NCBI GenBank assembly: GCA_030583865.1
Contig: CP129479.1
Span: forward strand, 1,004,744 to 1,068,743
Length of the DNA stretch: 64,000 nucleotides
Origin: Thermodesulfobacteriota bacterium
Lineage (GTDB): Bacteria; Desulfobacterota; GWC2-55-46
Direction of reading: 5' to 3'
How positions within the stretch are numbered: the stretch's first letter is position 1; the number at the start of each line of letters is the position of its first letter. The position numbers and the translations under genes are program-made. The notes under the pieces are model-generated. The model was not told where the DNA came from, did no database searches, and saw nothing but the letters and a program-made list of their open reading frames with translations. This document shows, piece after piece, positions 1-64,000 of the stretch.

Positions 1-1
1 G

Positions 2-256
2 GTCATAACCGAGAAGAGCACCGCCGCCGCAGCCGACGGCAAGGTCGTCTTCTGGGTGGACGTGAACGCCACCAAGAAGGACATCAAGGAGGCGGTGGAG
101 AGCATATTCAAGGTAAAGGTGCTCGACGTAAACACGCACAGGCTCGCGGGCAAGATAAAGCGCATGGGGAAGTACGCCGGGCAGAGGCCCACGCGGAAGA
201 AGGCATATCTTAAGCTCCGCGAGGGCGACCGGATAGAGATATTCGAGGGCGTATAG
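2..256 (+). CDS. rplW: 50S ribosomal protein L23 (5'-truncated by window edge)
   Basis: L23 binds 23S rRNA domain III at the peptide exit tunnel and docks trigger factor and SRP. The reading frame is open from base 2 and begins VITEKST, which matches the conserved 'ITEKS' near residue 12 of the family. It continues through the typical '[14 protein letters not shown]' and the basic loop '[19 protein letters not shown]' and ends in a normal stop. About ten N-terminal residues lie outside the window. It is the first visible gene of the S10 operon, 58 bases before rplB. An internal GTG at 56 is not the start, because conserved residues precede it. Confidence 0.95.
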
Positions 257-314
257 GAACGTCCATTGCGCCCGCTCTCAGCGAGGCTCAAATCAAATCG
301 AGAAGAGAAAGACG

Positions 315-1133
315 ATGCCAGTAAAAAAGTACAACCCTACGTCGCCGGCCATGAGAGAGAAGACGACGCTCGTCCACGACGTCGCCAAAAAGAGGCCGGA
401 AAAGAGCCTTACCGCGCCTGTCAAGAGGACGGGCGGCAGGAATAACCTCGGCAGGGTCACAAGCCGCTGGATAGGCGGGGGCCACAAGAGGATTTACAGG
501 CTGATCGACTTCAAGAGGGACAAGGTCAGTATCCCCGCGAAGGTCGCGGCCATAGAGTACGACCCGAACAGGACCGCTAATATAGCGCTCCTTAACTACG
601 CGGACGGCGAGAAGCGCTACATACTCGCGCCGGTGGACTTGAAGGTGGGCGACACTGTGGTCGCCGGCCCCGAGGCCGACATAAAGCCGGGCAACGCCCT
701 GCCGCTCCGTTCAATACCAGTGGGCACCTTCGTCCATAACGTGGAGATGAGGAAGGGCAAGGGCGGCCAGCTTGTAAAGAGCGCCGGTTCCTACGCCCAG
801 CTCATGGCCAAGGAAGGCGCCTACGCGACCATAAAGCTTCCCTCGAACGAGGTCAGGTACGTTTTGCAGGACTGCTACGCGACCATAGGGCAGGTCGGCA
901 ACATCGACCACGAGAACGTGACCATAGGCAAGGCCGGCAGGTCCCGCTGGCTCGGAAGGAACCCGAAGGTGAGGGGCGTGGCCATGAACCCGGTCGACCA
1001 CCCGCACGGCGGCGGCGAAGGCAAGAGCAAGGGCGGCAACCACCCGACCAACCCCTGGGGCGTGCCGACCAAGGGATATAAGACCAGGCGGCGGAAGTAC
1101 ACAGACAAGTTTATAATTACCAGGAGGAAATAG
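315..1133 (+). CDS. rplB: 50S ribosomal protein L2
   Basis: L2 is a primary 23S rRNA binder needed for subunit association and peptidyl transfer. The 272 residues match the usual length of about 275. The N-terminal '[14 protein letters not shown]', the '[14 protein letters not shown]' segment and the C-terminal '[16 protein letters not shown]' loop near residue 220 (with the conserved His of the peptidyl-transferase region) are all present. The C-terminus is the usual basic tail. The stop is followed after 2 bases by the TTG start of rpsS, whose Shine-Dalgarno sequence (AGGAGG) lies inside the last codons of rplB. Confidence 0.98.
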
Positions 1134-1135
1134 CG

Positions 1136-1423
1136 TTGCGTTCCTTAAAAAAAGGCCCGTTCGTGGACTCGCACCTGATGGAGAAGGTTAACGCCGCCGG
1201 CGACGCCAGGCAGCGGAAGGTCATAAAGACCTGGTCAAGGCGTTCCATGATAGTCCCCGAGATGGTGGGCTTCACCATAGCAGTGCATAACGGGAAGAAG
1301 TTCGTCCCGGTCTTCGTGACCGAGAACATGGTCGGGCACAAGCTCGGCGAGTTCTCCCCGACCCGCACCTTCCACGGCCACTCGGGCGTAAAGAAGGCAA
1401 AGGTGCCCGGGGCAAAGGGTTAA
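1136..1423 (+). CDS. rpsS: 30S ribosomal protein S19 (TTG start)
   Basis: S19 sits in the 30S head with S13 and contacts the A-site region. The 95 residues begin '[18 protein letters not shown]' and carry '[28 protein letters not shown]' and '[16 protein letters not shown]', diagnostic of the family. The start is TTG at 1136, only 2 bases after the rplB stop. AGGAGGAAA within the rplB end at 1122-1130 is the ribosome binding site. Nothing is unusual apart from the start codon. Confidence 0.97.
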
Positions 1424-1424
1424 G

Positions 1425-1440
1425 CCGGGCCGCGGCCCGG
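1425..1440. other. Perfect GC palindrome between rpsS and rplV
   Basis: An exact 16-base palindrome, CCGGGCCGCGGCCCGG, lies just after the rpsS stop in a 109-base gap. It has no T-run, so it is not an obvious terminator. It could fold in RNA as an intra-operon processing or pause site. The function is unknown. Confidence 0.4.
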
Positions 1441-1532
1441 GGCAAACGTTCCGGGCGTGAAATCCGGATGGGATAATGGATTCGGGCCCGACCCGGACAT
1501 TCAAAAAAGGCAATAGGGAGCCGGTAATAGAA

Positions 1533-1865
1533 ATGGAAGCCAAGGCAGTTCTCAGATACTTGAAGACCTCACCGCAGAAGACGCGCCTGGTCATCGACCT
1601 CATAAGGGGCAAGAAGATAGACGAGGCGCTTACGCTCCTCGGCCATAGCGACAAGGCCGTGAGCAGGGACCTCATAAAGCTCGTGAAGAGCGCGATGGCG
1701 AACGCCGAGAACACCAAGAACCTGAACGTGGACAGGCTTTTCGTAAAGGCGGCTTACGTCGACGGCGGGCCGGTGCTTAAGCGCACGCACGCGAAGGCGA
1801 TGGGCAGGGGCTCGCTCATAAGGCGCAGGACCAGCCACGTTACCGTGGTCCTCGGAGAGGCATAA
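1533..1865 (+). CDS. rplV: 50S ribosomal protein L22
   Basis: L22 lines the peptide exit tunnel; its beta-hairpin tip is where macrolide-resistance changes occur in other bacteria. Starting at ATG 1533 gives 110 residues, the normal size, beginning 'MEAKAVLRYLKTSPQKTRLVID'. The open frame runs upstream to 1476, but that would add 19 residues not found in the family. The C-terminal 'KRTHAKAMGRGSLIRRRTSHVTVVL' corresponds to the hairpin and tail. A GGGAG about 12 bases upstream is a loose ribosome binding site, so the start is well but not perfectly supported. Confidence 0.95.
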   Translation: MEAKAVLRYLKTSPQKTRLVIDLIRGKKIDEALTLLGHSDKAVSRDLIKLVKSAMANAENTKNLNVDRLFVKAAYVDGGPVLKRTHAKAMGRGSLIRRRTSHVTVVLGEA

Positions 1866-1929
1866 AGGGGCCGCGGACAAGGGCGGCGATATAATTCAGA
1901 ACCGAAGAACTTAGAACGGAGGTCTTTTT

Positions 1930-2595
1930 TTGGGTCAGAAGGTACATCCAATAGGATTCAGGCTCGGCATTTCCAAGGGCTGGAACTCGAGGTGGTTCGG
2001 CGAGAAGAATTACGCCGCCTTCGTCCACGAGGACCTGACCCTCAGGAAGTTCGTCAAGAAGAAGCTCTTCCACGCCGGCATCTCCTCGATCGACATCGAG
2101 AGGACCGCCAACAAGGTGAGGGTCATCATAAGGACCGCGAGGCCGGGCATAGTCATCGGCAAGCGCGGCTCCGAGATAGACGTCATGAAAAAGCAGCTCG
2201 CGAAGCTCTCGGGCAGGGACGTTGACCTCGACATAGTCGAGGTAAGGAAGCCCGACACCGACGCGCAGCTCGTTGCCGAGAACGTGGCCCTGCAGCTCGA
2301 AAGAAGGGTCTCGTTCAGGAGGGCGATGAAGAAGGCCGTGACGACGTCGCTACGCATGGGCGCCAAGGGCATCAAGATAATGTGCGCCGGCAGGCTCGGA
2401 GGCGCCGAAATAGCGAGAAGCGAATGGTACAGGGAGGGGAGGGTGCCTCTCCATACCCTGAGAGCTGACATAGATTACGGCCAGGCCGAGGCGCTCACCA
2501 CTTACGGGATAATAGGCGTCAAGGTGCTTGTTTACAAGGGCGAGGTCCCGGTACAGAGGGCGGCAGCCGAAGAGTCCGCAGCAACTAAAGGGTAG
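1930..2595 (+). CDS. rpsC: 30S ribosomal protein S3 (TTG start)
   Basis: S3 forms part of the mRNA entry tunnel and helicase site of the 30S subunit. It has 221 residues. The N-terminal '[14 protein letters not shown]' is canonical, followed by a KH type-2 domain with '[12 protein letters not shown]' near residue 75 and the C-terminal '[31 protein letters not shown]'. The start is TTG at 1930, preceded by GGAGG and a T-rich spacer, an arrangement also seen at rpsE and rpsZ here. The C-terminal tail is short and Ala-rich. Confidence 0.98.
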
Positions 2596-2604
2596 GTTTC
2601 AGCC

Positions 2605-3018
2605 ATGTTGATGCCGAAAAAGGTAAAATTCAGGAAACAGCAGAGAGGCAAGAGGAGAGGCCTTGCCTCGAGGGGCGCGGAGCTCGCGTTCGGGAACTAC
2701 GGCCTCCAGTCCACCGACTGCGGCTGGCTTTCCACCAGGCAGATAGAGGCCGCCAGGATCGCCATGACCCGCTTCATCAAGAGGGGCGGCAAGATCTGGA
2801 TAAGGGTGTTCCCCGACAAGCCCATCACCAAGAAGCCCGCGGAGACCAGGATGGGCAGCGGAAAGGGCGCGCCCGAGGACTGGGTTGTCGTGATAAAGCC
2901 TGGCCGCGTGCTCTACGAGATGGAGGGCGTGACCGAGGCCGTGGCCAGGGAGGCTTTCAGGCTCGCCTCGCACAAGATATCGCTCGGCACCAAGTTCATC
3001 AAAAGGGAAGATATATGA
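2605..3018 (+). CDS. rplP: 50S ribosomal protein L16
   Basis: L16 organises the A-site region of 23S rRNA and is essential for peptidyl transferase. The 137 residues start '[19 protein letters not shown]', the classic N-terminus. They include 'RKQQRG', '[31 protein letters not shown]' and '[11 protein letters not shown]'. It starts 9 bases after rpsC ends, and its last codons overlap the ATG of rpmC by 4 bases (ATGA), implying translational coupling. Confidence 0.98.
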
Positions 3019-3215
3019 AACCGGCAGAACTGAGGGAAATGACGCTGGAGGACGCCAGGGCCAAGGAGGGCGAGCTCACGAAAGAGCTCTTCAGCCTGCG
3101 CATGCGCCATGCCACCAACCAGCTTGAGAACCCGCTGAGGCTACGCGCCCTCAGGAGGGATATAGCCAGGGTGAAGACCATCCTGGCCGAGAAGGAGAGG
3201 GGGGCTAAGAAATAA
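3015..3215 (+). CDS. rpmC: 50S ribosomal protein L29
   Basis: L29 is a small helical-hairpin protein next to L23 at the tunnel exit. The 66 residues include '[51 protein letters not shown]' in pieces typical of the family, with the diagnostic '[14 protein letters not shown]'. It overlaps rplP by 4 bases and abuts rpsQ with no gap, consistent with coupled translation. Confidence 0.97.
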
Positions 3216-3485
3216 ATGGCTTCGGAAGCAAAGACTCCGCACAAGAAGACGCTCGTCGGGAGCGTCATGACAAGCGGCAAGATGGACAAGACCGTCGTCG
3301 TCTCCATCGAGAGGCTCGCGAAACACCCCTTCTACGGCAAGTACGTAAAGAGGCGCGTTAAGTACACGGCCCATGACGAGAAGAACGAATGCGGCGCGGG
3401 CGACAAGGTCGTGATCGTCGAGACCAGGCCGCTCAGCAAGACCAAGAGATGGCGCGTTAAAGAAATCCTGGAGAAGGCAAAATGA
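3216..3485 (+). CDS. rpsQ: 30S ribosomal protein S17
   Basis: S17 is a primary 16S rRNA binder with an OB fold. It has 89 residues. The core '[33 protein letters not shown]' and '[18 protein letters not shown]' match the family, ending '[21 protein letters not shown]'. The ATG immediately follows the rpmC TAA. Its end overlaps rplN by 4 bases. Confidence 0.97.
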
Positions 3486-3850
3486 TACAGATCAGGTCAA
3501 TCCTCGGGGTTGCCGACAATTCGGGGGCCAAGAAGGTCTCCTGCATAAAGGTAATCGGCGCGTCCAACAAGCTCATCGCCAACATCGGGGACGTCATCAT
3601 CGCCAACGTCAAGGAAGCGGTATTCGACGCGAAGGTCAAGAAGGGCGAGGTGGTGAGGGCGGTCGTGGTCCGCACCAGGAAAGAGACGAGAAGGCCGGAC
3701 GGCTCCTATATAAGGTTCGACGAGAACTCCTGCGTCATCATAAACAAGGAAAACGAACCGGTCGGCACCAGGATTTTCGGCCCCGTCGCCAGGGAGCTCC
3801 GCGCAAAGAAGTTCATGAAGATAGTCTCGCTCGCGCCCGAGGTCCTTTAA
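3482..3850 (+). CDS. rplN: 50S ribosomal protein L14
   Basis: L14 binds 23S rRNA near the factor-binding centre and forms an intersubunit bridge. The 122 residues equal the universal length. '[24 protein letters not shown]' and '[32 protein letters not shown]' are near-invariant. The ATG overlaps the rpsQ stop. Confidence 0.98.
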
Positions 3851-3888
3851 AAAAGAGGCGCCCTAATTCAGACAAGGTTGGTTGAAAT

Positions 3889-4206
3889 ATGGCATTGAAG
3901 ATCAGGAAAGACGACCAGATAATGGTCATAGCCGGCAAGGAGAGGGGCAAGACCGGCAAGGTGCTCAGGGTTGACCCTGACAAGGAAAAGGTCTACATCG
4001 AGAAGCTTAACGTGGTCAAGCGCCACCAGAAGCCTTCGCCCAAGTACAAGCACGGCGGCATAATCGAGAAAGAGGCCCCCATACACGTCTCGAACGTGAT
4101 GATACTCTGCGAGAAGTGCAAGGGGCCGGTCAGGGCCGGCAGGAGGCTCGAAGGGGACCGCAGGGTGAGGTATTGCAAAAAGTGCGGTGAGGTGCTGGAT
4201 AAATGA
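3889..4206 (+). CDS. rplX: 50S ribosomal protein L24 with C-terminal zinc-ribbon
   Basis: L24 initiates 50S assembly through an N-terminal KOW motif ('[22 protein letters not shown]', residues 4-25). The C-terminal third has paired CxxC motifs ('CEKCKGP' and 'CKKCGE'), so this is the zinc-binding form. It has 105 residues and a strong upstream context ('GGTTGG' plus ATG). It overlaps rplE by 4 bases. Confidence 0.97.
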
Positions 4207-4745
4207 TCCCGAGACTCAAGGACAAGTTCGATAAAGAGGTCGTCCCCGCTATGATGAAGGAGTTCAGCTACTCCAACGTCATGCAGGTGCCGAAGCTCGA
4301 GAAGATAGTGATCAACATCGGCCTCGGGGAGGCCGTGAAGGAAATAAAGGTCATCGACGCGGCCTCCCGCGACCTCGCGGCCATAACCGGCCAGAAGCCG
4401 GTAGTCACCAAGGCCAAGAAGTCGATAGCCACCTACAAGCTCAGGGCCGGCATGCCTATCGGGTGCATGGTCACGCTCCGGGGCGCGAAGATGTACGAGT
4501 TCTTCGACCGCTTCGCGAGCTTCGCAGCGCCCAGGATACGGGACTTCAAGGGCATGCCGGACAAGTCCTTCGACGGCAGGGGCAATTACACCATAGGCGT
4601 CAAGGAACAGATAATATTCCCCGAGATAGAGTACGACAAGATCGACAAGATACGGGGACTCAACATCACCATCAACACCACAGCCAAGAGCGACGAGGAG
4701 GCCAAGGCCCTCCTCAGGCACCTGGGAATGCCTTTCAGGAGCTGA
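4203..4745 (+). CDS. rplE: 50S ribosomal protein L5
   Basis: L5 binds 5S rRNA in the central protuberance. The 180 residues match the family length. The segments '[16 protein letters not shown]', '[26 protein letters not shown]', 'RDFKGM' and '[21 protein letters not shown]' are typical. Overlap with rplX suggests coupling. It is followed by a GGAGG for the TTG-started rpsZ. Confidence 0.98.
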
Positions 4746-4772
4746 GGCTCGGTTCTAAACGGAGGTTTTTAA

Positions 4773-4958
4773 TTGGCTAAGAAGTCACTCATCGCCAAGG
4801 CCAAGAGGAAGCAGAAGTTCAAGGTCAGGGAATACAACCGTTGCCCGATATGCGGCAGGTCGAGGGCCTACTACAGGAAGTTCAACATGTGCAGGCTTTG
4901 CCTCAGGAAGATGGCCCTCAAGGGCGACCTCCCCGGCGTGGTCAAGGCCAGCTGGTAA
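4773..4958 (+). CDS. rpsZ: 30S ribosomal protein S14, zinc-binding (type Z) form
   Basis: S14 contacts the 30S head near S3 and S10. This is the short 61-residue zinc-dependent form with 'CPICGRSR' and 'CRLCLRKMA', four Cys ligands in CxxC pairs. TTG at 4773 is the start, preceded by GGAGG and a T-rich spacer. It carries the typical C-terminus 'GVVKASW'. The 103-base gap to rpsH shows no gene. Confidence 0.97.
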
Positions 4959-5061
4959 CGACCGCCCGGCTGAAGCCCGGGGCAACCGGAGAACAAAGAT
5001 AACCGCAGGCTTAATGTTTTCCGACCGGAATTAATCAATTCAAGACACGGAGAAATTCAAG

Positions 5062-5460
5062 ATGTCTATGACAGACCCGATCGCGGACATGCTCACGAGA
5101 CTCAGGAACGCGGTCCAGGCGAAGCACCAGGAGGTCGTGATGCCCTCCTCGGGCGTGAAGCTCGAAATCGCGAAGATCCTCAAGGAAGAGGGCTATATAA
5201 AAGACGTCACTTCCTTCAAGGAGGGGGCCAGGAACTTCCTGAAGATCCAGCTCAAGTGGAGCGCCTCCAAGAAAAGCTCGATATCCTCCATCAGGAGGGC
5301 GAGCAAGCCCGGCCTCAGGAAATACGTTGGCAAGGACGAGATACCCAGGGTCCTGAACGGGCTCGGCGTGGCGATAGTCTCCACCTCCAGGGGTGTTATG
5401 ACCGATAGGAAGGCCAGGGAGCTCGGAGTCGGCGGCGAGGTACTCTGCACTATACATTAA
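5062..5460 (+). CDS. rpsH: 30S ribosomal protein S8
   Basis: S8 binds the central domain of 16S rRNA and in other bacteria represses the spc operon. It has 132 residues starting '[17 protein letters not shown]', with C-terminal '[34 protein letters not shown]', the strongly conserved signature. ATG 5062 follows a GGAG-like site; ATG 5068 is a possible alternative two codons in. Confidence 0.97.
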
Positions 5461-5600
5461 TCCGGCGGTACGGTTGAAAGCGGCTGGAACGAAGGAATAC
5501 ACTGCGCCAGAATTACGGGCGCGCCCGGGCAAAAAAAGCCCCGTGGCTGGCGCGTAAATAATAAAAAGCACAGCGCACTATAAAGAGAAGGACGCTCAGT

Positions 5601-6149
5601 ATGTCAAGGATAGGTAAACAGACGATAGCCGTTCCGGCGAATGTCAAGGTCGCTCTCGAAGGGAAGAAGGTCAAGGTGACCGGACCGCAGGGCTCCCTTG
5701 AGGTCTCGGTAAGGGACGAGATAAGCGTTGAGCTCAAGGATTCCCAGATTACCGTAAAGAGGGCTGACGAATCGAGGACCGCAAAGTCGCTGCACGGGCT
5801 TACGAGGACCCTCATAGCCAATATGGTAAAAGGCACCTCCGAGGGCTTCCAGAAGAAGCTCGATATAGTCGGGGTCGGCTACAAGGCCGAGGTGCAGGGA
5901 AACTCCCTCAACCTGGCGCTGGGCTATTCGCACCCGGTGAAGTACGAGCTCCCCAAGGGCATAAGCGCCGCGGTCGAGAAGCAGACCGCCATAACCATAA
6001 AGGGCGCGGACAAGCAGCTTGTGGGCCAGGTCGCCGCCGACATAAGGGCGTTCAGGAAGCCCGAGCCGTACAAGGGCAAGGGCATAAAGTACTCGGACGA
6101 GGTAATACGGAGAAAGGCCGGCAAGGCTGGCAAAGCCGGGGGTAAATAA
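5601..6149 (+). CDS. rplF: 50S ribosomal protein L6
   Basis: L6 lies near the sarcin-ricin loop. It has 182 residues with two related domains. '[15 protein letters not shown]', 'VTGPQGSL', '[13 protein letters not shown]', and the hallmark '[24 protein letters not shown]' near the end are present. It lies 140 bases after rpsH in a gap with no gene. The next ATG (rplR) follows after 5 bases. Confidence 0.98.
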
Positions 6150-6154
6150 GAGAG

Positions 6155-6517
6155 ATGAGCGGCAGGATAGAAAATCAGAGCGGCTTTGAGAGAAGGAAGG
6201 CGCGCGTAAGGAAAAAGATAAAGGGCACCGGTGAGCGCCCGCGCCTGAACGTACGCAGGTCCAACAAGCACATATACGCGCAGGTCATAGACGACGCGGC
6301 CGGGAAGACGGTGGTCGCGGCATCGACCAAGATGAAGGGCTTCGACGGGACTGACGCGAAGAAGCTGGACGCGGCCAGGAAGGTCGGCCAGGCAATCGCC
6401 AGGCTCGCCCTTGAAAAGGGCATCGAGAAGGTGGTCTTCGACAGGTCCGGCTACATTTACCACGGCAGGATTAAGGCGCTCGCGGAGGGCGCAAGGGAAG
6501 GCGGTCTCAAGTTTTAG
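6155..6517 (+). CDS. rplR: 50S ribosomal protein L18
   Basis: L18 binds 5S rRNA with L5. It has 120 residues: '[35 protein letters not shown]' and the C-terminal '[28 protein letters not shown]' are classic. It starts 5 bases after rplF. A 66-base spacer with GGAGG precedes the rpsE TTG start. Confidence 0.97.
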
Positions 6518-6583
6518 ACCGTTCATGATAAAAGCGCATATTTGGGGTTTCCTCCAAACCAGAACCAGCAAGGAGGCTTTTTT

Positions 6584-7084
6584 TTGGACAAGATAGACGT
6601 AAACGCCCTCGAGCTTAAAGACAAGCTCGTATACCTCAATAGGGTCGCCAAGGTCGTCAAGGGCGGAAAGAGGTTCAGCTTCAACGCCATAGTCGTCGTA
6701 GGCGACGGCAAGGGATACGTTGGGATAGGCCTGGGCAAGGCGAACGAAGTGCCCGAGGCCATACGCAAGGCGATAGAGCAGGGCAAGAAATCGCTCATCC
6801 GCGTGCCCATAGTCGATGACGGCACCATACCTTACGAGGTGATGGGCGCTTTCGGGGCCGGAAGGGTCTTCTTGAGGCCGGCCTCGCCCGGTACCGGCAT
6901 AATAGCCGGCGGCGGCGTGCGCGCGGTCGTCGAGTCGGTCGGCATAACGAACGTGCTCACGAAGTGCATCGGAACCAACAACCCGCATAACGTCGTGAAG
7001 GCCACAATGAACGCGCTTTCGCAGCTCAGGAGCCCGGAGAACATCGCGGAGAGCCGCGGCAAGCAGCTCCAAGAGGTAAGGTGA
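6584..7084 (+). CDS. rpsE: 30S ribosomal protein S5 (TTG start)
   Basis: S5 acts in decoding fidelity and mRNA unwinding. From TTG 6584 it has 166 residues, the usual size, beginning '[33 protein letters not shown]'. The frame is open back to 6542, but the AAGGAGG at 6570-6576 followed by a T-tract argues for 6584. The '[20 protein letters not shown]' segment and C-terminal 'GSNNPHNVV'-like motif ('[16 protein letters not shown]') are conserved. One base separates its stop from rpmD. Confidence 0.97.
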
Positions 7085-7085
7085 G

Positions 7086-7262
7086 ATGGCAGGGAAGATA
7101 ACGGTTACTCTCAGGAAAAGGCCGGCGACCGAAAGGCTCCGGGTGATACTCAAGGGGATGGGCCTTAAGAAGACCAACAGCACTAGGGTGCTTGAGGACA
7201 CTCCCGCCATCAGAGGCATGGTAGACAAGGTCTCGCACCTGGTGTGCGTTAAAGAGGGCTGA
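7086..7262 (+). CDS. rpmD: 50S ribosomal protein L30
   Basis: A short gene of 58 residues read directly from the sequence: ATG at 7086, one base after the rpsE stop (the two are separated by a single G), ending TGA at 7260-7262. The product begins '[13 protein letters not shown]' and contains '[27 protein letters not shown]', the typical L30 core ('[20 protein letters not shown]') with C-terminal '[10 protein letters not shown]'. The gene order rpsE-rpmD-rplO confirms it. Confidence 0.95.
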
Positions 7263-7345
7263 CGCGGAGTTTTTGGCGGCCCATTCAACGGCATGGCCGC
7301 GGCAAGGACCGGCGGATTTAAATCGGACCACAAGAGGAATTTAAA

Positions 7346-7783
7346 ATGCTCAACAGGCTCAAGGCGCCCAAAGGCGCCAACCAGAAAAAGACCAGGCGCG
7401 GGCGCGGCGAAGGCAGCGGCCTCGGAAAGACCTCCGGAAGGGGCGGCAAGGGCCAGACAGCGAGGACCGGCGGCAACGTTAAGCCGGGCTTCGAGGGCGG
7501 CCAGATGCCGCTTCAGAGAAGGCTCCCCAAGAGGGGCTTCACGAACATCTTCAAGACAGAGTACCAGATCGTGAACATCGGCGCGATAGGCGAAGCCTTC
7601 AAGGCCGGAGAGACGGCTGACCCGGCCGCCATGCTGGAGAAGGGCCTCCTGAAGAGGAAGCTTCCGCTGAAGGTCCTCGGCCAGGGCGAGATAAAGACCG
7701 CGGTCACCGTAAAGGCCTCGAGCTTCAGCAAGTCCGCCATCGAGAAGATAAAGGCAGCCGGCGGGAGCGCGGAGGTAATCTGA
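7346..7783 (+). CDS. rplO: 50S ribosomal protein L15
   Basis: L15 is a late-assembling 50S protein. The 145 residues have the Gly/Arg-rich N-terminus ('GRGEGSGLGKTSGRGGKGQTAR', seen in pieces), 'GFEGGQMPLQRRLPKRGF' and the C-terminal 'VKASSFSKSAIEKIKAAGGSAEVI'. ATG 7346 follows AAGAGGAA. It ends one base before the TTG start of secY. Confidence 0.98.
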   Translation: MLNRLKAPKGANQKKTRRGRGEGSGLGKTSGRGGKGQTARTGGNVKPGFEGGQMPLQRRLPKRGFTNIFKTEYQIVNIGAIGEAFKAGETADPAAMLEKGLLKRKLPLKVLGQGEIKTAVTVKASSFSKSAIEKIKAAGGSAEVI

Positions 7784-7784
7784 T

Positions 7785-9095
7785 TTGGCGGCAATCACTC
7801 CGAACATAAGCAAGATTCCGGAGCTTAACCGCCGCATACTCATAACCCTAGCGATGTTGGCCGTCTTCCGGATAGGTGTCTTCATCCCTACGCCCGGAGT
7901 GGACAGCGAGGCGCTGGCCGGGTTTTTCAAGTCAGCTAGCGGCACGCTTCTCGATTTCGCCACCATGTTCACAGGCGGCGCGCTCGAGCGTTTCTCCATT
8001 TTCGCGCTGGGCATAATGCCCTACATAAGCGCCTCCATCATCATCCAGCTCCTGACCGCCGTGGTCCCGCACCTTGAGAAGCTCCAGAAAGAGGGCGAGC
8101 CCGGCAAGAAGGTCATAACCCAGTACACGCGGTACTCTACCATCGGCCTTAGCATAGTCCAGAGCCTAATGATAGCCGTGGGTCTGGAGTCGATGAGGGG
8201 GCCCGCCGGCGAGGCGATCGTCCTCAACCCGGGCTGGGACTTCAGGCTCCTCACGATGATAACCCTGACCACGGGGACCGCGTTCCTCATGTGGCTGGGC
8301 GAGCAGATTACAGAGCGGGGGGTAGGCAACGGCATATCCCTCCTTATATTCGTCGGCATCGTGGCCAACATGCCTTCGGCCCTGTACAATACGATCCTTC
8401 TCGTAAGGGCCGGCGAGATGAGCCTTTTCGTCATCCTCTTCCTTCTTGTCCTGATGGTGGCGGTCGTCGCCTTCATCGTTTTCATGGAGACGGGCCAGAG
8501 GAGGATACCCATACAGTATCCGAAGAGGGTGGTGGGCCGGAAGGTCATGGGAGGCGGCACGCAGCACCTGCCGCTCAAGGTGAACACCTCGGGTGTCATA
8601 CCGCCCATATTCGCGTCGTCGATAATCGTGTTCCCTGCAACGGTCGCGAGCTTCATAGAGGTGCCGTACCTCGGGTGGGTTGCGAACAGCATGAACCCGG
8701 ACGGGCTGCTTTACAACCTCTTGTACGTAGTCCTCATAATATTCTTTACGTACTTCTACACCGCGATACAGTTCAACCCGAAGGACGTTGCGGAGAACCT
8801 GAAGAAGTACGGCGGCTTCGTCCCGGGCATAAGACCGGGGGCGAATACGGCCGATTACCTGGATACAGTGCTCACGAGGCTCACGTTCTGGGGCGCCATA
8901 TACCTCTCGGCCGTTTGCGTTCTGCCATCGTTCCTGGTCGTCGAGTTCAACGCGCCTTTCTACTTCGGTGGCACAGCGCTCCTCATAGTCGTCGGCGTCG
9001 CTATGGACACGGCGCAGCAGATAGAGTCGCACCTCCTGGCGAGGAGCTACGAGGGGCTTCTTAAAAAAGGAAAGATCAAGGGCAGGGGCCTTTAG
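7785..9095 (+). CDS. secY: Protein translocase subunit SecY (TTG start)
   Basis: SecY is the channel of the Sec translocon in the inner membrane. The 436 residues have ten predicted membrane segments. Recognisable segments include 'RILITLAMLAVFRIGVFIPTPGVD' (TM1), 'FSIFALGIMPYISASIIIQLL' (TM2b), the cytoplasmic loop 'ERGVGNGISLLIF' and the C5 loop 'FNPKDVAENLKKYGGFVPGIRPG'. The start is TTG at 7785, with the ribosome binding site (GGAGG) inside the rplO end. It is followed closely by adk, the usual spc-operon order. Confidence 0.98.
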   Translation: MAAITPNISKIPELNRRILITLAMLAVFRIGVFIPTPGVDSEALAGFFKSASGTLLDFATMFTGGALERFSIFALGIMPYISASIIIQLLTAVVPHLEKLQKEGEPGKKVITQYTRYSTIGLSIVQSLMIAVGLESMRGPAGEAIVLNPGWDFRLLTMITLTTGTAFLMWLGEQITERGVGNGISLLIFVGIVANMPSALYNTILLVRAGEMSLFVILFLLVLMVAVVAFIVFMETGQRRIPIQYPKRVVGRKVMGGGTQHLPLKVNTSGVIPPIFASSIIVFPATVASFIEVPYLGWVANSMNPDGLLYNLLYVVLIIFFTYFYTAIQFNPKDVAENLKKYGGFVPGIRPGANTADYLDTVLTRLTFWGAIYLSAVCVLPSFLVVEFNAPFYFGGTALLIVVGVAMDTAQQIESHLLARSYEGLLKKGKIKGRGL

Positions 9096-9098
9096 AGC

Positions 9099-9767
9099 AT
9101 GAACATCATCTTGTTGGGGGCTCCGGGCGCGGGCAAGGGAACGCAGGGCAAGAACCTTTCAGAACGGTTCGGGATACCGCAGATATCGACGGGCGACATC
9201 CTCCGCGCGAACGTGAGGAACAAAACGCAGCTCGGCCTCCAGGCCAGGGAGTACATGGACAGGGGCGCGCTCGTCCCCGACGAAATAGTCGTCGGGATGG
9301 TCGTGGACCGCATCAAGGAGGACGACGCGAGGAACGGGTCCATACTGGACGGCTTTCCTCGGAACATCGCGCAGGCGAAGGCGCTTGAGGCTACACTCGA
9401 TTCGCTCGGCAAGAAGATAGACGCCGTGATAGGCATGGAGGTCGACAGGAAAGAGCTCGTAAGGCGCCTTTCCGGACGGCGCGTCTGCAGGAAGTGCGGC
9501 GCCAGCTACCATGTCATCTTCAACCCGCCGGTCAATATCGGCATGTGCGATACCTGCGGCTCCGAGATATACCAGCGGGACGACGACAAGGAAGAGACGA
9601 TAGAGGCCAGGCTCAAGGTCTACGAAGAGGAGACCTTGCCGCTTGTCCGTTTTTATACAGAAAAGGGCCTTTACAGGGGCATAAGCGGGAAGGGGCCGGT
9701 TGACCGGATCACAGAGGCAATCGTGGGCGCCATTGAGCAGGGAAGCGATAATCCTAAAGTCTCCTGA
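9099..9767 (+). CDS. adk: Adenylate kinase (zinc-lid form)
   Basis: It interconverts ATP, ADP and AMP in the cytosol. It has 222 residues. The P-loop 'GAPGAGKGTQ' lies at residues 7-16, followed by the NMP-binding region 'STGDILRANV' and 'DGFPRN'. The long LID carries Cys pairs ('CRKCGASYH' and 'CDTCGSE'), the zinc-stabilised form common in Gram-positives and many anaerobes. The C-terminal end overlaps the proposed map start by 35 bases. Confidence 0.97.
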   Translation: MNIILLGAPGAGKGTQGKNLSERFGIPQISTGDILRANVRNKTQLGLQAREYMDRGALVPDEIVVGMVVDRIKEDDARNGSILDGFPRNIAQAKALEATLDSLGKKIDAVIGMEVDRKELVRRLSGRRVCRKCGASYHVIFNPPVNIGMCDTCGSEIYQRDDDKEETIEARLKVYEEETLPLVRFYTEKGLYRGISGKGPVDRITEAIVGAIEQGSDNPKVS

Positions 9768-10491
9768 AGAGGTCAGGACCATGCGGAGGGCCGGCCTTAT
9801 CGTGGCCGAGGTCCTCGAGGTCCTGAAAGAGAAGGTCGGGCCCGGGGCAACCACCCTGGACCTCGATAAGATAGCGGAAGAAGAGACCCGGAAGAGAAAG
9901 GCCGTACCGGCCTTCAAGGGCTACAAGGGATATCCTCACACGCTCTGCACGTCGGTAAACGAGCAGGTAGTGCACGGGATGCCATCCAAAAGGGTGCTTT
10001 TCGAGGGCGACATCCTGAGTATCGATTTCGGGGTGCTCTTTGAGGGGTTTTACGGGGACTCCGCGGTTACTCTACCGGTAGGGAAGGTCTCCGAAGAGGC
10101 GGGCCGCCTCATGAGTGTGACCGAGGAATCCCTCGGAAAGGCCATAGAAGCCGCCCGCCCCGGGAACAGGCTCGGCGACGTATCCGCGGCGGTCCAGGCG
10201 CACGTCGAGGCGCACGGGTTTTCGGTAGTAAGGGAGTTCGTGGGGCACGGCATCGGAAGGGAGCTCCATGAGCCTCCGCAGGTTCCGAACTTCGGCATGC
10301 CGGGCCGCGGGATAAAGCTAAAGGCAGGCATGGTCCTTGCCATCGAGCCGATGATAAACATCGGCGGGTGGGCCGTAAAGGTACTGAACGACGGATGGAC
10401 GGCTGTAACCGCGGACGGGAGCCTGTCCGCGCATTTCGAGCATACCGTGGCCGTGACCGAGAGCGGGCCGCAGGTGCTCTCCAGCTTATAG
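9733..10491 (+). CDS. map: Type I methionine aminopeptidase
   Basis: It removes the initiator Met from new proteins using a dinuclear metal site. Metal ligands appear as 'DFGV' and 'GDSAVTLPVG' (Asp pair), 'GHGIG' (His), 'AIEPM' (Glu) and 'EHTVAV' (Glu). The family usually begins with or just before 'IILKSPEEV'. TTG 9733 gives 'MSREAIILKSPEEVRTM' and 252 residues, inside the adk end. The frame is also open to 9700 with no family support. No strong ribosome binding site was seen, so the exact start is uncertain. Confidence 0.93.
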   Translation: MSREAIILKSPEEVRTMRRAGLIVAEVLEVLKEKVGPGATTLDLDKIAEEETRKRKAVPAFKGYKGYPHTLCTSVNEQVVHGMPSKRVLFEGDILSIDFGVLFEGFYGDSAVTLPVGKVSEEAGRLMSVTEESLGKAIEAARPGNRLGDVSAAVQAHVEAHGFSVVREFVGHGIGRELHEPPQVPNFGMPGRGIKLKAGMVLAIEPMINIGGWAVKVLNDGWTAVTADGSLSAHFEHTVAVTESGPQVLSSL

Positions 10492-10506
10492 CGGGAACGA
10501 GGGGGA

Positions 10507-10725
10507 ATGGCAAAGGAAGAACCGATACAGGTAGAGGGGACGGTAATCGAGACGCTGCCGAACGCGATGTTCAGGGTGGAGCTCGAAAACGGGCACAAGG
10601 TCCTCGCGCACGTATCCGGGAAGATGCGGATGCATTTCATAAAGATACTGCCCGGAGACAAGGTCACGATCGAGCTTTCTCCCTACGACCTCACCAGGGG
10701 CAGGATTACATACAGGGCCAAGTAG
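10507..10725 (+). CDS. infA: Translation initiation factor IF-1
   Basis: IF-1 blocks the A site during initiation. The 72-residue S1-like OB fold has '[41 protein letters not shown]' in typical pieces and '[23 protein letters not shown]' at the C-terminus, equal to family length. GAGGGGGA precedes the ATG. It lies 15 bases after map and 21 before rpmJ. Confidence 0.98.
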
Positions 10726-10746
10726 TTAAATAAAGCGAGGATTGAG

Positions 10747-10860
10747 ATGAAGGTAAGAAGCTCGGTAAAAAAGATTTGCGCCAAGTGCAAGATCATAAAA
10801 AGGAGCGGCGTTGTCCGCGTGGTCTGCACAAACCCCAAGCATAAACAGAGGCAGGGCTAA
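10747..10860 (+). CDS. rpmJ: 50S ribosomal protein L36
   Basis: A tiny gene of 37 residues: ATG 10747 after GATTGAG, TAA at 10858-10860. The protein reads '[17 protein letters not shown]' then '[10 protein letters not shown]'-like ('[20 protein letters not shown]'). Three Cys plus one His make the zinc-binding C+ form. Its place between infA and rpsM is canonical. Confidence 0.95.
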
Positions 10861-10895
10861 GGCCCTTCTGCGTTTTCTTTCAAAGGAGGAAGAAG

Positions 10896-11270
10896 TTGGC
10901 AAGGATCGCGGGTGTAGACCTTAAGAAAAATAAAAGGATAGATGTGGCGCTGACCCAGATCTACGGCATAGGCCAGGCCTCTTCGAGGAAGATACTCGAG
11001 AGGGCCGGGGTCGAGCCCTCGATAAAGGTCCAGGACCTTACCGAGGCCCAGGTCGCGACCATAAGGAAGGTCATAGACGGCGAGTTCAAGGTGGAGGGCG
11101 ATCTCAGGAAAGAGGTCTCCATGCATGTCAAGATGCTCATAGACATGGGCTCCTACAGGGGCATCCGCCACAGGAAGAACCTTCCCGTCCGCGGCCAGAG
11201 GACGCACACGAACGCCAGGACAAGGAAGGGCCCGAGGAAGGGTGTGGTCGCCGCGAGGAAGACCGAATAA
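10896..11270 (+). CDS. rpsM: 30S ribosomal protein S13 (TTG start)
   Basis: S13 contacts P-site tRNA and forms the bridge to L5. The 124 residues begin '[26 protein letters not shown]' and end with the basic '[18 protein letters not shown]' type tail (here '[22 protein letters not shown]'). TTG 10896 follows AAAGGAGGAAGAAG. The 166-base spacer to rpsK shows no gene or clear hairpin with T-run. Confidence 0.97.
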
Positions 11271-11436
11271 GGCCACTGAAATAATACTGGATTTCAACAC
11301 TGGTTCCGGGGCATAATAATTGTTTGCGTGAGCCAGGCCCGGGTGGAATGCAAGATGCCGGGCGGGTTGCCCGCCGGATGCCGTTGAACGTCGATAAATC
11401 GATACTATTTTGAACAGCCAGTTTCGGAGGAGTTAA

Positions 11437-11811
11437 ATGGCAAAGGCCAAGAAGGAAAAAAGGTCCGTATCCAGGGGGGTCGCCCACATAAAGTCCACCT
11501 TCAACAACACGATCGTGACCATCACCGACCCGGCGGGGAACGTGATAGCCTGGTCGAGTTGCGGCGGGCAGGGCTTCAAGGGTTCGAGGAAGGGCACCCC
11601 TTTTGCCGCCCAGGTAGCTGCCGAGACGGCGGCCAGGAAGGCGGTGGACAGCGGTGTCAAGACCGTCGAGGTCTTCATAAACGGCCCCGGCGCGGGCAGG
11701 GAGGCGGCCCTGCGGGCGCTCCAGGCCGCCGGGTTCAGCATAAGCCTAATAAGGGACGTAACGCCGCTTCCGCATAACGGGTGCAGGCCCCCTAAGAGGC
11801 GCAGGGTATAA
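11437..11811 (+). CDS. rpsK: 30S ribosomal protein S11
   Basis: S11 forms the platform next to the E site. It has 124 residues. '[28 protein letters not shown]' and '[16 protein letters not shown]' are conserved, as is the C-terminal '[20 protein letters not shown]'. The ATG at 11437 follows GGAGGAGTTAA. Confidence 0.98.
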
Positions 11812-11868
11812 GAAAAAGAATTTTGCAGATTCGGCGCCCGGACGCGCCGAGACAATGGAGGATGCAAG

Positions 11869-12498
11869 TTGGCAAGGTATACTGAATCTGTTTGCAAGAT
11901 CTGCAGGCGCGAGGGGATGAAGCTTTTCTTCAAGGCCGAGCGCTGCTACACCGACAAGTGCGCGTTCGAGAGAAGGAGCTATGCGCCGGGTCAGCACGGC
12001 CAGGCCAGGAGCAAGGTCTCCGAGTACGCGCTGCAGCTCCGCGAGAAGCAGAAGGTCAAGAGGGTATACGGGCTCATGGAGTCCCAGTTCAGGAGGACCT
12101 TCAGCGACGCGGACAGGTCCAAGGGCATCACCGGCGAGAACCTGATATCCATGCTCGAGAGCAGGCTCGACAACGTCGTTTACAGGCTCGGGATAGGCGG
12201 CTCCAGGAGCGAGGCCAGGATGATGGTGACCCACGGCTACTTCCGCGTGAACGGCAGGAAGGTGGACATCCCGTCTTACAGGGTCAGGCAGAACGATATA
12301 ATTGAAGTCGCCGAGAAGAGGAAGAAGGAAGCCAGGATCGCCGACAACCTCAAGTCGGCCGAGAGCAGGCATGGGATACCGGAGTGGCTTTCGCTCGACA
12401 AGGAGAACCTCAAGGCCACGGTGACGAGGCCCCCGAGGAGGGAAGACACTACGCTCCCGATGCACGAGCAGCTCATAGTCGAGCTCTACTCCAAATAA
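11869..12498 (+). CDS. rpsD: 30S ribosomal protein S4, zinc-binding form (TTG start)
   Basis: S4 nucleates 30S assembly and in other bacteria represses the alpha operon. It has 209 residues. The N-terminal 'VCKICRREG' and downstream Cys ('[11 protein letters not shown]') form a Cys4 zinc site. 'SYAPGQHGQ' and the S4 RNA-binding domain ('[10 protein letters not shown]' to '[16 protein letters not shown]') follow. TTG 11869 is preceded by GGAGGATGCAAG. Confidence 0.97.
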
Positions 12499-12515
12499 TC
12501 AGTCCTTAAGACCTG

Positions 12516-12554
12516 CCGCCGGCTGAAGCATCAGCCGGCGGAAACCCATTTTTT
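12516..12554 (+). terminator. Hairpin between rpsD and rpoA (attenuator-like)
   Basis: An 11-bp perfect stem (CCGCCGGCTGA / TCAGCCGGCGG, 4-base loop) spans 12516-12541. It is followed after a short AT-poor spacer by TTTTTT at 12549-12554. The T-run is not adjacent, so this may be a partial terminator or pause that tunes rpoA relative to the genes upstream. It lies 18 bases after the rpsD stop. Confidence 0.5.
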
Positions 12555-12590
12555 CAGGTCACTACAATTTAAAAAAGGGATGGGTAAACC

Positions 12591-13607
12591 ATGCAGAAAA
12601 ACTGGCGTGAACTTATCAAACCGAAGAAGTTGGAGGTAGAGAAAGACACGCTTACCCCGACGTACGGCAAATTCGTCGCCGAGCCGCTGGAAAGGGGCTT
12701 CGGCGTGACGATAGGTAACGCCCTCAGGAGGATACTCCTTTCCTCGCTGCAGGGAGCGGCGATAACCTCAGTGAAGATAGACGGCGTGCTGCACGAGTTC
12801 TCCTCGATCCCCGGGGTCAAGGAGGACGTTTCCGATATAATACTGAACTTGAAGCAGGTAAAGCTCAAGCTCCACGGCGAGGGCCCCAAGACCCTGAGGA
12901 TCAAGTCCAACGGCGAGGGTGTGCTCACCGCAGGCGACATTATAACCGATGCCACGACGGAGGTCCTGAACCCCGCGCAGCACATTGCCACCGTTTCCAG
13001 GGACTCGAAATTCGACTGCGAACTGGCCGTCAGCACCGGCAAGGGATACGTGCCTTCCGAGAGGAACAAGCTTCCAGAGATGCCGATAGGGACCATTCCC
13101 ATCGACTCGGTATTTCAGCCGGTGAGCAGGGTGAACTTCAACGTGACCCACGCCAGGGTGGGGCAGAGGACCGATTATGACAAGCTCGTCCTCGAGGTAT
13201 GGACGACAGGCGCCATAGACCCGCAGAGCGCGGTCGCGGTCGCGGCCAAGGTCCTCAAGGACCAGTTGAGCGTCTTCATAACCTTCGAGGAGACCGAAGA
13301 GGCCCCTTCGGAGAGGGGCGAGGGAAAGCCCCAGTTCAACGAGAACCTCTTCAAGACCGTGGACGAGCTCGAGCTTTCAGTGAGGTCGGCAAACTGCTTG
13401 AAGAACGCCGACATAAAATACATCGGCGAGATGGTCCAGAAGAGCGAGCAGGAGATGCTCCGCACCAAGAACTTCGGGCGGAAGTCCCTGAACGAGATAA
13501 AGGAAATACTCCGCGGCATGGAGCTCGATTTCGGCATGAAGCTCGATAACTTCCCGTCGAGGAAAGATCTCGACGCCATGCATTCGGAACACAAGGAAAC
13601 CGCCTAA
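12591..13607 (+). CDS. rpoA: RNA polymerase alpha subunit
   Basis: Alpha dimerises to start core polymerase assembly. Its C-terminal domain binds UP elements and activators. The 338 residues include '[30 protein letters not shown]' and '[20 protein letters not shown]' (N-terminal domain), a linker, and the alphaCTD '[23 protein letters not shown]' with '[14 protein letters not shown]'. The stop is followed immediately by a dispersed repeat that separates rpoA from rplQ. Confidence 0.98.
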
Positions 13608-13608
13608 G

Positions 13609-13760
13609 GGGCTGTTGAAAACTCAAAATCACATTCAGGCTGTTCAAAAAGCTCAAGATGCCAGGAGTCAAAAAATGAGGAATGAGGCGTACTTTTTTGT
13701 ACGTCGGAGTGTCCAATTTTGAAGACGACTCCGCAGATTGGGCTTTTTCAGCAGCCTGCT
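13609..13760 (-). repeat. Dispersed intergenic element, core 1, copy A (reverse)
   Basis: Reading on the minus strand it begins AGCAGGCTGCTGAAAAAG and ends with GAGTTTTCAACAGCCCC, with a central hairpin GTAC...GTAC and the inner motif GAGCTTTTTGAACAGCCTGA. Other copies occur at 23745, 43338, 50204, 56665 and 60731. It starts 2 bases after the rpoA stop and fills the space before rplQ, splitting the alpha operon without coding anything recognisable. Confidence 0.85.
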
Positions 13761-13774
13761 AAGGGGATTAAGTA

Positions 13775-14341
13775 ATGAGACACAACAGGGACGAAAAGAG
13801 GTTCGACAGGAGCTACAGCCACCTCAAAAGCATGCTCGCCAACATGACGAACGACCTCGTCATGCACGGAAGGATAAAGACCACGACCCCCAAGGCAAAG
13901 GTCTTGAGGCGCTATGCCGAGAGGATGATCACCCTCGGGAAGAATGGCAGCCTCGCCTCGAGGCGGAGGGCCATGGCCTTTATGAGGAGCAAGGTGGCTG
14001 TAGACAAGCTCTTCTCGGACGTGGCACCGCAGTACAAGGAGCGCAGCGGCGGCTACACCCGGATTTTGAAGCTCGGCAACCGTCCCGGCGACAACGCCCC
14101 GATGTCCTTTATCGAGCTCGTGGAGGGGGCCGCAGCGGCAGCAGAGGCGCAGCAGGCGGCAAAGGCCGCGAAGAAGACGACGGTAAGGAAGGCAAAGGCG
14201 CCTGCCAAGCCCAAGGCAGCATCAGGCGAGAAAAAGGCCGCCGCAAAGAAGGCGGCCCCGGCCAAGACAAAGGAAGGCGCTGAGGCCAAGCCCAGGGCCA
14301 GGAAGTCTCCCGCCAAAAAGGCCGAGAAAAAGGAAGAATGA
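13775..14341 (+). CDS. rplQ: 50S ribosomal protein L17 with Lys/Ala-rich C-terminal tail
   Basis: L17 lies at the peptide exit region of 50S. Residues 1-117 match the family ('MRHNRDEKRFDRSYSHLKSMLANM', 'TTTPKAKVLRRYAERMITLG', 'RSGGYTRILKLGNRPGDNAPMSFIELV'). Residues ~118-188 form a low-complexity tail rich in Lys, Ala and Pro (repeated 'KKAAPAK', 'RKSPAKK'-like units), reminiscent of histone H1 tails. The usual bacterial protein is ~120 residues. The tail stays in frame up to a normal stop. It ends the superoperon before a strong terminator. Confidence 0.97.
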   Translation: MRHNRDEKRFDRSYSHLKSMLANMTNDLVMHGRIKTTTPKAKVLRRYAERMITLGKNGSLASRRRAMAFMRSKVAVDKLFSDVAPQYKERSGGYTRILKLGNRPGDNAPMSFIELVEGAAAAAEAQQAAKAAKKTTVRKAKAPAKPKAASGEKKAAAKKAAPAKTKEGAEAKPRARKSPAKKAEKKEE

Positions 14342-14346
14342 TCGCA

Positions 14347-14377
14347 GGGACGGGGCTAAAGCCCCGTCTCATTTTTT
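14347..14377 (+). terminator. Rho-independent terminator of the ribosomal superoperon
   Basis: Stem GACGGGGC / GCCCCGTC with a TAAA loop, extended by further pairs, followed by ATTTTTT. It begins 6 bases after the rplQ stop. Confidence 0.9.
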
Positions 14378-14523
14378 ACGGAATTTGATTTCACGCCGAA
14401 TTCATCTATAATTGTGGTAACAAATCCGGGGTGCCTAACATCCGGGGAAGCATAAGGACCGCAGCCCTGTCTTACCGCCCGCCGGCCAGACCGGCAAAAA
14501 ATCCGCAGGAACCGGAGGTGTGT

Positions 14524-14817
14524 ATGTCGAAGTCCATGACCAAGTCGCAGATAGAGGACCATCTTGCAAGGGAGACGGGCATCCCCAAAAAATCGGTCAA
14601 GGATGTGCTGACCAAGATGGCGGAACTGGCGTACAGCGAAGCCAAGAACCAGTTCACCGTGCCCGGCCTGGGAAAACTTGTGCTGGTCGACAGGCCTGCC
14701 AGGACCGGCAGGAACCCGAGGACCGGCGAAGAGATACAGATACCGGCGAAGAAGGCCGTGAAGTTCAGGCTCTCCAAGGCATGCAAGGACGAGGTGCTCA
14801 AGAGGGCTACGGAGTAG
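14524..14817 (+). CDS. HU-family DNA-binding protein (first paralog)
   Basis: A small dimeric nucleoid protein that bends DNA. ATG 14524 behind CCGGAGGTGTGT gives 97 residues, 'MSKSMTKSQIEDHLARETG...', the HU/IHF length. 'FTVPGLGKLVLVDRPARTGRNPRTGEEIQIPAKKAVKFRLSK' covers the DNA-binding arm with the 'GRNPRTGE' and 'IPA' signature. A close paralog is at 45268. The frame is open upstream to 14431 without family support. It is a monocistronic unit with its own terminator. Confidence 0.93.
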   Translation: MSKSMTKSQIEDHLARETGIPKKSVKDVLTKMAELAYSEAKNQFTVPGLGKLVLVDRPARTGRNPRTGEEIQIPAKKAVKFRLSKACKDEVLKRATE

Positions 14818-14858
14818 GCCTTTCCACTCTTGGCATCGCAGGTCATCTGAAGAATTTA

Positions 14859-14892
14859 TCTCCCTGGAGGACCCTCCAGGGAGATTTTTTTT
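14859..14892 (+). terminator. Terminator after HU gene
   Basis: A long perfect inverted repeat (TCTCCCTGGAGG / CCTCCAGGGAGA) followed by eight T residues, 41 bases after the HU stop. Confidence 0.9.
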
Positions 14893-14978
14893 GGGGCTCG
14901 GCAACCCTTGGCGCGGAAAACGAGCGGACCTGCCGTTATTACCTCCCGAACCCGCTAACGAGCCGGACCGGGAGGCGC

Positions 14979-15320
14979 TCAGTTCTCGGAGCTCTTGTAC
15001 CTGTACGACCAGACGACGTTGTCGCGGAAGACGAGCTCGAGGACGGTCACGGACTCCCTGCTCTTCGCCTCGTTTTCCACCATGCCGCCCATGTACGCGG
15101 GGACCTTCTTCTCCTTGAACCTGTATGTCATCTTCTCTTCGTTGTTCTCATAGCTGACTTCGGTCGGAGTGCCGAACGAGGCGATGACCGCCTGCCTGGT
15201 GGTCGAGCCGGCCTTTATGTCGAGAACCTTCGCCTTGTCTATCTTCGTCCCCTCAGTCTTAGTGACGTTCATGCACCCGGCGAGCAGGACCGCCGCGGCG
15301 AGCATCAATAGCTTTCTCAT
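14979..15320 (-). CDS. Small lipoprotein, SmpA/BamE-like fold suspected
   Basis: It has 113 residues. The N-terminus 'MRKLLMLAAAVLLAGC' is a lipoprotein signal with lipobox LAGC, cleaved before the Cys at residue 16. The mature part has 'IKAGSTTRQAVIASFGTPTEVSYENN', resembling the 'G.t...v...lG.P' motif of SmpA/OmlA/BamE-type domains, followed by strands ending 'VTVLELVFRDNVVWSYRY'. The start overlaps the stop of the upstream GGDEF gene by 4 bases, so the two are probably co-transcribed. Family assignment is tentative; the lipoprotein nature is clear. Confidence 0.8.
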   Translation of the reverse strand: MRKLLMLAAAVLLAGCMNVTKTEGTKIDKAKVLDIKAGSTTRQAVIASFGTPTEVSYENNEEKMTYRFKEKKVPAYMGGMVENEAKSRESVTVLELVFRDNVVWSYRYKSSEN

Positions 15321-16414
15321 TTCGTCATGCCTCCTTCTGGTTCCTCTTTTCCCGCCTCGCCGACCCCGTCCCTTGTCCTGTTCTTTACGCGGTACATGGC
15401 GTGGTCGGCCTCGTGTATCAGGTCCTCCTTGGTGGCCGCGTCCTCGGGGAACGACGCGACGCCGAAGCTTGCGGTGAGCTGAAGGTTGAGGCCCTCGTCC
15501 ATCAGGAACACGTGCTCCCTTATGAGCTTCCTGAGCTTCTCGGCTACCGTGACGGCGTTCTTTTTCGGGGTGCCCGGCATCATGATGATGAACTCGTCGC
15601 CGCCGTACCTGCAGGCCATGTCCACGTTCCGGACCATCGAAAGTATGAGCTGGGCTATCTCCTGGAGGAGCTTGCTGCCCCTCAGGTGCCCGTGCGTGTC
15701 GTTCACTTCCTTGAAGTAGTCGAGGTCGAAGAATATCATCGAGAGGTCGTATTTGAAGCGGCGCGCCCTCTCGACCTCGTACTCGAGCCTTGAGTGAAGG
15801 AACCTCGAGTTGTATAGCTTCGTGAGGTCGTCGGTGATGGTGAGTTCCTGGACGCGGTTGAAGAAGATGGCGTTCTCGATGGCGATTGCCGAATAGTCGG
15901 CGAGTGTCGTCAGTATGAGCAGGTCGTCCTCCGAGAAGCCCGCCCCGTCCTCCACCTTGTTTATGAGCTCAATGACCCCCAGGCACTTGCCTCGCGTCAC
16001 AAGCGGCACGCAGACTATCGACTGCGTGGTGAAGTTCGACATCTCGTCAGCCTTCTTGGAGAAGCGCGGGTCCTTCCCGACATCGGGGACCAGGAGCGGC
16101 TTCCTCTCCCTCGCGACCCAGCCGGCAACTCCCTCGCCGAGCTTTAGCCTCAGGTCCTTTATCCTCTCGGATCCCTTGCCTACGACTATCTCGAACTTGA
16201 GCTCGTTTGTAGACTCGTCAAGGAGGAGGAGGGACCAGTTCTTCGGGTGGAGGAGCTCGCTTATCTTCTCCATGACGCTATTAAGGACCTCTTTAAGGTC
16301 CAGCGAAGATGTGAGCGCCTTCCCGAGCTCGGTAAAAACGGCAAGCTGGAGCCTTTTAAGTTCAAGCTCCCTTGCTTCCCTTGAGTTCAGGTTGCAGTTT
16401 CCTGGCGTTTCCAT
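15317..16414 (-). CDS. GAF-GGDEF diguanylate cyclase
   Basis: A predicted c-di-GMP synthase. It has 365 residues: a short N-terminal helix, a GAF sensor domain (about 25-185, with 'GEGVAGWVARERKPLLVPDV' and 'CVPLVTRGKCLGVIELINK'), then a GGDEF domain. The active-site loop 'RYGGDEF' is intact at residues 271-275, and an RxxD inhibitory I-site (RNVD, 262-265) stands five residues upstream, so product inhibition is likely. No membrane segment is seen, so it is cytosolic. It overlaps the downstream lipoprotein gene by 4 bases. Confidence 0.93.
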   Translation of the reverse strand: METPGNCNLNSREARELELKRLQLAVFTELGKALTSSLDLKEVLNSVMEKISELLHPKNWSLLLLDESTNELKFEIVVGKGSERIKDLRLKLGEGVAGWVARERKPLLVPDVGKDPRFSKKADEMSNFTTQSIVCVPLVTRGKCLGVIELINKVEDGAGFSEDDLLILTTLADYSAIAIENAIFFNRVQELTITDDLTKLYNSRFLHSRLEYEVERARRFKYDLSMIFFDLDYFKEVNDTHGHLRGSKLLQEIAQLILSMVRNVDMACRYGGDEFIIMMPGTPKKNAVTVAEKLRKLIREHVFLMDEGLNLQLTASFGVASFPEDAATKEDLIHEADHAMYRVKNRTRDGVGEAGKEEPEGGMTK

Positions 16415-16463
16415 TGCGGAAATATAGCCTATCGAACCCGGGAAATCAAGGACGGAAGGGGGG

Positions 16464-17333
16464 CTATCCAGGTCTTTTAAGAAGCTCCCGGATGCGTTTT
16501 GCGACCTGGCCGGGCCTGCCGTCTCCTATCGCCTTTCCGTCGACCCTTACAAGGGGGATCGCGTCTATTATTGAGTTGGTTATGAAAGCCTCGTCAAAGG
16601 AGGAGATGTCCCCGGCTTTTACCGTTATTTCCCTGACCGGGATGGACTCCCTGCGGGCGAGCCTTATTACGTTATCCCTTGTTACCCCGGCCAGCACGCC
16701 GGAGGAGGGCTTTTGAGAAAGCGGAGGGGTTATGAGCCTTCCGTTTTTAACCAGGAAGACGTTAGACGAGCTACCTTCCGTGAGAAGGCCGTCCTTTGTG
16801 AAAATGGCCTCGAACGCCCCGGCTTTTTCGGCCCTCATCCTGGCGAGCACGCTCGGGAGATAGTTGAGGGACTTTACACCCGGGAGCGGAGGCGCAATGT
16901 CATCCACGAAAACGGCGCTTACGCCCTTCCTGGCAACGCGCTCGATGCGCGCCGTATCGAGCGGCTTGACTATTATTATGCGCGTGGACTTAAGGCCCTT
17001 TGACGGCAGGTGGCTTGCCTTGTCAGGCCCCCTCGTAAGCATGAGCTTAACATAGGACTCTCCTTTGACGAGCCCGTTTTTCTCAAGCAGCGCCTCGACC
17101 GCTCCGTCCGTTACGTCTCTTTCGAAGTCTTTCAAGCCCCCTGGCGGAAGGCCCAGGAAGCGGGCCCCGGCCCTCAGCCTCCCCATGTGCTCCCTGAGGA
17201 AGAGGGGCTTGCCGTCTCTGGCCTTGAGCGTCTCGTACAGGCCGTCGCCGTATGAGAGACCCCTGTCGAATACCGATACCGTCGCCCGTCCCTCGGGAAG
17301 GACCTTCCCGTCAAGGTAGACCCATAGCCTCAT
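16464..17333 (-). CDS. pabC: Class IV aminotransferase, probable aminodeoxychorismate lyase
   Basis: PabC converts 4-amino-4-deoxychorismate to 4-aminobenzoate for folate. It has 289 residues with the fold-type IV PLP signature: 'FDRGLSYGDGLYETL' near residue 22, the PLP-binding Lys in 'GVKSLNYLPSVLA' (K154) and 'LLTEGSSSNVF' (E186). The class also contains branched-chain and D-amino-acid aminotransferases. The assignment to PabC rests on the 4-base overlap (ATGA) with the upstream pabB. Confidence 0.85.
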   Translation of the reverse strand: MRLWVYLDGKVLPEGRATVSVFDRGLSYGDGLYETLKARDGKPLFLREHMGRLRAGARFLGLPPGGLKDFERDVTDGAVEALLEKNGLVKGESYVKLMLTRGPDKASHLPSKGLKSTRIIIVKPLDTARIERVARKGVSAVFVDDIAPPLPGVKSLNYLPSVLARMRAEKAGAFEAIFTKDGLLTEGSSSNVFLVKNGRLITPPLSQKPSSGVLAGVTRDNVIRLARRESIPVREITVKAGDISSFDEAFITNSIIDAIPLVRVDGKAIGDGRPGQVAKRIRELLKRPG

Positions 17334-18688
17334 TCCGTCCCCTCCTTAAGCCCCAGCGCGTCCAGGAAGTCCCTGGCCTTCAGCATGGTCTCCCTGTATT
17401 CGTCCATGGGGTCCGAGTCCGCGACTATGCCGCCGCCCACCGAAAGGTGAAGAGCCCCGTCCATGCATATCGCCGTCCTTATGGCTATCGATACCTCCGC
17501 GCCGCCGTTCAGGTCGAACCAGCCGATGCCGCCCGTGTATACCGAGCGCCTTGAGGTTTCAAGCTCGTCGATTATCTCCATTGCCCGTATCTTGGGGGCG
17601 CCGGTTATGGAGCCGCCGGGGAACATGGCCTTCAATGCCGCTGCCGGTCCGATGCCGTCCTTAAGCCTTCCCCCCACGGTCGAGACCATGTGGTGCAGGT
17701 GCGGGTAGCTTTCGACCTCGGCGAACGAGCTGACCTCCACCGTGCCGGGGACGGAGATACCGCCCAAGTCGTTCCGTTCGAGGTCGACTATCATCACGTG
17801 CTCGGATGCCTCCTTCGCGCTGGACTTAAGCTCCCTTATGAGCCCCGCATCCTCGTCCGCTGAATTTCCGCGCCTTCTGGTCCCTTTGATGGGGCGCGTC
17901 TGGGCCACTCCGCCCTCTACGCGGAGAAGGCATTCGGGGGAGTTTGAGACTATCTGGAAGCTCCCGAAGTCCATGAGCGCCGCGTAGGGCGCGGGATGCC
18001 TCTCCGAGAGCAAAAGGAAAAGGGCGAGGGGGTCTCCCGTCCATTCGAATGAGAGCCTCTGGGAGAGGTTTATCTGGTAGATGTCTCCTGCTCTTATGTA
18101 TTCCTTCGCCCTCACGACCGCCTTGACGTATTCCTCTACAAGGACCTCCGAGCGCATCCTCCGGGCCCTTTCGACATTCCTCCCAGGCACTGCCCTGGCC
18201 CCGGCGATAAGCATCCTCCTGAACTCCTCATACCCATTTTTCTCGCATGATGACGAGACGAGGAACCCCTTTTCTTTCCCGTGGTCGTACGCGAAGACAT
18301 GGTCGTAAAGACCCGCGATGCAATCCGGTATTCCCGGGCGATCAGTCCTTTTGAAACCCCTGCCTGGCTCGATCAAATCCTTCAGGTCGTATGAGAAGTA
18401 GGCGGCCATGCCGCCATTGAAAGGGAAGGTGCCGTCTGCTACGGTTCTTGCTTCCTCTTCGAGTACGGCGGTTATCGCCTCGAAAGGGTCAGCGTAAGCC
18501 CCGGGCCTGCCGTCCACGGAGGTGACGCCATTCTCCGTCCTTATGACCCTTCTCGGCCCGGCGCCGACGAATGAATAACCCGGCCCCCGTGGGTTCCGGA
18601 TTATGAACGCGTTCCCGAGCGCTTTAAGCACGATGTAAGCGCCTTCAGGCCCAAGCCCGGGTATCTCCTCGACTATCATCTTTGTCAT
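17330..18688 (-). CDS. pabB: Aminodeoxychorismate synthase component I
   Basis: PabB makes aminodeoxychorismate from chorismate and ammonia delivered by PabA. The 452-residue chorismate-binding enzyme includes 'YQINLSQRLSFEW', 'ISNSPECLLRVEGG', 'TRPIKGTRRRG', 'MIVDLERNDLG', and 'MFPGGSITGAPKIRAMEIIDELE'. The Ile-rich 'GAPKIRAM' and 'GIGWFDLNGGAEVSIAIRT' pattern favours PabB over TrpE. No glutamine amidotransferase partner is in the window. It is divergent from ispG, 126 bases away. Confidence 0.88.
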   Translation of the reverse strand: MTKMIVEEIPGLGPEGAYIVLKALGNAFIIRNPRGPGYSFVGAGPRRVIRTENGVTSVDGRPGAYADPFEAITAVLEEEARTVADGTFPFNGGMAAYFSYDLKDLIEPGRGFKRTDRPGIPDCIAGLYDHVFAYDHGKEKGFLVSSSCEKNGYEEFRRMLIAGARAVPGRNVERARRMRSEVLVEEYVKAVVRAKEYIRAGDIYQINLSQRLSFEWTGDPLALFLLLSERHPAPYAALMDFGSFQIVSNSPECLLRVEGGVAQTRPIKGTRRRGNSADEDAGLIRELKSSAKEASEHVMIVDLERNDLGGISVPGTVEVSSFAEVESYPHLHHMVSTVGGRLKDGIGPAAALKAMFPGGSITGAPKIRAMEIIDELETSRRSVYTGGIGWFDLNGGAEVSIAIRTAICMDGALHLSVGGGIVADSDPMDEYRETMLKARDFLDALGLKEGTE

Positions 18689-18814
18689 AAGTGACTCAGG
18701 ATATATTTTTTCATTCTGCCGGTCAAGGCTCCCTTTTAGTTAATGAAATGAGAGAGGTGTTATAGTATATTCGTAAGGAAATTGGACGAATCCTGGAGTT
18801 TATCTGAGGACTGC

Positions 18815-19882
18815 ATGGCGAGGAGAAAGACAAGAGAGATACGGGTCGGGTCGGTGAGGGTAGGGGGCGATGCCCCGATAACCGTACAATCGATGACTTG
18901 CACGGATACCGCCGACGTCCGCTCGACCGTCGCCCAGATAAAGGCGCTCGAAGCGGCCGGCTGCGAAATAGCGCGTGTGGCGGTGCCTGACATGACTGCA
19001 GCCAGGGCGGTCGCGGAAATAAAGAGGTCCATTTCCATCCCGCTTGTCGCTGACATCCATTTCGACTGGCGGCTCGCGCTCGCTTCCCTCGAGAGCGGCG
19101 CCGACTGCCTGAGGATAAACCCCGGCAATATAGGCTCGGAGGCAAGGACAAGGGAGGTGGTGAAGGCGGCTAAAGAACGGGGCGTTCCGATAAGGATTGG
19201 CGTGAACGCGGGCTCTCTCGAAAAGGACATACTCTCGAAATACGGGCACCCGGTTCCTGATGCGCTCGTCGAGAGCGCGATCCGCCATATCCGGATACTC
19301 GAGGACATGGACTTCAGCGCGATAAAGGTGTCTCTAAAGGCGTCGAGCGTGCCGCTTACGGTAGAGAGCTACAGGCTCCTAGCGGAGAAAGTCGACTACC
19401 CCTTCCACATTGGCATAACCGAGGCCGGCACCCCGTTTGCCGGGAGCATAAAATCCGCGGCAGGGCTCGGCATACTGCTCTCGGAAGGCCTCGGCGACAC
19501 GCTCAGGGTCTCTCTTACCGGCGACCCGGTGGACGAGGTAAGGGCAGGGTGGGAGATATTGAAGGCCCTGGAGATACGCGAGCGCGGGGTCCGTATCATA
19601 TCATGCCCCACATGCGCCCGGCTCAAGTTCGACAGCATCGGCATTGCGGGGGAGGTCGAAAGGCGGCTTTCAAAAATTACGGAATCGATAAAGGTCGCCA
19701 TAATGGGCTGCGTGGTGAACGGCCCAGGAGAGGCCGTTGAGGCCGATATCGGGATAGCGGGCGGCGACGGCTCCGGCATGCTCTATGTGAAGGGCAGGCA
19801 GGTCGGCAAGGTGGCGGAGAAGGACATAGTAGAGAGGGTTGTCGCGGAGGTAAACAAGCTCATCGAGAATAGAAGGAGCTGA
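18815..19882 (+). CDS. ispG: 4-hydroxy-3-methylbut-2-en-1-yl diphosphate synthase (GcpE/IspG)
   Basis: IspG catalyses the penultimate step of the MEP isoprenoid pathway with a [4Fe-4S] cluster. ATG 18815 (GAGGA five bases upstream) gives 355 residues: '[29 protein letters not shown]' and the TIM barrel, then the cluster region '[12 protein letters not shown]' (CxxC) and '[21 protein letters not shown]' with the third Cys. The short bacterial form (no insertion domain) is seen. An in-frame TTG at 18782 is a less likely start. Confidence 0.97.
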
Positions 19883-19917
19883 CGGCCCCCCCAATCCGTC
19901 CATTAAGCATATACCCG

Positions 19918-20349
19918 GTGAAACCCTTCAACCTCCATCAAAAGCTCCTTAACGATACCTTCGAGATAACCCGGCTTAAGCTTTCTCTGGCGCTTCTCAT
20001 GAACGATTCGTCCTTTCCGTGGGTCATACTCGTCCCCATGAGGGAGGGCGTAACGGAGCTTCACGACCTTCCGGCGGTGGACAGGGCTGTCCTGATGGAG
20101 GAGATGGCCGCCGCGTCGAGGGCGATTGAGAAGCTGTACAGGCCCGACAAGATAAATATCGGCGCGCTCGGGAATATCGTCCCGCAGCTCCACATCCACG
20201 TGGTCGGGCGGAAAAGAGATGACCGGGCATGGCCCGGCCCTGTCTGGGGGAGCGGCTCTCCTCTGCCTTACCCGGAGGCCGCGCTCAAGGCCGCGCTCGC
20301 CTCGCTTAAAAGGGCCTTCCAGGACGAACTCGCTATAGGCAACCTCTAA
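19918..20349 (+). CDS. HIT-family nucleotide hydrolase/transferase
   Basis: It has 143 residues. The C-terminal 'NIGALGNIVPQLHIHVVGR' matches the histidine-triad loop of bacterial Ap4A-hydrolase-like HIT proteins; the third His of HxHxH is Val here, as in related family members. An N-terminal 'LMNDSSFPWVILVPMR' matches the HIT core strand. GTG 19918 is the start. It probably follows ispG in the same transcript (35-base gap). The substrate is unknown. Confidence 0.88.
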   Translation: MKPFNLHQKLLNDTFEITRLKLSLALLMNDSSFPWVILVPMREGVTELHDLPAVDRAVLMEEMAAASRAIEKLYRPDKINIGALGNIVPQLHIHVVGRKRDDRAWPGPVWGSGSPLPYPEAALKAALASLKRAFQDELAIGNL

Positions 20350-20479
20350 TAATTGCTATTTTCCCCGGACTCTGCGTCAGGGCGTGAATAAAAATGCTCA
20401 CATATTCACATATATGCTCCGCTTTTTACTCCCGCCCTTCTTTGATTGCGGGAAAAATTTCTAATTTTTAGATGAACGG

Positions 20480-20606
20480 CCAGAAACCCCCGGCCTTTCA
20501 AGGCCGGGGATGAATGGCCGCCCGGAGCGGAGCCAGCGTAAGCTGGCGTAGCGGAGGCAATATCGCCTCACGGGTTCCCGATACCCCGGCCTTCAGGCCG
20601 GGGAGC
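20480..20606. repeat. Cluster of palindromes (possible decayed IS200/IS605 or REP-like unit)
   Basis: This gap of about 300 bases has no gene. It contains two nearly identical GC hairpins, CCCCGGCCTT-TC-AAGGCCGGGG (20488-20509) and CCCCGGCCT-TC-AGGCCGGGG (20584-20603), with a third hairpin GCCAGC-GTAA-GCTGGC (20532-20547) and an inverted GAGGC...GCCTC between them. Flanking hairpins around a small structured body resemble the ends of IS200/IS605-type elements or their tnpB-associated RNA, but no transposase is left. The upstream part (20350-20480) is AT-rich with no clear feature. Confidence 0.5.
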
Positions 20607-20656
20607 GGTTCATAGGTTGCCAATATTCTGAAAAAGGCAATCAGGGAATGCCCGCA

Positions 20657-22480
20657 TCAGAGACGGAGGTGCAGGCAGGGCCTCCAGTCCGGATCTCCGA
20701 GCCCGGCAGACTCGTTTTTTACATCCACGTGCTCGAGCCTGAACTTCTTGTCCCCGAGAAGCGGCCATATCGGGTATTCCCACATGTCCCCCGCCCCCGG
20801 CATCAGCCCCAGGTCAGTGCAGTCCTGCCTGAGTATTATCCCGGCTGCCTCCACGTAGTTCCACTTGAGTTCCGGCCTTGCCCTGAAATAGATGTCCACC
20901 CGTTCTGCCGTAAGGACGGAGAACCCGTTATATGGCAGGAGCGGGCGCTGGTAATTGAAAAGCAGCCAGGGTAGCGTTGCGATGAATAGCAGGGCAGCCG
21001 CGAGGAATGGAACGCCTTCTTTTTTCGTAAAGGAAAAGAGCATGCCTATGAGCGGCGAGGCGGCCACGAAAAGCGGCAGGTGCAGGCGGCTGTGCCAGGG
21101 CTGCCACCTCAAAAGGAGCGAGAAGAGGAGGAACCCCGAGACGATGCAGAGCGAAAGAAAGAGCGTCTTTTTTCTGTCCATCGCCCGCTTGCCTATGAAC
21201 GGCAATGCGGCGAGCGCGGCGATTATCAACAGGATGTGCGCCGGGTTGCCGTCAAGGTCCTCGTGGAGCTCGGTCCCTATGCGGAAGGCAGTCCCGCCCC
21301 ATGTGGTAGCCTTGTCTTGCGGGTCAAGGCCGAGGATGCGGTGCGCGGAGACTACCGCGCCCTCTATTGCCCGGTTCGCGCCCTGGAAAGGGAGGCCCAT
21401 GTGTATGGCCGCGTTACGGAGAAGGTTCGAGGCGAGCGTCCCCGCAGAAATCCTCGAGTTCGTGTATGTGAATTCCTGGCTTTCTGATTCGGCGCCCGGC
21501 CCCAGGGGGCTCCCGAATACGGCCTGGTTCCTCGCATAGTGCCCCGCGTTTATGAGGAGCACGAGCGCGGCTATCAGGGCCGCAGGCGCTATTACCGATT
21601 TCCTCTGCCTTGACGCGCCTTCCAGCGCGAACCACACAACGAAAGGGAAGGCGTATATGTACGCCGTGCCCTTTGTGAGGACCGCAAGGCCCAGGGCCGC
21701 GCCGGCAAGGAATGCCTTCCATATCCCGCCTTCTTTTTCTTTTGCAAATAGCGCTCCCCAGTAGATGAAAGAGACGAGCCAGAGCGAAAGGACGTAGTCG
21801 TTCTGTGTGCTGGTCGACTGGAGTATGCCCATCGGAAGGGTCGCTGCGGCAAGGGCCGAAAAAGCCTGTCCCCTTGCCCCAAGCCCGAGCATTTTCGCGA
21901 TGAGCGAGACCCCGACAAGCGAACCGGACATCGCGCCCCACTGGACGAGGTTCGCGAGGTTGTCGTTATCGCCCAGGGCCATTAAATGCGCTATGACGAG
22001 CTCGGCCCCGGGGCTTAAGTGTATCTGTCTCAGCACGTTTGTCGGATAGTGATGGATGGACTGGTTCTGGAGCCAGTGCGCCACCCGGCTCATGTGATAG
22101 GTCATGGAGTCCCAGTTGTTCGGGGGCGAGGCTAGCGCGATAACGAGAGTAATGGCCGCTATCAGGAACGCGCAGATGATGGCGAATGTCCCGGCCTTGC
22201 CAAGCGGGCCGTCCTTACCCGGCCTACGCTCATTTGTAACGCGCGGACCGAAAAAGGCCGGGACAAGGGAAACGGCGGCAAAGGCCGCCCATGATGCCGC
22301 TATCCAGAAATAATCGAAGGCGCGAAAAAGGCTCAGGACCTCGCTCGACGCCGCGAGCAAAAGCCCCCAGACGACGGACGCCCCGAGAAAGGCCTCCCTC
22401 TTCCCGGAGCCGGTTCTCCGGAACCCGAGGAAGATGAATATCCAGCATGCCGCAGGCAGTATGAGGAGAGCCGGTTTCAT
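20657..22480 (-). CDS. Polytopic membrane glycosyltransferase (GT39/ArnT-like fold)
   Basis: An integral membrane protein of 607 residues from ATG 22480 (a GTG at 22501 is an alternative). About eleven hydrophobic segments are visible, from 'LLILPAACWIFIFLGF' onwards. The first large extracytoplasmic loop 'ASPPNNWDSMTYHMSRVAHWLQNQSIHHYPT' (in pieces) carries the D/S-M-T-Y-H pattern typical of the GT-C dolichyl/undecaprenyl-phosphate-sugar glycosyltransferase family. It is probably used in surface glycan or glycoprotein modification. Acceptor and sugar are unknown. It stands alone on the minus strand. Confidence 0.75.
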   Translation of the reverse strand: MKPALLILPAACWIFIFLGFRRTGSGKREAFLGASVVWGLLLAASSEVLSLFRAFDYFWIAASWAAFAAVSLVPAFFGPRVTNERRPGKDGPLGKAGTFAIICAFLIAAITLVIALASPPNNWDSMTYHMSRVAHWLQNQSIHHYPTNVLRQIHLSPGAELVIAHLMALGDNDNLANLVQWGAMSGSLVGVSLIAKMLGLGARGQAFSALAAATLPMGILQSTSTQNDYVLSLWLVSFIYWGALFAKEKEGGIWKAFLAGAALGLAVLTKGTAYIYAFPFVVWFALEGASRQRKSVIAPAALIAALVLLINAGHYARNQAVFGSPLGPGAESESQEFTYTNSRISAGTLASNLLRNAAIHMGLPFQGANRAIEGAVVSAHRILGLDPQDKATTWGGTAFRIGTELHEDLDGNPAHILLIIAALAALPFIGKRAMDRKKTLFLSLCIVSGFLLFSLLLRWQPWHSRLHLPLFVAASPLIGMLFSFTKKEGVPFLAAALLFIATLPWLLFNYQRPLLPYNGFSVLTAERVDIYFRARPELKWNYVEAAGIILRQDCTDLGLMPGAGDMWEYPIWPLLGDKKFRLEHVDVKNESAGLGDPDWRPCLHLRL

Positions 22481-22551
22481 GGATGCCCGGTAAACTATCA
22501 CCTAAGGCCATCCATTGTCAAACAGGCCATTTCCATCCGGCTTCGGCCTTC

Positions 22552-22579
22552 TTGACAATCGCAATGCCGGGAATAGACT
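22552..22579 (+). promoter_or_regulatory. Predicted sigma-70 promoter of the alcohol dehydrogenase gene
   Basis: TTGACA (22552-22557), 16-base spacer, TAGACT (22574-22579). The same TTGACA-N16-TAGACT layout occurs at 53034. The start codon at 22630 lies about 45 bases downstream of the expected transcription start. Confidence 0.6.
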
Positions 22580-22629
22580 GAAATTAGGGACGAATTTCGT
22601 TCTTCTTTGCTTTAAGTAAGGAGGTGCGC

Positions 22630-23664
22630 ATGAAAGCGCTCGTATATTACGGCCCGGGGAAGAGGGCGTGGGAAGAAAGGCCGAAGCCGGTTTTGAGGGA
22701 GGACAAGGACGCCATAGTCAGGGTCACGAGGACAACCATCTGCGGCACGGACCTCCACATATTGAAAGGAGACGTGCCGGAGGTCGAAAACGGGCGGATT
22801 CTCGGGCACGAGGGCATTGGCGTCGTCGAGGAGACCGGGAGCGGCGTAAGGAATTTCAGGAAAGGGGACAGGGTCCTCATATCCTGCATCACATCTGACG
22901 GCACCTGCGAATACTGCAAGAAAGGGATGTACTCGCATTGCGAAAAAGGCGGGTGGATACTCGGCCACACCATAGACGGCACCCAGGCCGAGTTCGTGAG
23001 GATACCGCACGCCGATACGAGCCTGTACAGGATACCCGAGGGCGCGAACGAGGACGCGCTCGTGATGCTCTCGGACGTCTTCCCGACCGGGTTCGAGTGC
23101 GGCGTCCTTAACGGCGAGATAAAGCCCGGCGACACCGTGGCCGTTATAGGCGCGGGCCCCATTGGCCTTGCGGCCCTCCTTACCTCGAAATTCTATTCGC
23201 CGGCAAGGACGATAATGGTCGATACCGACGCCGGGAGGCTCGCGTCGGCAAAGGAGCTAGGCGCAACCGACACGGTATTGTCCGACGGGAAGGCTGCGGA
23301 AAGGATCCGGGAGCTTACGGATGGAAGGGGAGTGGACGTGGCCATCGAGGCCGTGGGCGTGCCCTCCACCTTCGAGCTCTGCGAATCGATAATAGCGCCC
23401 GGCGGCCACATCGCGAGCATCGGCGTCTTCGGCGGGCCCGTGGACCTCCACATGGAGAGGCTCTGGTCGCAGAACATAACCCTTACGACGAGGCTCGTAG
23501 ACACGGTAACTACACCCATGCTCCTTAAAAGCGTGCAGTCCGGGACGCTCCATCCGGAAAAGCTCGTAACGCACCGCTTCAAGCTCGACGAGATAATGAA
23601 GGCGTACGACACCTTTTCGCACGCCAGGGAGGAGAAGGCCCTGAAGGTCGTGCTTGAAAGCTGA
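22630..23664 (+). CDS. Zinc-dependent medium-chain alcohol dehydrogenase
   Basis: It has 344 residues from ATG 22630 behind a strong AAGGAGG (an in-frame GTG six bases upstream overlaps that site). Catalytic zinc ligands are 'ICGTDLHI' (Cys) and 'GHEGIGVVEE' (His-Glu). The structural zinc site has four Cys in 'CITSDGTCEYCKKGMYSHC'. The Rossmann fold 'AVIGAGPIGLAALL' is followed by 'MVDTDAGRLASAKELGAT', whose Asp points to NAD. The family includes alcohol, sorbitol and threonine dehydrogenases; the substrate is undetermined. It has its own promoter and is followed by a dispersed repeat. Confidence 0.9.
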   Translation: MKALVYYGPGKRAWEERPKPVLREDKDAIVRVTRTTICGTDLHILKGDVPEVENGRILGHEGIGVVEETGSGVRNFRKGDRVLISCITSDGTCEYCKKGMYSHCEKGGWILGHTIDGTQAEFVRIPHADTSLYRIPEGANEDALVMLSDVFPTGFECGVLNGEIKPGDTVAVIGAGPIGLAALLTSKFYSPARTIMVDTDAGRLASAKELGATDTVLSDGKAAERIRELTDGRGVDVAIEAVGVPSTFELCESIIAPGGHIASIGVFGGPVDLHMERLWSQNITLTTRLVDTVTTPMLLKSVQSGTLHPEKLVTHRFKLDEIMKAYDTFSHAREEKALKVVLES

Positions 23665-23744
23665 AGCCCGTACCGAGGCTTACGGATAAAGGAGCCGCTG
23701 GCAGGATTGCAGGCAATTGCCGTCCGCTTCTGCCGCTCGAATCG

Positions 23745-23904
23745 GCAGGCTGCTGAAAAAGTCCATCTGAGTCGAAGCTACGTCGTTCATAACTCCGGCG
23801 TACACGAAAAGTACGCCTCATTCCCCGCTCCCCTGTTCCAACCGGGCCTCGCGTCTGGAGCTTTTTGAGCAGCCTGAATAAAAACGGAGTTTTTCAGCAA
23901 GCTG
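23745..23904 (+). repeat. Dispersed intergenic element, core 1, copy B
   Basis: It begins GGCAGGCTGCTGAAAAAG, has the central hairpin GGCGTAC-ACGAAAA-GTACGCC, then GAGCTTTTTGAGCAGCCTGA and ends GAGTTTTTCAGCAAGCTG. It is in the forward orientation, about 80 bases after the ADH stop, and fills most of the 347-base gap before the ABC-F gene. No gene is seen in the rest of that gap. Confidence 0.9.
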
Positions 23905-24011
23905 TAGTTGTCGGCGCATCGAAAGGCCCGGGTTCAAGCCGGCCTGAAATCCTTCCAAAAGGCCCACTTCTGCTGTAAAATGAAAAACCTAAAACCGAAC
24001 GGAGTCGATAA

Positions 24012-25871
24012 ATGCTCAAGGTAAGCGGGCTTGCCAAGTCGTATGGCGGGCAGGTCCTTTTCGAGGACGTCAATTTCACGGTTTCCCCCGGCGAAAAGGT
24101 CGGCCTTGTCGGGAGAAACGGCCACGGCAAGACGACCCTTATGAAGATAATACTGGGCGAGGTCGAGCCGGACGAGGGGAGCGTATCGTACCCGGGGCAC
24201 TTCCGGATAGGCCATCTCTCGCAGAGGCTCAGGTTCGATAAGGCGACCGTCCTGCAGGAGGCCGCCTCAGGCCTCCCCAAGAACGAGGACTGGATAGACG
24301 AGACCTACAAGGCGGAGACGGTCCTTGCCGGCCTGGGGCTGAGAGAGGAGCTCTTCGAGGCGAGCCCCAGCGTGCTTTCAGGCGGCTACCAGGTGAGGCT
24401 CAACCTCGCGAAGGTGCTGGTCTCCGGCCCGGACATACTCCTGCTCGACGAGCCCACGAACTACCTGGACATACTCTCCATGAGGTGGCTTAAGCGGTTC
24501 CTCAGGGACTGGGACGGCGCGCTAATGATGATAACACACGACCGGGACTTCATGGACGGCGTGACCACGCACACGATGGGCATACACAGGGCCCGCGTGA
24601 GAAAGGTCTCGGGCCCGACCGGGAAGCTCTACACCCAGATACTCAGGGAAGAGGAGGTCTACGAGCAGACGCGCGAGAACGACGAGCGCAAGAGGAAGGA
24701 GACTGAGAAGTTCATCGCGAGGTTCAGGGCCTCGGCCACAAAGGCCAGGGCCGTGCAGTCGAGGATAAAGGCCCTTGACAGGAAGGAGAAGCTTGAAAAG
24801 CTCTCCGATATTAAGGAGCTTGATTTCTCGTTCAACGAGGCGCCGTTCCCGGGCAAGTACCTCCTCGAGGCCAAAGACCTTTCGTTCGGCTTCGGGGACG
24901 GGCCGCTCCTCATAAAGGACTTGAGCTTCGCGCTCGCGAAGGGGGACCGCGTCGGTATCATAGGGAAAAACGGCAGGGGAAAGACGACGCTCCTCAATCT
25001 CCTTGCCGGGGAGATCGCGCCGCTTAGCGGCACCGTCGCCAGGAACCAGAACACCAGGATGGCCTACTTCGGGCAGACCAACATAGACAGGCTGAACCCT
25101 CAGAAGACCGTCGAGGAAGAGGTCCTCTCTTCGCACCCGGATTTGACCCGCGGCCCGGCGAGGAAGATCTGCGGGGCCATGATGTTCGAGGGGGACTCTG
25201 CCCTCAAGAAGATAGGGGTCCTGTCGGGCGGCGAAAGGGCCCGGGTGCTCCTCGGCAAGCTCCTCGTGAGCCCCGCGAACCTCCTACTCCTTGACGAGCC
25301 GACCAACCACCTTGACATGGAATCCGTCGACTCGCTCATAGAGGCGGTCGACGTGTTCTCCGGCGGCGTCCTTATAGTAACGCACAGCGAGCTCGTCCTT
25401 AACTCGCTGGCTACGAGGCTTATAGTCTTTGACGGCGAGGCAGTCTCGGTCTTCGAGGGCACTTACGCCGAGTTCCTCGAGAAGGTCGGCTGGGAGAGCG
25501 AGGCCGTAATGGAGGTAAAGGCCGTCTCTGCCGCGCGCAATGAGAGGCCCGCAAACAGGAAGGAACTGAGAAAGCTAAGGGCCGAGGTCGTATCCGAGAA
25601 GGGCAGGGTGCTCGGCCCTATCGAAAAGAGGATAGCCGAGGTAGAGGGGCTCATCGTCGCGCTTGAGAAGGAGGCCGAGCAGGCAAACCAGGCCCTCCTC
25701 CTTGCGTCCGAGCGCGGTGACGGAGAGGCCATCTCAGTCCAATCCAGGTCCTATCACGGCGCGCGCCAGAGGATAGACGAACTCTTTGACGAGCTCGAAT
25801 CCCTTACCGCCGATTACGAGTCCAGGGCAAAGGAGTACGAAACGCGGCTGAGAGAGACGGAAGTGGAATAG
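24012..25871 (+). CDS. ABC-F family ATPase (Uup/EttA-like)
   Basis: A soluble tandem ATPase of 619 residues with no membrane segments. ABC1 has Walker A 'GRNGHGKTT', signature 'LSGGYQVRL' and Walker B 'LLLDEPTNYLD'. The ABC-F linker rich in charged helices ('RENDERKRKETEKFIARFRASATKARAVQSRIKALDRKE', in pieces) follows. ABC2 has 'GKNGRGKTT', 'LSGGERARV' and 'LLLDEPTNHLD'. Residues ~510-619 form a charged coiled coil like Uup. ABC-F proteins act on stalled ribosomes or in ribosome assembly. It is a single gene. Confidence 0.93.
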   Translation: MLKVSGLAKSYGGQVLFEDVNFTVSPGEKVGLVGRNGHGKTTLMKIILGEVEPDEGSVSYPGHFRIGHLSQRLRFDKATVLQEAASGLPKNEDWIDETYKAETVLAGLGLREELFEASPSVLSGGYQVRLNLAKVLVSGPDILLLDEPTNYLDILSMRWLKRFLRDWDGALMMITHDRDFMDGVTTHTMGIHRARVRKVSGPTGKLYTQILREEEVYEQTRENDERKRKETEKFIARFRASATKARAVQSRIKALDRKEKLEKLSDIKELDFSFNEAPFPGKYLLEAKDLSFGFGDGPLLIKDLSFALAKGDRVGIIGKNGRGKTTLLNLLAGEIAPLSGTVARNQNTRMAYFGQTNIDRLNPQKTVEEEVLSSHPDLTRGPARKICGAMMFEGDSALKKIGVLSGGERARVLLGKLLVSPANLLLLDEPTNHLDMESVDSLIEAVDVFSGGVLIVTHSELVLNSLATRLIVFDGEAVSVFEGTYAEFLEKVGWESEAVMEVKAVSAARNERPANRKELRKLRAEVVSEKGRVLGPIEKRIAEVEGLIVALEKEAEQANQALLLASERGDGEAISVQSRSYHGARQRIDELFDELESLTADYESRAKEYETRLRETEVE

Positions 25872-26342
25872 GAGGGCAGCCACTGACTCCGGAGGACAAC
25901 GTTGCCTTCGCTAAACCGGCCTAGAATCTGTCATCCTGAGGGAGTGAAACGACCGACAATTTTTTGCAGGACAGCAAAAATTGAATGCCGAGCCTCTTGG
26001 AGGCAGCCCGAAGGGGTCGAGCCCCAGGACGGGATGAGATAAGAATCTCGTATTCAAGCCCCGTCGCAAAAGGCCCGCCCTTTAACGCGCTGCCGCGCTC
26101 TTTCCGGGCATAAGGCTTCTCTCCCTCTCCGCCTCCTTCCTCCGGGCTCGGCCCTTGAGTCGTTCGGCCCCTTCGGGGCCTCGCTCCTGCTACCCCGTCT
26201 CGCCCGCCCCTCCCCATCCCTATGTTAGCTCCGCCTTATGTCCCCCCGGGTGGTTTGAATACAAAAAAGCTTGTTGGGTCGCGAAGCAGACCCAACAAGA
26301 AAAGGCGCAAAGCTTTGTTGGGTTACGCTTGGGTTTTTCCAT

Positions 26343-26358
26343 GTTACGAATAGGTAAC
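26343..26358. promoter_or_regulatory. Candidate operator 1 (GTTAC-N6-GTAAC)
   Basis: The dyad GTTAC-GAATAG-GTAAC is the same as the dyad 93 bases downstream, and both lie upstream of the first uspA-narK cassette. A regulator binding site is inferred; no regulator gene is in the window. Confidence 0.4.
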
Positions 26359-26434
26359 GCGCCTCTATTTACCCCTGTTTTTCCCTGATTAAAGCGATTT
26401 ATACCGGCCAGAGACGGGTAGTTTGTCTATGGGG

Positions 26435-26452
26435 TGTTACCTCTCGGTAACA
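26435..26452. promoter_or_regulatory. Candidate operator 2 (TGTTACC-N4-GGTAACA)
   Basis: A perfect 18-base dyad containing the same GTTAC-N6-GTAAC as the site at 26343. The spacing differs from FNR (TTGAT-N4-ATCAA) and CRP (TGTGA-N6-TCACA) sites. Confidence 0.45.
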
Positions 26453-26773
26453 ATGTGGCGCTTTCTCTGCCCCGCTTCAAAATGGGCTGGCTTCCTAAAA
26501 AACCTTTTAAAATCAATGGTTGAAGACAATAAGGGCCTGTTTCCGGCTTTTTGGTATGCATATTGCTAAATATCCGGGTAGGTGGGCATTTGTTTTTGCG
26601 CTTTGGAATAAAATCAGTCAGGCCGTTCAAGCGGGTCAGGGGCGGCCTGAGATAAATCTCGCGAATGAGGGGGAGAACATGGATATCAGGCCAAATGACC
26701 GCTACCCGCCTTCCGGAGGCCGTTTTTTCATTGCAGTTGGTCATAAGCCAATAGCAGCCATACCGGAGGAGAT

Positions 26774-27184
26774 ATGAAGATACTGTTCTGTCATGACGGC
26801 TCTGAAAACGCACAAAAGGCGCTGGACAAGACCCTGGATCTTTTCAAGCTCGCAAAGCCGGAAGTAGTACTCTTGATGGTCGTCGAGGGGGCCCGCGACG
26901 CAAGCATGGAAAACGAGGAGATATTCGAGAAGCAGCGCTCGGAGGGGCATGATTTCCTCATGAAGACCGCAAGGTACATCACGGGCAAGGGCTTCGACGT
27001 GGACGTCATACTCGCGAACGGCGACGCCAGGAAGATGATAATCGAGACTTCAAGGAACAAGCAGCCCGACATCATGGTCGTCTCCAAGCGCGGCGGCGGC
27101 ATCCTGGACAACATGGTGCTCGGGAGCGTGAGCGCGTATGTGGTCCGCCACGCCAAGTGCCCGGTCCTTGTGCTGCATACATAG
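26774..27184 (+). CDS. Universal stress protein (UspA), first copy
   Basis: A cytosolic single-domain Usp of 136 residues: 'MKILFCHDGSENAQKALDKTLDLF' at the N-terminus and 'DIMVVSKRGGGILDNMVLGSVSAYVVRHAKCPVLVLHT' (in pieces) at the C-terminus. The ATP-binding signature G-x2-G-x9-G-S is present except that the first Gly is Ser. ATG 26774 follows GGAGGAGAT. It is 39 bases upstream of narK and nearly identical in layout to the cassette at 28949, so it probably belongs to nitrate-linked stress signalling. Confidence 0.93.
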   Translation: MKILFCHDGSENAQKALDKTLDLFKLAKPEVVLLMVVEGARDASMENEEIFEKQRSEGHDFLMKTARYITGKGFDVDVILANGDARKMIIETSRNKQPDIMVVSKRGGGILDNMVLGSVSAYVVRHAKCPVLVLHT

Positions 27185-27223
27185 GCCCCATACCAAGAAG
27201 AGAAAAGCAGGAGGTAGCGGATA

Positions 27224-28714
27224 ATGCAAGTATCAGATCTCTTCAGATACAGGAACCCTGAAATAAAGGCGCTCCATCTCACCTGGATAGCGTTCTTCAT
27301 CTCGTTCTTCGTATGGTTCAACATGGCGCCCCTGGCCACCACCATGATGAAGAGCCTCGGGTGGCTCACCATGAAGGACGTGAAGATCCTTGCCATCTGC
27401 AACGTGGCCCTGACCATCCCGGCCCGCCTCATTACCGGCATGGCCCTCGACAAGTTCGGGCCGAGGAGGGTCTTCTCGGTCCTCATGGTCATAATGGCAG
27501 TACCGGCCCTCGTTTTCGCATTCGGCAACTCCTTCGCGCAGCTCCTGGCCTCGAGGCTGGTCCTGAGCTCCATAGGCGCGAGCTTCGTCGTGGGCATCCA
27601 CATGACGGCCCTCTGGTTCAAGCCAAAGGACATAGGCTTTGCAGAGGGCTTTTACGCGGGCTGGGGCAACTTCGGCTCCGCGGCCGCGGCAATGACGCTG
27701 CCCTACATAGCCCTCACCATGTTCGGAGGCGAGAGCGGCTGGAGATATGCCCTTGCCTTGAGCGCGATAATAATGGCCGCCTACGGCGTATTCTACTGGT
27801 TCGCGATAACCGACGGTCCGGCGGGCAGCATACACAGGAAGCCCAGGAAGGTCGCGGCCCTCGAGGTAAGCACCTGGGGCGACATGATAAAGCTCCTCAT
27901 CTGCACCGTTCCCATGGTCGGCATACTCGTGATACTGGTCTGGAGGATACAGAGTTCCGGGTACATGGGCGCGGGCTGGGCGTACGTCTGCTATCTTGTC
28001 ATAGCCGCAATCGTCATATGGCAGCTCGTACAGGTGCTGCTCGTGAACATCCCGATACTCAAGAAGGGAGTGCCAGAGGACGACAAGTACCCCTTCAACA
28101 GCGTCCTGGCCCTCAACACGACCTACTTCGCGAACTTCGGAGCGGAGCTCGCGGTCGTCTCCATGCTCCCGGCCTTCTTCGAGCAGACATGGACCCTTTC
28201 CGCCACCCAGGCCGGCCTCATCGCATCGTCCTTCGCCTTCGTGAACCTCTTCGCGAGGCCGCTCGGCGGCCTCATATCCGACAGGTTCACGAGCAGGAAA
28301 GTTGTCATGATGGTCTACATGTTCGGCATAGCCTGCGGCTTCTTCCTCATGGGGCTCATGGGCTCGACCTGGCCGCTCGTGCTGGCGATAATCGTGACTA
28401 TCTGCTGCTCGGTATTCGTGCAGGGCGCAGAGGGCGCGACCTTCGGCATAATACCCTCGATAAAGAGGCGCCTGACCGGGCAGATATCCGGCATGGCGGG
28501 GGCCTACGGCAACGTCGGCGCGGTCTTCTACCTCTTCGTACTCACCTTCGTTACCTCGAAGCAGTTCTTCTTCATCATATCAGCCGGCGCTTTCATAAGC
28601 TTCATCTTCTGCCTCGTATTCCTCAAGGAGCCGGAGGGCGGGTACTCTGAAGAGTATCACCTATCCTCTGTAGACAGGGAGATAGAGAAGGAGATGGGCG
28701 GCCTCGGCCACTAA
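27224..28714 (+). CDS. narK: NarK-type nitrate/nitrite transporter, first copy
   Basis: An MFS permease of the NNP family in the inner membrane, with 12 predicted TM helices in 496 residues. 'WFNMAPLATT' in TM1 and the nitrate signature 'GWGNFGSAAAAMTLP' (147-160, TM5) are present, with a second glycine-rich motif 'GMAGAYGNVGAVFYL' in TM11. 'LDKFGPRR' is the MFS motif between TM2 and TM3. It moves nitrate in and/or nitrite out; the mode cannot be told from sequence. It is coupled with the uspA upstream. Confidence 0.95.
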   Translation: MQVSDLFRYRNPEIKALHLTWIAFFISFFVWFNMAPLATTMMKSLGWLTMKDVKILAICNVALTIPARLITGMALDKFGPRRVFSVLMVIMAVPALVFAFGNSFAQLLASRLVLSSIGASFVVGIHMTALWFKPKDIGFAEGFYAGWGNFGSAAAAMTLPYIALTMFGGESGWRYALALSAIIMAAYGVFYWFAITDGPAGSIHRKPRKVAALEVSTWGDMIKLLICTVPMVGILVILVWRIQSSGYMGAGWAYVCYLVIAAIVIWQLVQVLLVNIPILKKGVPEDDKYPFNSVLALNTTYFANFGAELAVVSMLPAFFEQTWTLSATQAGLIASSFAFVNLFARPLGGLISDRFTSRKVVMMVYMFGIACGFFLMGLMGSTWPLVLAIIVTICCSVFVQGAEGATFGIIPSIKRRLTGQISGMAGAYGNVGAVFYLFVLTFVTSKQFFFIISAGAFISFIFCLVFLKEPEGGYSEEYHLSSVDREIEKEMGGLGH

Positions 28715-28732
28715 GGCCCTGTTCCGGAACGG

Positions 28733-28759
28733 CGCGCGGGAGCTATCGGCTCCCGCGCG
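28733..28759 (+). other. GC hairpin after first narK
   Basis: CGCGCGGGAG / CTCCCGCGCG, 10 bp with a 7-base loop, 18 bases after the narK stop. It lacks a T-run, so at most it is a weak terminator or mRNA-stabilising hairpin between the two uspA-narK cassettes. Confidence 0.5.
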
Positions 28760-28948
28760 TCTTGCCGGTCCTGCCGCGGACGGTTTTTTTCTGGCGGAGC
28801 GGAACGGGATTCGGCATAATCCTGCAGCGGTCACCGGGCATCGGCCCCGGCCTGCGGACCCACCACGGGCCGGCTCTTTGCAGGCCCGGCAGTCCATCGG
28901 GCCCCGGATGCCTGGTTGCGCCGCCAATACGGACCGGGGAGGGATGAT

Positions 28949-29359
28949 ATGAAGATAATGTTCTGCCATGACGGCTCCGAGAGGTCTAATGCCGCCCTTG
29001 AAAAGGCCCTCGGCCTCTTCAAGCACCTGAGCCCCGAGGTCTTTCTCATAACGGTCGTCGAGGAGCCGCTGGACGCGACCAGCCACGACGAGGAGAGCTT
29101 CGAGAAATGGCGGGCCACCCGCGAGGAGGACCTCCAGGAGGCGGCCAACCGGGTCGTCGAGCACGGGCTCGACGTGGACGCGATACTTGCCATAGGCGAC
29201 CCGAGGAAGATGATAATCGAGGCCGCGGAGAACAAGAACCCCGATATCCTGGTCGTGGCGCGGCGGGGCGCGGGCCTTCTGGAAAGCATGGTCCTCGGTA
29301 GCGTGAGCTCGTTTCTAGTCCGTAACGCCGAGTGCCCGGTGCTCGTCGTCCATTCATGA
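28949..29359 (+). CDS. Universal stress protein (UspA), second copy
   Basis: It has 136 residues from ATG 28949 (GGGGAGGG upstream); the frame is open to 28916 without support. 'MKIMFCHDGSERSNAALEKALGLFK' and 'ARRGAGLLESMVLGSVSSFLVRNAECPVLVVHS' (in pieces) parallel the first copy almost residue for residue. The ATP signature has Ala in place of the first Gly. It precedes the second narK by 76 bases and looks like a duplicated uspA-narK cassette. Confidence 0.93.
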   Translation: MKIMFCHDGSERSNAALEKALGLFKHLSPEVFLITVVEEPLDATSHDEESFEKWRATREEDLQEAANRVVEHGLDVDAILAIGDPRKMIIEAAENKNPDILVVARRGAGLLESMVLGSVSSFLVRNAECPVLVVHS

Positions 29360-29435
29360 GGCGCTTCAAGACTGGCCTTCGGTTCAAGGGGCCGCCCCGG
29401 ACGATTACGCGGCGGCCATTACTTTCGAAAAACGC

Positions 29436-30971
29436 ATGGGCTCTAACCATTATAGCCAGATAGGCCTCAGGGACCTTTTCGACCTCAAGCGGGCCGACAC
29501 AGTCATACTCCACAAGACCTGGTTCGCCTTCTTCCTTACCTTCTTCGTCTGGTTCAACATGGCCCCGCTCGCCACCACCATCGCGGCAGCGTCCGGCCTT
29601 ACGATGGACGAATTGAAGCTCCTGGCCGTCTGCAACGTGGCACTTGCGGCCCCGGGCCGCTTCATCATGGCGGGCCTTACCGACAGGTTCGGCCCACGGA
29701 AGACGCTTACTCTCATCATGGTCGCAACCTCTGTGCCCTGCCTCGCGTTCGCCTTTGCCGGCTCGTACGGCCAGATGATCGTCTCAAGGCTCCTCCTCGG
29801 AATGGTGGGCACCGGCCTCATGGCGGGCATACACATGACCTCGCTCTGGTTCAGGCCCAGGGACATAGGGTTCGTGCAGGGCGTCGAGGCGGGCCTCGGG
29901 AACTGGGGCTCGTCCATTGCGGCAATGCTCATGCCGGTCCTGGCCCTTAACGTATTCGGCTCGTGGAGGCTCGCCATAGCCATGAGCGGGGTCCTGATGC
30001 TCGTCTACGGGGCCTATTTCTGGTACACCGTATCGGACGGCCCGGAGCGCGCGTTCCGCCGGAGCCCGGGGAAGGGCTCGGCCATAGAGGTCTCCTCCTG
30101 GGGCGACCTCGTTGCGGCGCTCATCTGGACCGCGCCGATAACGGGCGTCCTCGCACTCCTGGTCTGGAGAGCGAGGGGCATGGGCTACATCGGAGGGGAG
30201 ATTGCCGCGCTCGCGTACGCCGTCATAGCCGCCGCGGTCCTTTACCAGACGGGCCGCGTCGTCCGCTTGAACCTCCCCATGCTGAAAAAAGGGGTCCCCG
30301 ACAGGGACCGATACCGGTTCACCGACGTCGGCGCCCTGTGCCTCTGTTACGTCGCCACCTTCGGCGCGGAGGTCGCGGTAATATCGATGCTGCCGGTTTT
30401 CCTGCAGAACGGGTTCAGCCTCACGCCCCAGCTCGCGGGCCTTCTGGGCGCGGCCTTCGCGTTCCTCAATATCTTTTCGCGGGCGCTCGGGGGTTATATC
30501 ACCGGCAGGATGCCCGCGAAAAGGGGCACCATGCTGGTGTACCTGGCCGGGGTGGCGGTAAGCTTCAGCCTCATGGGGCTCATAACTCCTGAGTGGCCCG
30601 TACCGTCCGTGGTGCTCGTAATTCTCCTGTGCGCGCTTTTCGTCACGGGTGGGTGCGGCATAACGTACGCCATAGTGCCGCTCATAAAGAGGCGCATGAC
30701 TGGCAGGATATCTGGCTACGTCGGGGCATACGGGAACGTGGGCGCCGTCGTCTTCCTGGTCGCCTACACGTTCGTGGGAGAGAGCCAGTTTTTTTATCTG
30801 ATAGGCGCGGCGGCCCTGGCAGCCTTCCTTTTCTGCCTCTTTTTCATGAAGGAGCCGGCCGGGGCCTTCTCAAAGGAGTACCAGCTTTACTGCGTGGGCA
30901 AGCGCCCGGCGGAGGGTGGGCGCGGCAGGGCTTCCGGGGCGCGGGCGCCTTTTGCGGACCGGGGCGCCTGA
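29436..30971 (+). CDS. narK: NarK-type nitrate/nitrite transporter, second copy
   Basis: A 12-TM MFS protein of 511 residues and a paralog of the protein at 27224 ('WFAFFLTFFVWFNMAPLATT', 'TDRFGPRK', 'GLGNWGSSIAAMLMP', 'GYVGAYGNVGAVVFLV'). TM5 has GLGNWGSS in place of GWGNFGSA, so the two may differ in specificity or direction. The C-terminus has an extra basic tail. ATG 29436 has only a weak ribosome binding site, so the start is less certain. The 250 bases after it hold a promoter. Confidence 0.93.
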   Translation: MGSNHYSQIGLRDLFDLKRADTVILHKTWFAFFLTFFVWFNMAPLATTIAAASGLTMDELKLLAVCNVALAAPGRFIMAGLTDRFGPRKTLTLIMVATSVPCLAFAFAGSYGQMIVSRLLLGMVGTGLMAGIHMTSLWFRPRDIGFVQGVEAGLGNWGSSIAAMLMPVLALNVFGSWRLAIAMSGVLMLVYGAYFWYTVSDGPERAFRRSPGKGSAIEVSSWGDLVAALIWTAPITGVLALLVWRARGMGYIGGEIAALAYAVIAAAVLYQTGRVVRLNLPMLKKGVPDRDRYRFTDVGALCLCYVATFGAEVAVISMLPVFLQNGFSLTPQLAGLLGAAFAFLNIFSRALGGYITGRMPAKRGTMLVYLAGVAVSFSLMGLITPEWPVPSVVLVILLCALFVTGGCGITYAIVPLIKRRMTGRISGYVGAYGNVGAVVFLVAYTFVGESQFFYLIGAAALAAFLFCLFFMKEPAGAFSKEYQLYCVGKRPAEGGRGRASGARAPFADRGA

Positions 30972-31007
30972 GGCAGAAAAAAACGTTCCCCGGAATCGTT
31001 TTCCGGA

Positions 31008-31036
31008 TGGACATTGCTGAAATTATGTACTATAAT
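31008..31036 (+). promoter_or_regulatory. Predicted sigma-70 promoter upstream of the nar region
   Basis: TGGACA (31008-31013), exact 17-base spacer, TATAAT (31031-31036). It is the only good promoter seen between the second narK and the cytochrome c/narGHJI genes, so it could drive the small gene at 31225 and read on into the nar operon. Confidence 0.65.
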
Positions 31037-31224
31037 CCGTCGCATACGAATAAATTCAAAAAGAGCGAAAAAACTCTGGACAGGTGTGGCGCATTCTGGT
31101 ATTTTACGCCTACTCAGCGTCATGCAAACACGAAGGTTCTAATGTCCAAGGGCTCGAAGGTCTTTTGTATAGTCCGCGTGCGTCCTGACTGGGAGGACTC
31201 TGAACGGCTTTGGAGGACTCAGGT

Positions 31225-31674
31225 TTGAGTCACAGGATCAGAAAAGAGCTTAAACGCCTCTGCCAGTGTCTCTTCTACGCTGCCGCCGTCAGGGTGCGCC
31301 CCGCTGCGTCGATGAATTTCATTTCAGGCAGAATGGCCGCCGACATATCGTCCGGGCTCCCCGCTGAAAGCCGCGCCGCCAGGCCTCGAGAGGAGAGGAA
31401 GGGCAGGCGCGCTCTTGAAATCGTGGGCATGATCATCGGCTCGCTCCCCATATATCCGGAAGGTTCCAATACGGTAAACGCAATCGAAGAGTTCGTCTCC
31501 AAGCTCAGGGAAGAGGCCGTCGATTTCTGCCAGAGGGAGGATGCCGTCGAGAAGCCGGCCGTCCCCTGCCTGGGCAGGAAATCGAAGATGTCCAGGAGCG
31601 CCGGCCTCGAAGACCTGAAAGTCATGCTCAATCTCGCCAGAGGCAACCTCGAAGAAGCAATCCCCGCCTCTTAA
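31225..31674 (+). CDS. Hypothetical protein upstream of cytochrome c/narGHJI
   Basis: Not recognised. GGAGGA at 31212-31217 and 7 bases of spacing point to TTG 31225, giving 149 residues; the frame is open to 31210. A 28-codon ORF (31142-31228) ends in TGA that overlaps this TTG, which suggests coupled translation. The N-terminal half is Arg/Ala-rich. The middle 'RALEIVGMIIGSLPIYPEGSNTVNAIEEFVSKLREEAVDFC' and the end 'AGLEDLKVMLNLARGNLEEAIPAS' look helical. No membrane segment is clear. It could be a small regulator or adaptor for the nar genes, but this is only context. Confidence 0.45.
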   Translation: MSHRIRKELKRLCQCLFYAAAVRVRPAASMNFISGRMAADISSGLPAESRAARPREERKGRRALEIVGMIIGSLPIYPEGSNTVNAIEEFVSKLREEAVDFCQREDAVEKPAVPCLGRKSKMSRSAGLEDLKVMLNLARGNLEEAIPAS

Positions 31675-31864
31675 TTTATTCAATCCATGACCATCCCGGA
31701 AAGGCCCCGCCTCCGCGCAGGTCCGCTCCTGGGCCGCGAGGCCCAGGCTGCGGAACCGGACGGAGGAATCCGGAACTGGCACATGGTGCACATACAGGAA
31801 CCAGACTGTTTTTTAAAGGCTGCAGAAAAAAACAGAGCAAGCAGAAGCAAAGGAGGTGTAGGGT

Positions 31865-32434
31865 ATGGATTTGAGGAGTTGTAAAAAAATCTTGGTAAAA
31901 GGACTGCAGCTCGGGTTTGCGCTGAGTCTCGTAGCAGGTGTTGCCCCGATGAAGGCGGCCGCTTTCGAGAACGCCGAGCCGGGCGATGCCGCCCTCGGTA
32001 AGATGTACTTTACCGGCGAGAAGCAGTTCGCGAGCGGCGCGCCGGCCTGCATATCCTGCCACAACGCCGGAGTGGGCTCTCTCGGCGGAGGCGTCCTTGG
32101 TCCGGACCTGACCAACGTGTACGCCGACGATTCGAAGAACCCCCTTCTGAACGCGGCATGGATAAACGCCGGGTCCCCGGTAATGGCGCCGGTCTTCAGC
32201 AAGAGGAACGTCACTGACGAAGAGGTGTCCCACTTGAGGGCGTTCTTCGCCGAGCAGGCCAATGTCGAGGCAAAACCGGCCCCGACCGGAATCTTCACCA
32301 TCGTAGGCATAGGCGGTTTCGTAGGAATACTGATTATCTTCAACATAATCTGGAGCGGCAGGTACAGGAACAGGAATAGAGGCACCGCCCACGATGCCCT
32401 GTGGAGAAACTACGGCGGAAAAGGAGGGAGGTAA
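31865..32434 (+). CDS. Membrane-anchored monohaem cytochrome c of the nar operon
   Basis: It has 189 residues. A signal peptide (residues ~1-33, 'GLQLGFALSLVAGVAPMKAAA') is followed by one haem c site 'CISCH' (62-66) and a likely axial Met in 'GSPVMAPVF' (M107). A C-terminal TM helix 'IFTIVGIGGFVGILIIFNIIW' then anchors it, followed by a short basic tail. AAAGGAGGTG precedes ATG 31865. It is 4 bases from narG, so it is co-translated. This is like NarC in Thermus nar operons (which is dihaem there), and it may link NarGHI to a c-type or quinol pathway. Confidence 0.9.
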   Translation: MDLRSCKKILVKGLQLGFALSLVAGVAPMKAAAFENAEPGDAALGKMYFTGEKQFASGAPACISCHNAGVGSLGGGVLGPDLTNVYADDSKNPLLNAAWINAGSPVMAPVFSKRNVTDEEVSHLRAFFAEQANVEAKPAPTGIFTIVGIGGFVGILIIFNIIWSGRYRNRNRGTAHDALWRNYGGKGGR

Positions 32435-32438
32435 TTAG

Positions 32439-35400
32439 ATGGCTACCTGGATTCAAGATGAGATAAACCCCGGTAAAAGGGGTTGGGAAGAATATTACAG
32501 GAACCGCTGGCAGTATGACAAGACCGTGAGGTCCACCCACGGCAACAACTGCACCGGCGGCTGCTCCTGGATGGTCTACGTGAAGGACGGCATCATAACC
32601 TGGGAGCTGCAGGCCGTAGACTACCCGAAGCTCGACCAGTCCATACCGCCTTACGAGCCCAGGGGCTGCCAGAGGGGCATATCCGCCTCCTGGTACGTCT
32701 ACAGCCCGGTCAGGATCAAGTACCCCTACTGCCGCGGCGTGCTCCTCGACGCCTGGAAGGAAGCGAGGGCGAAGCACTCCGACCCGGTTGACGCCTGGAG
32801 GTCCATAGTTGAGAACGCAGAGCTCCACAAGAAGCTCAAGTGGTCCAGGGGCAAGGGCGGGTTCCGCAGGTTCGACTGGGACACCGCAGCCGAGATAATC
32901 GCCTCGGCCCACATCTACACCATAAAGAAGTACGGCCCGGACAGGATCATCGCCTTCTCCCCCATCCCGGCCATGTCGCAGATAAGCTACGCTGCCGGCG
33001 CCCGCTACAACCAGCTCATAGGCGGCGTGCACCTTAGCTTCTACGACTACTACACCGACCTCCCGAACGCCGAGCCCGAGGTATGGGGCGAGCAGACCGA
33101 CTCATGCGAGAGCGCGGACTGGTACAACACCGGCTACTGCGTCATAACCGGCGCCAACCCGAACATGACCAGGACCGCGGACTGCCACTTCGTCTCCGAG
33201 CTCCGGATGGGCGGCGCCAAGCTCGTAGTGTGCGCTCCAGACTACTCTCAGGTCACGAAGTACGCCGACAACTGGGTGCCCCTCAAGCCCGGCTCGGACT
33301 CCAACTTCTGGATGGGCATAAAGCACGTCATCCTTAAGGAGTTCTTCGTAGACAGGAAGGTGCCGTACTTCGAGGCCTACACCAGGCAGTTCACCGACCT
33401 CCCGATGCTCGTGAAGATCGAGAAGGGCAAGGACGGCTGGGAGCAGGGCAGGTTCCTCAGGGCGTGCGACCTCTCCGAATACGACGGCGAGGACAACCCC
33501 GAGTGGAAGTTCACCATGTGGGACGAGACCACCAACAAGGCGGTCGTCGTGAACGGCTCTATGGGCTACAGGTGGCCCAAGGACCACCACAGCCACGGCA
33601 AGTGGAACCTCCTCCTCCGTGAAGCCAAGACCCAGAAGAACATAAACCCCTCGCTCACGGTCCTCGACCACAAGGAGGACGCGATAGAGGTCAACTTCTA
33701 CGAGGTCGACAAGCCCGAGAAGTACAAGAGGCAGGTGCCCGTAAGGTACGTGCAGACCAAGGAAGGCAAGGTCGCCGTCACCACGGTATTCGACCTGAAG
33801 GTCGCCCAGTGCGGCGTCGCCCGCAAGGGCCTTTCCGGCGACTACTGCAGGAACTACGACGACGAGAGGGGCTTCTCGCCGGCATGGCAGGAGAGGTACA
33901 CCGGCATTGGCCGCGACACCATCATCCAGATAGCCAGGGAGTTCGCCTCCAACGCGGAAGTGACCAAGGGCCGCTCGATGATAATCACCGGGTCGAGCTA
34001 CAACCACTGGTACCACTCGAACCTCCTCTACAGGACCGCGATGGACGCGCTCATGCTCTGCGGCTGCGTGGGAAGGAACGGCGGAGGCCTCCAGCACTAC
34101 GTCGGCCAGGAGAAGCTCGCCCCATTCGACTCGTGGGGCCAGATAGCCCACTCGCTCGACTGGTACAGGCCGCCGAGGCTCATGAACAACCCGAGCTTCT
34201 GGTACATCAACACGACCATGTTCAAGTTCGACGGCGCGATAGCGGACTACCACAACGTCCCTGACAAGAACGCCCTCGAGTTCCAGCACACGGTCGACTA
34301 CAACGTCAGGGCCGTAAGGCTCGGATGGATGCCCTGCTTCCCGCAGTTCAACAAGAGCTCCATAGCGATCTGCGAGGAGGCCCAGAGGGCGGGCGCGAAG
34401 TCCGACGCCGAGATAATCGACTACGTGGTGAAGCAGCTGAAGAGCGGCTCGCTCGAGTTCGCGATGCAGGACCCGGACGCGCCGGAGAACTGGCCGAGGG
34501 TATGGTTCATATGGAGGGCGAACGCGCTCGGCTCGTCCGCCAGGGGCCAGGAGTACTTCTTCAAGTACGTCCTCGGCACCCATAACAACCTCATCGCCGA
34601 AGAGGTCGCCAAGCCCCACGTGAAGGAGATGAAGTACAGGGAGTCCCCGCTCGGGAAGCTCGACCTCCTCGTCGACCTCAACATGCGTATGAACACCACT
34701 CCGACGTACTGCGACATAGTGCTCCCGACGGCGCACTGGTACGAGAAGGAGGACATAAACACCACGGAGCTCCACTCCTTCGTCCACCCGATGGGCGCGG
34801 CGGTCCCGCCGAACTGGGAGGCAAAGAGCGACTGGGAGGCCTTCAAGTTCCTCTCCAAGAAGTTCTCCGGGATAGCGAAGAAGCACTTCCAGAAGCCGGT
34901 CAAGGACATCATCATGTCCCCGCTCATGCACGACACTCCGGGCGAGATAGCGCAGCCCGCGCTTGGCGGCGTGAAGGACTGGAAGAAGGGCGAGTGCGAG
35001 ATAATCCCTGGCAAGACCACCCAGAGCTTCACGGTCGTCGAGAGGGACTACGCCAACGTGGACAAGATGTACACGGCCGTAGGACCCCTCCAGAAGACCA
35101 AGTACGGCTTCCACGGCGTCATGCTCGATGGCAAGGAGCTCTACGAGGACTACCTCAACCAGGAGCACATCGAGAAGAAGGACGTGAACGGCCAGAAGCT
35201 CATCTCCCTCGAGACGGCAAAGGACGCCGCGAACTTCGTCCTCGCCTTCTCAGGCACCACGAACGGAGAGGTCTGCTTCAGGCAGTGGTGGGAGGAAGAG
35301 CACCACACCGGCCTCACCAAGGACGACTACCTCGAGGCTCGGAAACAGGCCAGGGCGGTCCATCCTGGAATCAAGTACCTCATACCGGACGAGAGGTGCC

Positions 35401-36167
35401 ACGGTCTCGCGCACGAGATGGCCAGCGGAAACAGGAACGTCTCGATGACCTACGACGACATAGTGGCGCAGCCCAAGAGGTGGCTCACCAGCCCGCTCTG
35501 GACCGGCGACACGAGGCGCGGAAGGGCATACGGCACCTGGACCATCCAGACCGAGCAGCTCGTGCCCTGGAGGACGCTCACGGGACGTCAGCACTTCTAC
35601 CTCGACCACCCGGTCTACCTGGACTTCGGCGAGGCCCTTTCAACCGCCAAGTACAGGCTGAACCCGGCCAAGATGAACGAGGTCGAGAAGTCCGACAGGA
35701 CCGACGCGCTCCACCTGAACTACATCACCCCGCACAGCAAGTGGGCCATCCATTCGACCCACTATGACAACCTGAGGATGCTCACCCTGTCCAGGGGCGG
35801 AAACTCCATCTGGCTGAACGACAGGGACGCCGAGAGCGTGGGCATCAAGGACAACGACTGGGTCGAGGCCTACAACGACAACGGAGTCTATGTAAGCCGC
35901 GCGGTCGTCAGCGCCAGGATCCCCTCGGGCAGCTGCTTCGCCTACCATTCACAGGAAAGGACCGTGAACATACCCAAGGCGGAGCAGAGGAACAAGATCA
36001 GGGGCGGATTCCACAACTCGCTCACCAGGCAGAGGCTCAAGCCGCAGCTCCTGACCGGCGGTTACGGGCAGTTCTCCTACGGCTTCAACGCGTGGGGCCC
36101 GATCGTCGTCATCAGGGACACGACGGTCTTGGTGAGAAAAATGAGAAACCAGGAGGTGAAGTGGTAA
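32439..36167 (+). CDS. narG: Respiratory nitrate reductase alpha subunit
   Basis: The molybdenum (bis-MGD) catalytic subunit that reduces nitrate to nitrite. It has 1242 residues. The N-terminal FS0 [4Fe-4S] site uses the His/Cys pattern H34, C38, C42, C77 ('HGNNCTGGC', 'PRGCQRG'). The Mo-ligand Asp lies in 'FYDYYTDLPNAEPEVWGEQTD' (in pieces; D207). There is no Tat signal, only the vestigial 'NPGKRGWEEYYRNRWQ', so it is expected on the cytoplasmic side as in E. coli. NxrA of nitrite oxidisers can look alike, but the narGHJI order and the full NarI favour nitrate reduction. It abuts narH (1-base gap). Confidence 0.96.
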   Translation: MATWIQDEINPGKRGWEEYYRNRWQYDKTVRSTHGNNCTGGCSWMVYVKDGIITWELQAVDYPKLDQSIPPYEPRGCQRGISASWYVYSPVRIKYPYCRGVLLDAWKEARAKHSDPVDAWRSIVENAELHKKLKWSRGKGGFRRFDWDTAAEIIASAHIYTIKKYGPDRIIAFSPIPAMSQISYAAGARYNQLIGGVHLSFYDYYTDLPNAEPEVWGEQTDSCESADWYNTGYCVITGANPNMTRTADCHFVSELRMGGAKLVVCAPDYSQVTKYADNWVPLKPGSDSNFWMGIKHVILKEFFVDRKVPYFEAYTRQFTDLPMLVKIEKGKDGWEQGRFLRACDLSEYDGEDNPEWKFTMWDETTNKAVVVNGSMGYRWPKDHHSHGKWNLLLREAKTQKNINPSLTVLDHKEDAIEVNFYEVDKPEKYKRQVPVRYVQTKEGKVAVTTVFDLKVAQCGVARKGLSGDYCRNYDDERGFSPAWQERYTGIGRDTIIQIAREFASNAEVTKGRSMIITGSSYNHWYHSNLLYRTAMDALMLCGCVGRNGGGLQHYVGQEKLAPFDSWGQIAHSLDWYRPPRLMNNPSFWYINTTMFKFDGAIADYHNVPDKNALEFQHTVDYNVRAVRLGWMPCFPQFNKSSIAICEEAQRAGAKSDAEIIDYVVKQLKSGSLEFAMQDPDAPENWPRVWFIWRANALGSSARGQEYFFKYVLGTHNNLIAEEVAKPHVKEMKYRESPLGKLDLLVDLNMRMNTTPTYCDIVLPTAHWYEKEDINTTELHSFVHPMGAAVPPNWEAKSDWEAFKFLSKKFSGIAKKHFQKPVKDIIMSPLMHDTPGEIAQPALGGVKDWKKGECEIIPGKTTQSFTVVERDYANVDKMYTAVGPLQKTKYGFHGVMLDGKELYEDYLNQEHIEKKDVNGQKLISLETAKDAANFVLAFSGTTNGEVCFRQWWEEEHHTGLTKDDYLEARKQARAVHPGIKYLIPDERCHGLAHEMASGNRNVSMTYDDIVAQPKRWLTSPLWTGDTRRGRAYGTWTIQTEQLVPWRTLTGRQHFYLDHPVYLDFGEALSTAKYRLNPAKMNEVEKSDRTDALHLNYITPHSKWAIHSTHYDNLRMLTLSRGGNSIWLNDRDAESVGIKDNDWVEAYNDNGVYVSRAVVSARIPSGSCFAYHSQERTVNIPKAEQRNKIRGGFHNSLTRQRLKPQLLTGGYGQFSYGFNAWGPIVVIRDTTVLVRKMRNQEVKW

Positions 36168-36168
36168 T

Positions 36169-37689
36169 ATGGATCTCAGAGCGCAGCTTTCAATGAGCTT
36201 TCATATGGATAAATGTATCGGCTGCCACACCTGCAGCGTGTCCTGCAAGAACGTCTGGACATCGCGCAGGGGCGCCGAGTACATGTGGTGGAACAACGTC
36301 GAGACCAAGCCCGGCGCCGGCTACCCCCTCACCTGGGAAGACCAGGAGAGGTACAGGGGCGGCTGGGAGGTCTCGGGCGGCAACTTGAGGCTCAAGCTCC
36401 TCAAGGGCCCCGGCAAGATAAGGACGCTGGCGAACATATTCTTCCAGCCCAACCTGCCGACGATAGACGACTACTACGAGCCGTTCACCTATGACTATCA
36501 GAACCTCTTCAACGCGCCGGCCGGCGACGACCAGCCCGTTGCGAGGCCGAAGTCGCTTATCACCGGCGACTTCATGGAAAAGATAATCATGGGCCCGAAC
36601 TGGGACGACGACATGGGCGGCTCGCCGCTCTACGCGGCGAACGACCCGAACCTCAAGGGGCTCTCGGAGTCGCAGAAGGAGATGCTCACCAAGTTCCACA
36701 AGCTCTTCTTCTTCTATCTCCCGAGGATATGCAACCACTGCCTCAACCCCGCTTGCGTGGCCTCCTGCCCGTCGGGCGCCATATACAAGAGGGGCGAGGA
36801 CGGCATAGTCCTTATCGACCAGGACACCTGCCGCGCCTGGAGGTTCTGCGTGAGCGCCTGCCCGTACAAGAAGCCCTACTACAACTGGGCGAACGGGAAG
36901 AGCGAGAAGTGTATCTTCTGCTATCCGAGGACCGAGACCGGCCAGCCGAACGCCTGCGCGCACGCGTGCACCGGCAGGATCAGGTTCGTAGGCGTGCTCT
37001 TCTATGACGCCGACAGGATAGAGGAAGTCGCGAAGACCCCGGACGAGAGGCTCGTGGACGCGATGAGGGACATAATCCTCGACCCGAACGACCCGAGGGT
37101 CATTGAAGAGGCCAGGAAGCAGGGGATCGACGAGAACTGGCTGGTTGCGGCCCAGAACTCGCCGGCCTACAACCTCTTCAAGAAGTGGAGGATAGCGCTC
37201 CCGAACCATCCGGAGTTCAGGACGGTGCCGATGAACTTCTATCTGCCGCCGCTCTCCCCGGTCCTCCACAACGCGAAGGCCGACAACGGCGGCCTCTTCG
37301 ACGCTGAATCCGTCGAGTTCTTCTATTCGATGGACAAGATGAGGGTGCCGGTAAGGTACCTCGCGAACCTCCTTTCCGCCGGCAACGAGCAGCTGGTCAT
37401 CGAGTCGCTGAAGAAGCAGATGGCCGTAAGGCTCTGGGTGCGCCAGCAGAGGGTCGGAGACGTGGGCGACAGCGCAGCGAAGGCAGCCCTCTCATCCGTG
37501 GGCCTCACGCCCGAGGACGCGTTCGAGATCTATAAGCTCACCTCGCTTGGCACCTTCCAGGAGAGGTTCGTGATACCCGAGACACACCGCGAGACGCAGT
37601 CCACGGTCGACCCCAGGACCATGTACGAGAAGAGGGGCACGGTCGGCTTCGGCTCCAAGAAGCAGGAACTCGTATCGAGGCAGTGGTAA
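36169..37689 (+). CDS. narH: Respiratory nitrate reductase beta subunit
   Basis: NarH carries four iron-sulfur clusters between NarI and NarG. It has 506 residues. Cluster ligands are 'CIGCHTCSVSC' (C16, C19, C22, C26), 'CNHCLNPACVASCP', 'CRAWRFCVSACPYKK' (the Trp in place of Cys marks the [3Fe-4S] site, as in E. coli) and 'CIFCYPR...CAHACTGR'. It abuts narG, and narJ follows after 8 bases. Confidence 0.96.
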   Translation: MDLRAQLSMSFHMDKCIGCHTCSVSCKNVWTSRRGAEYMWWNNVETKPGAGYPLTWEDQERYRGGWEVSGGNLRLKLLKGPGKIRTLANIFFQPNLPTIDDYYEPFTYDYQNLFNAPAGDDQPVARPKSLITGDFMEKIIMGPNWDDDMGGSPLYAANDPNLKGLSESQKEMLTKFHKLFFFYLPRICNHCLNPACVASCPSGAIYKRGEDGIVLIDQDTCRAWRFCVSACPYKKPYYNWANGKSEKCIFCYPRTETGQPNACAHACTGRIRFVGVLFYDADRIEEVAKTPDERLVDAMRDIILDPNDPRVIEEARKQGIDENWLVAAQNSPAYNLFKKWRIALPNHPEFRTVPMNFYLPPLSPVLHNAKADNGGLFDAESVEFFYSMDKMRVPVRYLANLLSAGNEQLVIESLKKQMAVRLWVRQQRVGDVGDSAAKAALSSVGLTPEDAFEIYKLTSLGTFQERFVIPETHRETQSTVDPRTMYEKRGTVGFGSKKQELVSRQW

Positions 37690-37697
37690 AGGAAACG

Positions 37698-38243
37698 ATG
37701 GTAAAGGCGAAGCACCTGTATACGCATCTGGCCGGGCTGCTTGAGTATCCCGGTGAGGATATAAAGCTCAGGACCGAGGAGTGCATAAACGCGCTCGAAG
37801 GCCTTGAGCAGTATCCTCCCGAGGCGCTCGAGGAGATGAAGAAGTTCCAGAAGGACCTGGAGCACATCCCCCTGGACGACCTCCGGGGGGTGTACTCCTA
37901 CACCTTCGAGCTCACGAGCGACTTCACGCTGGACATGGGATACCACATCTATGACGGCTTCAGGAGGTCAAGCAGCCTTGCCACCATCAAGAGCATGTAC
38001 GCGCAGAACGGCTTCCCTCTCGACGATTTTTCGAAAGGCGAACTCCCCGACCACCTGCCGGTCATCCTCTACTTCCTCGGCTTCACGGAGAACGAGGATC
38101 TCGTAAAGGACTTCCGGGAGAGTTTCTTCATAAGGGCGATGGAGAAGCTGCAGAAGAACTTCGAGAAGAACAGGAAGAATCTCTACTGGCACCTCATCAA
38201 TGCCGTCTACAGAATTATAGATAAAGACGTAAAAGGAGGCTAA
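37698..38243 (+). CDS. narJ: Nitrate reductase molybdenum cofactor assembly chaperone
   Basis: NarJ holds NarGH until the cofactor is inserted and is not part of the final enzyme. It has 181 residues from ATG 37698 (AAAGG upstream; the frame is also open to a GTG at 37683 inside narH). 'FTFELTSDFTLDMGYHIYDG' (seen as 'YTFELTSDF') and 'ELPDHLPVILYFLG' match the TorD/NarJ family. It is in the canonical order between narH and narI. Confidence 0.92.
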   Translation: MVKAKHLYTHLAGLLEYPGEDIKLRTEECINALEGLEQYPPEALEEMKKFQKDLEHIPLDDLRGVYSYTFELTSDFTLDMGYHIYDGFRRSSSLATIKSMYAQNGFPLDDFSKGELPDHLPVILYFLGFTENEDLVKDFRESFFIRAMEKLQKNFEKNRKNLYWHLINAVYRIIDKDVKGG

Positions 38244-38245
38244 GA

Positions 38246-38944
38246 ATGGACAACGTCCTATTCGGCGTGATGCCGTACATCCTGTTGATGACGGCTATCG
38301 TCGGCGCAATCTGGAGATACAGAACCAACAAGTACTCGTGGTCTTCGCAGTCGTCGCAGTTCCTTGAGAACAAGACCCTCTTTTTCGGGTCGTTCCCCTG
38401 GCACTACGGCATAATAGTGGTGCTCCTCGGCCACATAATCGGGTTCTTCATCCCGAAGAGCATCCTGCTCTGGAACGCGGTGCCCTTGAGGCTCTACATA
38501 CTCGAGCTCACGGCGCTCGCATTCGGCCTTCTCGCCCTTTTCGGCCTCCTCGCCCTCATCTACAGGAGGCTTACGAACAGCAGGGTAAAGGCCGTGACCT
38601 CCGGGTGGGACGTGCTGGTGCTCATCATCCTTCTCATCCAGGTCCTCACCGGCGTTGGCACCGCCATCTTCTACAGGTGGGGCTCCAACTGGTTCGCTTC
38701 ATCGGCCGTGCCGTATCTCTGGTCGATAATCAAGCTGCAGCCCAATGTTGACTACATAGCGGGCCTGCCGCTCATCACCAAGGCGCACATATTCAACGCG
38801 CTTATCTTCTTCGCGCTGATTCCGTTCTCAAGGCTCGCGCACTTTGTGGTCATCAACCCCTACAAGTACCTCGTAAGGCCTTACCAGGTCGTAAGGTGGT
38901 ACAGGAGGGGCGGTCAGACAGTGAACGTGGTGCAGTACAAGTAA
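38246..38944 (+). CDS. narI: Respiratory nitrate reductase gamma subunit (dihaem b)
   Basis: A membrane subunit that oxidises quinol and passes electrons to NarH. It has 232 residues and five TM helices. Haem b ligands are H53 ('PWHYG'), H63 ('LLGHIIGF'), H181 ('KAHIFN') and H199 ('RLAHFV'), with spacings matching E. coli H56, H66, H187, H205. It is followed by a strong terminator. Confidence 0.95.
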   Translation: MDNVLFGVMPYILLMTAIVGAIWRYRTNKYSWSSQSSQFLENKTLFFGSFPWHYGIIVVLLGHIIGFFIPKSILLWNAVPLRLYILELTALAFGLLALFGLLALIYRRLTNSRVKAVTSGWDVLVLIILLIQVLTGVGTAIFYRWGSNWFASSAVPYLWSIIKLQPNVDYIAGLPLITKAHIFNALIFFALIPFSRLAHFVVINPYKYLVRPYQVVRWYRRGGQTVNVVQYK

Positions 38945-38950
38945 CACAGG

Positions 38951-38982
38951 GCGGGCGGGCAGAGATGCCCGCCCGCTTTTTT
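38951..38982 (+). terminator. Terminator of the narGHJI operon
   Basis: 11-bp perfect stem GCGGGCGGGCA / TGCCCGCCCGC with a GAGA loop and then TTTTTT, 7 bases after the narI stop. Confidence 0.92.
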
Positions 38983-39066
38983 AGACGGCTGTGCAAGCAC
39001 TTCTGTGATAATACTTTTTTTTCTGATGCGTTTTTTTGTTCTGAAATTCGATAAAGGAGAATCTGC

Positions 39067-40707
39067 ATGTCGAAAATAACAAGATGGGAGCCGGAAAACG
39101 AACAATTCTGGCGAGAAACAGGCAGCAAGATTGGATGGACCACCTGCGGCATTACCACCTTCACCCTGGTATTTTCATTCGCTACCTGGTTCGTCATGAG
39201 CGCCGTTGTCGTCAGGCTTCCGAACATCGGCTTCAAGTTCACTCCCATGGAGCTCTTCTGGCTCGCGGCCATACCGGGTCTCGCCTCCGGTATCCTCAGG
39301 TTGATACACTCCTACTTCATCCCCATCCTGGGGACGAGGCCGGTCGTAAGCATAGCGACCATCATCAAGCTCATACCCATGGTCTGGCTCGGTTTCGCAG
39401 TGCAGGATACAAGCACGCCATGGAGCACCTTCATGATAATCGGCTTCCTGAGCGGCATGGGCGGCGGGGACTTCTCCTCCTACATGCCTTCAACAAGCAT
39501 ATTCTTCCCGAAGAGGCTCCAGGGCCTGTCAATGGGCATACAGGCCGGCATCGGAAACTTCGGCGTTAGTGTCGTCCAGTTCGTGACACCCTGGATAGTG
39601 GGCTTCTCCCTTGTCGGGGGCGCTTACGGCGCACCCCAGCTCTTCACGAAAATTGACATTATAAAGGACGTGGCGGTCACCAAGAACGAGTCAGGGGTTG
39701 TCACGGACATAGTCTACAAGAACCCGGCATTTGCCAGCGCGGTTCTCGTCACCAAGGACGATAACGGCCTGGTGAGCGACGTCTCAGTACAGGAGACAGC
39801 CGTAACCAAGAACATGCAGCTCGATATCAAGAGGAACGACGCGGGCGTCGTGACCGACCTGACCCTCAAGAGGGTAGTAAAGAAGGACATGTGGGTGCAG
39901 AACGCCGCGTTCTGGTACATACCCTTCCTCATCCTGTCCTTCATCCTGAGCGTCATATTCCTCAAGAGCATCGACCCGGCGGCGCTCGGTTTCAAGGGCG
40001 GCAACTTCAAAAAGCAGTTCGAAATACTCAGCACCAAGAACAGGGCGCTCACGCACACCTGGAACTGCACCATAACCTATATCGCGTCATTCGGTTCGTT
40101 CTCCGGTTATGCGGCAGCTTTTCCATTGATGATAAGGGTCATCTACGGCGGCTTTGACGGAGCGCCGGACCCGCTGAAGTTCGCGTTCCTCGGCCCGCTC
40201 ATCGGTGGCCTTTCACGCACCTTTACCGGTTGGATGTTCGACAAGATCGGCGGAAGCAAGGGCATGCACTGGTGCCTGATCGGCCAGATACTGGGCTGCC
40301 TTGCCCTCATATTCGGCGGCTATCTTACCCCGACCGGGCTTGAGAAGTTCCCGGGCTTCGTCTATATAATGCTCTGGATATTCCTCATGACCGGCATAAA
40401 CAACGCCGCTACTTTCAGGCAGTACCCGATAGTCTTCGCGTACTCGCCCGCAAAGGGCGCGCAGATGCTCGGCTGGACCGGCGCGTGGGCGGCCTTCGGC
40501 CCGTTCGTCTTCGCCTCGCTCGTCGGCATGTCCATAACCAAGACCGGCAGCGCCATCACCTTCTTCGCGGGTGCGGCCATCTTCTACCTCTACGCCTTCA
40601 TCATCAACTGGTATTACTATACCAGGAAGGGCGCGGAAAGGTTTGACTGGGGCAACAAGGGTACCTGGTGGGACACCGCCAAGAGCACCTGGACCGGCGG
40701 GCAATAG
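39067..40707 (+). CDS. narK: NarK-like MFS transporter with a large repeat-bearing insertion
   Basis: An NNP-family permease of 546 residues with MFS TM helices, including 'GMGGGDFSSYMPSTSIFFP' and 'GIQAGIGNFGVSVVQFVTPW' (TM5 nitrate signature). Between TM6 and TM7 (about 190-277) is an 85-residue insertion with three imperfect ~25-residue repeats at 204-218, 228-242 and 254-268 (consensus V-T-K-x-x-x-G-V-V-T-D-x). The insertion is absent from the two other NarK proteins here. In the MFS fold the TM6-TM7 loop is cytoplasmic. GGAGAATCTGC precedes the ATG. It is monocistronic behind the nar terminator. Confidence 0.88.
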   Translation: MSKITRWEPENEQFWRETGSKIGWTTCGITTFTLVFSFATWFVMSAVVVRLPNIGFKFTPMELFWLAAIPGLASGILRLIHSYFIPILGTRPVVSIATIIKLIPMVWLGFAVQDTSTPWSTFMIIGFLSGMGGGDFSSYMPSTSIFFPKRLQGLSMGIQAGIGNFGVSVVQFVTPWIVGFSLVGGAYGAPQLFTKIDIIKDVAVTKNESGVVTDIVYKNPAFASAVLVTKDDNGLVSDVSVQETAVTKNMQLDIKRNDAGVVTDLTLKRVVKKDMWVQNAAFWYIPFLILSFILSVIFLKSIDPAALGFKGGNFKKQFEILSTKNRALTHTWNCTITYIASFGSFSGYAAAFPLMIRVIYGGFDGAPDPLKFAFLGPLIGGLSRTFTGWMFDKIGGSKGMHWCLIGQILGCLALIFGGYLTPTGLEKFPGFVYIMLWIFLMTGINNAATFRQYPIVFAYSPAKGAQMLGWTGAWAAFGPFVFASLVGMSITKTGSAITFFAGAAIFYLYAFIINWYYYTRKGAERFDWGNKGTWWDTAKSTWTGGQ

Positions 40708-40751
40708 CCCGGCTTCCTGGCATGTTTATGCCGGGAAAAGCGGCACCTGGA

Positions 40752-40788
40752 ACATGGGGGAGGGGTTTCCTCCCCCATGTTTTTTTTA
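40752..40788 (+). terminator. Terminator after third narK
   Basis: 12-bp stem ACATGGGGGAGG / CCTCCCCCATGT with a 5-base loop and TTTTTTTT, 45 bases past the narK stop. Confidence 0.92.
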
Positions 40789-40888
40789 TGCCTCCTGCCG
40801 TTCTTTTCTGCAGCGCCTGATTTTTTCTTCGTCTCTATCAAGGATATGATAAAATATTTGCGGAGTTAAAGGATAGGAGGTCGGTAAA

Positions 40889-41098
40889 TTGGGTTCTCTT
40901 GAGATGGTATTGACTATCGGCGGCATCGCCTACGGCGTCGTCCTTATACTGGCGACCTTCATAAAAGGGAATAAGGTGCTTGAGGGCTTCAGGCTCGATG
41001 TCCTTGTCATGCGGAACCCCTCGGAGTCGAGCAGGGGCATAAACCTCGTGGCTGGCCTGGCGCTCATCGGCTATAACGTCTACACCATATTCTGGTAA
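40889..41098 (+). CDS. Small two-TM membrane protein
   Basis: It has 69 residues from TTG 40889 behind GGATAGGAGG (8-base spacing). Two hydrophobic stretches are visible ('MVLTIGGIAYGVVLILATFI' and 'NLVAGLALIGYNVYTIFW') around a short basic loop 'KGNKVLEGFRLDVLVMRNPSESSRG'. Not recognised. A good ribosome binding site and its own space between a terminator and a promoter support a real gene. Confidence 0.65.
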   Translation: MGSLEMVLTIGGIAYGVVLILATFIKGNKVLEGFRLDVLVMRNPSESSRGINLVAGLALIGYNVYTIFW

Positions 41099-41211
41099 GC
41101 CTGTTTTTTGTTACCTCCATGAGGACGGTTGCTCCAAGAACGGGCTCCGGCCACCGCACCCGGCAGGCCTCCGCATCGAATTTCCTCGTATTTCCTGCCA
41201 ATCCCGCCCGT

Positions 41212-41240
41212 TTGACGGTTCGAGACAGCTCCGATATAAT
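41212..41240 (+). promoter_or_regulatory. Predicted sigma-70 promoter of the DUF2769-like gene
   Basis: TTGACG (41212-41217), 17-base spacer, perfect TATAAT (41235-41240), 50 bases upstream of the ATG at 41290. Confidence 0.8.
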
Positions 41241-41289
41241 TCCATCACAGGGTTCCTTTGTCTTTTAAATTTAAAACGGAGGCTTTCTT

Positions 41290-41604
41290 ATGAGCAAGCA
41301 CGACAGGCTGGACCGTTTCGGTGTCATGGTCATCGACAAGAGCGAATACGAGCGCAAGCAGGCTTACGTGGTCAAGAACTGCAAATGCCCGGGCTGTCCC
41401 ACATATGTCGCGGGCGACGCCATGCCGGGATACTGTTTCCCGACCATAGGGACGAGCGAGAGCATCACGGCGGAAAAGGATTGCATCTGCAGCACCTGTC
41501 CTATATACAAGGAATACGAGCTCAACCATACTTTTTACTGCACCAGGTGCTCCCAGGTCTGCCAGGGGCTCAAGATCGAGGGTGCGGCAGCCCACGGGAA
41601 CTGA
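41290..41604 (+). CDS. Cys-rich small protein, DUF2769-like
   Basis: It has 104 residues with eleven Cys, mostly in pairs: 'CKCPGCPTY' (residues ~32-40), 'GYCFPTIGTSESI', 'CICSTCPIY' and 'CTRCSQVCQG'. Both 'CxCxxCPxY' halves look like a duplicated metal-binding unit. This fits my memory of DUF2769 (mainly methanogens and anaerobes), but no search could be run. GGAGG-like sequence and a consensus promoter precede it. A Zn or Fe-S binding role is plausible. It is monocistronic in the nitrate island. Confidence 0.75.
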   Translation: MSKHDRLDRFGVMVIDKSEYERKQAYVVKNCKCPGCPTYVAGDAMPGYCFPTIGTSESITAEKDCICSTCPIYKEYELNHTFYCTRCSQVCQGLKIEGAAAHGN

Positions 41605-41831
41605 GTCTGTTCCGGAATATTCTCCTAAGGTCTTGATACCCTCCCGGCCTGCCGGTAGCGATGGCCGGGAGGGTAAAGGGCCGTCCTGCATCACGGCGCC
41701 CGTTACCTGCCGTCTGCATCGAAATGGCCGCTCTCCCGGCCCTATTGCCCTGATTTTATGTGATTTCTGCGGATTTTCCGGCATTTACTCACCCTTTTAA
41801 TATGGACAAGCCCGCTCGGGTTGTAGTAAGA

Positions 41832-41837
41832 TATAAT
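41832..41837 (+). promoter_or_regulatory. Candidate -10 box of the DUF2299-like gene
   Basis: A perfect TATAAT sits 47 bases before the ATG, but no -35 box is at the right distance (the nearest, TGGACA at 41803, is 23 bases away). Expression may need an activator. Confidence 0.4.
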
Positions 41838-41883
41838 ACACCCAAAAAACAGGGAAAAAATCAATACTGAGGAGAGTTGGTAA

Positions 41884-42390
41884 ATGGAGATCACCACCCC
41901 GGAACAGGCTAATGCAGAAATCAAGAAGTGGCTTGAGGAGAACCATCACGACGTAAAGGAAATAAAAGACGAGAACGCCGTATTCCATTTCGAGATCGAC
42001 TACCCGCTCGGCTCCATGAAGAAGCAGAGGGTGCTCCAGCCCAAGGAGTTCCCCGGCCTTATCGTGGTGCTGAACGGGGTCAGCATAGCGAACGAGCACA
42101 TGGAGAAGCTCAAGGGCATGAACCCCAACGACAGGGAAGCCTTCTACGGGGAGATAAGGAAGGACCTCCTCTTCCTCAAGAACAGCTACGACCTCAACAT
42201 AGACGAGGCCGGGGTGGCGAAGCAGGTGCAGTTCTCGTATGAGTTCTACTACGACGCGCTCAAGAAGACCAAGCTCTATGACGCGCTCCTCCTTAACCAC
42301 AGGACGCTTCTTTACATCATAACGAAGTTCAACGACGAGTTCGGAATGCCCGTAATGCCCTCGCAGAAAGGCGATGTAGGTCACGCCTGA
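41884..42390 (+). CDS. DUF2299-like conserved hypothetical protein
   Basis: It has 168 residues and is soluble. 'IKKWLEENHHDVKEIKDENAVFHFEIDYP' and 'VLQPKEFPGLIVVLNGVSIANEHMEKLKGMN' (in pieces) and a helical C-terminal half ('FYGEIRKDLLFLKNSYDLNIDEAG') are seen. It is reminiscent of the DUF2299 family known from archaea and anaerobes, as far as I can recall. ATG 41884 is preceded by GAGGAGAGTTGG. It lies 35 bases ahead of the hemerythrin gene and is probably co-transcribed with it. The function is unknown. Confidence 0.7.
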   Translation: MEITTPEQANAEIKKWLEENHHDVKEIKDENAVFHFEIDYPLGSMKKQRVLQPKEFPGLIVVLNGVSIANEHMEKLKGMNPNDREAFYGEIRKDLLFLKNSYDLNIDEAGVAKQVQFSYEFYYDALKKTKLYDALLLNHRTLLYIITKFNDEFGMPVMPSQKGDVGHA

Positions 42391-42425
42391 GCCTGAACGG
42401 GGTTCCCCGAGACCCGGAGGTCCGC

Positions 42426-43238
42426 ATGGTACCGCAGATGCTTGAGATAAAATACGAATGCCAGCACAAGTCCTGCTACGTGAACTGCAGGGAGGGCATC
42501 ATAAGCCTTGAAGAGGAGCTCTTCAAGGAGCTTTCCGCCGCTTGTCCCGGGGAGGGCATCTTCAAGAGCCCCAGGGGGGCCTGCAGGATGGGCTTTTCGC
42601 AGCCGTTCAAGGTCATTAGGATGCAGAGGCTCGGCGAAGGCCCCATCGAGGACGCCCCCTCGGCGCTGGACCCCTCTGACAACCCGCTCCTGATCCTTGT
42701 CGAGGAGCACAAGGCCATAAACAGGAGCCTTGAAAAGGTCGAGGAGCACATAAAGAAGCGCGACCTGGACGCCCTCTGGGTCTCGACAAAGGAGCTTGAG
42801 AACGACCTGGTGCTCCACTCAGGCATCAAGGAAGAGGAGGTCCTCTTCGGCATGAGCAAGGGGCTTCTGCCCTTCGGCGAGACCCTGGTGGACATAATAA
42901 AGGAGGAGCACAGGGAGATAATCTCGCTCCTTCACAACTTCAGGGAGGCGCTCGAGATAAACGAGCTTAACGACGGCATCATCGACTCCGTGATAGTGAG
43001 CCTCAGGGGGCACATAAGGAAAGAGGACCAGGAGTTCTTTGAAATAGTCGACAAGTGCCTGAACGACGAGATACGGCTCCAGATAACCCAGGCCATGCGC
43101 GAGGTCGAGAGGAAATACGTGCGGGAAGAGGCGGGCGAGAGAAAGATGAACCCGAAGAGGGCCGCCATACAGGCCCAGTACGACGAGCAGGTCTCGGTGG
43201 TGAGGGAGGCGGGCTGCGATACCTGCTGCAGCCACTGA
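42426..43238 (+). CDS. Hemerythrin-domain protein with extra Cys-rich ends
   Basis: It has 270 residues. An N-terminal Cys-containing stretch ('YECQHKSCYVNCREG', then 'ACRMGF') precedes an HHE-type four-helix bundle with metal-ligand-like patterns 'EEHKAINRSLEKVEEHI', 'LVLHSGIKEEEVLF', 'IKEEHREIISLLHNF' and 'LRGHIRKEDQEFF'. The C-terminus ends 'CDTCCSH'. Hemerythrin domains bind a di-iron site and act in O2/NO sensing or iron-sulfur repair (RIC/YtfE class). Next to nitrate reduction, an NO-stress role is inferred. ATG 42426 follows GGAGGTCCGC. Confidence 0.88.
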   Translation: MVPQMLEIKYECQHKSCYVNCREGIISLEEELFKELSAACPGEGIFKSPRGACRMGFSQPFKVIRMQRLGEGPIEDAPSALDPSDNPLLILVEEHKAINRSLEKVEEHIKKRDLDALWVSTKELENDLVLHSGIKEEEVLFGMSKGLLPFGETLVDIIKEEHREIISLLHNFREALEINELNDGIIDSVIVSLRGHIRKEDQEFFEIVDKCLNDEIRLQITQAMREVERKYVREEAGERKMNPKRAAIQAQYDEQVSVVREAGCDTCCSH

Positions 43239-43264
43239 CGGCCTGAAAATCGCATGAATTTGAA

Positions 43265-43298
43265 AAGCCGCGGGGCTTGGCCCCGCGGCTTTTTTTTG
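43265..43298 (+). terminator. Terminator after hemerythrin gene
   Basis: Stem AGCCGCGGGG / CCCCGCGGCT around CTTGG with eight T residues, 26 bases after the stop. Confidence 0.92.
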
Positions 43299-43337
43299 GC
43301 AAACCGGATTTATTGCCGGAATGACAAAAACCCCGGT

Positions 43338-43457
43338 CAGGCTGCTCAAAAGCCCAGGATGCAAGGAGTCGACAAGATGAACGGGCGTACCTTCATTGTT
43401 CGGCGGAGTTTCCAATTTCAAGACGACGCCTGAGGCGGGCTTTTTCTGCGGCCTTTA
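43338..43457 (-). repeat. Dispersed intergenic element, core 1, copy C (degenerate, reverse)
   Basis: On the minus strand it reads GGCCGCAGAAAAAGCCC at the start and ends at GCTTTTGAGCAGCCTG, with the middle diverged. It lacks the outer arm. Its edge touches the TAA stop of the minus-strand gene at 43455. With the adjacent terminator it fills the gap between two convergent transcription units. Confidence 0.75.
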
Positions 43458-43835
43458 GAGCGGAATGTGGATATATACCACATAGAGCCACATGCAGATC
43501 AGCGAGGCGCCGAGCCAGCTCACGTATTTGAAGGCCCTCCGGCTTTTGGCGTGGACTATCTTGTGCTTGAGGAACATGATGAAGAACGCGACGGCCCAGC
43601 CGGTTATCGACCAGAGGCTAAGCCCGAAGGTCGCGAAGGACATGACCGCGAGCACGAAGAGTATCGCAAACGAGATAAACCCGTTCCCCCGGTGTATCTT
43701 CTTCTCCACCTTGCCCTTGCCCTTAACCATCTGGAGCCCGCTTATGAAGCTGGTTGTGGCGAGGACCATCCCTATGCTGGCCAGGAGCGTCGAGACGTTC
43801 GTGAAAGCTTCGAGCAGTTCTATTATGCCTTCCAT
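43455..43835 (-). CDS. Small four-TM membrane protein
   Basis: It has 126 residues with four hydrophobic helices ('ASIGMVLATTSFISGL', 'FISFAILFVLAVMSFATFGL', 'ITGWAVAFFIMFLKHK', 'YVSWLGASLICMWLYVVYI'). Conserved-looking His residues occur at 'KKIHRGNGF' and 'LKHKIVHAK', a pattern that could hold haem b, but no family was recognised. It starts 4 bases after the beta-helix gene ends, so they form a two-gene operon. Confidence 0.7.
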   Translation of the reverse strand: MEGIIELLEAFTNVSTLLASIGMVLATTSFISGLQMVKGKGKVEKKIHRGNGFISFAILFVLAVMSFATFGLSLWSITGWAVAFFIMFLKHKIVHAKSRRAFKYVSWLGASLICMWLYVVYIHIPL

Positions 43836-43839
43836 GTCC

Positions 43840-44667
43840 TTATTCCTTGTATACGGCCTTAAGCAGGCTCTTCTGGGCCAGGTAGGAGACTATCCCGAGA
43901 TAGATGAGCACTATCGGGAGTATCAGGAAGAGGTTGGGGATGGTGGTGTTCTCTTCCAGCTCGTTGCCCGTTGACTCGCTCACCACGATGCCGTAGGTGT
44001 TCCTCAGGGTCTTGTTCCCGGTTATCCTGTTGCCGTTCGAGGAAAAGACCATTATGCCGTCCCACGTGTTCAGGTTGACGGCGTTTCCGGTTATCTCGTT
44101 CCCGTTCGAATAGCTTATGAAAAAGCCCTTGTCCCTGTTGAGTGTAGAGCTGTTCGACTCAACCCTGTTCCCGTCCGATTTTTCCATGTAGAGGCCGTAC
44201 TGTGCGTTCGAGCTGGACTCGTTCCAGCTTATTACCGAGCGGCTCGTGCCGGAGAGCATTATCCCGGTCCCGTTCCTGGTGAAGGCGTTCCCGGTCACGG
44301 TCACATCGGAGGAGCCGGAAACGAGTATGCCGGCGACATCAGAGCCCGTGCCCGAGACCCCGGCGATTGTCACATCCGAGGTGCCGGATACCTTTATGGC
44401 AGGCAGGTCCGGCCTCTCGGCCTGGATAAGGACGGCTGACGGGCCGTTTTTGGAGCTCAAGGCCAGGGGTTTTTCAATGACGACGTTCTCGATGTAGACG
44501 CCGTCGTCGACCACCACGGCGTCGGACGGAGCCGCAGCGTCCACGGCCTCCTGTATCGACCTGTAGTCGCCCGGGACGTGCAGGGTGGCGGCCTGTGTGG
44601 AGACAGGCAGAAGGAGCAGGGTAACCAGAAAGAAAGCGAGGAATGGCTTGGTCATATACCTGGGCAT
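43840..44667 (-). CDS. NosD-like right-handed beta-helix protein with C-terminal TM
   Basis: It has 275 residues from ATG 44667 (44655 is a second option); upstream in-frame sequence has no signal or family support. The N-terminal signal 'FLAFFLVTLLLLPVSTQA' is followed by 'LHVPGDYRSIQEAVDAA' and 'DDGVYIENVVIEKPLAL', the start of a NosD/pectate-lyase-like helix. About seven ~22-residue rungs follow (N-x-I-T-G-N ... type). The end is a TM helix 'LFLILPIVLIYLGIVSYLA' that anchors it outside the membrane. NosD assists nitrous oxide reductase in other bacteria; here no nosZ is seen, so function is open. Confidence 0.82.
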   Translation of the reverse strand: MPRYMTKPFLAFFLVTLLLLPVSTQAATLHVPGDYRSIQEAVDAAAPSDAVVVDDGVYIENVVIEKPLALSSKNGPSAVLIQAERPDLPAIKVSGTSDVTIAGVSGTGSDVAGILVSGSSDVTVTGNAFTRNGTGIMLSGTSRSVISWNESSSNAQYGLYMEKSDGNRVESNSSTLNRDKGFFISYSNGNEITGNAVNLNTWDGIMVFSSNGNRITGNKTLRNTYGIVVSESTGNELEENTTIPNLFLILPIVLIYLGIVSYLAQKSLLKAVYKE

Positions 44668-44883
44668 AAGAAACGACCCGCGCGAACCGGCGCGGCCTGG
44701 TCTGCGCGTATAATAGTTACGATATAGAGTGGAATATATCAGAAACCCTGGGCGAAGTCTAATGATTTGAAAAGGAGACGGGTTCGGATTGGGTGAAACA
44801 GCGGCAAGACCAAAAAAACAAGACGGCGCTGAGAACGCGCGCAGTCCAGACCAGGTCAGCTCGGAACTGATGCTGAATCCAAT

Positions 44884-44925
44884 CAAAAAGAAGGGAGCCG
44901 TGGCCACTGCCACGGCTCCCTTTTT
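44884..44925 (-). terminator. Terminator downstream of tRNA-Ala
   Basis: 12-bp perfect stem GGGAGCCGTGGC / GCCACGGCTCCC with a 4-base loop. On the minus strand it is followed by TTCTTTTT, just past the tRNA 3' end; on the plus strand TTTTT follows, so it may work both ways. Confidence 0.85.
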
Positions 44926-44927
44926 CC

Positions 44928-45003
44928 TGGTGGAGCAGAGGGGGATCGAACCCCTGACCTCAAGACTGCCAGCCTTGCGCTCTCCCAGCTGAGCTACTGC
45001 CCC
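44928..45003 (-). tRNA. tRNA-Ala (anticodon GGC)
   Basis: A 76-base cloverleaf read on the minus strand: acceptor GGGGCAG / CTGCTCC with the G3:U70 pair that marks alanine tRNAs, D-arm GCTC...GAGC, anticodon stem CAAGG / TCTTG with loop CTGGCAG (anticodon GGC), T-arm AGGGG-TTCGATC-CCCCT, and an encoded CCA. It lies between its promoter and a strong terminator. Confidence 0.95.
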
Positions 45004-45035
45004 AAACCCTGTTTTTCAACGAAGACAGATATATA

Positions 45036-45064
45036 TAAATAACACTCCGGCAATTCACTGTCAA
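45036..45064 (-). promoter_or_regulatory. Promoter of tRNA-Ala
   Basis: Minus strand: TTGACA (45064-45059), 17-base spacer, TATTTA (45041-45036). It is 33 bases upstream of the tRNA. Confidence 0.75.
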
Positions 45065-45153
45065 TCGAAAATTCGCGCGGCGGCATCGTGCTGAAATCGG
45101 GGAAGAGCGCAACGGACAGGTTCGAGAAATTACATTTCTTCTCATTTTTTAGC

Positions 45154-45182
45154 TTGCAATGGCTTGAAAAAAATTGTATGAA
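45154..45182 (+). promoter_or_regulatory. Candidate promoter of the second HU gene
   Basis: TTGCAA (45154-45159), 17-base spacer, TATGAA (45177-45182), 86 bases before the HU ATG. The 264-base gap between the tRNA and HU otherwise shows nothing. Confidence 0.45.
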
Positions 45183-45267
45183 TACTAAACCGCACATGAG
45201 ATATGACCCGCTTTGAGCTCGCTGCGGAGTTATATTCAAAACTTTCAAAACACAAGAGGAGGTTCAG

Positions 45268-45555
45268 ATGGGAAAGCCGTTAACCAAGTCTCAGATCGCT
45301 GATTCAATCTCCAAAAAAGTCGGTGTGACGAAGAAGCTCGCAAGCGAGATGATAAACACCCTCGCGCAGCTTTCCTACAAAGAGGCCAAGAACTCCTTCA
45401 CCATACCCGGAATAGGCAAGCTCGTTCTCGTAAAGAGGAAGGCAAGGACCGGCAGGAACCCCCAGACCGGCGCCGCCATAAAGATACCGGCCAAGAGGGT
45501 CGTGAAGTTCAGGGTTGCGAAGGCCTGCAAGGACGCGGTGCTCGGCGCAAAGTAA
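45268..45555 (+). CDS. HU-family DNA-binding protein (second paralog)
   Basis: It has 95 residues, 'MGKPLTKSQIADSISKKVGVTKKLASEMINTLAQL' (in pieces), with the DNA arm 'FTIPGIGKLVLVKRKARTGRNPQTGAAIKIPAKRVVKFRVAK'. It differs from the copy at 14524 mainly in the first 40 residues. AGAGGAGG precedes the ATG. It is monocistronic with a terminator. Two HU-type genes could form homo- or heterodimers. Confidence 0.95.
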   Translation: MGKPLTKSQIADSISKKVGVTKKLASEMINTLAQLSYKEAKNSFTIPGIGKLVLVKRKARTGRNPQTGAAIKIPAKRVVKFRVAKACKDAVLGAK

Positions 45556-45581
45556 GCCTTTCGCAAATCTCCATGAATCAG

Positions 45582-45609
45582 AAAGCCCCCTGTACAGGGG
45601 GCTTTTTTC
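45582..45609 (+). terminator. Terminator after second HU gene
   Basis: AAAGCCCCC-TGTACA-GGGGGCTTTTTT, 27 bases after the stop. Confidence 0.9.
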
Positions 45610-45731
45610 ATTTGAAGGAATCATCCCGCCGAATCGGCCTGGAGCAGGCAGCCACCTTTTCTTGAGATCTTAGCCACTCCGTATTTTCCCTCTTGTAATC
45701 CGGGATTTTATTCTGATATCATTTCAAGATT

Positions 45732-46196
45732 ATGAAATGCCCATTTTGCGGTTTCCTTGAAGACAAGGTAATTGACTCGCGCCTTTCGCAGGACGGCAGC
45801 ACCACGCGGAGGCGGAGGGAGTGCCTCGGCTGCGCAAAGAGGTTCACTACCTATGAAAGGGTCGAGGAGGCGCTCCCGCTCGTCGCGAAAAAAGACGGCA
45901 GGCGCGAGATATTCGACCGGACCAAGATACTGAACGGCATTATGAAGGCCTGCGAGAAGAGGCCCGTAAGCCTCGACGATATAGAGAAGGCGGTCGCCAG
46001 GCTTGAGACAAGGTTCATAGACTCAGGCGAAAGGGAGATACCGAGCTCGGCCATAGGCGAGGCCGTCATGGAGGAATTGAAGGGGTTGGACGAGGTCGCG
46101 TACGTGAGGTTCGCCTCTGTCTACAGGGACTTCAGGGACATAAACGAGTTCATGCACGAACTGAAGGACCTCCTTGACGTGAAGAAAAGGACCTGA
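45732..46196 (+). CDS. nrdR: Transcriptional repressor NrdR
   Basis: NrdR represses ribonucleotide reductase genes using ATP/dATP sensing. It has 154 residues: a zinc ribbon ('MKCPFCG' and '[16 protein letters not shown]') followed by an ATP-cone domain from ~residue 48 ('[29 protein letters not shown]'). It overlaps ribD by one base. A weak TTGTAA-N18-TATCAT lies so close upstream that the transcript would be nearly leaderless, which is unproven. The nrdR-rib-nusB order is common in related bacteria. Confidence 0.96.
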
Positions 46197-47302
46197 TGGC
46201 GAGGCATGAGGAGTTCATGCGCGAGGCGCTAAAACTCGCCAGGAAGGGTCTCGGCAGGACCAGCCCCAACCCCGCGGTCGGCGCGGTAATAGCAAGAGGC
46301 GGACGGATAATCTCCTCAGGCTGGCACCGTAAGGCAGGCCTGCCCCATGCCGAGATAGAGGCCCTTTCAGGGGCCGCTGGAAACCTCGGGAACGCCGTCA
46401 TGTACGTGACCCTCGAGCCCTGCTGCCATTTCGGCAGGACCCCGCCTTGCACCGAGGCGCTGAAGCGCTCAGGGATAAAGAAGGTAGTCATAGGGGCTCT
46501 CGACCCAAACCCGAAAGTGAGCGGGAAAGGGTCGATGGCGTTGAAGAGAGCCGGGATCGAGGTCGTCTCCGGCGTCCTCGAAGAGGAATGCATGGCGGTC
46601 AACGAGGCCTACCGGAGCTTCATCCAGAGCAGTTTCCCTTTCGTAACCTTAAAGCTCGCATCCTCCCTCGACGGCCGCATAGCGACCTCAACAGGCGAGT
46701 CCAGATGGATAACAGGGCCGCTTGCCCGTAAGCGCGTCCATAGCCTCCGTTCAGTGAACGACGCCGTAATGGTCGGGAGAAGGACCGTAGAAAGGGACGA
46801 CCCGGAGCTTACGGTAAGGCTCGCGAAGGGAAGGGACCCGATAAGGGTGGTCCTCGACAGCGCCCTTCTCACCCCGCCTGCGGCAAGCGTCTATAACGGC
46901 GTAAGTGAGGGCAAGGCCAGGCTCATATTCTTTGTGACTTCCGGGGCGCCGTCTTCGCGGATTAAAAAGGCCCGGGATAACGGGGCCGAGGTGGTAAGGG
47001 TCGCCGCTTCCGGGAAAGGGGTCTCCGTAAAGGGCGTCCTCCGTGAGCTCGGAAAACGGGAGATAACGAGCGTGCTTGTCGAGGGCGGCGGCGAGCTTGC
47101 CTCCTCGCTCATAAAATCGGGCCTGGTCGACAAGTATGTCATTTTCTACGGCCCTGTAATCATCGGCGGCGACGGGAGGCCATCGGTAGCCTCTTTAGGG
47201 GTTAAAGGCCTTGCAAAGGCCCCCAGGCTCGAAAGGGTGACTGCCAGGGCCATTGACAACGGCGTTGTCATCGAGGGGTATCCGTCCGGGAAAGAGGGGT
47301 AG
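46196..47302 (+). CDS. ribD: Bifunctional riboflavin biosynthesis deaminase/reductase
   Basis: RibD deaminates and then reduces the pyrimidine intermediate of riboflavin synthesis. It has 368 residues. The deaminase domain has zinc ligands 'HAEIEAL' and 'PCCHFGRTPPC'; the reductase domain begins at ~145 ('FVTLKLASSLDGRIATSTGESRWITG') with 'VLVEGGGELASSLI' later. ATG 46196 overlaps the nrdR stop (ATGA). Five bases separate it from ribE. Confidence 0.96.
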   Translation: MARHEEFMREALKLARKGLGRTSPNPAVGAVIARGGRIISSGWHRKAGLPHAEIEALSGAAGNLGNAVMYVTLEPCCHFGRTPPCTEALKRSGIKKVVIGALDPNPKVSGKGSMALKRAGIEVVSGVLEEECMAVNEAYRSFIQSSFPFVTLKLASSLDGRIATSTGESRWITGPLARKRVHSLRSVNDAVMVGRRTVERDDPELTVRLAKGRDPIRVVLDSALLTPPAASVYNGVSEGKARLIFFVTSGAPSSRIKKARDNGAEVVRVAASGKGVSVKGVLRELGKREITSVLVEGGGELASSLIKSGLVDKYVIFYGPVIIGGDGRPSVASLGVKGLAKAPRLERVTARAIDNGVVIEGYPSGKEG

Positions 47303-47307
47303 GGCAG

Positions 47308-47952
47308 ATGTTCACCGGTATAATAGAAGACGTAGGCACGGTTAAACATATTGAAAAAAAAGGGCCTTTTGGTAGAATAACGGTTGAGACGGCGCTTCCC
47401 TTGAACGAGCTGAGGGAAGGGGATTCCATCTCGGTCGACGGGGCCTGCCTCACGGCGGCCGGGTTCTCCAGGGGCGCTTTCAGCGCCGACGTTAGCGAAG
47501 AGACGCTTAAAGTGACCACCCTTGGCGGGCTTTCCGCCGGAAGCAAGGTCAATATCGAGAGGGCTTTGACGCTGTCGAGGCCGCTTGGCGGACACCTCGT
47601 AACGGGCCACGTCGACGGGGTCGGGTCTATTGTAAAAACGGCCCGGAGCGGCGATTACCTGGACCTCGAAATTGCCGTCCCGCCGGAGCTCATGGCCCAG
47701 GTCGTAAAAAAGGGCTCAATAGCGATCGACGGCATAAGCTTGACGGTCGCGGACCTCGGCCCCGGGAGCGTCAGGATAGCTATAATCCCGCATACGCTCG
47801 CCAAAACGACCTTTCTTTCGAAGAAAGAGGGTATGAGGGTAAATATAGAGACCGACATAATAGGCAAGTATGTGGAGAAGTTCTTCAATAAAAAAGAGAG
47901 CCGCATAACCGAGGGTTTCCTCTCGGAGCACGGTTTCGGCAAGAAGGTCTGA
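47308..47952 (+). CDS. ribE: Riboflavin synthase alpha subunit
   Basis: It dismutates two lumazines to riboflavin. It has 214 residues with the usual duplicated lumazine-binding barrels: 'MFTGIIEDVGTV' and 'DGACLTAAGF' in the first, 'LVTGHVDGVGSI' and 'DGISLTVADLG' in the second. It is 3 bases from ribBA. Confidence 0.95.
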   Translation: MFTGIIEDVGTVKHIEKKGPFGRITVETALPLNELREGDSISVDGACLTAAGFSRGAFSADVSEETLKVTTLGGLSAGSKVNIERALTLSRPLGGHLVTGHVDGVGSIVKTARSGDYLDLEIAVPPELMAQVVKKGSIAIDGISLTVADLGPGSVRIAIIPHTLAKTTFLSKKEGMRVNIETDIIGKYVEKFFNKKESRITEGFLSEHGFGKKV

Positions 47953-47955
47953 CAA

Positions 47956-49218
47956 ATGTCCATAAAGAGAATAGAAGAGGCTTTAAAGGCCATAAGGGAA
48001 GGCAGGATGGTCATCCTCGTCGACGACGAGGACAGGGAGAACGAGGGCGACCTCTGCATGGCCGCAGAGGTGATAACGCCGGAGGCCGTGAACTTCATGG
48101 CCAGGCACGCGCGCGGCCTCATATGCGTGACTCTCACCGAGGAGAGGGCCGACCTCCTCGCCCTCCCGCCAATGGTGGACGACAATACGTCCCTTTTCAG
48201 GACCGCCTTCACCGTTTCGGTGGATGCGCGGGACGGCGTCACCACAGGCATCTCAGCGTCCGACAGGGCGAAGACCATACTGGCCTGCGTCGACGACAAC
48301 GCCGGGCCCGGCGACCTTGTCCGCCCGGGGCACATATTCCCGCTTCGGGCCAAGAACGGCGGCGTGCTCGTCCGCACCGGCCAGACCGAGGGCTCGGTCG
48401 ACCTCTCTCGCCTTGCGGGCCTTAAACCCGCGGGCGTCATCTGCGAGATAATGAACGAGGACGGCACAATGGCCCGTATGAAGGACCTGGAGGCCTTCGC
48501 CAAAGAGCACGGGCTCATGATCGTCACCATAGCCGACATAATCGAATACAGGCTCAAGCGCGACAGGCTCGTAACGCGCGCGGCAGAGGCGACAGTGCCC
48601 ACCAGGCACGCCGGAGAATGGACGGCGGTCGTCTACACCAACGACGTCGACACCCACGAGCACCTGGCCCTCGTAAAAGGGGATATAACGCCTGATGAGC
48701 CGGTGCTGGTGCGCGTCCATTCCGAATGCCTTACTGGCGACGTCTTCGGGAGCGAGCGGTGCGACTGCGGCGAGCAGCTTAAGAGCGCCATGAAGATAAT
48801 TGAAAAGGAAGGGAAGGGCATACTCCTTTACATGCACCAGGAAGGGCGCGGCATCGGCCTCGTCAACAAGATAAAGGCCTACGCATTGCAGGACAAGGGG
48901 CTCGACACTGTCGAGGCCAACGAGAAGCTCGGCTTCAAGGCCGACTTGAGGGACTACGGCCTGGGCGCACAGATACTCCGGGACCTCGGGGTCGCCAAGA
49001 TGCGCATACTCACGAACAACCCTAGAAAGATAAAGGGGCTCGAAGGCTTCGGCCTGGAGATAGTCGAGAGGGTGCCCATAGAGTCGGTGCCGCACAGCAG
49101 GAACGTCAAGTACCTCAGGGTCAAGAAGGACAAGCTCGGCCACCTCATCTCCAACCTCGGCGCCGAGGCCGGGGAAGAGGCGGGGACAGGCGCCGGGGCC
49201 GGCCCGTCCGAGAAGTAA
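47956..49218 (+). CDS. ribBA: Bifunctional DHBP synthase / GTP cyclohydrolase II
   Basis: It makes both riboflavin precursors. It has 420 residues. The RibB domain has '[11 protein letters not shown]' (residues ~22-32) and '[14 protein letters not shown]'-type Thr/Glu ('[24 protein letters not shown]'). The RibA domain from ~205 has the zinc Cys set '[16 protein letters not shown]' and 'HQEGRGIGL'. The C-terminal tail is Ala/Gly-rich. It is in the order ribE-ribBA-ribH; no FMN riboswitch was recognised upstream of the operon. Confidence 0.96.
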
Positions 49219-49298
49219 TCCGTTCAAATATGCGTTGATACCAAGCGAGGTCCGGTGTATATTATGAGGCTTCAAAGAACTCCCTTAAAGGAGGGTCT

Positions 49299-49775
49299 AT
49301 GCCGAGGGTAATAGAGGGGAACCTGAGCGCCAAGGGGCTCAAGGTCGCCGTGGTCCTGGGAAGGTTCAACGACTTCATAAGCGAAAGGCTACTTGACGGC
49401 GCGGTGGATACGCTCCTCCGTAGCGGCGCATCCGATGGCGACATAGACGTCGTCAAAGTGCCGGGCTCGTTCGAGATGCCGGTAGCCGCCAAGACCCTCG
49501 CCTCAAGCGGCCGCTACGACGCCGTAATCTGCCTCGGCTGCGTCATTAGGGGCGCAACCCCCCATTTCGACTACGTCGCCGGCGAGGCGGCAAAGGGCAT
49601 CGCAAAGGTCGCCCTCGATTTTGAGACGCCGGTCGCCTTTGGCGTCGTCACCGCAGACAACCTCGAACAGGCAATAGAGCGTGCGGGCACCAAATCCGGG
49701 AACAAGGGCAGGGACGCCGCGCTCACGGCCATCGAGATGGCCAACCTCCTGAAGACCATCGGGAAAAGGAAGTAA
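49299..49775 (+). CDS. ribH: 6,7-dimethyl-8-ribityllumazine synthase
   Basis: It joins the two branches of the riboflavin pathway and often forms capsids. It has 158 residues: '[16 protein letters not shown]', '[12 protein letters not shown]' and '[19 protein letters not shown]' with the catalytic His. AAAGGAGGGTCT precedes ATG 49299, 80 bases after ribBA. Confidence 0.96.
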
Positions 49776-49785
49776 GCGCCCGGAA

Positions 49786-50205
49786 ATGAGCGTAAGGCGA
49801 AAGGCGCGGGAGACCGCCCTGCAGATACTCTACAAGACCGACATCTCTGAGGGCAGGGCCGGAGAGGACCTCCATGAGCTCGACTCCCTAGTCGCAGGCA
49901 CCGAGGCAAGGCGGTACTGCGAAACACTCGTAAGCGGCATAGACGCGAAGCGTGACGAGATCGACGCCGTAATCGAGAGGCATTCCGAAAACTGGACCGT
50001 CGAGCGCATGGCCGTGGTAGACAGGAACATCCTCAGGATAGCGGTCTACGAGCTAATGCACTCCGGGGACGTCCCCTACAAGGTCGCCATTGACGAGGCC
50101 GTGGAGCTCGCGAAACTCTACGGCACCGAGGAGTCCGGGGCCTTTATAAACGGCATAATAGACAAGGTAAGAAAGAGCCTGGGGAAAAAGCCCCCGGGAA
50201 CATAG
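49786..50205 (+). CDS. nusB: Transcription antitermination factor NusB
   Basis: NusB binds boxA RNA with S10 in rRNA antitermination. The 139-residue all-helical protein includes 'MSVRRKARETALQILYKTD' and 'DRNILRIAVYELMHSGDVPYKVAIDEAVELAKLYGTEESGAFINGIIDKV' (in pieces). Its TAG stop (50203-50205) is the first three bases of a dispersed element (TAGCAGGCTGCTGAAAAG), so the C-terminus may have been reset by that insertion. Confidence 0.95.
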   Translation: MSVRRKARETALQILYKTDISEGRAGEDLHELDSLVAGTEARRYCETLVSGIDAKRDEIDAVIERHSENWTVERMAVVDRNILRIAVYELMHSGDVPYKVAIDEAVELAKLYGTEESGAFINGIIDKVRKSLGKKPPGT

Positions 50206-50352
50206 CAGGCTGCTGAAAAGTCCATCTGCGTCGTTGTCATCGGCGCTCGTCACTGCGGCGTGCACAAAAAGCACGCCTCATTCCTCGCTCCTTGACGCCT
50301 CCATATGGAGCTTTTTGAGCAGCCTGAAAAGAATCCGAGTTTTTCAGCAAAA
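50204..50352 (+). repeat. Dispersed intergenic element, core 1, copy D
   Basis: It begins TAGCAGGCTGCTGAAAAG (first bases = nusB stop) and ends GAGTTTTTCAGCAAAA. The central hairpin is GGCGTGC-ACAAAAA-GCACGCC, with A-T replaced by G-C on both arms relative to copies B and E. It fills half of the 317-base gap before the aminotransferase gene. Confidence 0.9.
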
Positions 50353-50384
50353 CTTCAGAGCGAAGGCCGGTAAGACTCATGAGA

Positions 50385-50463
50385 GAACCTTTTTGTAAAA
50401 AGGTTCCCCCAAGAGGTCCCTTCAGCGGGCCTTTCGGCCCGGGCCCCTGAGTGGGCTTTTTTT
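50385..50463 (+). terminator. Hairpin cluster and terminator behind the rib-nusB operon
   Basis: GAACCTTTTT-GT-AAAAAGGTTC (50385-50406), GGGCC-TTTC-GGCCC (50427-50440), then GCCC...GGGC (50443-50456) followed by TTTTTTT. The last part is a credible Rho-independent terminator for nusB and everything upstream. Confidence 0.7.
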
Positions 50464-50471
50464 AATGTGAT

Positions 50472-50499
50472 TTGACAGGGCCTTCCATGGCTGTATAAT
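50472..50499 (+). promoter_or_regulatory. Near-consensus sigma-70 promoter of the sugar-nucleotide genes
   Basis: TTGACA (50472-50477), 16-base spacer, perfect TATAAT (50494-50499). The GTG start of the aminotransferase is at 50523, so the leader would be about 15-18 bases. Confidence 0.8.
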
Positions 50500-50522
50500 A
50501 CACTAATGAGGAGCCGTATTCC

Positions 50523-51656
50523 GTGAAAGTTCAGTTGTTGGACCTTGCCGCGCAGTACCGCAGGATAAGGAAAGAGGTGCTTCGGGAAATAACGGCAGTC
50601 TGCGATTCGCAGCATTACGTGCTCGGGAAGCATGTCTCGGGGCTTGAATCGGAGATAGCCGCGTACTGCGGCGCGAAGTTCGCGGTGGGTGTCGCGTCCG
50701 GGACAGAGGCGCTCCTTCTGGCCCTGATGGCAGCCGGAGTAAAGGCGGGCGACCGGGTCGCCACGACGCCGTTCACCTTTTTCGCGACCGCAGGGTCTAT
50801 AGCCCGGCTCGGAGCCATTCCGGTCTTCGTGGACATAGACCCCGAGACCTACAATATCGATACAGGGAAGTTCGAGTCGCTCCTTAAGAAGCGCGGCAAG
50901 GGCATAAAGGCCGTAATACCGGTACATCTCTACGGCCAGTGCGCGGACATGGCCCCCATAATGAAGGCCGCCAGAAAGCACGGCGTGGCTGTAATAGAGG
51001 ACGCCGCGCAGTCAATTGGCGCGGAATACAAGGGAAAGAGGGCGGGCTCAATAGGCCACATGGGATGCCTCTCCTTCTATCCCACGAAGAACCTCGGGTG
51101 CTTTGGAGACGGCGGCATGGTCACGACGAACGACGCGAAGCTCGCGGAGCGGCTCAAGATGCTCAGGGTCCACGGGAGCCGAGTCAGGTACTATCACGAC
51201 GAAGTCGGCCTCAATAGCAGGCTCGACGAGATACAGGCCGCGGTCCTCCGTGTGAAACTCAGGCACCTTGATTCGTGGGCCGAGGGGAGGGTAAGGAACG
51301 CGGAGCGCTATGACAGCCTCTTCGGAAAGGCCTCGATAAAAGGCGTGTCGAGCACGCCTGTCATCCAGGACGGGAACCGTTCTGTCTACAACCAGTATGT
51401 TATAAGGGTTGAGAAAAGAGACGCGCTCAGGGCACATCTTTCCGCCGCGGGCATAGGGAGCGAGATATACTACCCGCTCCCGCTCCATCTCCAGAAGTGC
51501 TTCAAGGGGCTCGGGTACGGTAAAGGCGATTTCCCGGTGTCCGAGGCGGCGGCAAAAGAGGTGCTTGCGCTCCCCATATACCCAGAGCTTACGCTCTCTC
51601 AGCAGAAGCATGTAGTTGCCGCGATAGCCGGGTTTTACGGACAGGGGAAATCGTAA
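50523..51656 (+). CDS. DegT/DnrJ/EryC1/StrS sugar aminotransferase
   Basis: A PLP enzyme that puts an amino group on a nucleotide-linked keto sugar for surface polysaccharides. It has 377 residues: '[34 protein letters not shown]', '[13 protein letters not shown]' and '[19 protein letters not shown]' (Asp/Gln binding PLP), with the PLP Lys in '[15 protein letters not shown]' (K189). GTG 50523 follows AGGAGCCGTATT. It precedes a UDP-sugar SDR by 16 bases. Confidence 0.92.
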
Positions 51657-51672
51657 ATCAAGGAGGCAGCCG

Positions 51673-52629
51673 TTGAAAAGGATACTCGTTACCGGCGGCG
51701 CCGGGTTCATAGGCTCGCACCTCTGCGAGCGGCTCCTCAAGGACGGACACGAGGTCATCTGCCTCGATAACTTCTTCACGGGCAGGAAGGAGAACATCTC
51801 GCACCTCATAGGCAATCCCGGTTTCGAGATCATCCGGCACGACGTAATCGAGCCCGTTCTCCTTGAGGTGGACGAGATATACAACCTCGCCTGCCCGGCC
51901 TCCCCGGTCCATTACCAGTACAACCCCGTAAAGACGATAAAGACCAACATAATGGGCGCCCTCAACATGCTGGGCCTCGCGAAAAGGGTGAGGGCAAGGA
52001 TACTCCAGGCGTCGACCTCAGAGGTCTACGGCGACCCCAAGGTGCATCCCCAGCCCGAGAGCTACTGGGGGAACGCGAACCCCATTGGTTTCAGGGCCTG
52101 CTATGACGAGGGCAAAAGGTGCGCCGAATCGCTCATGTTCGCGTACCACAGGCAGAACGGCGTGGACATACGCGTCGTCAGGATATTCAACACTTACGGC
52201 CCCAGGATGCTGGAGAACGACGGCAGGGTCGTAAGCAACTTCATCGTGCAGGCCCTCCGGGGCATGGACATGACCGTCTACGGCGACGGGTCGCAGACGC
52301 GCTCATTCTGCTATGTCGACGACCTGGTGGACGGGCTCATAAAGATGATGGAGAACGACGGCGTAGCGGGGCCGGTGAACCTCGGAAACCCCGGAGAGTT
52401 CACGGTCCTGGAGCTCGCCAACATGGTAAAGAGGCTTACTTCGAGCAGCTCCAGCATAGTCTACAAGGAGCTTCCGCCCGACGACCCGGTCCAGAGGAGG
52501 CCCGACATCACGCTTGCAAGGGAGTCCCTCGGCTGGCGGCCTCTTGTCGGCCTCGAAGAGGGCCTTCTTAAATCCATCGAATACTTCAGGTCAAGGATAA
52601 GCCCCGCATCAGGACTCTCCTCGCTTTAG
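51673..52629 (+). CDS. UDP-glucuronate decarboxylase-like SDR (UDP-xylose synthase)
   Basis: It has 318 residues. It begins '[22 protein letters not shown]' (NAD-binding GxxGxxG), then '[13 protein letters not shown]', '[23 protein letters not shown]' and the active-site '[14 protein letters not shown]' (YxxxK). '[23 protein letters not shown]' is characteristic of UXS. The product would be UDP-xylose or a related pentose. TTG 51673 follows AAGGAGGCAGCCG. The gene ends without a clear terminator. Confidence 0.9.
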
Positions 52630-53033
52630 GCAAGCCGCAGGAACAGGAAGAAAAAGCCGTCCGCATCCAGTATGCCGTCCGCACCGGGACCGGTCTTTCA
52701 ACAGTCAATCCGCACATCCGTAAGCTTAAATCGCCTCAGTGATGTTTCTCGCCGTCGGTAAAAAGGGGGTTCTCTTGCCGGTGGAAATGGGAAAAGAAGA
52801 GGGGGGCGGGCCTTTTCTGGACCTGTCCGCAGCCGGTCCGAAAAGGTTCGCGGTAAAGCCTGTCCCGAGCGCGGCTCCTGGCCCCGCTCTCGCGGGGAGC
52901 TCAATTTTTATAAACAGGATTAGGTACGGGCCTGCAGGCGTGAACGGAACCAGGCATATAGAGGGCGTGATGAACGGCAGGATCGAGGCGGTAATATTGA
53001 TCTCGCGGAGTCGATGAGGGTGCCGGCGCTTCC
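52630..53033. other. Gene-poor gap between SDR and cytochrome b561 cassette
   Basis: About 400 bases. Only a Gly/Pro-rich open frame of doubtful coding value (52739-53017, 92 codons, no ribosome binding site) is present, so no gene is called. The only other structure seen is a short GC-rich inverted repeat, CCCCGC-TCTC-GCGGGG (52881-52896), without a T-run. Confidence 0.5.
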
Positions 53034-53061
53034 TTGACAGGGTTGCGTTTGGTGATAGACT
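53034..53061 (+). promoter_or_regulatory. Predicted promoter of the cytochrome b561 cassette
   Basis: TTGACA (53034-53039), 16-base spacer, TAGACT (53056-53061), identical in layout to the promoter at 22552. Confidence 0.55.
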
Positions 53062-53124
53062 TTTATCATTCGGCATGGCGCCGGATGCCCGACGGGCAGG
53101 CAACCCCAACGCGAGCGGTGCAAC

Positions 53125-53493
53125 ATGGCGGGAAAGAGGAACATAGCCTTCGGTTTTCTGTATCTTCTCCTCACCATCGTTCTGTATCTCGCGAGGCCTT
53201 CCGAGGCAGGTGCGGCTTTCGATTCGGCGCTGGTGCAGGCCAATATAGACGCGCTGTTGAACATAGGGGCGGGCTGGCTCATCTCAAGGCTGCCTTTTGT
53301 CGAATGGGTAGCGAACACGGTTTCGTACCTGATGATAGCGGGGGCGCTCCTCCGTTCAGGGACCCTCTGCCTTGCGGCAGCGGGGCTTCTGCCGCCCGCA
53401 GCCTCGATAATGCCAGTTGGCGCTCTAATCCTTATAGCTATGACGCTCTTTATGGGTATCGGATACTTGAGCCTTAAGGTAGTAAGGCAATGA
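53125..53493 (+). CDS. Small membrane protein of the b561 cassette
   Basis: It has 122 residues with three to four hydrophobic segments ('IAFGFLYLLLTIVLYLA', 'FVEWVANTVSYLMIAGALL', 'LAAAGLLPPAASIMPVGALILIAMTLFMGIGYL', in pieces). Not recognised. Its last codons overlap the b561 gene start by 4 bases, so the two are co-translated and may form a complex in the membrane. Confidence 0.75.
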   Translation: MAGKRNIAFGFLYLLLTIVLYLARPSEAGAAFDSALVQANIDALLNIGAGWLISRLPFVEWVANTVSYLMIAGALLRSGTLCLAAAGLLPPAASIMPVGALILIAMTLFMGIGYLSLKVVRQ

Positions 53494-54200
53494 GGTTTCG
53501 CCAGGTCGCCGTCTGGCCCAGGGGACTGAGGGTCATTCACTGGATAAACGCCTTCTCGGTGCTTATCCTCATGCCGCTCGGCGCGTTCCTCTTTTTCGCC
53601 GAATACCTGGACCTTTCCGACCGGGCCTTCGGCTCCGTGCTGAGCGTCCATGTTACAGCCGGGGCTGTATTGACATTAGGGGTCGTTGCAAGGGTAATAT
53701 TCCTCTTTGCAGGCCCCCCGGCGGCAAGGTGGAAGGACGTCCTCCCGCATACAAGGGAGCAGTTCGCGCTTCTTTCAGCCACCCTCAAATATTACCTTTC
53801 GGGCTTCAAGGGCAAGGCCCCGCTCTATCTTACCCACAACCCGGTGGCCGGGGCATTGGATACGGCGCTCTTCATCGTATTCCTATCGCAGGCGACGACG
53901 GGCCTCTCCATGTTTTTCTTCCATTCCGCGGAGCACGGGCACAACCATAACCACAACCATGCCCTTGAAGGCGCTGCCGCTTGGCCCCCTGAGTGGTTCG
54001 AGGGCCTTCATGTGGCCGGGGCGGCCTTCATAGTCGTCTTCGCCCTGGCCCACTTCACCGCGCTCGCCTGGCACGACATATTCGAGAGGAGGGGCCTCGT
54101 CTCGAGCATGATAAGCGGCAGGAAGTTCTATTCCGAGGAGGAGATACAGGAGCTCAAGGCCCGCCTCGACAGAAAGGGGCTTAAGCCCGAGGACAAGTAG
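53490..54200 (+). CDS. Cytochrome b561-family membrane protein with His-rich loop
   Basis: It has 236 residues and four TM helices. His ligand candidates are 'RVIHWINAFSVLI' (TM1), 'SVLSVHVTAGA' (TM2) and the C-terminal 'EGLHVAGAAFIVVFALAHFTALAWHD'. The family includes HyaC-type hydrogenase cytochromes and other quinone-linked di-haem b proteins. Between TM3 and TM4, at 149-157, a 'HGHNHNHNH' stretch could bind Ni, Zn or Cu. No hydrogenase gene is adjacent; the nearest is 3.4 kb away on the other strand. It ends with a charged tail. Confidence 0.8.
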   Translation: MRFRQVAVWPRGLRVIHWINAFSVLILMPLGAFLFFAEYLDLSDRAFGSVLSVHVTAGAVLTLGVVARVIFLFAGPPAARWKDVLPHTREQFALLSATLKYYLSGFKGKAPLYLTHNPVAGALDTALFIVFLSQATTGLSMFFFHSAEHGHNHNHNHALEGAAAWPPEWFEGLHVAGAAFIVVFALAHFTALAWHDIFERRGLVSSMISGRKFYSEEEIQELKARLDRKGLKPEDK

Positions 54201-54301
54201 TCCTGCCCGCGTTCAGTCTCCAGCGTCCCGCCAATTGACTTCTCCAGGGCCCGGTGCGAAAATCAGACCACATGCGCTTAGCCCGGGCAGGAGGTCGTGC
54301 A

Positions 54302-54676
54302 TTGAAAAAGAAGCTTTCCGTAAAGACCGGGAGCATTTACGATAGAGGAGAAGAGGCCGACGGCCTCAGGGTGCTGGTCACGAGATACTGGCCGCGCGGC
54401 GTTAAAAAGGAGAGGGCCGACCTCTGGATACGGGGGCTCGGGCCCTCGCCGGAGCTCATAAGGGACTGGAAAAAGGGCGCGCTCGAATGGGACGCGTTCA
54501 GGGAAAGATATGAGAAGGAGTTCAGGGACGAGGGCAAGGAGAAGCTCCTCCTTGAGCTAAGGAAGGCCGTCATCGAGAGCGGAAAGAAAGAGGCGATTCT
54601 CCTTTGCACGTGCAGGGACGAGGCGTACTGCCACAGGGCCATATTGAAGGAGAAGATAGAGAAGGGCGAAGGCTGA
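54302..54676 (+). CDS. DUF488-family protein (YeaO-like)
   Basis: It has 124 residues from TTG 54302, preceded by AGGAGG nine bases upstream; the open frame to 54254 lacks support. 'GSIYDRGEEADGLRVLVTRYWPRGVKKERADLWIRGLGPSPELI' (in pieces) and the C-terminal 'LLCTCRDEAYCHRAIL' are the DUF488 signature. The function is not established. Confidence 0.85.
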   Translation: MKKKLSVKTGSIYDRGEEADGLRVLVTRYWPRGVKKERADLWIRGLGPSPELIRDWKKGALEWDAFRERYEKEFRDEGKEKLLLELRKAVIESGKKEAILLCTCRDEAYCHRAILKEKIEKGEG

Positions 54677-54738
54677 ATTCACGGGGGCGGTCCTGGTCCA
54701 TCAGGGACGCGAATTGCAAGGCCCTTTTGGTGGTCTCT

Positions 54739-55827
54739 TCAGCTGAACGCGGGCCGGGCCGGCGGATTGGAATTTTCGATGTACAGGGTCTGGGTCGGGT
54801 ACGCGAACTCAATGCCCATTTCCCCGAATTTCTCGTAGATGGCCAGGTTTATGGCCTGGTGTATGTCCATATACTTGTTGAAGTCGCTCGACTGCACGTA
54901 GTATACGGTCTCGAAGTTCAGGCTGAAGTCGCCATAGCTCGAAAAATGCGACCTGTCGAAGACGGCGCTTTCGGTGCCGTTGATGATGTCCCTGACGGTC
55001 TCGGGTATGGCCTTGAGCTTTTCCGGTGGGGTCTGGTAAGTGACCCCGATTTTGAAAACGACCCTCCTCCTTTCCATCCGCTTGAAATTCCTTATGCGCG
55101 AGTTCGTGAGGTCGGAATTCGAGAGTATTATCTGCTCGCCGCTCAGGCTCCTTATCCGGGTCGTCTTTATGCCTATGTGCTCGACTGTGCCGAGGTGCTC
55201 GGGCCCGATGATAATGAAGTCGCCTGTCTCAAAGGGGCGGTCCATGAGTATCGAGAAGTAGCTGAAGAGGTCTCCGAGGACCGACTGCGCGGCCAGGGCC
55301 ACGGCTATGCCGCCGATGCCGAGCCCGGCTATGACGGCCGAGATCTCGAAGCCGAGGTTGTCGAGTAGGAAGACTATACCGATGCCCCATATGACGACCT
55401 TGAGCGCCGGGACAAGCCCCTTGAAGCTCCGCTGCTTCTCGGGGCCGAGGTCTTTGAGCCAGAAGGACTCGAACGCGTGCACCACCACAGATCCGATCAG
55501 GCGGATGCTGAGGAAGGTAAGGAGTATGACCCCGATTACTTCAAGCGACCTTGCTATGGCGGCGGGGAGCGCGAGGCTCCGGGTGGCGATGTAGAACACG
55601 CCGTAATACAGGAGCGGAGTGACGTTCCTGTGGAGCACGTTTATAAGAAAGTCGTCGAGCCTGGAGTCCGTCCTCGAAATAATGTTGTGAAGGGCTTTCT
55701 TCGTGATTGCTGCGCCTATCCTTACTATAAAGAGGCCGAGGAGGATCGCGCCCGCCACGGCGATGTATGTGAGGACGGTATTCCCGAAGAATGTCTCATG
55801 AAGAAGGCTGTCTAGCATACAAGGCAC
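54739..55827 (-). CDS. MscS-family mechanosensitive channel
   Basis: It has 362 residues. The TM segments before ~residue 160 ('AVAGAILLGLFIVRIG' and others) lead into the pore region 'LGFEISAVIAGLGIGGIAVALAAQSVLGDLFSYFSIL' (in pieces). The cytoplasmic beta domain follows ('FETGDFIIIGPEHLGTVEHIGIKTTRIRSLSGEQIILSNSDLTNSRIRN'). The 'FEVGD'-type and 'NS.l...I.N' patterns are typical. It acts as an osmotic safety valve. It has 5-6 TMs, more than E. coli MscS (3), as in the YbdG/YnaI class. Confidence 0.92.
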   Translation of the reverse strand: MPCMLDSLLHETFFGNTVLTYIAVAGAILLGLFIVRIGAAITKKALHNIISRTDSRLDDFLINVLHRNVTPLLYYGVFYIATRSLALPAAIARSLEVIGVILLTFLSIRLIGSVVVHAFESFWLKDLGPEKQRSFKGLVPALKVVIWGIGIVFLLDNLGFEISAVIAGLGIGGIAVALAAQSVLGDLFSYFSILMDRPFETGDFIIIGPEHLGTVEHIGIKTTRIRSLSGEQIILSNSDLTNSRIRNFKRMERRRVVFKIGVTYQTPPEKLKAIPETVRDIINGTESAVFDRSHFSSYGDFSLNFETVYYVQSSDFNKYMDIHQAINLAIYEKFGEMGIEFAYPTQTLYIENSNPPARPAFS

Positions 55828-56013
55828 CCCCGTTCATTCATTGAAATGACACAGAGCAGCCTGTTGGCCGCCTGCCTGGATGAGCCCGCCCTGGCCAGGC
55901 GCGGCGCAATCCCGAACAACATCATATAAAAGTATCATAATAAGGTTTGTCCTGGCAAATAATAAGGCTCCGGAGGGCTTGCGTTTTTTTCCTTTGCTGC
56001 CGGACTCTTTTGC

Positions 56014-56041
56014 TTTAAAATCTCTTCCGTTCAAGTATAAT
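56014..56041 (+). promoter_or_regulatory. Predicted promoter of rubrerythrin
   Basis: TTTAAA (56014-56019), 16-base spacer, TATAAT (56036-56041), 37 bases before ATG 56078. Confidence 0.6.
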
Positions 56042-56077
56042 GAAGTCTTGCAGATAATTTTTTTCAGGAGTGACCGG

Positions 56078-56653
56078 ATGAAGAGCATAAAGGGTACGAA
56101 AACAGAAAAGAACCTGCTCGCGGCCTTCTCGGGGGAATCGCAGGCAAGGAACAGGTATACCTACTTCGCTTCGCAGGCTAAGAAGGAAGGGTATGAGCAG
56201 ATTGCGTGGCTATTTACAGAGACCGCCGACAACGAAAAGGAGCACGCGAAGAGGCTTTTCAAGTTCCTTGAAGGAGGGGACGTGGAGGTCGTCGCAGCTT
56301 TCCCGGCTGGCGTGATAGGCGACACCGCTACGAACCTCAAGGCCGCCGCAGAGGGCGAGAACCACGAGCACGAGGTAATGTACCCGGAGTTCGCGAAGAC
56401 GGCCCTTGAAGAGGGCTTTCCGCTCGTGGCCTCGGTCTTCAGGGCCATAGCCGTTGCCGAGAAGCAGCACGAGAGGCGCTACCTGGGCCTACTTGAGAAT
56501 ATCGAGAAGGGCCGAGTATTCAAGCGCGACGCGTCTGTCAAATGGAGATGCCGGAACTGCGGCTACATACACGAATCGCCCGGTGCGCCTTCGAAGTGCC
56601 CCGCCTGCGACCATCCGCAGGCGCATTTCGAGCTGCTGGAAGAGAACTGGTAA
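56078..56653 (+). CDS. Rubrerythrin
   Basis: A non-haem iron peroxidase of anaerobes that detoxifies hydrogen peroxide. It has 191 residues from ATG 56078 (CAGGAG upstream). The N-terminal ferritin-like bundle has di-iron Glu/His ligands in 'FSGESQARNRY', 'ADNEKEHAKRLF', 'ENHEHEVMYPEFAKTA' and 'AEKQHERRY'. The C-terminal rubredoxin-like domain has two CxxC motifs ('WRCRNCGYIHE' and 'CPACDHPQAHFEL'). Its TAA is followed by a dispersed repeat after 11 bases. Confidence 0.96.
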   Translation: MKSIKGTKTEKNLLAAFSGESQARNRYTYFASQAKKEGYEQIAWLFTETADNEKEHAKRLFKFLEGGDVEVVAAFPAGVIGDTATNLKAAAEGENHEHEVMYPEFAKTALEEGFPLVASVFRAIAVAEKQHERRYLGLLENIEKGRVFKRDASVKWRCRNCGYIHESPGAPSKCPACDHPQAHFELLEENW

Positions 56654-56664
56654 AACCGGTTTTT

Positions 56665-56825
56665 AGCAGGCTGCTGAAAAAGCCCATCTGCGTCGAAGGC
56701 TACGTCGCTGGACACTCCGGCGTACACAAAAGTACGCCTCATTCCTCGCTCCCCTGCTCCTAATGGGGCCTCGCATCTGGAGCTTTTTGAGCAGCCTGAA
56801 TAAACGGAGTTTTTCAGCAAGCTGT
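56665..56825 (+). repeat. Dispersed intergenic element, core 1, copy E
   Basis: It begins AGCAGGCTGCTGAAAAAG, has hairpin GGCGTAC-ACAAAA-GTACGCC, then GAGCTTTTTGAGCAGCCTGA and GAGTTTTTCAGCAAGCTG. It is close to copy B in sequence and lies immediately downstream of rubrerythrin. Confidence 0.92.
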
Positions 56826-56841
56826 TAGAAGGCAAAATACG

Positions 56842-56868
56842 AGACCCGGGTCTTTTCGGCCCGGGTCT
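56842..56868. terminator. Shared terminator between rubrerythrin and Hsp20
   Basis: AGACCCGGG / CCCGGGTCT stem with an 8-9 base loop and a T-rich tail (TTCCCTTTTG) on the plus strand. The genes are convergent, so it may act for both. Confidence 0.65.
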
Positions 56869-56913
56869 TTCCCTTTTGTGAGATAGGGCGGCTTTTGTCG
56901 AGTCCTGTCTTTT

Positions 56914-57390
56914 TCAGGCTGCTTTCTTGCCTTCCTCGACCTCTATCTTTACCTTTCTCGGAAGGGCCTCTGCCTTTGCAGGCATGGTTATCTCGATGAC
57001 GCCGTTCCTGTAGCCCGCGTGTATCTTCGCGGTCTCTACGCCCTCGGGAAGCGTGATCGACCTCTCGAATGAGCCGAGCGTGGTCTCATGGAAGAGGTAA
57101 CCCTCTTTCTTCTCCTCGACCTCGGCCTTCCTCTCGCCCTTGATCGTAAGGACGTTGCCGGTTACCGAGATTTCGACGTCCTTTGGGTCCACACCGGGTA
57201 TGTCGGCGCGGACAACAAAGGTGTTGTCCTTCATGTAGCTGTCAACGAGTGGATACCATTCGCCCCTGAACTCCCTCCTGAAAAGGCCCCTGGGCGTAAA
57301 CCCGCCGAAGAACCTCGTGAAGAGGTCGTCCATGTCCTTCTGGATGTTCTGAATCTCCCTTAAAGGCTCCCATTTCCTCAGGTCTGCCAT
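56914..57390 (-). CDS. Hsp20/alpha-crystallin small heat shock protein
   Basis: An ATP-independent holdase. It has 158 residues. The N-terminal segment with 'MDDLFTRFFGGF' precedes the alpha-crystallin domain 'PLVDSYMKDNTFVVRADIPGVDPKDVEISVTGNVLTIKGER' (in pieces) and 'GSFERSITLPEGVETAKIHAGYRNGVIEITMPA'. The conserved A-x-x-x-n-G-v-L-t-I pattern appears as 'AGYRNGVIEITMP'. It is monocistronic, in the usual size range. Confidence 0.95.
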   Translation of the reverse strand: MADLRKWEPLREIQNIQKDMDDLFTRFFGGFTPRGLFRREFRGEWYPLVDSYMKDNTFVVRADIPGVDPKDVEISVTGNVLTIKGERKAEVEEKKEGYLFHETTLGSFERSITLPEGVETAKIHAGYRNGVIEITMPAKAEALPRKVKIEVEEGKKAA

Positions 57391-57528
57391 AATATCACCT
57401 CCCGCCTTGACCGCCGTATCTCACCTTTATATCAAGCCTAATTTAAATATAGTCCTTTCCCGAAAGTCTGTCAAGTCCGAGCGGGTATGAAAAATGAAGG
57501 TAAATCAGGTGGTTAGGTGAATAGAGGG

Positions 57529-57557
57529 CGGCGCCGGGCCTCTTTGGTCCGGCGCCG
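57529..57557 (-). other. GC hairpin after the hydrogenase large-subunit gene
   Basis: CGGCGCCGG / CCGGCGCCG, 9 bp, 11 bases past the stop (minus strand). It is not followed by a proper T-run, so it may be a weak terminator or stabiliser. Confidence 0.5.
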
Positions 57558-57567
57558 AATTAGCGGC

Positions 57568-58860
57568 TTAGTCCAGGAAGCTTACGTCCATTATATGAGC
57601 GGAGCAGGATATGCACGGGTCGTAGGCCCTTACAAGGGTCTCTACACCTTTGGCTATCTCCGCCTTGGGCCGGTCAAGCACAGTCGGCACGAAAGCCCGC
57701 AAATCGTCCTCTATTGAGCGCAGGTTTTGCGCCGTGGGGATTATGCAGACCGAGCTCTCGATTATCCCGTCCCTGTTTATCTCGTATTCGTGGTAGAGCG
57801 TGCCCCTGGGCGCCTCGACGATGCCCACGCCCCTGCCGTGGCCCCTGGGCCTTGCGAGCGGCTCCGGTTTAGGCCCGAGCTCCAAGAGCTCGTCTATGAA
57901 GCCTATGGCCTCTTCGGTTGCATGGAAGCATTCTATGAGCTGCGCCATGTTGTTCATGAAGGGGTTGTAGCAAGGGAGTTTCATCCCGGAGGCCTTGAGC
58001 GCGTCTTTTGCTTTCGGCCCGAGCTGGCGCCTGTTGTTGTTTACCCTCGCAAGCGCGCCGACCATGTAAGTGCCCTTTGAAGAGCGCGCGTGCTTTGCGC
58101 TCGAGTGCTCGACAACGTACTCTTTAACCTCTTCGGTGAAGCCCTTGGGGTCTATTTCCTTCCCGAGGCTCGAGACGGGCTCACCGGAGTAGAAGGCGTA
58201 CTCTCCTTTTGATTTAAGGGAGATGAACTCCCGCTCGAGCGAAAAGTCCGGGAGCTCCGAGTCCGCGAGGAATTCGAGCGCGGCCTCGAGGCCGGTGAAA
58301 GAGGCCTCGAGCTCCCTCTTTAGCTTCTTGAGATCCGCAGGCTTGGGCGTAAACACCACGCCGCCGGGGAAAAGCGATATTGGGTGTATGTGGCGGCCCC
58401 CTACCGTCTCGCATATCTCGTTCGCGAGCCTCTTGAGCTCAAGGCCGGTCTTTGCCATCTCCGGGTGCGAGGCGAGGAGAGGCACTATCGAGCCGACCCC
58501 CGCGAGGTCCGGAAGCACCAGGAAGAATATGTGGAGTATGTGGCTCTGGAGCATCTCGCCGTCGAATGCGAGCTTCCTCAAGAGCGTGGCCTGCCTGGAT
58601 ACCTTTATGTCCATGGCGTCCTCAATGGCGCGAAGCGCCGCCGAGGTGTGGCTCACGGCGCAGATGCCGCAGATGCGGGCCATTATGTGCTGCGCCTCGT
58701 CATAGCGCCTGCCGCGGAGCATCATCTCGAAGAACCTCGGCGACTCGATAATCTCGAGCTTCAATTCCTTGATCTCGCCCTTTTTCACGTCAATGACTAT
58801 GTTGCCGTGCCCCTCGACCCTGGTTATCTCGTGTATTTTTATGTTGAGGTCTCTTTTCAT
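57568..58860 (-). CDS. [NiFe] hydrogenase large subunit (group 3 type)
   Basis: The catalytic subunit holding Ni-Fe. It has 430 residues from ATG 58860 with GAGGA upstream. The L1 motif 'ARICGICAVSHTSAA' has C64/C67; the L2 motif 'DPCISCSAHIMDVSFLD' has C416/C419. The sequence after His422 (8 residues) is the expected peptide removed by the maturation protease. Similarity is to MvhA/HoxH-like cytosolic enzymes. Only the small subunit is beside it; no diaphorase, MvhD or maturation genes are present. Nothing points to a membrane anchor. Confidence 0.92.
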   Translation of the reverse strand: MKRDLNIKIHEITRVEGHGNIVIDVKKGEIKELKLEIIESPRFFEMMLRGRRYDEAQHIMARICGICAVSHTSAALRAIEDAMDIKVSRQATLLRKLAFDGEMLQSHILHIFFLVLPDLAGVGSIVPLLASHPEMAKTGLELKRLANEICETVGGRHIHPISLFPGGVVFTPKPADLKKLKRELEASFTGLEAALEFLADSELPDFSLEREFISLKSKGEYAFYSGEPVSSLGKEIDPKGFTEEVKEYVVEHSSAKHARSSKGTYMVGALARVNNNRRQLGPKAKDALKASGMKLPCYNPFMNNMAQLIECFHATEEAIGFIDELLELGPKPEPLARPRGHGRGVGIVEAPRGTLYHEYEINRDGIIESSVCIIPTAQNLRSIEDDLRAFVPTVLDRPKAEIAKGVETLVRAYDPCISCSAHIMDVSFLD

Positions 58861-58891
58861 CGAAGCTTTCCTCAAATGCCCTGGTTTTTGC

Positions 58892-59656
58892 TCAGCACTT
58901 CTTCCCCTGCCTGCATTGCCCGTATAGCGCGAACCTGCTTATGACCGCCTCGGCGGTAAGCCCGTATCTTTCGAGCGTCTCCCGGTGGGAGTCGATATTC
59001 GGGTTGTCCACCGGCCCCCTGCACCCCCAGCACCATGTGCCGTAGGTGACGCATATGGCGTCGCAGCCGCCCCTTGAGACCGGGCCCAGGCAGTGTCCGC
59101 CCTTCTCGAAGACGCAGATGTTGCCGGCCATCTTGCAGTCCACGCATACGGGGTGGTTTACGATATCGGGATTCTTGCCCATAAGGAGGGCCGTAAGGAA
59201 GGAGAGGAACTCCTTTTTCGAAATGGGGCAGCCGTGGAGGTAGTAGTCTACCTCAACGACATCGTCTATGGGGCGTGCGGGTATAGTGTCGATGAGCTTA
59301 TAGTGGGCCGCCGCCTTTTTCCCATAGACCGCTTCCTTCACCTCTTCCATCTGGTAGCGGTTCTTGAGGCAGTTGAGGCCGCCTGTAGACGAGCAGGCCC
59401 CGAGCGCCACGACGACCTTGGCCTGCTTCCTTATCTTTTTGATTTTCCGTATCTCGTCGCGCCTGCTTATGGAGCCCTCGACAAAGGCGATATCGTAGTC
59501 GTCGGACTTCTCTGTCATGGCCTCCCTGAAATTCACAATCTTTATGTGCTTGAGTATTTCAGGCAGCTCCTTTTCACAGCTAAGCACCATGAGCTGGCAG
59601 CCCTCACAGCAGGTGAACGAGAAGAACGCGACCCTGGGTTTTTCCTGTGATTCCAT
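58892..59656 (-). CDS. [NiFe] hydrogenase small subunit
   Basis: It has 254 residues. The proximal-cluster motif 'FTCCEGCQLM' (Cys at residues 16-20) is followed by 'GACSSTGGLNCL', 'LHGCPISKKEF', and a C-terminal part with many Cys ('CVDCKMAGNICVFEKGGHC', 'GGCDAICVTYGTWCWGCRG') that fits two further iron-sulfur sites. It has no Tat signal, so it is cytosolic. It lies upstream of the large subunit by 31 bases. Confidence 0.9.
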   Translation of the reverse strand: MESQEKPRVAFFSFTCCEGCQLMVLSCEKELPEILKHIKIVNFREAMTEKSDDYDIAFVEGSISRRDEIRKIKKIRKQAKVVVALGACSSTGGLNCLKNRYQMEEVKEAVYGKKAAAHYKLIDTIPARPIDDVVEVDYYLHGCPISKKEFLSFLTALLMGKNPDIVNHPVCVDCKMAGNICVFEKGGHCLGPVSRGGCDAICVTYGTWCWGCRGPVDNPNIDSHRETLERYGLTAEAVISRFALYGQCRQGKKC

Positions 59657-59699
59657 TGATGCTTCCTTTTTTTTGTAAGTGCTTGAGTTTTCTTAGGAA

Positions 59700-59728
59700 A
59701 TAATATCACAGGGGCGTTTTTTTGTAAA
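59700..59728 (-). promoter_or_regulatory. Predicted promoter of the hydrogenase genes
   Basis: Minus strand: TTTACA (59728-59723), 17-base spacer, TATTAT (59705-59700). It is 43 bases upstream of the small-subunit ATG. Confidence 0.6.
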
Positions 59729-59854
59729 CCCCGGCGGGGCGCAGGATACAAAAAAAAGAGAACTGGTTCAGGGTTCCTGAACGGATTTCCAGCAAGGCCT
59801 TAAAGGGCGGCCTGGGCTTAAAATGCTGGACAATGGGGCTTTTACGGGCTATTT

Positions 59855-60013
59855 TTAGCAGGGTGTTGAAAACTCCCTGCCAGGCAATCCACGGATGGAT
59901 TGCCAAATTGCGAAGACTATCCAGGTCGAGCAATTTGTGAGGCTTGGACGGATTCATTCCGGCCAGGCCGTGGTTGAAAAAGTCCAGGAAGGACTTTTTC
60001 AACATCCTGTTAG
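59855..60013 (+). repeat. Dispersed element, core 2, copy G
   Basis: It begins TTAGCAGGGTGTTGAAAA and ends TTTTCAACATCCTGTTAG; the two ends are inverted repeats of each other (about 15 of 18 match). The middle (GCAATCCACGGATGGATTGCC..., CCAGGTCGAGCAATTTGTG...) is shared with the copy at 61906 in the opposite orientation. Confidence 0.9.
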
Positions 60014-60049
60014 AGACGCCCTGAGGTCCCGGGCCAATCTTCAGTTCCG

Positions 60050-60730
60050 GTGTTTGATGTGAAAAGATTAAAAAAATCAGCCAGGATACTCTTCTTCCTT
60101 TCCGCCGCCGTCCTCCTTGTAATCATGTTCACGCCGGTCCCGAACATGCTTGCAAGGCCCCTTGTCTTAAGCGGGCCCGCGCCCTCCGGGGCCGGTCTTA
60201 TTGCCGTCCTTGGCGGGGGCGCGTACCCGAACGGCGCCCTCGGCTCGTCCTCCAACGAGAGGCTTATAAAAGGGGTCCTACACTATAAGCGGGGCCACGC
60301 CGGGAAGATAGTCTTTACCGGCGGCATGGTTGAGGGCGCCTTGGGGAAGCTCGGGAACACGGTACTCGGGGCGCGCCCCGCAGAGCCCCTGCCGGAAGCA
60401 TCCATCATGGGCGATATAGCCCGCGAATTCGGCATACCCCCGGAAGACCTGGCAATCGACCGGGGCTCGTTAAACACCTACGAGAACCTGATGTTCGTAA
60501 AGGCCTACATGGAGGAAAATGGGCTCAAGACAGTCATGATAGTCACCTCGCCGACTCACATGAAAAGGGCTTCGCTCGTCGCTCAGAAGCTCGGGCTCGC
60601 ATATATCCCGGCGCCCGTAGAGGACAACACCCCCTATCGCACCTCGGCTATAGACAGGCTGGCGCTTACGCGGGAGGTGATGTGGGAGTATCTGGGGATT
60701 GCGCTCTACAGGGCCAAGGGGTATATCTGA
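60050..60730 (+). CDS. DUF218/YdcF-like membrane-anchored protein
   Basis: It has 226 residues. One N-terminal TM ('ARILFFLSAAVLLVIMFTPV') precedes a DUF218 domain: 'LIAVLGGGAYPNGALGSSSNERLIKGVLHYKRGHAGKIVFTGGM' (in pieces), 'EFGIPPEDLAIDRGSLNTYENL' and 'VMIVTSPTHMKRASLVAQKLGL', all typical. The domain faces the periplasm. Related SanA/ElyC proteins affect envelope integrity. GTG 60050 or 60059 is the start. It lies between two inverted copies of the dispersed element. Confidence 0.85.
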   Translation: MFDVKRLKKSARILFFLSAAVLLVIMFTPVPNMLARPLVLSGPAPSGAGLIAVLGGGAYPNGALGSSSNERLIKGVLHYKRGHAGKIVFTGGMVEGALGKLGNTVLGARPAEPLPEASIMGDIAREFGIPPEDLAIDRGSLNTYENLMFVKAYMEENGLKTVMIVTSPTHMKRASLVAQKLGLAYIPAPVEDNTPYRTSAIDRLALTREVMWEYLGIALYRAKGYI

Positions 60731-60894
60731 CAGTGCAGTGCTGAAAAAATCGTCTGCGTCGAAGGCTACGCCGCTTGACACTCGGCGTACACGAAAAGTA
60801 AGCCTCATTCCTCGCTCCCCTGTTCCAATTTGGGGCTCGCACGTGGAACTTTTTTGAGCAGCCTGGAAAAATTGAGTTTTTCAGCAAGCTGATA
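60731..60894 (+). repeat. Dispersed intergenic element, core 1, copy F
   Basis: Forward. It begins CAGTGCAGTGCTGAAAAA directly after the DUF218 stop and ends GAGTTTTTCAGCAAGCTG. The central arm is CGGCGTACACG / AAAGTAAGCC with one mismatch. The pattern is otherwise that of copies B and E. Confidence 0.88.
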
Positions 60895-60912
60895 GCTTTT
60901 AGAGGTAGCCTG

Positions 60913-61791
60913 CTACATTATCCAGAGTAGCAATACCGGCGTCGTGAAGATGCTTGCGAATGTAGAGAGGGCGACGGTCGAGGCCACGAGGTCGCTATTC
61001 ACCTGGTACCTGTGGCTTACGACGAAGTTTATGACCGCCGCGGGCATGCCGGAGGAGAGGAGTATGATCTTCTGATTGAGCCCCTCTATGCCGAAAAGGC
61101 TCACGACACCCCAAGCGACCGCAATACCGCCTCCTATCCTTATGGCCGTCCCGGCAAGTGAAATTCCGGGATAGGCGAGCCTGGCCGAATAGAGCCGGTA
61201 CCCGAGGGCTACCTGCATTATGGGTATGGTCGCCGCGCCGAGCATGTCGAATGTAATCAGGAGCGGCTCCGGTATCCTCACCTCCCCGATGTTAAGGGCT
61301 ATGGCCAGGACCGCCGAGTAGATTAGCGGGAGCCTGAACATCTCGGAAAGCCCGCCCCTGCCTTTCGCTATGTATATCCCGAGCGAGTAGACGAGCACGC
61401 TGATGGCGATGTAGTAGAGTATCGCGATTGAAAGCCCCTCTGGCCCGAAGGCCAGTAGAGCGAGAGGGAAGGACATGTTCCCCGAGTTCATGAACATGGC
61501 CGGGAGATAAAAGCCCCTGAGGTCTTCCCTTTTTATTGCCTTGAGATACAGGAAGGCGAGCGCCCCTGTGCCCAATACCACGACGAGCGCCGAGAACGAG
61601 ACGACCGCAAGGTCGGCAATGACAAGCTTCTTGTGCGAGAGGGACGAAATTACCAGGGCCGGGATGGTGAGATAGAGGAGCATGTCTATTATAGGCTCGA
61701 GGCTTATCTTCCTGAAGCTCGCGAAGAGGTACCCGATGCCTATGATGCTGAAGACCGGGAATACAATGGAGAGGACCTTTACTATTTCCAT
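60913..61791 (-). CDS. AEC (auxin efflux carrier) family permease
   Basis: It has 292 residues and 8-10 TM helices. 'SIIGIGYLFASFRKISLEPIIDMLLYLTIPALVISSLSHKK' (in pieces) and 'FYLPAMFMNSGNMSFPLALLAFG' are the PIN-like/AEC signature. The C-terminal half shows 'ILLSSGMPAAVINFVVSHRYQ'. It is a likely exporter of small organic acids or similar substrates; the substrate is unknown. It shares the 1.9 kb segment flanked by core-2 repeats with the DUF218 gene, on the opposite strand. Confidence 0.9.
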   Translation of the reverse strand: MEIVKVLSIVFPVFSIIGIGYLFASFRKISLEPIIDMLLYLTIPALVISSLSHKKLVIADLAVVSFSALVVVLGTGALAFLYLKAIKREDLRGFYLPAMFMNSGNMSFPLALLAFGPEGLSIAILYYIAISVLVYSLGIYIAKGRGGLSEMFRLPLIYSAVLAIALNIGEVRIPEPLLITFDMLGAATIPIMQVALGYRLYSARLAYPGISLAGTAIRIGGGIAVAWGVVSLFGIEGLNQKIILLSSGMPAAVINFVVSHRYQVNSDLVASTVALSTFASIFTTPVLLLWIM

Positions 61792-61817
61792 ATATCCGTG
61801 CCTGCCGTGATATTAAC

Positions 61818-61857
61818 GAAAAAAAGAGGCGGGCGGTTTGCCCGCCCCGCCTCTTTC
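61818..61857 (-). terminator. Terminator reading from the carboxyltransferase gene
   Basis: On the minus strand a stem AAAGAGGCGGG / CCCGCCTCTTT with an inner loop is followed by TTTTTTTCG. It stops transcripts entering from the gene at 62061 before the AEC gene. Confidence 0.75.
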
Positions 61858-61905
61858 GACGCGTTTCCAATCTTCGCAGCGGCCCGGAATGAAATCCCGG
61901 GCCCT

Positions 61906-62063
61906 ATCAGGATGTTGAAAGAGTCCTTCCTTGATTTTTCAGCCAAGGCTTGGCCGGAATGAATCCGTCCAAGCCTCACAAATCGCTCGACTTGGATAGT
62001 CTTCGCAATCTGGCAACCCATCCGTGGATTGACTGGCAGGGTGTTTTTTTCAACACACTGCTA
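61906..62063 (-). repeat. Dispersed element, core 2, copy H (inverted relative to copy G)
   Basis: Read on the minus strand it begins TAGCAGTGTGTTGAAAAA (the TAG is the stop codon of the carboxyltransferase gene) and ends CTTTCAACATCCTGATAG. Its core repeats that of copy G. Copies G and H are inverted, ~1.9 kb apart, and flank the DUF218 and AEC genes. Confidence 0.9.
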
Positions 62064-63962
62064 TTCCTTCTCGACCTCCATGAGGGTCTCATCCGGGTTC
62101 ACGGAATCGCCTATCTTTACGAGCACCTTCTTAACGACTCCGCTTATCGGGGTGTGCACCTCGTTCTCCATCTTCATGGCCTCGACCGTAAGGACGGTGT
62201 CGCCCTCAGAGACCTTGCTCCCCACGCTCACCTTTATTGACGTGACCTTGCCGGGGATGGGGGTCGTTACGTCCCCTTCCTTTTTGGCTTTGGGCCTTAT
62301 GGACTGGGTGATGGAGGAGCGCTCTATCTCGCCGGCGGTCGTGGGAATGACCTCGGTGAGGGACTCTATCATCACCTCTTCGAGCTTGCCGTCTATCGAG
62401 ATGAAGAACGGCCTCTTGCCCTCGACCCTGTGCCCGGCGCCAGCGACCTTTATCTTGTAGTTCTCGCCGTGGACCGTGACGTTGAATTCGCTGGGCGCGA
62501 GGTGGGGGGCCGTATGCCCCGCGTCCGCAGCGGGCTGGAATTCCTCTTCGAGCGGCTCGGGCTCGAGCTTCCCGTTGTCCCTCTGCTCGAAGAACTCGAG
62601 CGCGACCATGGGGAAAAGGGCGTAGGAGAGGACGTCCTCTATGGACTTGGCCTTCCCGTCTATGTCCCTCATGACCTTGTCGAGCTCGGGCTCGAGGAGG
62701 TCAGCCGGCCTGCAGGTGATGGGCTTTTCGTCGCCTATGGCGAGCTTTCTCGCGGTCTCGTCTATCTGGCCCGGAGGGTTCCCGTAGAGGCCCTTGAAGT
62801 AGTTCCTGGTTTCGCTCGTTATGACCTTGTACCGTTCGCCCATGAGGACGTTCAGGGTAGCCTGCGTGCCCACTACCTGGCTCGTCGGGGTGACCAGCGG
62901 CGGAAACCCCATGTCCTTCCTTACCTTGGGTATCTCCTCGAAGACCTCGTCCATCTTGTCGAGCGCGTTCTGCTCCCTGAGCTGGTTCGCGAGGTTCGAT
63001 ATCATGCCGCCGGGAATCTGCACCACGAGCGTCTTCGGGTTTATGGCCGTGTACTCGCTTTCGAACTTCTTGTACTTCCTCCGTATGTCCCTGAACCTGT
63101 CTGCTATCTCGGCCAAAAGCCCGAGGTCGAGGCCGGTGGAATATGGCGAGCCGTTGAGCGCCGCGACCATGCTCTCGGTCGGCGGCTGCGAGGTCCCTGA
63201 CGCCAGCGACGATATCGCGGTGTCGACTATGTCGGCCCCGGCCTCTATGGCCTTCAGGTAGCTCATGGACGCGAGGCCCGAAGAGTCGTGCGAGTGTATG
63301 TGTATGGGGAGGGTTACCCTGGCCCGCATCTTCGTGACGAGGTCAAAGGCCGCAACCGGCGTAAGGAGCCCGGCCATGTCCTTTATGCAGATGGTGTCGG
63401 CCCCCATCTTCACAAGCTTCAATGCCAGGTCAACGAACCCCTCGTGCGTGTGCACCGGGCTAGTGGTGTAGCAGATGGTCGCCTCCACTATGGCCTTCGC
63501 CTCCTTGGCGGCGCGGACCGCGACATCGATGTTCCTCATGTCGTTCAGGGCGTCGAATATCCTGAATACGTCAATCCCGTTCCTAGCGGCCCTCTCCACG
63601 AACTTCTTCACCACATCGTCGGAATAGTGCCTGTAGCCCACGAGGTTCTGGCCGCGCAAGAGCATCTGGAGCCTGGTGTTGGGTATGGCCTTCCGGAGGA
63701 GCTTGAGCCTCTCCCAGGGGTCTTCCTTGAGGAAACGGAGGCACGAGTCGAAGGTGGCTCCGCCCCAGGCCTCGAGCGACCAGTACCCGACCCTGTCCAG
63801 CATGGAGGCGACCTCTATCATGTCGGCGGTCCTCATCCTGGTGGCGAGGAGGGACTGGTGGGAGTCCCTGAGGATCGTGTCGGTTATCCACGTCCTCTTG
63901 TCGGTCCTCGGCTTGATCTTGAAATCCGCCCTGGAAGCGGCGGTTGCGGTCTTTTCAGCCAT
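62061..63962 (-). CDS. oadA: Pyruvate/oxaloacetate carboxyltransferase with biotinyl domain
   Basis: The carboxyltransferase moves CO2 between biotin and pyruvate/oxaloacetate. It has 633 residues: HMGL-like TIM barrel ('WITDTILRDSHQSLLATRM' near residue 25, 'HIHSHDSSGLASMSYL'), a conserved PYC_OADA region, then a C-terminal biotinyl domain with 'EAMKMEN' (K597). Same architecture as OadA/PycB. As no OadB/OadG is present, it may be pyruvate carboxylase subunit B with its biotin carboxylase outside the window. The TAG stop is part of repeat copy H. The last 38 bases of the window upstream show no feature. Confidence 0.93.
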   Translation of the reverse strand: MAEKTATAASRADFKIKPRTDKRTWITDTILRDSHQSLLATRMRTADMIEVASMLDRVGYWSLEAWGGATFDSCLRFLKEDPWERLKLLRKAIPNTRLQMLLRGQNLVGYRHYSDDVVKKFVERAARNGIDVFRIFDALNDMRNIDVAVRAAKEAKAIVEATICYTTSPVHTHEGFVDLALKLVKMGADTICIKDMAGLLTPVAAFDLVTKMRARVTLPIHIHSHDSSGLASMSYLKAIEAGADIVDTAISSLASGTSQPPTESMVAALNGSPYSTGLDLGLLAEIADRFRDIRRKYKKFESEYTAINPKTLVVQIPGGMISNLANQLREQNALDKMDEVFEEIPKVRKDMGFPPLVTPTSQVVGTQATLNVLMGERYKVITSETRNYFKGLYGNPPGQIDETARKLAIGDEKPITCRPADLLEPELDKVMRDIDGKAKSIEDVLSYALFPMVALEFFEQRDNGKLEPEPLEEEFQPAADAGHTAPHLAPSEFNVTVHGENYKIKVAGAGHRVEGKRPFFISIDGKLEEVMIESLTEVIPTTAGEIERSSITQSIRPKAKKEGDVTTPIPGKVTSIKVSVGSKVSEGDTVLTVEAMKMENEVHTPISGVVKKVLVKIGDSVNPDETLMEVEKE

Positions 63963-64000
63963 CTTGAGACGCCTCCGTCTTTTATAACCCGTGGTGGGCC

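Follow-up and report, generated by a model that had tools for sequence, protein, structure and literature searches.

Universal stress protein genes paired with one clade of NarK-type transporters as candidate dedicated regulators of nitrate uptake

Two Usp-NarK modules ahead of a nar gene cluster

The window analyzed here, a 64,000-nucleotide stretch of the genome of a Thermodesulfobacteriota bacterium (contig CP129479.1, positions 1,004,744 to 1,068,743), carries two consecutive modules, each consisting of a gene for a 136-aa universal stress protein (Usp) followed by a gene for an NNP/MFS transporter. The modules (positions 26774-28714 and 28949-30971, forward strand) lie head to tail, ahead of a cytochrome c-narGHJI cluster. 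The first one comprises Usp1 (26774..27184; Pfam Usp E = 1.5e-25) and its partner NarK1 (27224..28714; 496 aa; type A), and the second one Usp2 (28949..29359; E = 4.3e-29) and its partner NarK2 (29436..30971; 511 aa; type B); both transporters belong to the clade referred to below as NarK-III. The Usp and NarK genes are separated by 39 bases in the first module and by 76 in the second. In bits, the two Usps score 90.8 and 102.3 against Pfam PF00582 (cut-off 24), whereas the TIGR00886 scores of NarK1 and NarK2 (304 and 248.4 bits; E = 1.5e-90 and 1.2e-73) are strong, yet fall below the curated cut-off of 311.7. These coordinates, lengths and domain matches agree with the two-module layout described in a sequence-only reading, and its statement that the modules parallel each other likewise holds: the Usps are collinear, with 56% identity over 136 residues and no gaps, and the NarKs share 48% identity over 494 residues. 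At the DNA level, identity between the modules is just 64-70%.

All downstream features are on the same strand. Upstream of the cytochrome c-narGHJI genes, a sigma70-like promoter match (31008..31036; TGGACA-17-TATAAT, 11/12) is a consensus match only, the region holding 5 sites of that kind versus a shuffled mean of 2.1. The gene adjoining narG (31865..32434) encodes a small c-type cytochrome-like protein with a CxxCH motif and weak matches to cytochrome c families. It is followed by the genes for the respiratory nitrate reductase, namely, narG for the alpha subunit (32439..36167; TIGR01580, 1409.6 bits, above cut-off), narH for the beta subunit (36169..37689; TIGR01660, 669 bits), narJ for the assembly chaperone (37683..38243; Pfam Nitrate_red_del above cut-off, TIGR00684 at 42.7 bits below it) and narI for the gamma subunit (38246..38944; TIGR00351, 144 bits, above cut-off). 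A third NNP transporter, the 546-aa NarK3 (39067..40707; TIGR00886, 220 bits; NarU model, 209 bits), has no Usp of its own and falls within the NarK2/E. coli-type clade in the tree. A search for FNR-like sites gave none ahead of Usp1 and, over the window, a total at chance level (15 versus 13.9 expected); relatives of Usp1 on viral contigs were searched for and none were found.

Sequence motifs and predicted fold of the paired Usps

The nucleotide motif of the ATP-binding, MJ0577-type Usps is G-x2-G-x9-G-(S/T). Its first Gly is replaced by Ser104 in Usp1 and by Ala104 in Usp2, just as had been noted from the sequence; the remainder is intact in both. Judging from 26 family members, this change is not peculiar to the two proteins: the position is occupied by Ala in 14, Ser in 7, Gly in 4 and Thr in 1, whereas the second and third Gly are retained in 25 of the 26. 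The window-type Usps resemble the MJ0577-type proteins in fold and in the greater part of the motif but differ from them in the replacement of the first Gly (22/26). The proteobacterial partner Usps differ further: in place of G-x2-G, they carry an insert together with ARHS or a variant of it (57/57). They score 56.8-68.2 bits against Pfam Usp, above the cut-off of 24. The insert is conserved in sequence and modeled with low confidence in the predicted structure, which might be the look expected of a partner-binding segment. Because these proteins are devoid of G-x2-G and the paired Usp of one further genome (G040) has lost the nucleotide motif, a single shared ATP-sensing mechanism is doubtful.

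Cys6 and Arg86 of Usp1 are invariant in all 26 relatives, but Cys6 was rejected as a universal sensor, its position being occupied by Ala in 65 of 66 more distant sequences. The AF2 model of Usp1 (pLDDT 89.7) has its best PDB matches in UspA (3s3t), TeaD (3hgm) and MJ0577 (1mjh); the list of the 50 best PDB matches consists of Usps throughout, with E values down to 9.7e-10, in support of the Usp alpha/beta fold.

The NarK-III clade

In the FastTree phylogeny, NarK-III forms a separate clade of 18 entries (local support 100), apart from the NarK1-type and NarK2/E. coli-type transporters, with which it has the NNP family (TIGR00886), operons and substrate arginines in common. It is closer to the NarK1 type (hhalign E = 4.5e-35) than to the NarK2 type (1.2e-16), but NarK1 and NarK2 fall outside the NarK1-type clade and were therefore not classified as classical H+/nitrate symporters of that type. 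Residues R68 and R345 of NarK1 are invariant in 28 of 28 sequences and were equated, by motif and spacing, with R89 and R305, the substrate arginines in NarK of E. coli (PMC4432589); the NNP family match and these conserved arginines point to nitrate as the probable substrate. According to Pfam, NarK-III proteins contain the MFS domain alone. As an incidental observation, the NarK-III open frames listed, the largest of 599 aa, include no Usp-NarK fusion.

Distribution and specificity of the pairing

Among 59 related genomes, a Usp gene lies directly upstream of 25 of the 29 NarK-III copies, and this Usp clade is found in all 19 genomes with NarK-III and in 1 of the other 40. Copy numbers of the two are equal in 18 of 20 genomes (a broken NarK1 and a broken Usp2 in G001 were tallied as one copy each). 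The 59 genomes also include 4 lone NarK-III copies and 6 Usps of the clade that are unpaired. In the set of named genomes, the Usp is upstream in 59 of the 80 best NarK loci, i.e., 59/78 informative ones, as two contigs (L077 and L107) start just upstream of NarK; two loci (L076 and L120) are shared with the set of relatives (G025 and G046, respectively). In an evenly drawn sample of Pseudomonadota, selected by species (67 genomes with a NarK match), the Usp is upstream at 8 of 9 NarK-III loci among the best 30. Spacing is short: in 90 pairs, counting only same-strand upstream Usps within 1 kb of NarK, the median is 49 bases between profile ends.

The controls behave differently. Unlike NarK-III loci, narG loci of genomes without NarK-III, mostly with another NarK, have any Usp nearby in only 1 of 40 cases (40 genomes taken from 59 such), and the Usp was accordingly rejected as a general component of nar operons. 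At the loci of the sister NNP clade, the closest outgroup, a Usp is upstream in 0/21 cases, in contrast to a kinase/PP2C gene downstream in 17/21 (same best 30 Pseudomonadota loci), so a dedicated soluble neighbor recurs in this transporter group. Neighbor calls from a general, coding-biased clustering are approximate. In three genomes (G398, G486 and G522) the pair lies ∼26, 57 and 95 kb from narG, and the narG locus there is without a Usp. The Usp accompanies NarK-III rather than narG or other NarK types. Close NarKs without a Usp were detected in Psychrobacter (4 loci), Bacillales (13 loci), one Acidobacteriota MAG, one Nitrospirota MAG and G422; the Usp is therefore not essential for transport in general. 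The available portions of the open-access literature on Usps with NarK or nar genes and on control of nitrate uptake yielded no description of a Usp-NarK pair.

Phylogeny of the pairs and origin of the two modules

In trees thinned at 88% identity, the pairing falls in one NarK clade of 40 entries (36 with a Usp, 3 without and 1 unknown). The distances among Usps and those among NarKs are correlated (r = 0.46, with 0 of 5000 permutations as high), although weakly for the 17 pairs of the group to which the window belongs (r = 0.319, 21/5000 permutations), and in all 6 genomes carrying both modules, each Usp is of the same type as its NarK. The two trees broadly agree and the pair recurs across phyla, so the outcome named beforehand as a refutation (unrelated origins, with no such pairs in other genomes) did not materialize. 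Together with the restriction of the pair to one NarK clade, this supports the earlier suggestion that each NarK has a dedicated Usp.

The further claim that the modules arose by tandem duplication does not stand. Local duplication of one usp-narK cassette in this lineage would fit the head-to-tail layout and the collinear similarity of the modules, but it is highly improbable, as NarK1 and NarK2 are not nearest relatives. NarK1 groups with the NarKs of G019 and G025 (77% identity, versus 48% to NarK2) and with proteobacterial NarK-III in type A, whereas NarK2 belongs to a separate type B clade (9 entries, SH-aLRT 100), mirrored by a type B Usp clade that includes Usp2 (support 100/97). A tree constrained to unite NarK1 and NarK2 is 204 log-likelihood units worse and is rejected (p-AU = 5.85e-6). 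G019 and G025 carry types A and B on different contigs, and two genomes of the same genus (G002 and G003) have type B only. The window's two modules can thus be viewed as two old NarK-III types, each with its own Usp, placed side by side; the deep A/B split itself may stem from an old duplication.

Possible role of the paired Usps

On balance, the paired Usp is probably a NarK-dedicated partner that tunes transport post-translationally, as TeaD does for TeaABC. NarK1 and NarK2, as putative nitrate/nitrite porters, would supply NarG, a cytoplasmic reductase, with nitrate. The product of the usp gene preceding each narK would be a dedicated soluble regulator that alters NarK-III transport activity after translation, most likely as an off-switch sensing cytoplasmic energy or redox status. 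The observations behind this proposal are the gene pair itself, its specificity for NarK-III, conservation across phyla, the broad agreement of the trees and the matched copy numbers; the post-translational mode of action is suggested by the TeaD precedent, and the negative sign of regulation and the energy or redox signal are presumed.

TeaD of Halomonas elongata is a Usp encoded beside the TRAP transporter TeaABC and, in the available parts of the reports, is described as modulating its activity (PMC9006882, PMC2964678). The likeness consists in a Usp gene next to one transporter, with an adjacency that is conserved for Usp-NarK-III (25/29, 59/78 and 8/9 loci). For both Usp models, TeaD (3hgm) also ranks near the top of the structural matches, but this fold is common to all Usps, and TeaD was rejected as an orthologue, being only the fifth PDB sequence match (profile E = 2.1e-11) after 3loq, 2gm3, 1mjh and 1wjg. 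Other differences are that TeaABC is a TRAP ectoine transporter and NarK-III an NNP one, that teaD lies after its transporter genes and usp before narK, and that regulation has been tested for TeaD in H. elongata and is putative for Usp-NarK. A second precedent, Rv2623 of Mycobacterium tuberculosis, is, according to the accessible part of the source, a Usp that binds the ABC transporter Rv1747 as its proposed inhibitor (PMC5549992); this tandem-domain Usp works via an FHA domain and phosphothreonine, in contrast to NarK-III with its MFS domain alone.

A less probable, though far from negligible, alternative is that the Usp serves survival under anaerobic or low-energy conditions in general and is of use whenever nitrate is respired; it would lie beside NarK because both need the same promoter, and would never touch NarK. 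Usps are often induced by stress or anaerobiosis, and such shared regulation would fit the gene order on one annotated plasmid (divergent CRP/FNR-like regulator, usp, NarK-III, second NarK, narGHJI), as well as the appearance of uspA, in the available part of a study of Accumulibacter, among FNR-associated transcript clusters and in the legend of a denitrification locus map (PMC6446978). It sits poorly with a Usp that follows NarK-III rather than narG or other NarK types, stays with NarK where narG is 26-95 kb away and matches it in copy number and, in two-module genomes, in type.

It is unlikely that the Usp serves in NarK production, as a co-translational, insertion or stability factor setting the amount of transporter and not its activity. 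Universal stress proteins are not known to serve as insertion factors, and the closely related NarKs in Bacillales and Psychrobacter manage without one, even if the upstream, same-strand position of the paired Usp and the short gaps would suit such a factor and translational control is likewise left open for TeaD in the available part of that report (PMC2964678). Chance adjacency of two common gene families (there are 12 Usp-domain matches in the genome of the window, and MFS genes are common as well) has a negligible probability and is ruled out by 8/9 paired loci versus 1/40 and 0/21 in the controls (Fisher p = 1.8e-7 and 1.5e-6, indicative only because the genomes are related).

If the Usp is the dedicated partner of NarK-III, a candidate switch can be sketched, although it is quite unlikely to be correct in all its parts. 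Upon return of oxygen or at high cell energy, the Usp would shut respiratory nitrate uptake by binding and blocking the cytoplasmic face of NarK-III. In Deltaproteobacteria it would sense the state of nucleotides or thiols (Cys6), and in Proteobacteria, by way of the rewritten loop, some other signal.

Implications for nitrate uptake and for the Usp family

Oxygen inhibits nitrate uptake in nitrate-respiring bacteria, as described in the accessible parts of the literature; those on M. tuberculosis NarK2 identify the transporter as the point of oxygen control, with the mechanism unknown and none of the tested point mutants escaping it. A small soluble protein kept beside one NarK clade across phyla is a concrete, testable candidate for this control, and the hosts bearing the pair include culturable Marinobacter, Halomonas and Stutzerimonas. 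The proteobacterial branch, with its nucleotide loop swapped for a conserved insert, offers a natural experiment on Usp sensing and binding. Most members of the Usp family have no assigned function, and the proposed role, if true, would assign a specific partner to a Usp. Under the less likely switch model sketched above, dedicated soluble regulators, Usps in NarK-III and a kinase/phosphatase in the sister clade, would be a general means of gating NNP nitrate transporters.

Distribution of the Usp-NarK pair

In the complete 2.75-Mb chromosome (window at 1004744-1068743), the genes of the nitrate cluster are all transcribed from the forward strand, in the order Usp1 (universal stress protein; window positions 26774-27184), NarK1 (27224-28714), Usp2 (28949-29359), NarK2 (29436-30971), a 154-aa ORF, a small cytochrome c, narG, narH, narJ, narI, and NarK3 (39067-40707). 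Pairwise identity is 56% between the two Usps and 48% between NarK1 and NarK2. NarK1 (type A) and NarK2 (type B) belong to NarK-III, a third clade of NNP nitrate/nitrite transporters besides the NarK1-type clade, which takes in the N-terminal halves of fused NarK proteins, and the NarK2/E. coli-type clade, which takes in the C-terminal halves and NarK3. These labels were assigned here from the fused-gene halves and enterobacterial-like sequences, after the usage in PMC5217062. NarK-III is closer to the NarK1 type (hhalign, 4.5e-35) than to the NarK2 type (1.2e-16). Residues R68 and R345, which do not vary in any of 28 sequences, are the counterparts of the nitrate-binding arginines R89 and R305 in NarK of E. 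coli (PMC4432589).

The pairing of Usp with NarK-III is real and wide. Among 59 relatives, including the window's own genome, the Usp clade is represented in all 19 genomes with NarK-III versus 1 of the remaining 40, and a Usp gene lies directly 5' of 25 of the 29 NarK-III copies; each exception is a lone NarK in one of four genomes from the window's genus. Six Usps of the clade are unpaired. Of the 80 best NarK loci in named genomes, 59 have Usp just upstream (carriers include Marinobacter, Halomonas, Stutzerimonas, Rhodobacterales, Burkholderiales, and one Dehalococcoidia MAG, where contamination could be responsible), 19 lack it (13 in Bacillales, 4 in Psychrobacter, one each in an Acidobacteriota and a Nitrospirota MAG), and the other 2 begin right at the edge of a contig. 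In 398 genomes drawn evenly from the phylum of a Stutzerimonas genome, 67 had a NarK match; among their 30 best loci, Usp was found at 8 of the 9 NarK-III loci and at none of the 21 loci of the next transporter clade (522-555 bits). Within the window's phylum, the Usp clade is strong in 7 of 297 sampled genomes (11 at E<=1e-20). NarK again follows Usp in the two distant carriers among them (G100 and G135), and no NarK follows it in the two weak matches inspected (G074 and G310). An annotated plasmid carries the order CRP/FNR-like regulator, usp, NarK-III, second NarK, narGHJI. No description of the pair was found in the open-access literature, the scope of the search; the closest mention, in PMC6446978, is an Accumulibacter locus-map legend listing uspA among denitrification genes, and an expression cluster in that source also contains uspA.

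The Usp associates with this transporter and not with the nitrate reductase. Of the 398 genomes, 68 encode narG; 40 of the 59 narG genomes without NarK-III were examined over ~7 kb on each side (5.7 kb on one side at locus L227), and any Usp near narG was seen in just one, a weak generic Usp. In G398, G486, and G522, the pair lies ~26, 57, and 95 kb from narG, respectively, and the narG locus has no Usp. Other NNP transporters are common neighbors (22 neighbor slots among 36 loci); in the narG control loci, they have no Usp of their own.

Origin of the two modules

The sequence-only reading of the two modules as a local tandem duplication is rejected. In a tree of 71 thinned NarK sequences, NarK1 joins G019 and G025 and then proteobacterial NarKs, and NarK2 falls inside a separate nine-member clade (support, 100). 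A tree constrained to place NarK1, NarK2, and the G004 copy of NarK2 in a single clade is worse by 204 log-likelihood units (p-AU, 5.85e-6), and types A and B are located on different contigs in G019 and G025. The A/B split is old, and both types adjoin in the window's genus, two members of which (G002 and G003) have type B alone. In all six genomes with both modules (G000, the window's own, G001, G004, G005, G019, and G025), Usp type A lies beside NarK A, and B beside B.

Usp and NarK-III have the same copy number in 18 of 20 genomes, including those of the window's genus in which one Usp and one NarK stand apart. The separated copies comprise a type A Usp and a NarK that groups with type B, and their loss of linkage was probably one event. 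In the window's genome, they are a third Usp without NarK (C1:368435; 81% identity to Usp1) and a third NarK without Usp (C1:532095; 55% to NarK1 and 62% to NarK2). Such unpaired genes co-occur in G000, G001, G004, and G005; G002 and G003 have neither. In G001 (L056:8079-12351), NarK1 is broken across several frames and Usp2 is also frame-broken, which may reflect decay or assembly error.

Usp and NarK distances are correlated (r = 0.46, 37 thinned pairs; 0 of 5,000 permutations as high), strongly in Proteobacteria (r = 0.77, 20 pairs; 0 of 5,000) and weakly in the window's group (r = 0.32, 17 pairs; 21 of 5,000). Since shared descent of linked genes suffices to produce such a correlation, it points to a travelling unit rather than to contact between the proteins; regulation shared by Usp and NarK without contact is the main rival to the regulatory role discussed below.

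Flanking genes

A promoter-like match at 31008-31036 (11 of 12 consensus positions), ahead of the cytochrome c-nar cluster, fits separate transcription but is no proof of it. The 154-aa ORF (31210-31674), between NarK2 and cytochrome c, has no Pfam matches and groups with ORFs immediately 3' of NarK at other loci (four-member cluster). Beyond the nar cluster lie genes for a DUF2299 protein (41884-42390) and a hemerythrin-domain protein (PF01814; 42426-43238). A hemerythrin-domain protein is also encoded after NarK in G049 (L048), and ORFs of similar appearance flank the module in G034 (L068), so these genes may be part of one functional set. A palindrome with 11-bp arms (26270-26299), 0.5 kb 5' of Usp1, looks like a minus-strand terminator or a repeat element. 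A NosD-like right-handed beta-helix protein is encoded on the minus strand at 43840-44913, adjoining a tRNA-Ala gene.

Two forms of the Usp and their possible role

The change in the ATP-binding motif noted from the sequence alone is confirmed: residue 104 is Ser in Usp1 and Ala in Usp2. This position varies across the family (Ala in 14, Ser in 7, Gly in 4, and Thr in 1 of 26 sequences). Window-type partner Usps retain most of the nucleotide motif, with Cys6 invariant (26 of 26). Proteobacterial partner Usps (n = 57) have ARHS or a one- to two-letter variant where G-x2-G stood and ~15 to 18 additional residues ahead of FGSVS. Within the GDxRK segment, Asp84 and Arg86 show little or no variation in either form. 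Residues 123-141 of the L088 protein are the most conserved (entropy of 0.34 versus 1.37 for residues 1-104, in a shallow alignment of 22 proteobacterial partners <80% identical), and residues 109-130 of an AF2 model of a proteobacterial Usp have pLDDT values of <50. A stretch that is conserved yet predicted to be floppy suggests a candidate partner-binding site, with the caveats of a shallow alignment and of only partial overlap between the two ranges. Sister Usps of the same family that have lost the nucleotide motif are encoded in G040 (L073:8633-9046) and G037 (L049:9473-9898); one is paired with NarK-III, and the other is unpaired and adjoins response-regulator genes.

Among PDB structures, TeaD matches the proteobacterial Usp model best and ranks second for Usp1, in a fold common to all Usps. 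Encoded next to TeaABC, TeaD is reported to restrain ectoine uptake with mRNA unchanged (PMC2964678, PMC9006882); Rv2623 binds the ABC transporter Rv1747, for which inhibition was proposed (PMC5549992); and M. tuberculosis NarK2 is inactivated by oxygen through an unknown mechanism, the transporter being the control point (PMC3445494). In the sister clade, the closest NNP outgroup of NarK-III, a protein kinase/PP2C fusion gene lies downstream at 17 of 21 loci (L165-L185; probe sequence from L187), which seems to mirror the pairing with Usp. By analogy with these precedents and the kinase/PP2C gene, the Usp is a candidate regulator of NarK-III. It would act as a dedicated, post-translational regulator of the transporter, and its effect would probably be one of restraint.

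Follow-up and report, generated by a model that had tools for sequence, protein, structure and literature searches.

A conserved beta-hairpin module in the central loop of NarK nitrate/nitrite exchangers, exchangeable between proteins and possibly docking to nitrate reductase

The nar cluster and its NarK

The window analyzed here, a stretch of 64,000 nucleotides from contig CP129479.1 of a Thermodesulfobacteriota bacterium, contains a nar cluster with the gene order cytochrome c, narG, narH, narJ, narI, narK. The cluster is headed by a c-type cytochrome gene (31865..32434, +; weak NCBIfam cytochrome c matches), followed by narG (32439..36167, +; TIGR01580, 1409.6 bits, above cut-off), in which a twin-arginine start is not visible, narH (36169..37689, +; TIGR01660, above cut-off), narJ (37683..38243, +; TIGR00684, E=5e-11, below cut-off) and narI (38246..38944, +; TIGR00351, above cut-off), which ends 122 bases 5' of the narK start codon. 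This order resembles the narCGHJIKT arrangement of Thermus (PMC6282519, PMC6394727). The window NarG is of full length, yet its best TIGR01580 match spans positions 27-991 of the 1235 in the model. Upstream of each of two NarK1-like genes (27224-28714 and 29436-30971) is a universal-stress-protein-like gene (26774-27184 and 28949-29359, respectively), so that the pair is repeated. Downstream of narK lie the open reading frames 41290-41604 (Cys-rich), 41884-42390 and 42426-43238 (hemerythrin-like by eye); none of them matches an NCBIfam model, and they remain beside narK in many relatives.

The narK gene (39067..40707, +) is an intact frame of 546 aa encoding a member of the NNP family of nitrate/nitrite exchangers. 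Its TIGR00886 score of 220.5 bits (E=3.4e-65) is lower than the curated cut-off of 311.7 bits; this cut-off does not decide membership, because the two ordinary NarKs of the window, with 304 and 248 bits, likewise score under it. E. coli NarK matches the protein by sequence with E=2e-61 and is also the top Foldseek match of the full AF2 model (4u4v, E=1e-26, TM normalised by target 0.87), the similarity in sequence and fold extending across both bundles. Residues R78 (39298..39300, +) and R384 (40216..40218, +) align with R89 and R305 of E. coli NarK, which we take, from the NarK structures, to be the substrate-binding arginines. Since both are present and invariant in 58 sequences, the window NarK should be a functional exchanger. 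Judged from its sequence, it belongs to the respiratory nitrate/nitrite exchangers of the NarK type.

An insertion of beta-hairpins between TM6 and TM7

The protein carries an insertion of 88 residues (190-277; 39634..39897, +, an exact correspondence). The sequence of the E. coli NarK crystal structure can be aligned up to query residue 184 and resumes at residue 273; the insertion is thus genuine and is located between TM6 and TM7, as the initial annotation had claimed. In the compared loop segment, the window NarK has 119 residues, the sister NarKs 46. The initial annotation had also described three copies of the motif V-T-K-x-x-x-G-V-V-T-D-x, at residues 204-218 (VTKNESGVVTDIVYK), 228-242 (VTKDDNGLVSDVSVQ) and 254-268 (IKRNDAGVVTDLTLK). 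The copies are where it had placed them, but the motif is letter-exact in the first copy only; common to the copies is the pattern K-x(2-3)-G-[VLA]-V-x-D. The best self-match of the insert over 14 residues scores 42, a value reached by none of 300 shuffles of the insert (maximum 32, mean 18). In a six-frame translation of the complete window, a relaxed motif has three occurrences, two of them inside the insertion. It is absent from the two other NarKs of the window, in agreement with the claim that they lack the insertion.

AF2 was run on the full protein with an alignment of 58 sequences and on the insert alone with 35 sequences. The mean pLDDT of the full protein is 85.3, with values of about 80-86 in the insert; the insert alone yields a pLDDT of 85.2, a pTM of 0.63, and strands nearly as in the full model. 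Seven strands and one short helix are predicted (AF2/DSSP): strands 191-199, 202-206 and 212-217, helix 220-225, and strands 226-230, 236-241, 250-256 and 262-275. The model reads as three hairpins framed by two strands, one at the entry and a long one at the exit that reaches TM7, and these two strands may pair with each other. The entry strand (residues 191-199) is encoded by 39637..39663 (+), hairpin 1 (202-217) by 39670..39717 (+), hairpin 2 (226-241) by 39742..39789 (+), and hairpin 3 together with the exit strand (250-275) by 39814..39891 (+).

In each hairpin, across 36 sequences, a lysine before the turn, the turn glycine and an aspartate after it are kept, giving the triads K206/G210/D214, K230/G234/D238 and K255-R256/G260/D264 (G260 invariant, D264 nearly so). 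Further conserved or invariant residues are E243, K248, K268, K272, K273 and W276, of which the invariant K268, K272, K273 and W276 lie next to the membrane. Conserved charges of this kind point to a fixed ion-pair ladder or to a binding face. The predicted strands, their pLDDT and the conservation of the repeats in 36 sequences support the earlier idea that the central MFS loop contains a small beta-structured module, and they exclude a disordered loop without repeats.

Searches for relatives of the module were largely negative. Foldseek with the insert alone found no significant match in PDB and BFVD (none at E<=0.001 in PDB), and the best VIA-align Z is 2.7; the lack of a PDB or BFVD match is no proof of a new fold. 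Sequence searches of the insert against Pfam, NCBIfam and PDB gave nothing credible. The GspA/SrpA SigLec-like domain (PF20164) was rejected, its score of 17.4 bits falling short of the Pfam cut-off of 27.4 and only 3 of 17 inserts matching; more generally, the SigLec-like, GUCT and SMC-hinge models gave weak, scattered matches under their thresholds. We found no description of a beta module in the central loop of NarK in the open-access literature, and the module is apparently undescribed so far.

Distribution and relation to known transporters

A profile of the insert was searched against sets of genomes; the taxon labels given here are those of the records, and the MAGs may be mixed. The profile matches 11 of the 395 genomes in the window's phylum, 4 of 146 within a single class of that phylum, 9 of 295 (one marginal) in the phylum of a MAG labelled Nitrospiria, 1 of 191 in that of a MAG labelled Bdellovibrio, and 3 of 150 in the order of a MAG labelled Rhodocyclaceae. 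At least four phylum-level groups are represented among the roughly 40 other NarKs that have the module at this site. All strong matches lie at the same place within NarK frames, nearly all of which are about 540-625 aa long (that of G054 is cut at a contig end). Stand-alone copies were therefore rejected, the sole match elsewhere being marginal (G689, E=0.008), and so was a mobile or phage origin, with no matches in phages, plasmids and viral contigs. The initial annotation had allowed for a common NNP variant of known role; the module does recur across several phyla, but we found neither a role nor a description for it.

The compared loop segment has 115-162 residues in the module-bearing NarKs, as against 28-59 in other bacterial NarKs. 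On the core tree the module-bearing proteins form one clade, and a single origin is likely; it is not proven, because the joining branch has a support of only 64%. No loss of the whole module was seen within this clade. In genome G011, an in-frame TAG close to the loop divides the module-bearing NarK (L021, L042) into frames of 293 and 326 aa, which may indicate a pseudogene or an error in sequencing. A separate group of NarKs of about 540 aa (L029, L030, L055, L056, L058 and L040 8134-9741) is without a long TM6-TM7 loop, and its ~90 extra residues are located outside that loop.

E. coli NarK (4u4v, 4jr9) and NarU (4iu8) share with the window NarK the fold, the aligned substrate arginines and the N-terminal half up to TM6, but the TM6-TM7 loop of E. 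coli NarK is short and without the beta module. Closer still are insertion-less paralogues in the same nar setting, sometimes in tandem (L026, L027, L034, L012, L051), which are about 50-65% identical in the regions flanking the loop and whose loop segment has 46 residues (FTKGEVVKDIWLQN) compared with 119 in the window NarK. Beta inserts elsewhere in MFS proteins are found in SV2A (luminal) and PepT1/2 (extracellular), and SV2A is among the MFS matches of the full model in Foldseek. Like the window NarK, these proteins have a folded beta domain added to the MFS core; unlike it, they have it in other loops and on the opposite side of the membrane. In the NNP family, the central loop is described as cytosolic (PMC6695921), with up to 90 residues in fungi and fewer in prokaryotes. 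The fungal transporters NrtA and YNT1 resemble the window NarK in having a long TM6-TM7 loop, and hairpin repeats are not reported for them in that description. The window NarK is a new form within a known transporter family (NNP/NarK), not a new kind of system.

Unit number, loop exchange and selection

The loops occur in two forms, with three units (115-119 residues in the compared segment) or four (138-162), and the additional unit is a homologous hairpin. The two forms are intermixed on the core tree, which demands at least six changes of unit number, versus two on the loop tree. By the AU test, the core alignment rejects a group made up of the window family's three-unit proteins (p=0.001). 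Conversely, the loop alignment, from which the columns of the extra hairpin were excluded for the AU test, rejects the core pair L006+L013 (p=0.0013) as well as the placement of L007 with the L012 group (p below 1e-60). These p-values are somewhat flattering, the groups having been chosen after the trees were seen. Pairwise identities also differ between core and loop: the identity of L006 and L013 falls from 92% in the core to 56% in the loop, that of L024 and L018 rises from 65% to 75%, and sliding profiles locate the change around the loop. Each of the two trees rejects groupings of the other, which is most simply read as replacement of the loop by recombination on two or more occasions, the loop passing from one NarK to another like a cassette.

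The loops diverge faster than the cores in amino-acid sequence. Within the window's genus, the dN/dS of the loop is about 0.05-0.15, similar to that of the core; on these estimates the loop is under purifying selection as strong as that of the core.

Gene setting of the module-bearing NarKs

Among contigs of sufficient length for a judgement, nearly all have the module-bearing narK within a nar cluster, where it follows narI, a second NarK or a further respiratory gene set, or else lies upstream of narG. An apparent separation from narG in L046 and L075 was dismissed, as longer stretches place narG in the same cluster; L040 is an exception, with narG on a different contig of the same draft genome. 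The gene narG is present in 19 of the 20 module-bearing genomes checked, and in the twentieth, a draft genome, narK is on a 7-kb contig. The NarGs of these genomes belong to three or more score classes; the window's lineage has a divergent C-terminal part, and classical NarG occurs in other module-bearing genomes. Loops with three or four units are not sorted by NarG type: the window type and classical NarG each occur with both. Sister genomes (L026, L027) have an insertion-less NarK in the same place beside narI. In some relatives a second, insertion-less NarK directly follows the module-bearing one (L034 8248-9564, L051 7935-9251, L012 9-1325); such tandems provide a natural pair for comparing NarKs with and without the module.

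Possible functions of the module

That the insertion is an artefact of assembly or gene calling has a negligible probability: the frame is open in a single-contig genome, about 40 other genomes carry the conserved sequence, and nothing speaks in favor. We rank docking to nitrate reductase (NarGHI), or to an assembly or associated protein of it, first, as a tentative explanation, because the module is folded, cytoplasmic, selected and tied to nitrate respiration, and because assemblies of NarK with NarG are known from E. coli and P. aeruginosa. E. coli NarK co-precipitates with NarG under nitrate respiration, the sole condition in which it belongs to the NarG interactome (PMC6805990); NarK2 of P. 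aeruginosa interacts with NorC in an assembly that also contains NarGH (PMC5658584). The module of three hairpins, or four in some relatives, faces the cytoplasm according to the topology in the literature, and the active subunit of nitrate reductase lies on this side. By serving as a docking handle, it could keep the exchanger in contact with NarGHI or with a protein associated with it; imported nitrate would then reach the enzyme, and nitrite would leave without accumulating. Docking is favored by the pLDDT of about 82-85 of the beta module, the purifying selection on it, the charged residues conserved in 36 sequences (K206, D214, K230, D238, E243, K248, D264, K268, K272, K273), and the location of narK in nar clusters across three NarG score classes and differing gene orders. 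However, E. coli NarK joins the NarG assembly without any such module and insertion-less NarKs (L026, L027) occupy the same site beside narI, hence the module is unnecessary for association as such. Furthermore, the number of units does not track the NarG type, and co-occurrence says little, as every NarK is functionally tied to NarG. The initial annotation had left a partner or a ligand open; we favor the machinery of nitrate respiration as the partner, which we infer from the evidence above.

A role inside NarK itself, as a lid or strut in the cytoplasm or as a stability element, tuning bundle movement or the exchange cycle, is possible but rather doubtful. The module directly joins the two bundles, its entry and exit strands reaching TM6 and TM7, and the four residues beside the membrane are invariant; yet loops that move between NarKs independently of the core and differ by a whole hairpin are unexpected for a closely fitted element. 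It is unlikely that the module is a regulatory sensor which binds a small ligand or a signalling protein and adjusts transport. A folded, selected cytoplasmic module with conserved charged residues would suit this function, and in fungal NNP transporters the cytosolic central loop can reach 90 residues (PMC6695921), but no known ligand-binding fold or family is matched, and a variable number of repeats is unusual for a single binding site. Less probable again is a tolerated decoration, i.e. a hairpin that arose once, multiplied and folds harmlessly. The changes in unit number on the core tree, the fast amino-acid divergence of the loops and the insertion-less relatives in the same gene setting would fit this reading. 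Pure decoration is nevertheless disfavored because of the low dN/dS; positions invariant across phyla and the lack of any whole-module loss seen in the clade also stand against it.

Taken as a whole, the proposal of an undescribed, exchangeable docking module of beta-hairpin repeats that physically links the nitrate reductase assembly to the import of nitrate and the export of nitrite, and that is swapped and resized independently of the transporter core, is on the speculative side. It concerns the passage of nitrate and toxic nitrite between NarK and nitrate reductase, both of which are found in common assemblies. Module-bearing NarKs and their close insertion-less relatives in the same gene setting allow a clean comparison by deletion or transplantation of the module. 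If the proposal is true, these proteins would be an example of an MFS central loop that evolves as an exchangeable domain.

Follow-up and report, generated by a model that had tools for sequence, protein, structure and literature searches.

Repeats bordering nusB and an oadA-type gene in a Thermodesulfobacteriota genome adjoin stop codons that belong to the genes themselves

In the window analysed here (64,000 nucleotides, positions 1004744–1068743 of a complete 2.75-Mb Thermodesulfobacteriota genome), short repeats directly follow the stop codons of nusB and of an oadA-type carboxyltransferase gene. The TAG or TAA at the repeat edge is the stop codon of the target gene itself, lies within a 4-bp target-site duplication, and does not belong to the repeat sequence. 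The repeats fall into 2 families, F1 (represented by copy D at nusB) and F2 (represented by copy H at the carboxyltransferase gene), which have their ends in common and differ in their interiors. We consider it highly probable (about 0.93) that both families are non-autonomous MITEs of an IS5-family insertion sequence, that their 4-bp target duplication preserves the gene's own stop, and that insertions within genes have been lost.

Stop codons and target-site duplications

The nusB reading frame ends in KPPGT and TAG, followed directly by CAGGCTGCTGAAAAG on the side of copy D, and the carboxyltransferase/biotin-carrier frame ends in MEVEKE and TAG, followed by CAGTGTGTTGAAAAA (Table 1). The earlier note had correctly located both TAG codons next to copies D and H, and had raised the possibility that the repeats had shifted these stops. 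Comparison with repeat-free orthologs in congeners revealed that NusB ends at the identical residue position in G004 (KPPGT, then TAG) and in G005 (KPPGA, then TAA), and that OadA ends in MEVEKE followed by TAG in G005, G001, and G004 and in EKE followed by TAA in G002 and G003. Since the orthologs without the repeat finish at the identical residue by stops of their own, no stop has been shifted. Copy A, a third stop-adjoining copy of the window that had previously been missed, adjoins the ORF at 12591–13607(+), the C-terminus of which is HKETA followed by a stop both here and in G005.

Table 1. Repeat copies, adjoining genes, and target-site copies in the window (positions are those of the window)
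Feature	Positions	Strand	Remark
CTAA, target-site copy	13604–13607	+	contains the TAA stop of ORF 12591–13607
Copy A, F1 MITE	13608–13758	-	at the TAA stop of the adjoining + strand ORF 12591–13607
CTAA, second target-site copy	13759–13762	+	far side of copy A
F1 MITE	23746–23904	+	not at a stop
Degenerate F1 relic	43317–43455	-	
nusB ORF	49786–50205	+	139 aa; neither truncated nor extended
ATAG, gene-side (left) target-site copy at nusB	50202–50205	+	last base of the final codon and the gene's own TAG
Copy D, F1 MITE	50206–50352	+	right end decayed
F1 MITE flanked by TTAG/TTAG	56667–56824	+	downstream of a stop, not at one
F2 MITE flanked by TTAG/TTAG	59859–60009	+	site empty in G005; copy present in G001
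F1 MITE, left end decayed	60734–60891	+	just past the TGA of ORF 60050–60730
ATAG, far-side target-site copy at copy H	61904–61907	-	spare second stop
Copy H, F2 MITE	61908–62060	-	stem-loop, z -4.2
ATAG, gene-side target-site copy at copy H	62061–62064	-	holds the OadA TAG stop
oadA-type carboxyltransferase/biotin carrier ORF	62061–63962	-	633 aa

The copies are flanked at both ends by a 4-bp direct repeat, which is mostly YTAR, with TTAG and CTAA the commonest, and the trinucleotide that precedes CAGG varies (TAG, TAA, TAT, TGA, and TGG). Of the 37 copies that have TA at both edges, 29 have matching bases ahead of TA and 28 have matching bases behind it. Perfect 4-bp repeats flanked 22 of 83 intact copies, compared with a mean of 6.8 and a maximum of 16 in 1000 shuffles; at least 3 of the 4 duplicated bases were kept in only 46 of the 83 copies, a proportion that counts against the mechanism proposed here. 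A first reading, in which a palindromic element end was combined with a duplication of TA only, fitted 2 of the 37 copies and was rejected, as both flanking bases match.

Empty sites in G005 were found for (i) copy A (CCCC-TTAG-GCGG, minus strand); (ii) copy H (GAAGGAATAGGGGCC, that is, GGA-ATAG-GGGCC, against GGAATAG, the element, and ATAGGGCCC in this genome); and (iii) the F2 copy at 59859 (TTT-TTAG-AGACG). In all three, the filled site equals the empty site plus the element plus 4 bp, and the tetranucleotide of the empty site stands on both sides of the element. For copy D, the right junction of which is decayed, we infer the 4-bp duplication from the other copies. Some copies with TGA as the gene-side stop have TAA on the far side (197011 and 560088), as would be expected if a gene-side TAA had drifted to TGA under selection to remain a stop.

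In the mechanism that we propose, a cut-and-paste DDE transposase would insert F1 and F2 at 4-bp targets, mostly YTAR, and duplicate the 4 bases. A TAA or TAG stop together with its preceding base makes NTAR, often YTAR, so that part of the insertions would fall on stops, where insertion would duplicate the stop and be neutral to the gene. The gene-side copy of the duplication is the original stop, which leaves the protein unchanged, and the far-side copy is a spare, free to decay. Insertions inside genes would be removed by selection, and copies would remain between genes and at gene ends. Where an element duplicates 4 bp at YTAR (or NTAR), a stop codon is a self-healing landing site, preserved by the duplication, and annotators should take such stops neither as element-derived nor as truncations.

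Placement of the copies relative to genes

The sample comprised 103 copies whose left end could be read, taken from stretches of this genome (about 309 kb). In 31 of them (21 at the left end and 10 at the right), the in-frame stop of a coding ORF lay exactly at the repeat edge; gene calls came from a simple codon score, so that the counts may be wrong by a few. The histogram of offsets to nearby coding ORFs had 30 at the exact repeat edge and no more than 5 elsewhere. Thirty loci of the sample had been picked with a TAG-containing pattern, and a recount by hand on flank-blind copies, which were defined by whole-element similarity, placed 19 of 71 copies exactly at an in-frame stop. The pattern recurs outside this genome: among 56 gene ends near copies in five congeners and another genus of the family, 10 were exact, and no other offset had more than 3. 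The stop adjacency of the copies is far above chance.

What the earlier note had made of the overlap is supported in part. The note had held that orthologs ending at the same residue by a stop of their own would reduce the overlap to chance; the orthologs do end in this way, yet chance is not the reason for the overlap, since the insertions had the stop codon as their target. The genome-wide count of stops that it had proposed is given above, and these stops adjoin the repeats without being supplied by them. Its suggestion that insertion exactly at the 3′ end is harmless, and that this explains the placement, holds insofar as the genes are intact and no copy lay inside a gene (0 of 103, though 58% of the YTAR sites in the window are coding), but not insofar as it derived the stop from the element. 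Purifying selection is the probable cause of this distribution of copies.

Two other explanations of the stop codons were weighed against these data. If the TAG were part of the element end, which the earlier note had read as TAGCAGG, the element would bring a stop and shift the end of the host reading frame; this would account for the TAG or TAA before CAGG in most copies, including copies away from genes. The flanking trinucleotides vary, however, and recur on the opposite side as a direct repeat, and an element-borne stop is refuted at oadA and ORF 12591–13607 by the empty sites in G005 and at nusB by the same-residue ends in G004 and G005; we regard it as highly improbable. It is also unlikely, although conceivable as an addition to the MITE mechanism, that stops are preferred beyond YTAR or that selection favors a stem-loop after the stop (through termination or mRNA 3′-end protection). 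Consistent with such an addition, 27–30% of all copies are at stops, against 14.5% of the noncoding YTAR sites of the window; copies are over-represented in convergent contexts (21 of 100 against 6 of 70); and copies such as D and H form long stem-loops with z about -4 (a single one in copy D, z -4.1). MITEs form stem-loops anyway, however, and among insertions that lie at a stop or up to 60 nt past one, the share at the stop itself (46%) was not above the 38% expected from YTAR availability (P 0.20). Divergent (promoter) gaps are under-used. Target availability and selection against damage therefore suffice, and no stop-codon targeting is needed.

Element families and their mobilization

F1 and F2 are about 147–158 nt long and contain no transposase gene. 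Each element starts with CAGG(C/G)TG(C/T)TGAAAA and has an inverted copy of this end at the other side, finishing in CTG. Both families are multicopy, with 40 scored copies of 146 candidates for F1 and about 30–40 copies for F2. Two F1 copies 5 kb apart (genome 2173634–2173793 and 2178585–2178743) have the right flank AAAATTGATATTTTCCCCTAACCG in common, which suggests a local duplication that included the flank. A third palindromic repeat, R3, of ~140 nt with ends AGGCAACCTCTAAAAATTG, occurs, for example, at genome positions 583253–583395 and 808105–808247 and at about 20338 of the window, and its CTAA harbors several nested F1 copies. Taken as an internal empty site, R3 fits insertion at CTAA (e.g., at 1686245), where an A-run makes the length of the duplication ambiguous.

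When GTDB genomes and viral contigs were scanned for TAR followed by the end sequence, they yielded full-length insertion sequences of 1.3–1.5 kb with F1/F2-type ends on both sides and a transposase reading frame in each, namely, L180 (flanks CTAG/CTAG), L228 (CTAG/CTAG), L255 from Sphingopyxis (CTAA/CTAA), and L263 from Methylophaga (TTAG/CTAG). The terminal CAGG(C/G)TG(C/T)TGAA.. is common to these 4 and to L185. The proteins of L255 and L263 scored 270 and 243 bits, respectively, against the NCBIfam IS5 model NF033581 (cut-off 140), and both contain DUF772 and DDE_Tnp_1 domains. The end YTARCAGGSTGYTGAAAAA is found across many phyla, including Proteobacteria, Acidobacteria, Nitrospirae, Chloroflexi, and others, and, with a preceding TAR, also in IMG/VR viral contigs.

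Neither an IS5-family transposase nor a DDE_Tnp_1 domain was found in this genome (G000) or its genus. At the family level, DDE_Tnp_1 gave 4 weak hits (L161–L164), of which the 2 checked (L161 and L164) are without F1/F2-type ends, and the only intact relative at the class level (L317, 49% identity) is imperfect in both its ends and its flanks. These results count against the proposed mechanism. As a partner transposase in the same genome is usual for MITE status but does not define it, F1 and F2 can best be regarded as orphan IS5-type MITEs; in G000–G005, with many MITEs and no detected IS5-type or DDE_Tnp_1 transposase, the mobilizing elements seem to have been lost. We infer the mobilizer from other taxa, and an IS5-type transposase would have acted on F1 and F2 in trans. 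A likely transposase family can hence be named for an orphan repeat whose ends recur in many bacterial phyla.

Two other modes of mobilization were considered. A MITE of the IS630/mariner type would duplicate TA and regenerate a stop with its first base, and TA is indeed central in nearly all flanks; but the duplication spans 4 bp and not TA only, no DDE_3 transposase was found in this genome or the related genomes tested, and the full-length insertion sequences with F1/F2 ends encode IS5-type proteins, which leaves this origin extremely doubtful. Likewise, we see hardly any likelihood that F1 and F2 are REP elements that a single-strand RAYT/Y1 transposase mobilizes, even though one Y1_Tnp gene is present in this genome, several congeners have one, and the orientation of F1 follows replication, as is known for single-strand transposons (PMC5371812). 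As far as the passages on REP/RAYT elements in 2 papers go (PMC3733652, PMC2817692), F1 and F2 resemble these elements in being short, palindromic, intergenic, and high in copy number. They differ from them, on the same passages, in lacking the GTAG tag and in having inverted ends and 4-bp duplications; moreover, F1/F2 copies are absent from the surroundings of the Y1_Tnp gene, which lies amid its own, separate GTAG-tagged GTGCGC repeats, and F2 is without orientation bias. Single-strand transposition is not known to generate such inverted ends and 4-bp duplications. The single RAYT (Y1 transposase) gene of the genome (L157, 1413–2001, minus strand; genome 1702622–1702987) stands beside its own GTAGGGTGCGCTGTGCGCACC repeats, and genes related to it occur in congeners G001 and G002.

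The IS5-type assignment can be set against described elements. The ends of IS5 (GG..) differ from those of F1 and F2 (CAGG..). IS5 of Escherichia coli and its family have in common with F1 and F2 the 4-bp YTAR duplication, which is the published target duplication of IS5 elements (PMC10359306, PMC5493358), whereas F1 and F2 have no transposase, either within the elements or elsewhere in the genome. MITEPsy1 of Pseudomonas syringae, of 100 nt, with ends GGAAGGTCTGAAAAAGCC, six copies, and a likely origin from ISPsy2, is, like F1 and F2, a short IS5-type MITE, and it inserts at and duplicates CTAG or YTAA; unlike for F1 and F2, no placement at stop codons is reported in the passages of the paper that were available (PMC3189936). 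QMITE2 of Coxiella burnetii resembles F1 and F2 in that it lies at the 3′ end of the enhC gene, where it alters or follows the stop; however, it supplies 33 C-terminal residues in one strain (PMC5896051), whereas F1 and F2 leave the protein end unchanged. Literature searches on the F1/F2 end sequences and on insertions within stop codons found nothing relevant.

Orientation of F1 with replication

The mechanism proposed above for the IS5-type MITEs is ordinary, and the orientation bias of F1 is more surprising. With the origin placed near 2.59 Mb and the terminus near 1.24 Mb from GC skew, 56 of the 60 F1 copies identified by an interior pattern have the leading strand as their sense strand, a result unmatched in 20,000 shuffles; the orientation counts leave out pattern listings that favor the + strand. 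Among F1 copies of a BLAST-ranked set that lie in tandem contexts and antisense to both neighbors, 6 of 7 still agree with replication. F2 has no such bias (16 of 31). Large contigs of G001 and G005 have runs in which 6 of 6 copies lie on the same strand.

Orientation bias linked to replication and the beta clamp is described for several transposon families (PMC5371812). Tentatively, F1, unlike F2, may insert or survive nearly only in one orientation relative to the fork, independent of the direction of neighboring genes, and something inside F1 could couple a double-strand DDE transposition, or its retention, to fork direction. F1 and F2 differ in this respect although their ends are similar and their targets are of one kind. 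In the window, the F1 copies at 23746–23904, 50206–50352, and 56667–56824 are examples of the orientation pattern.
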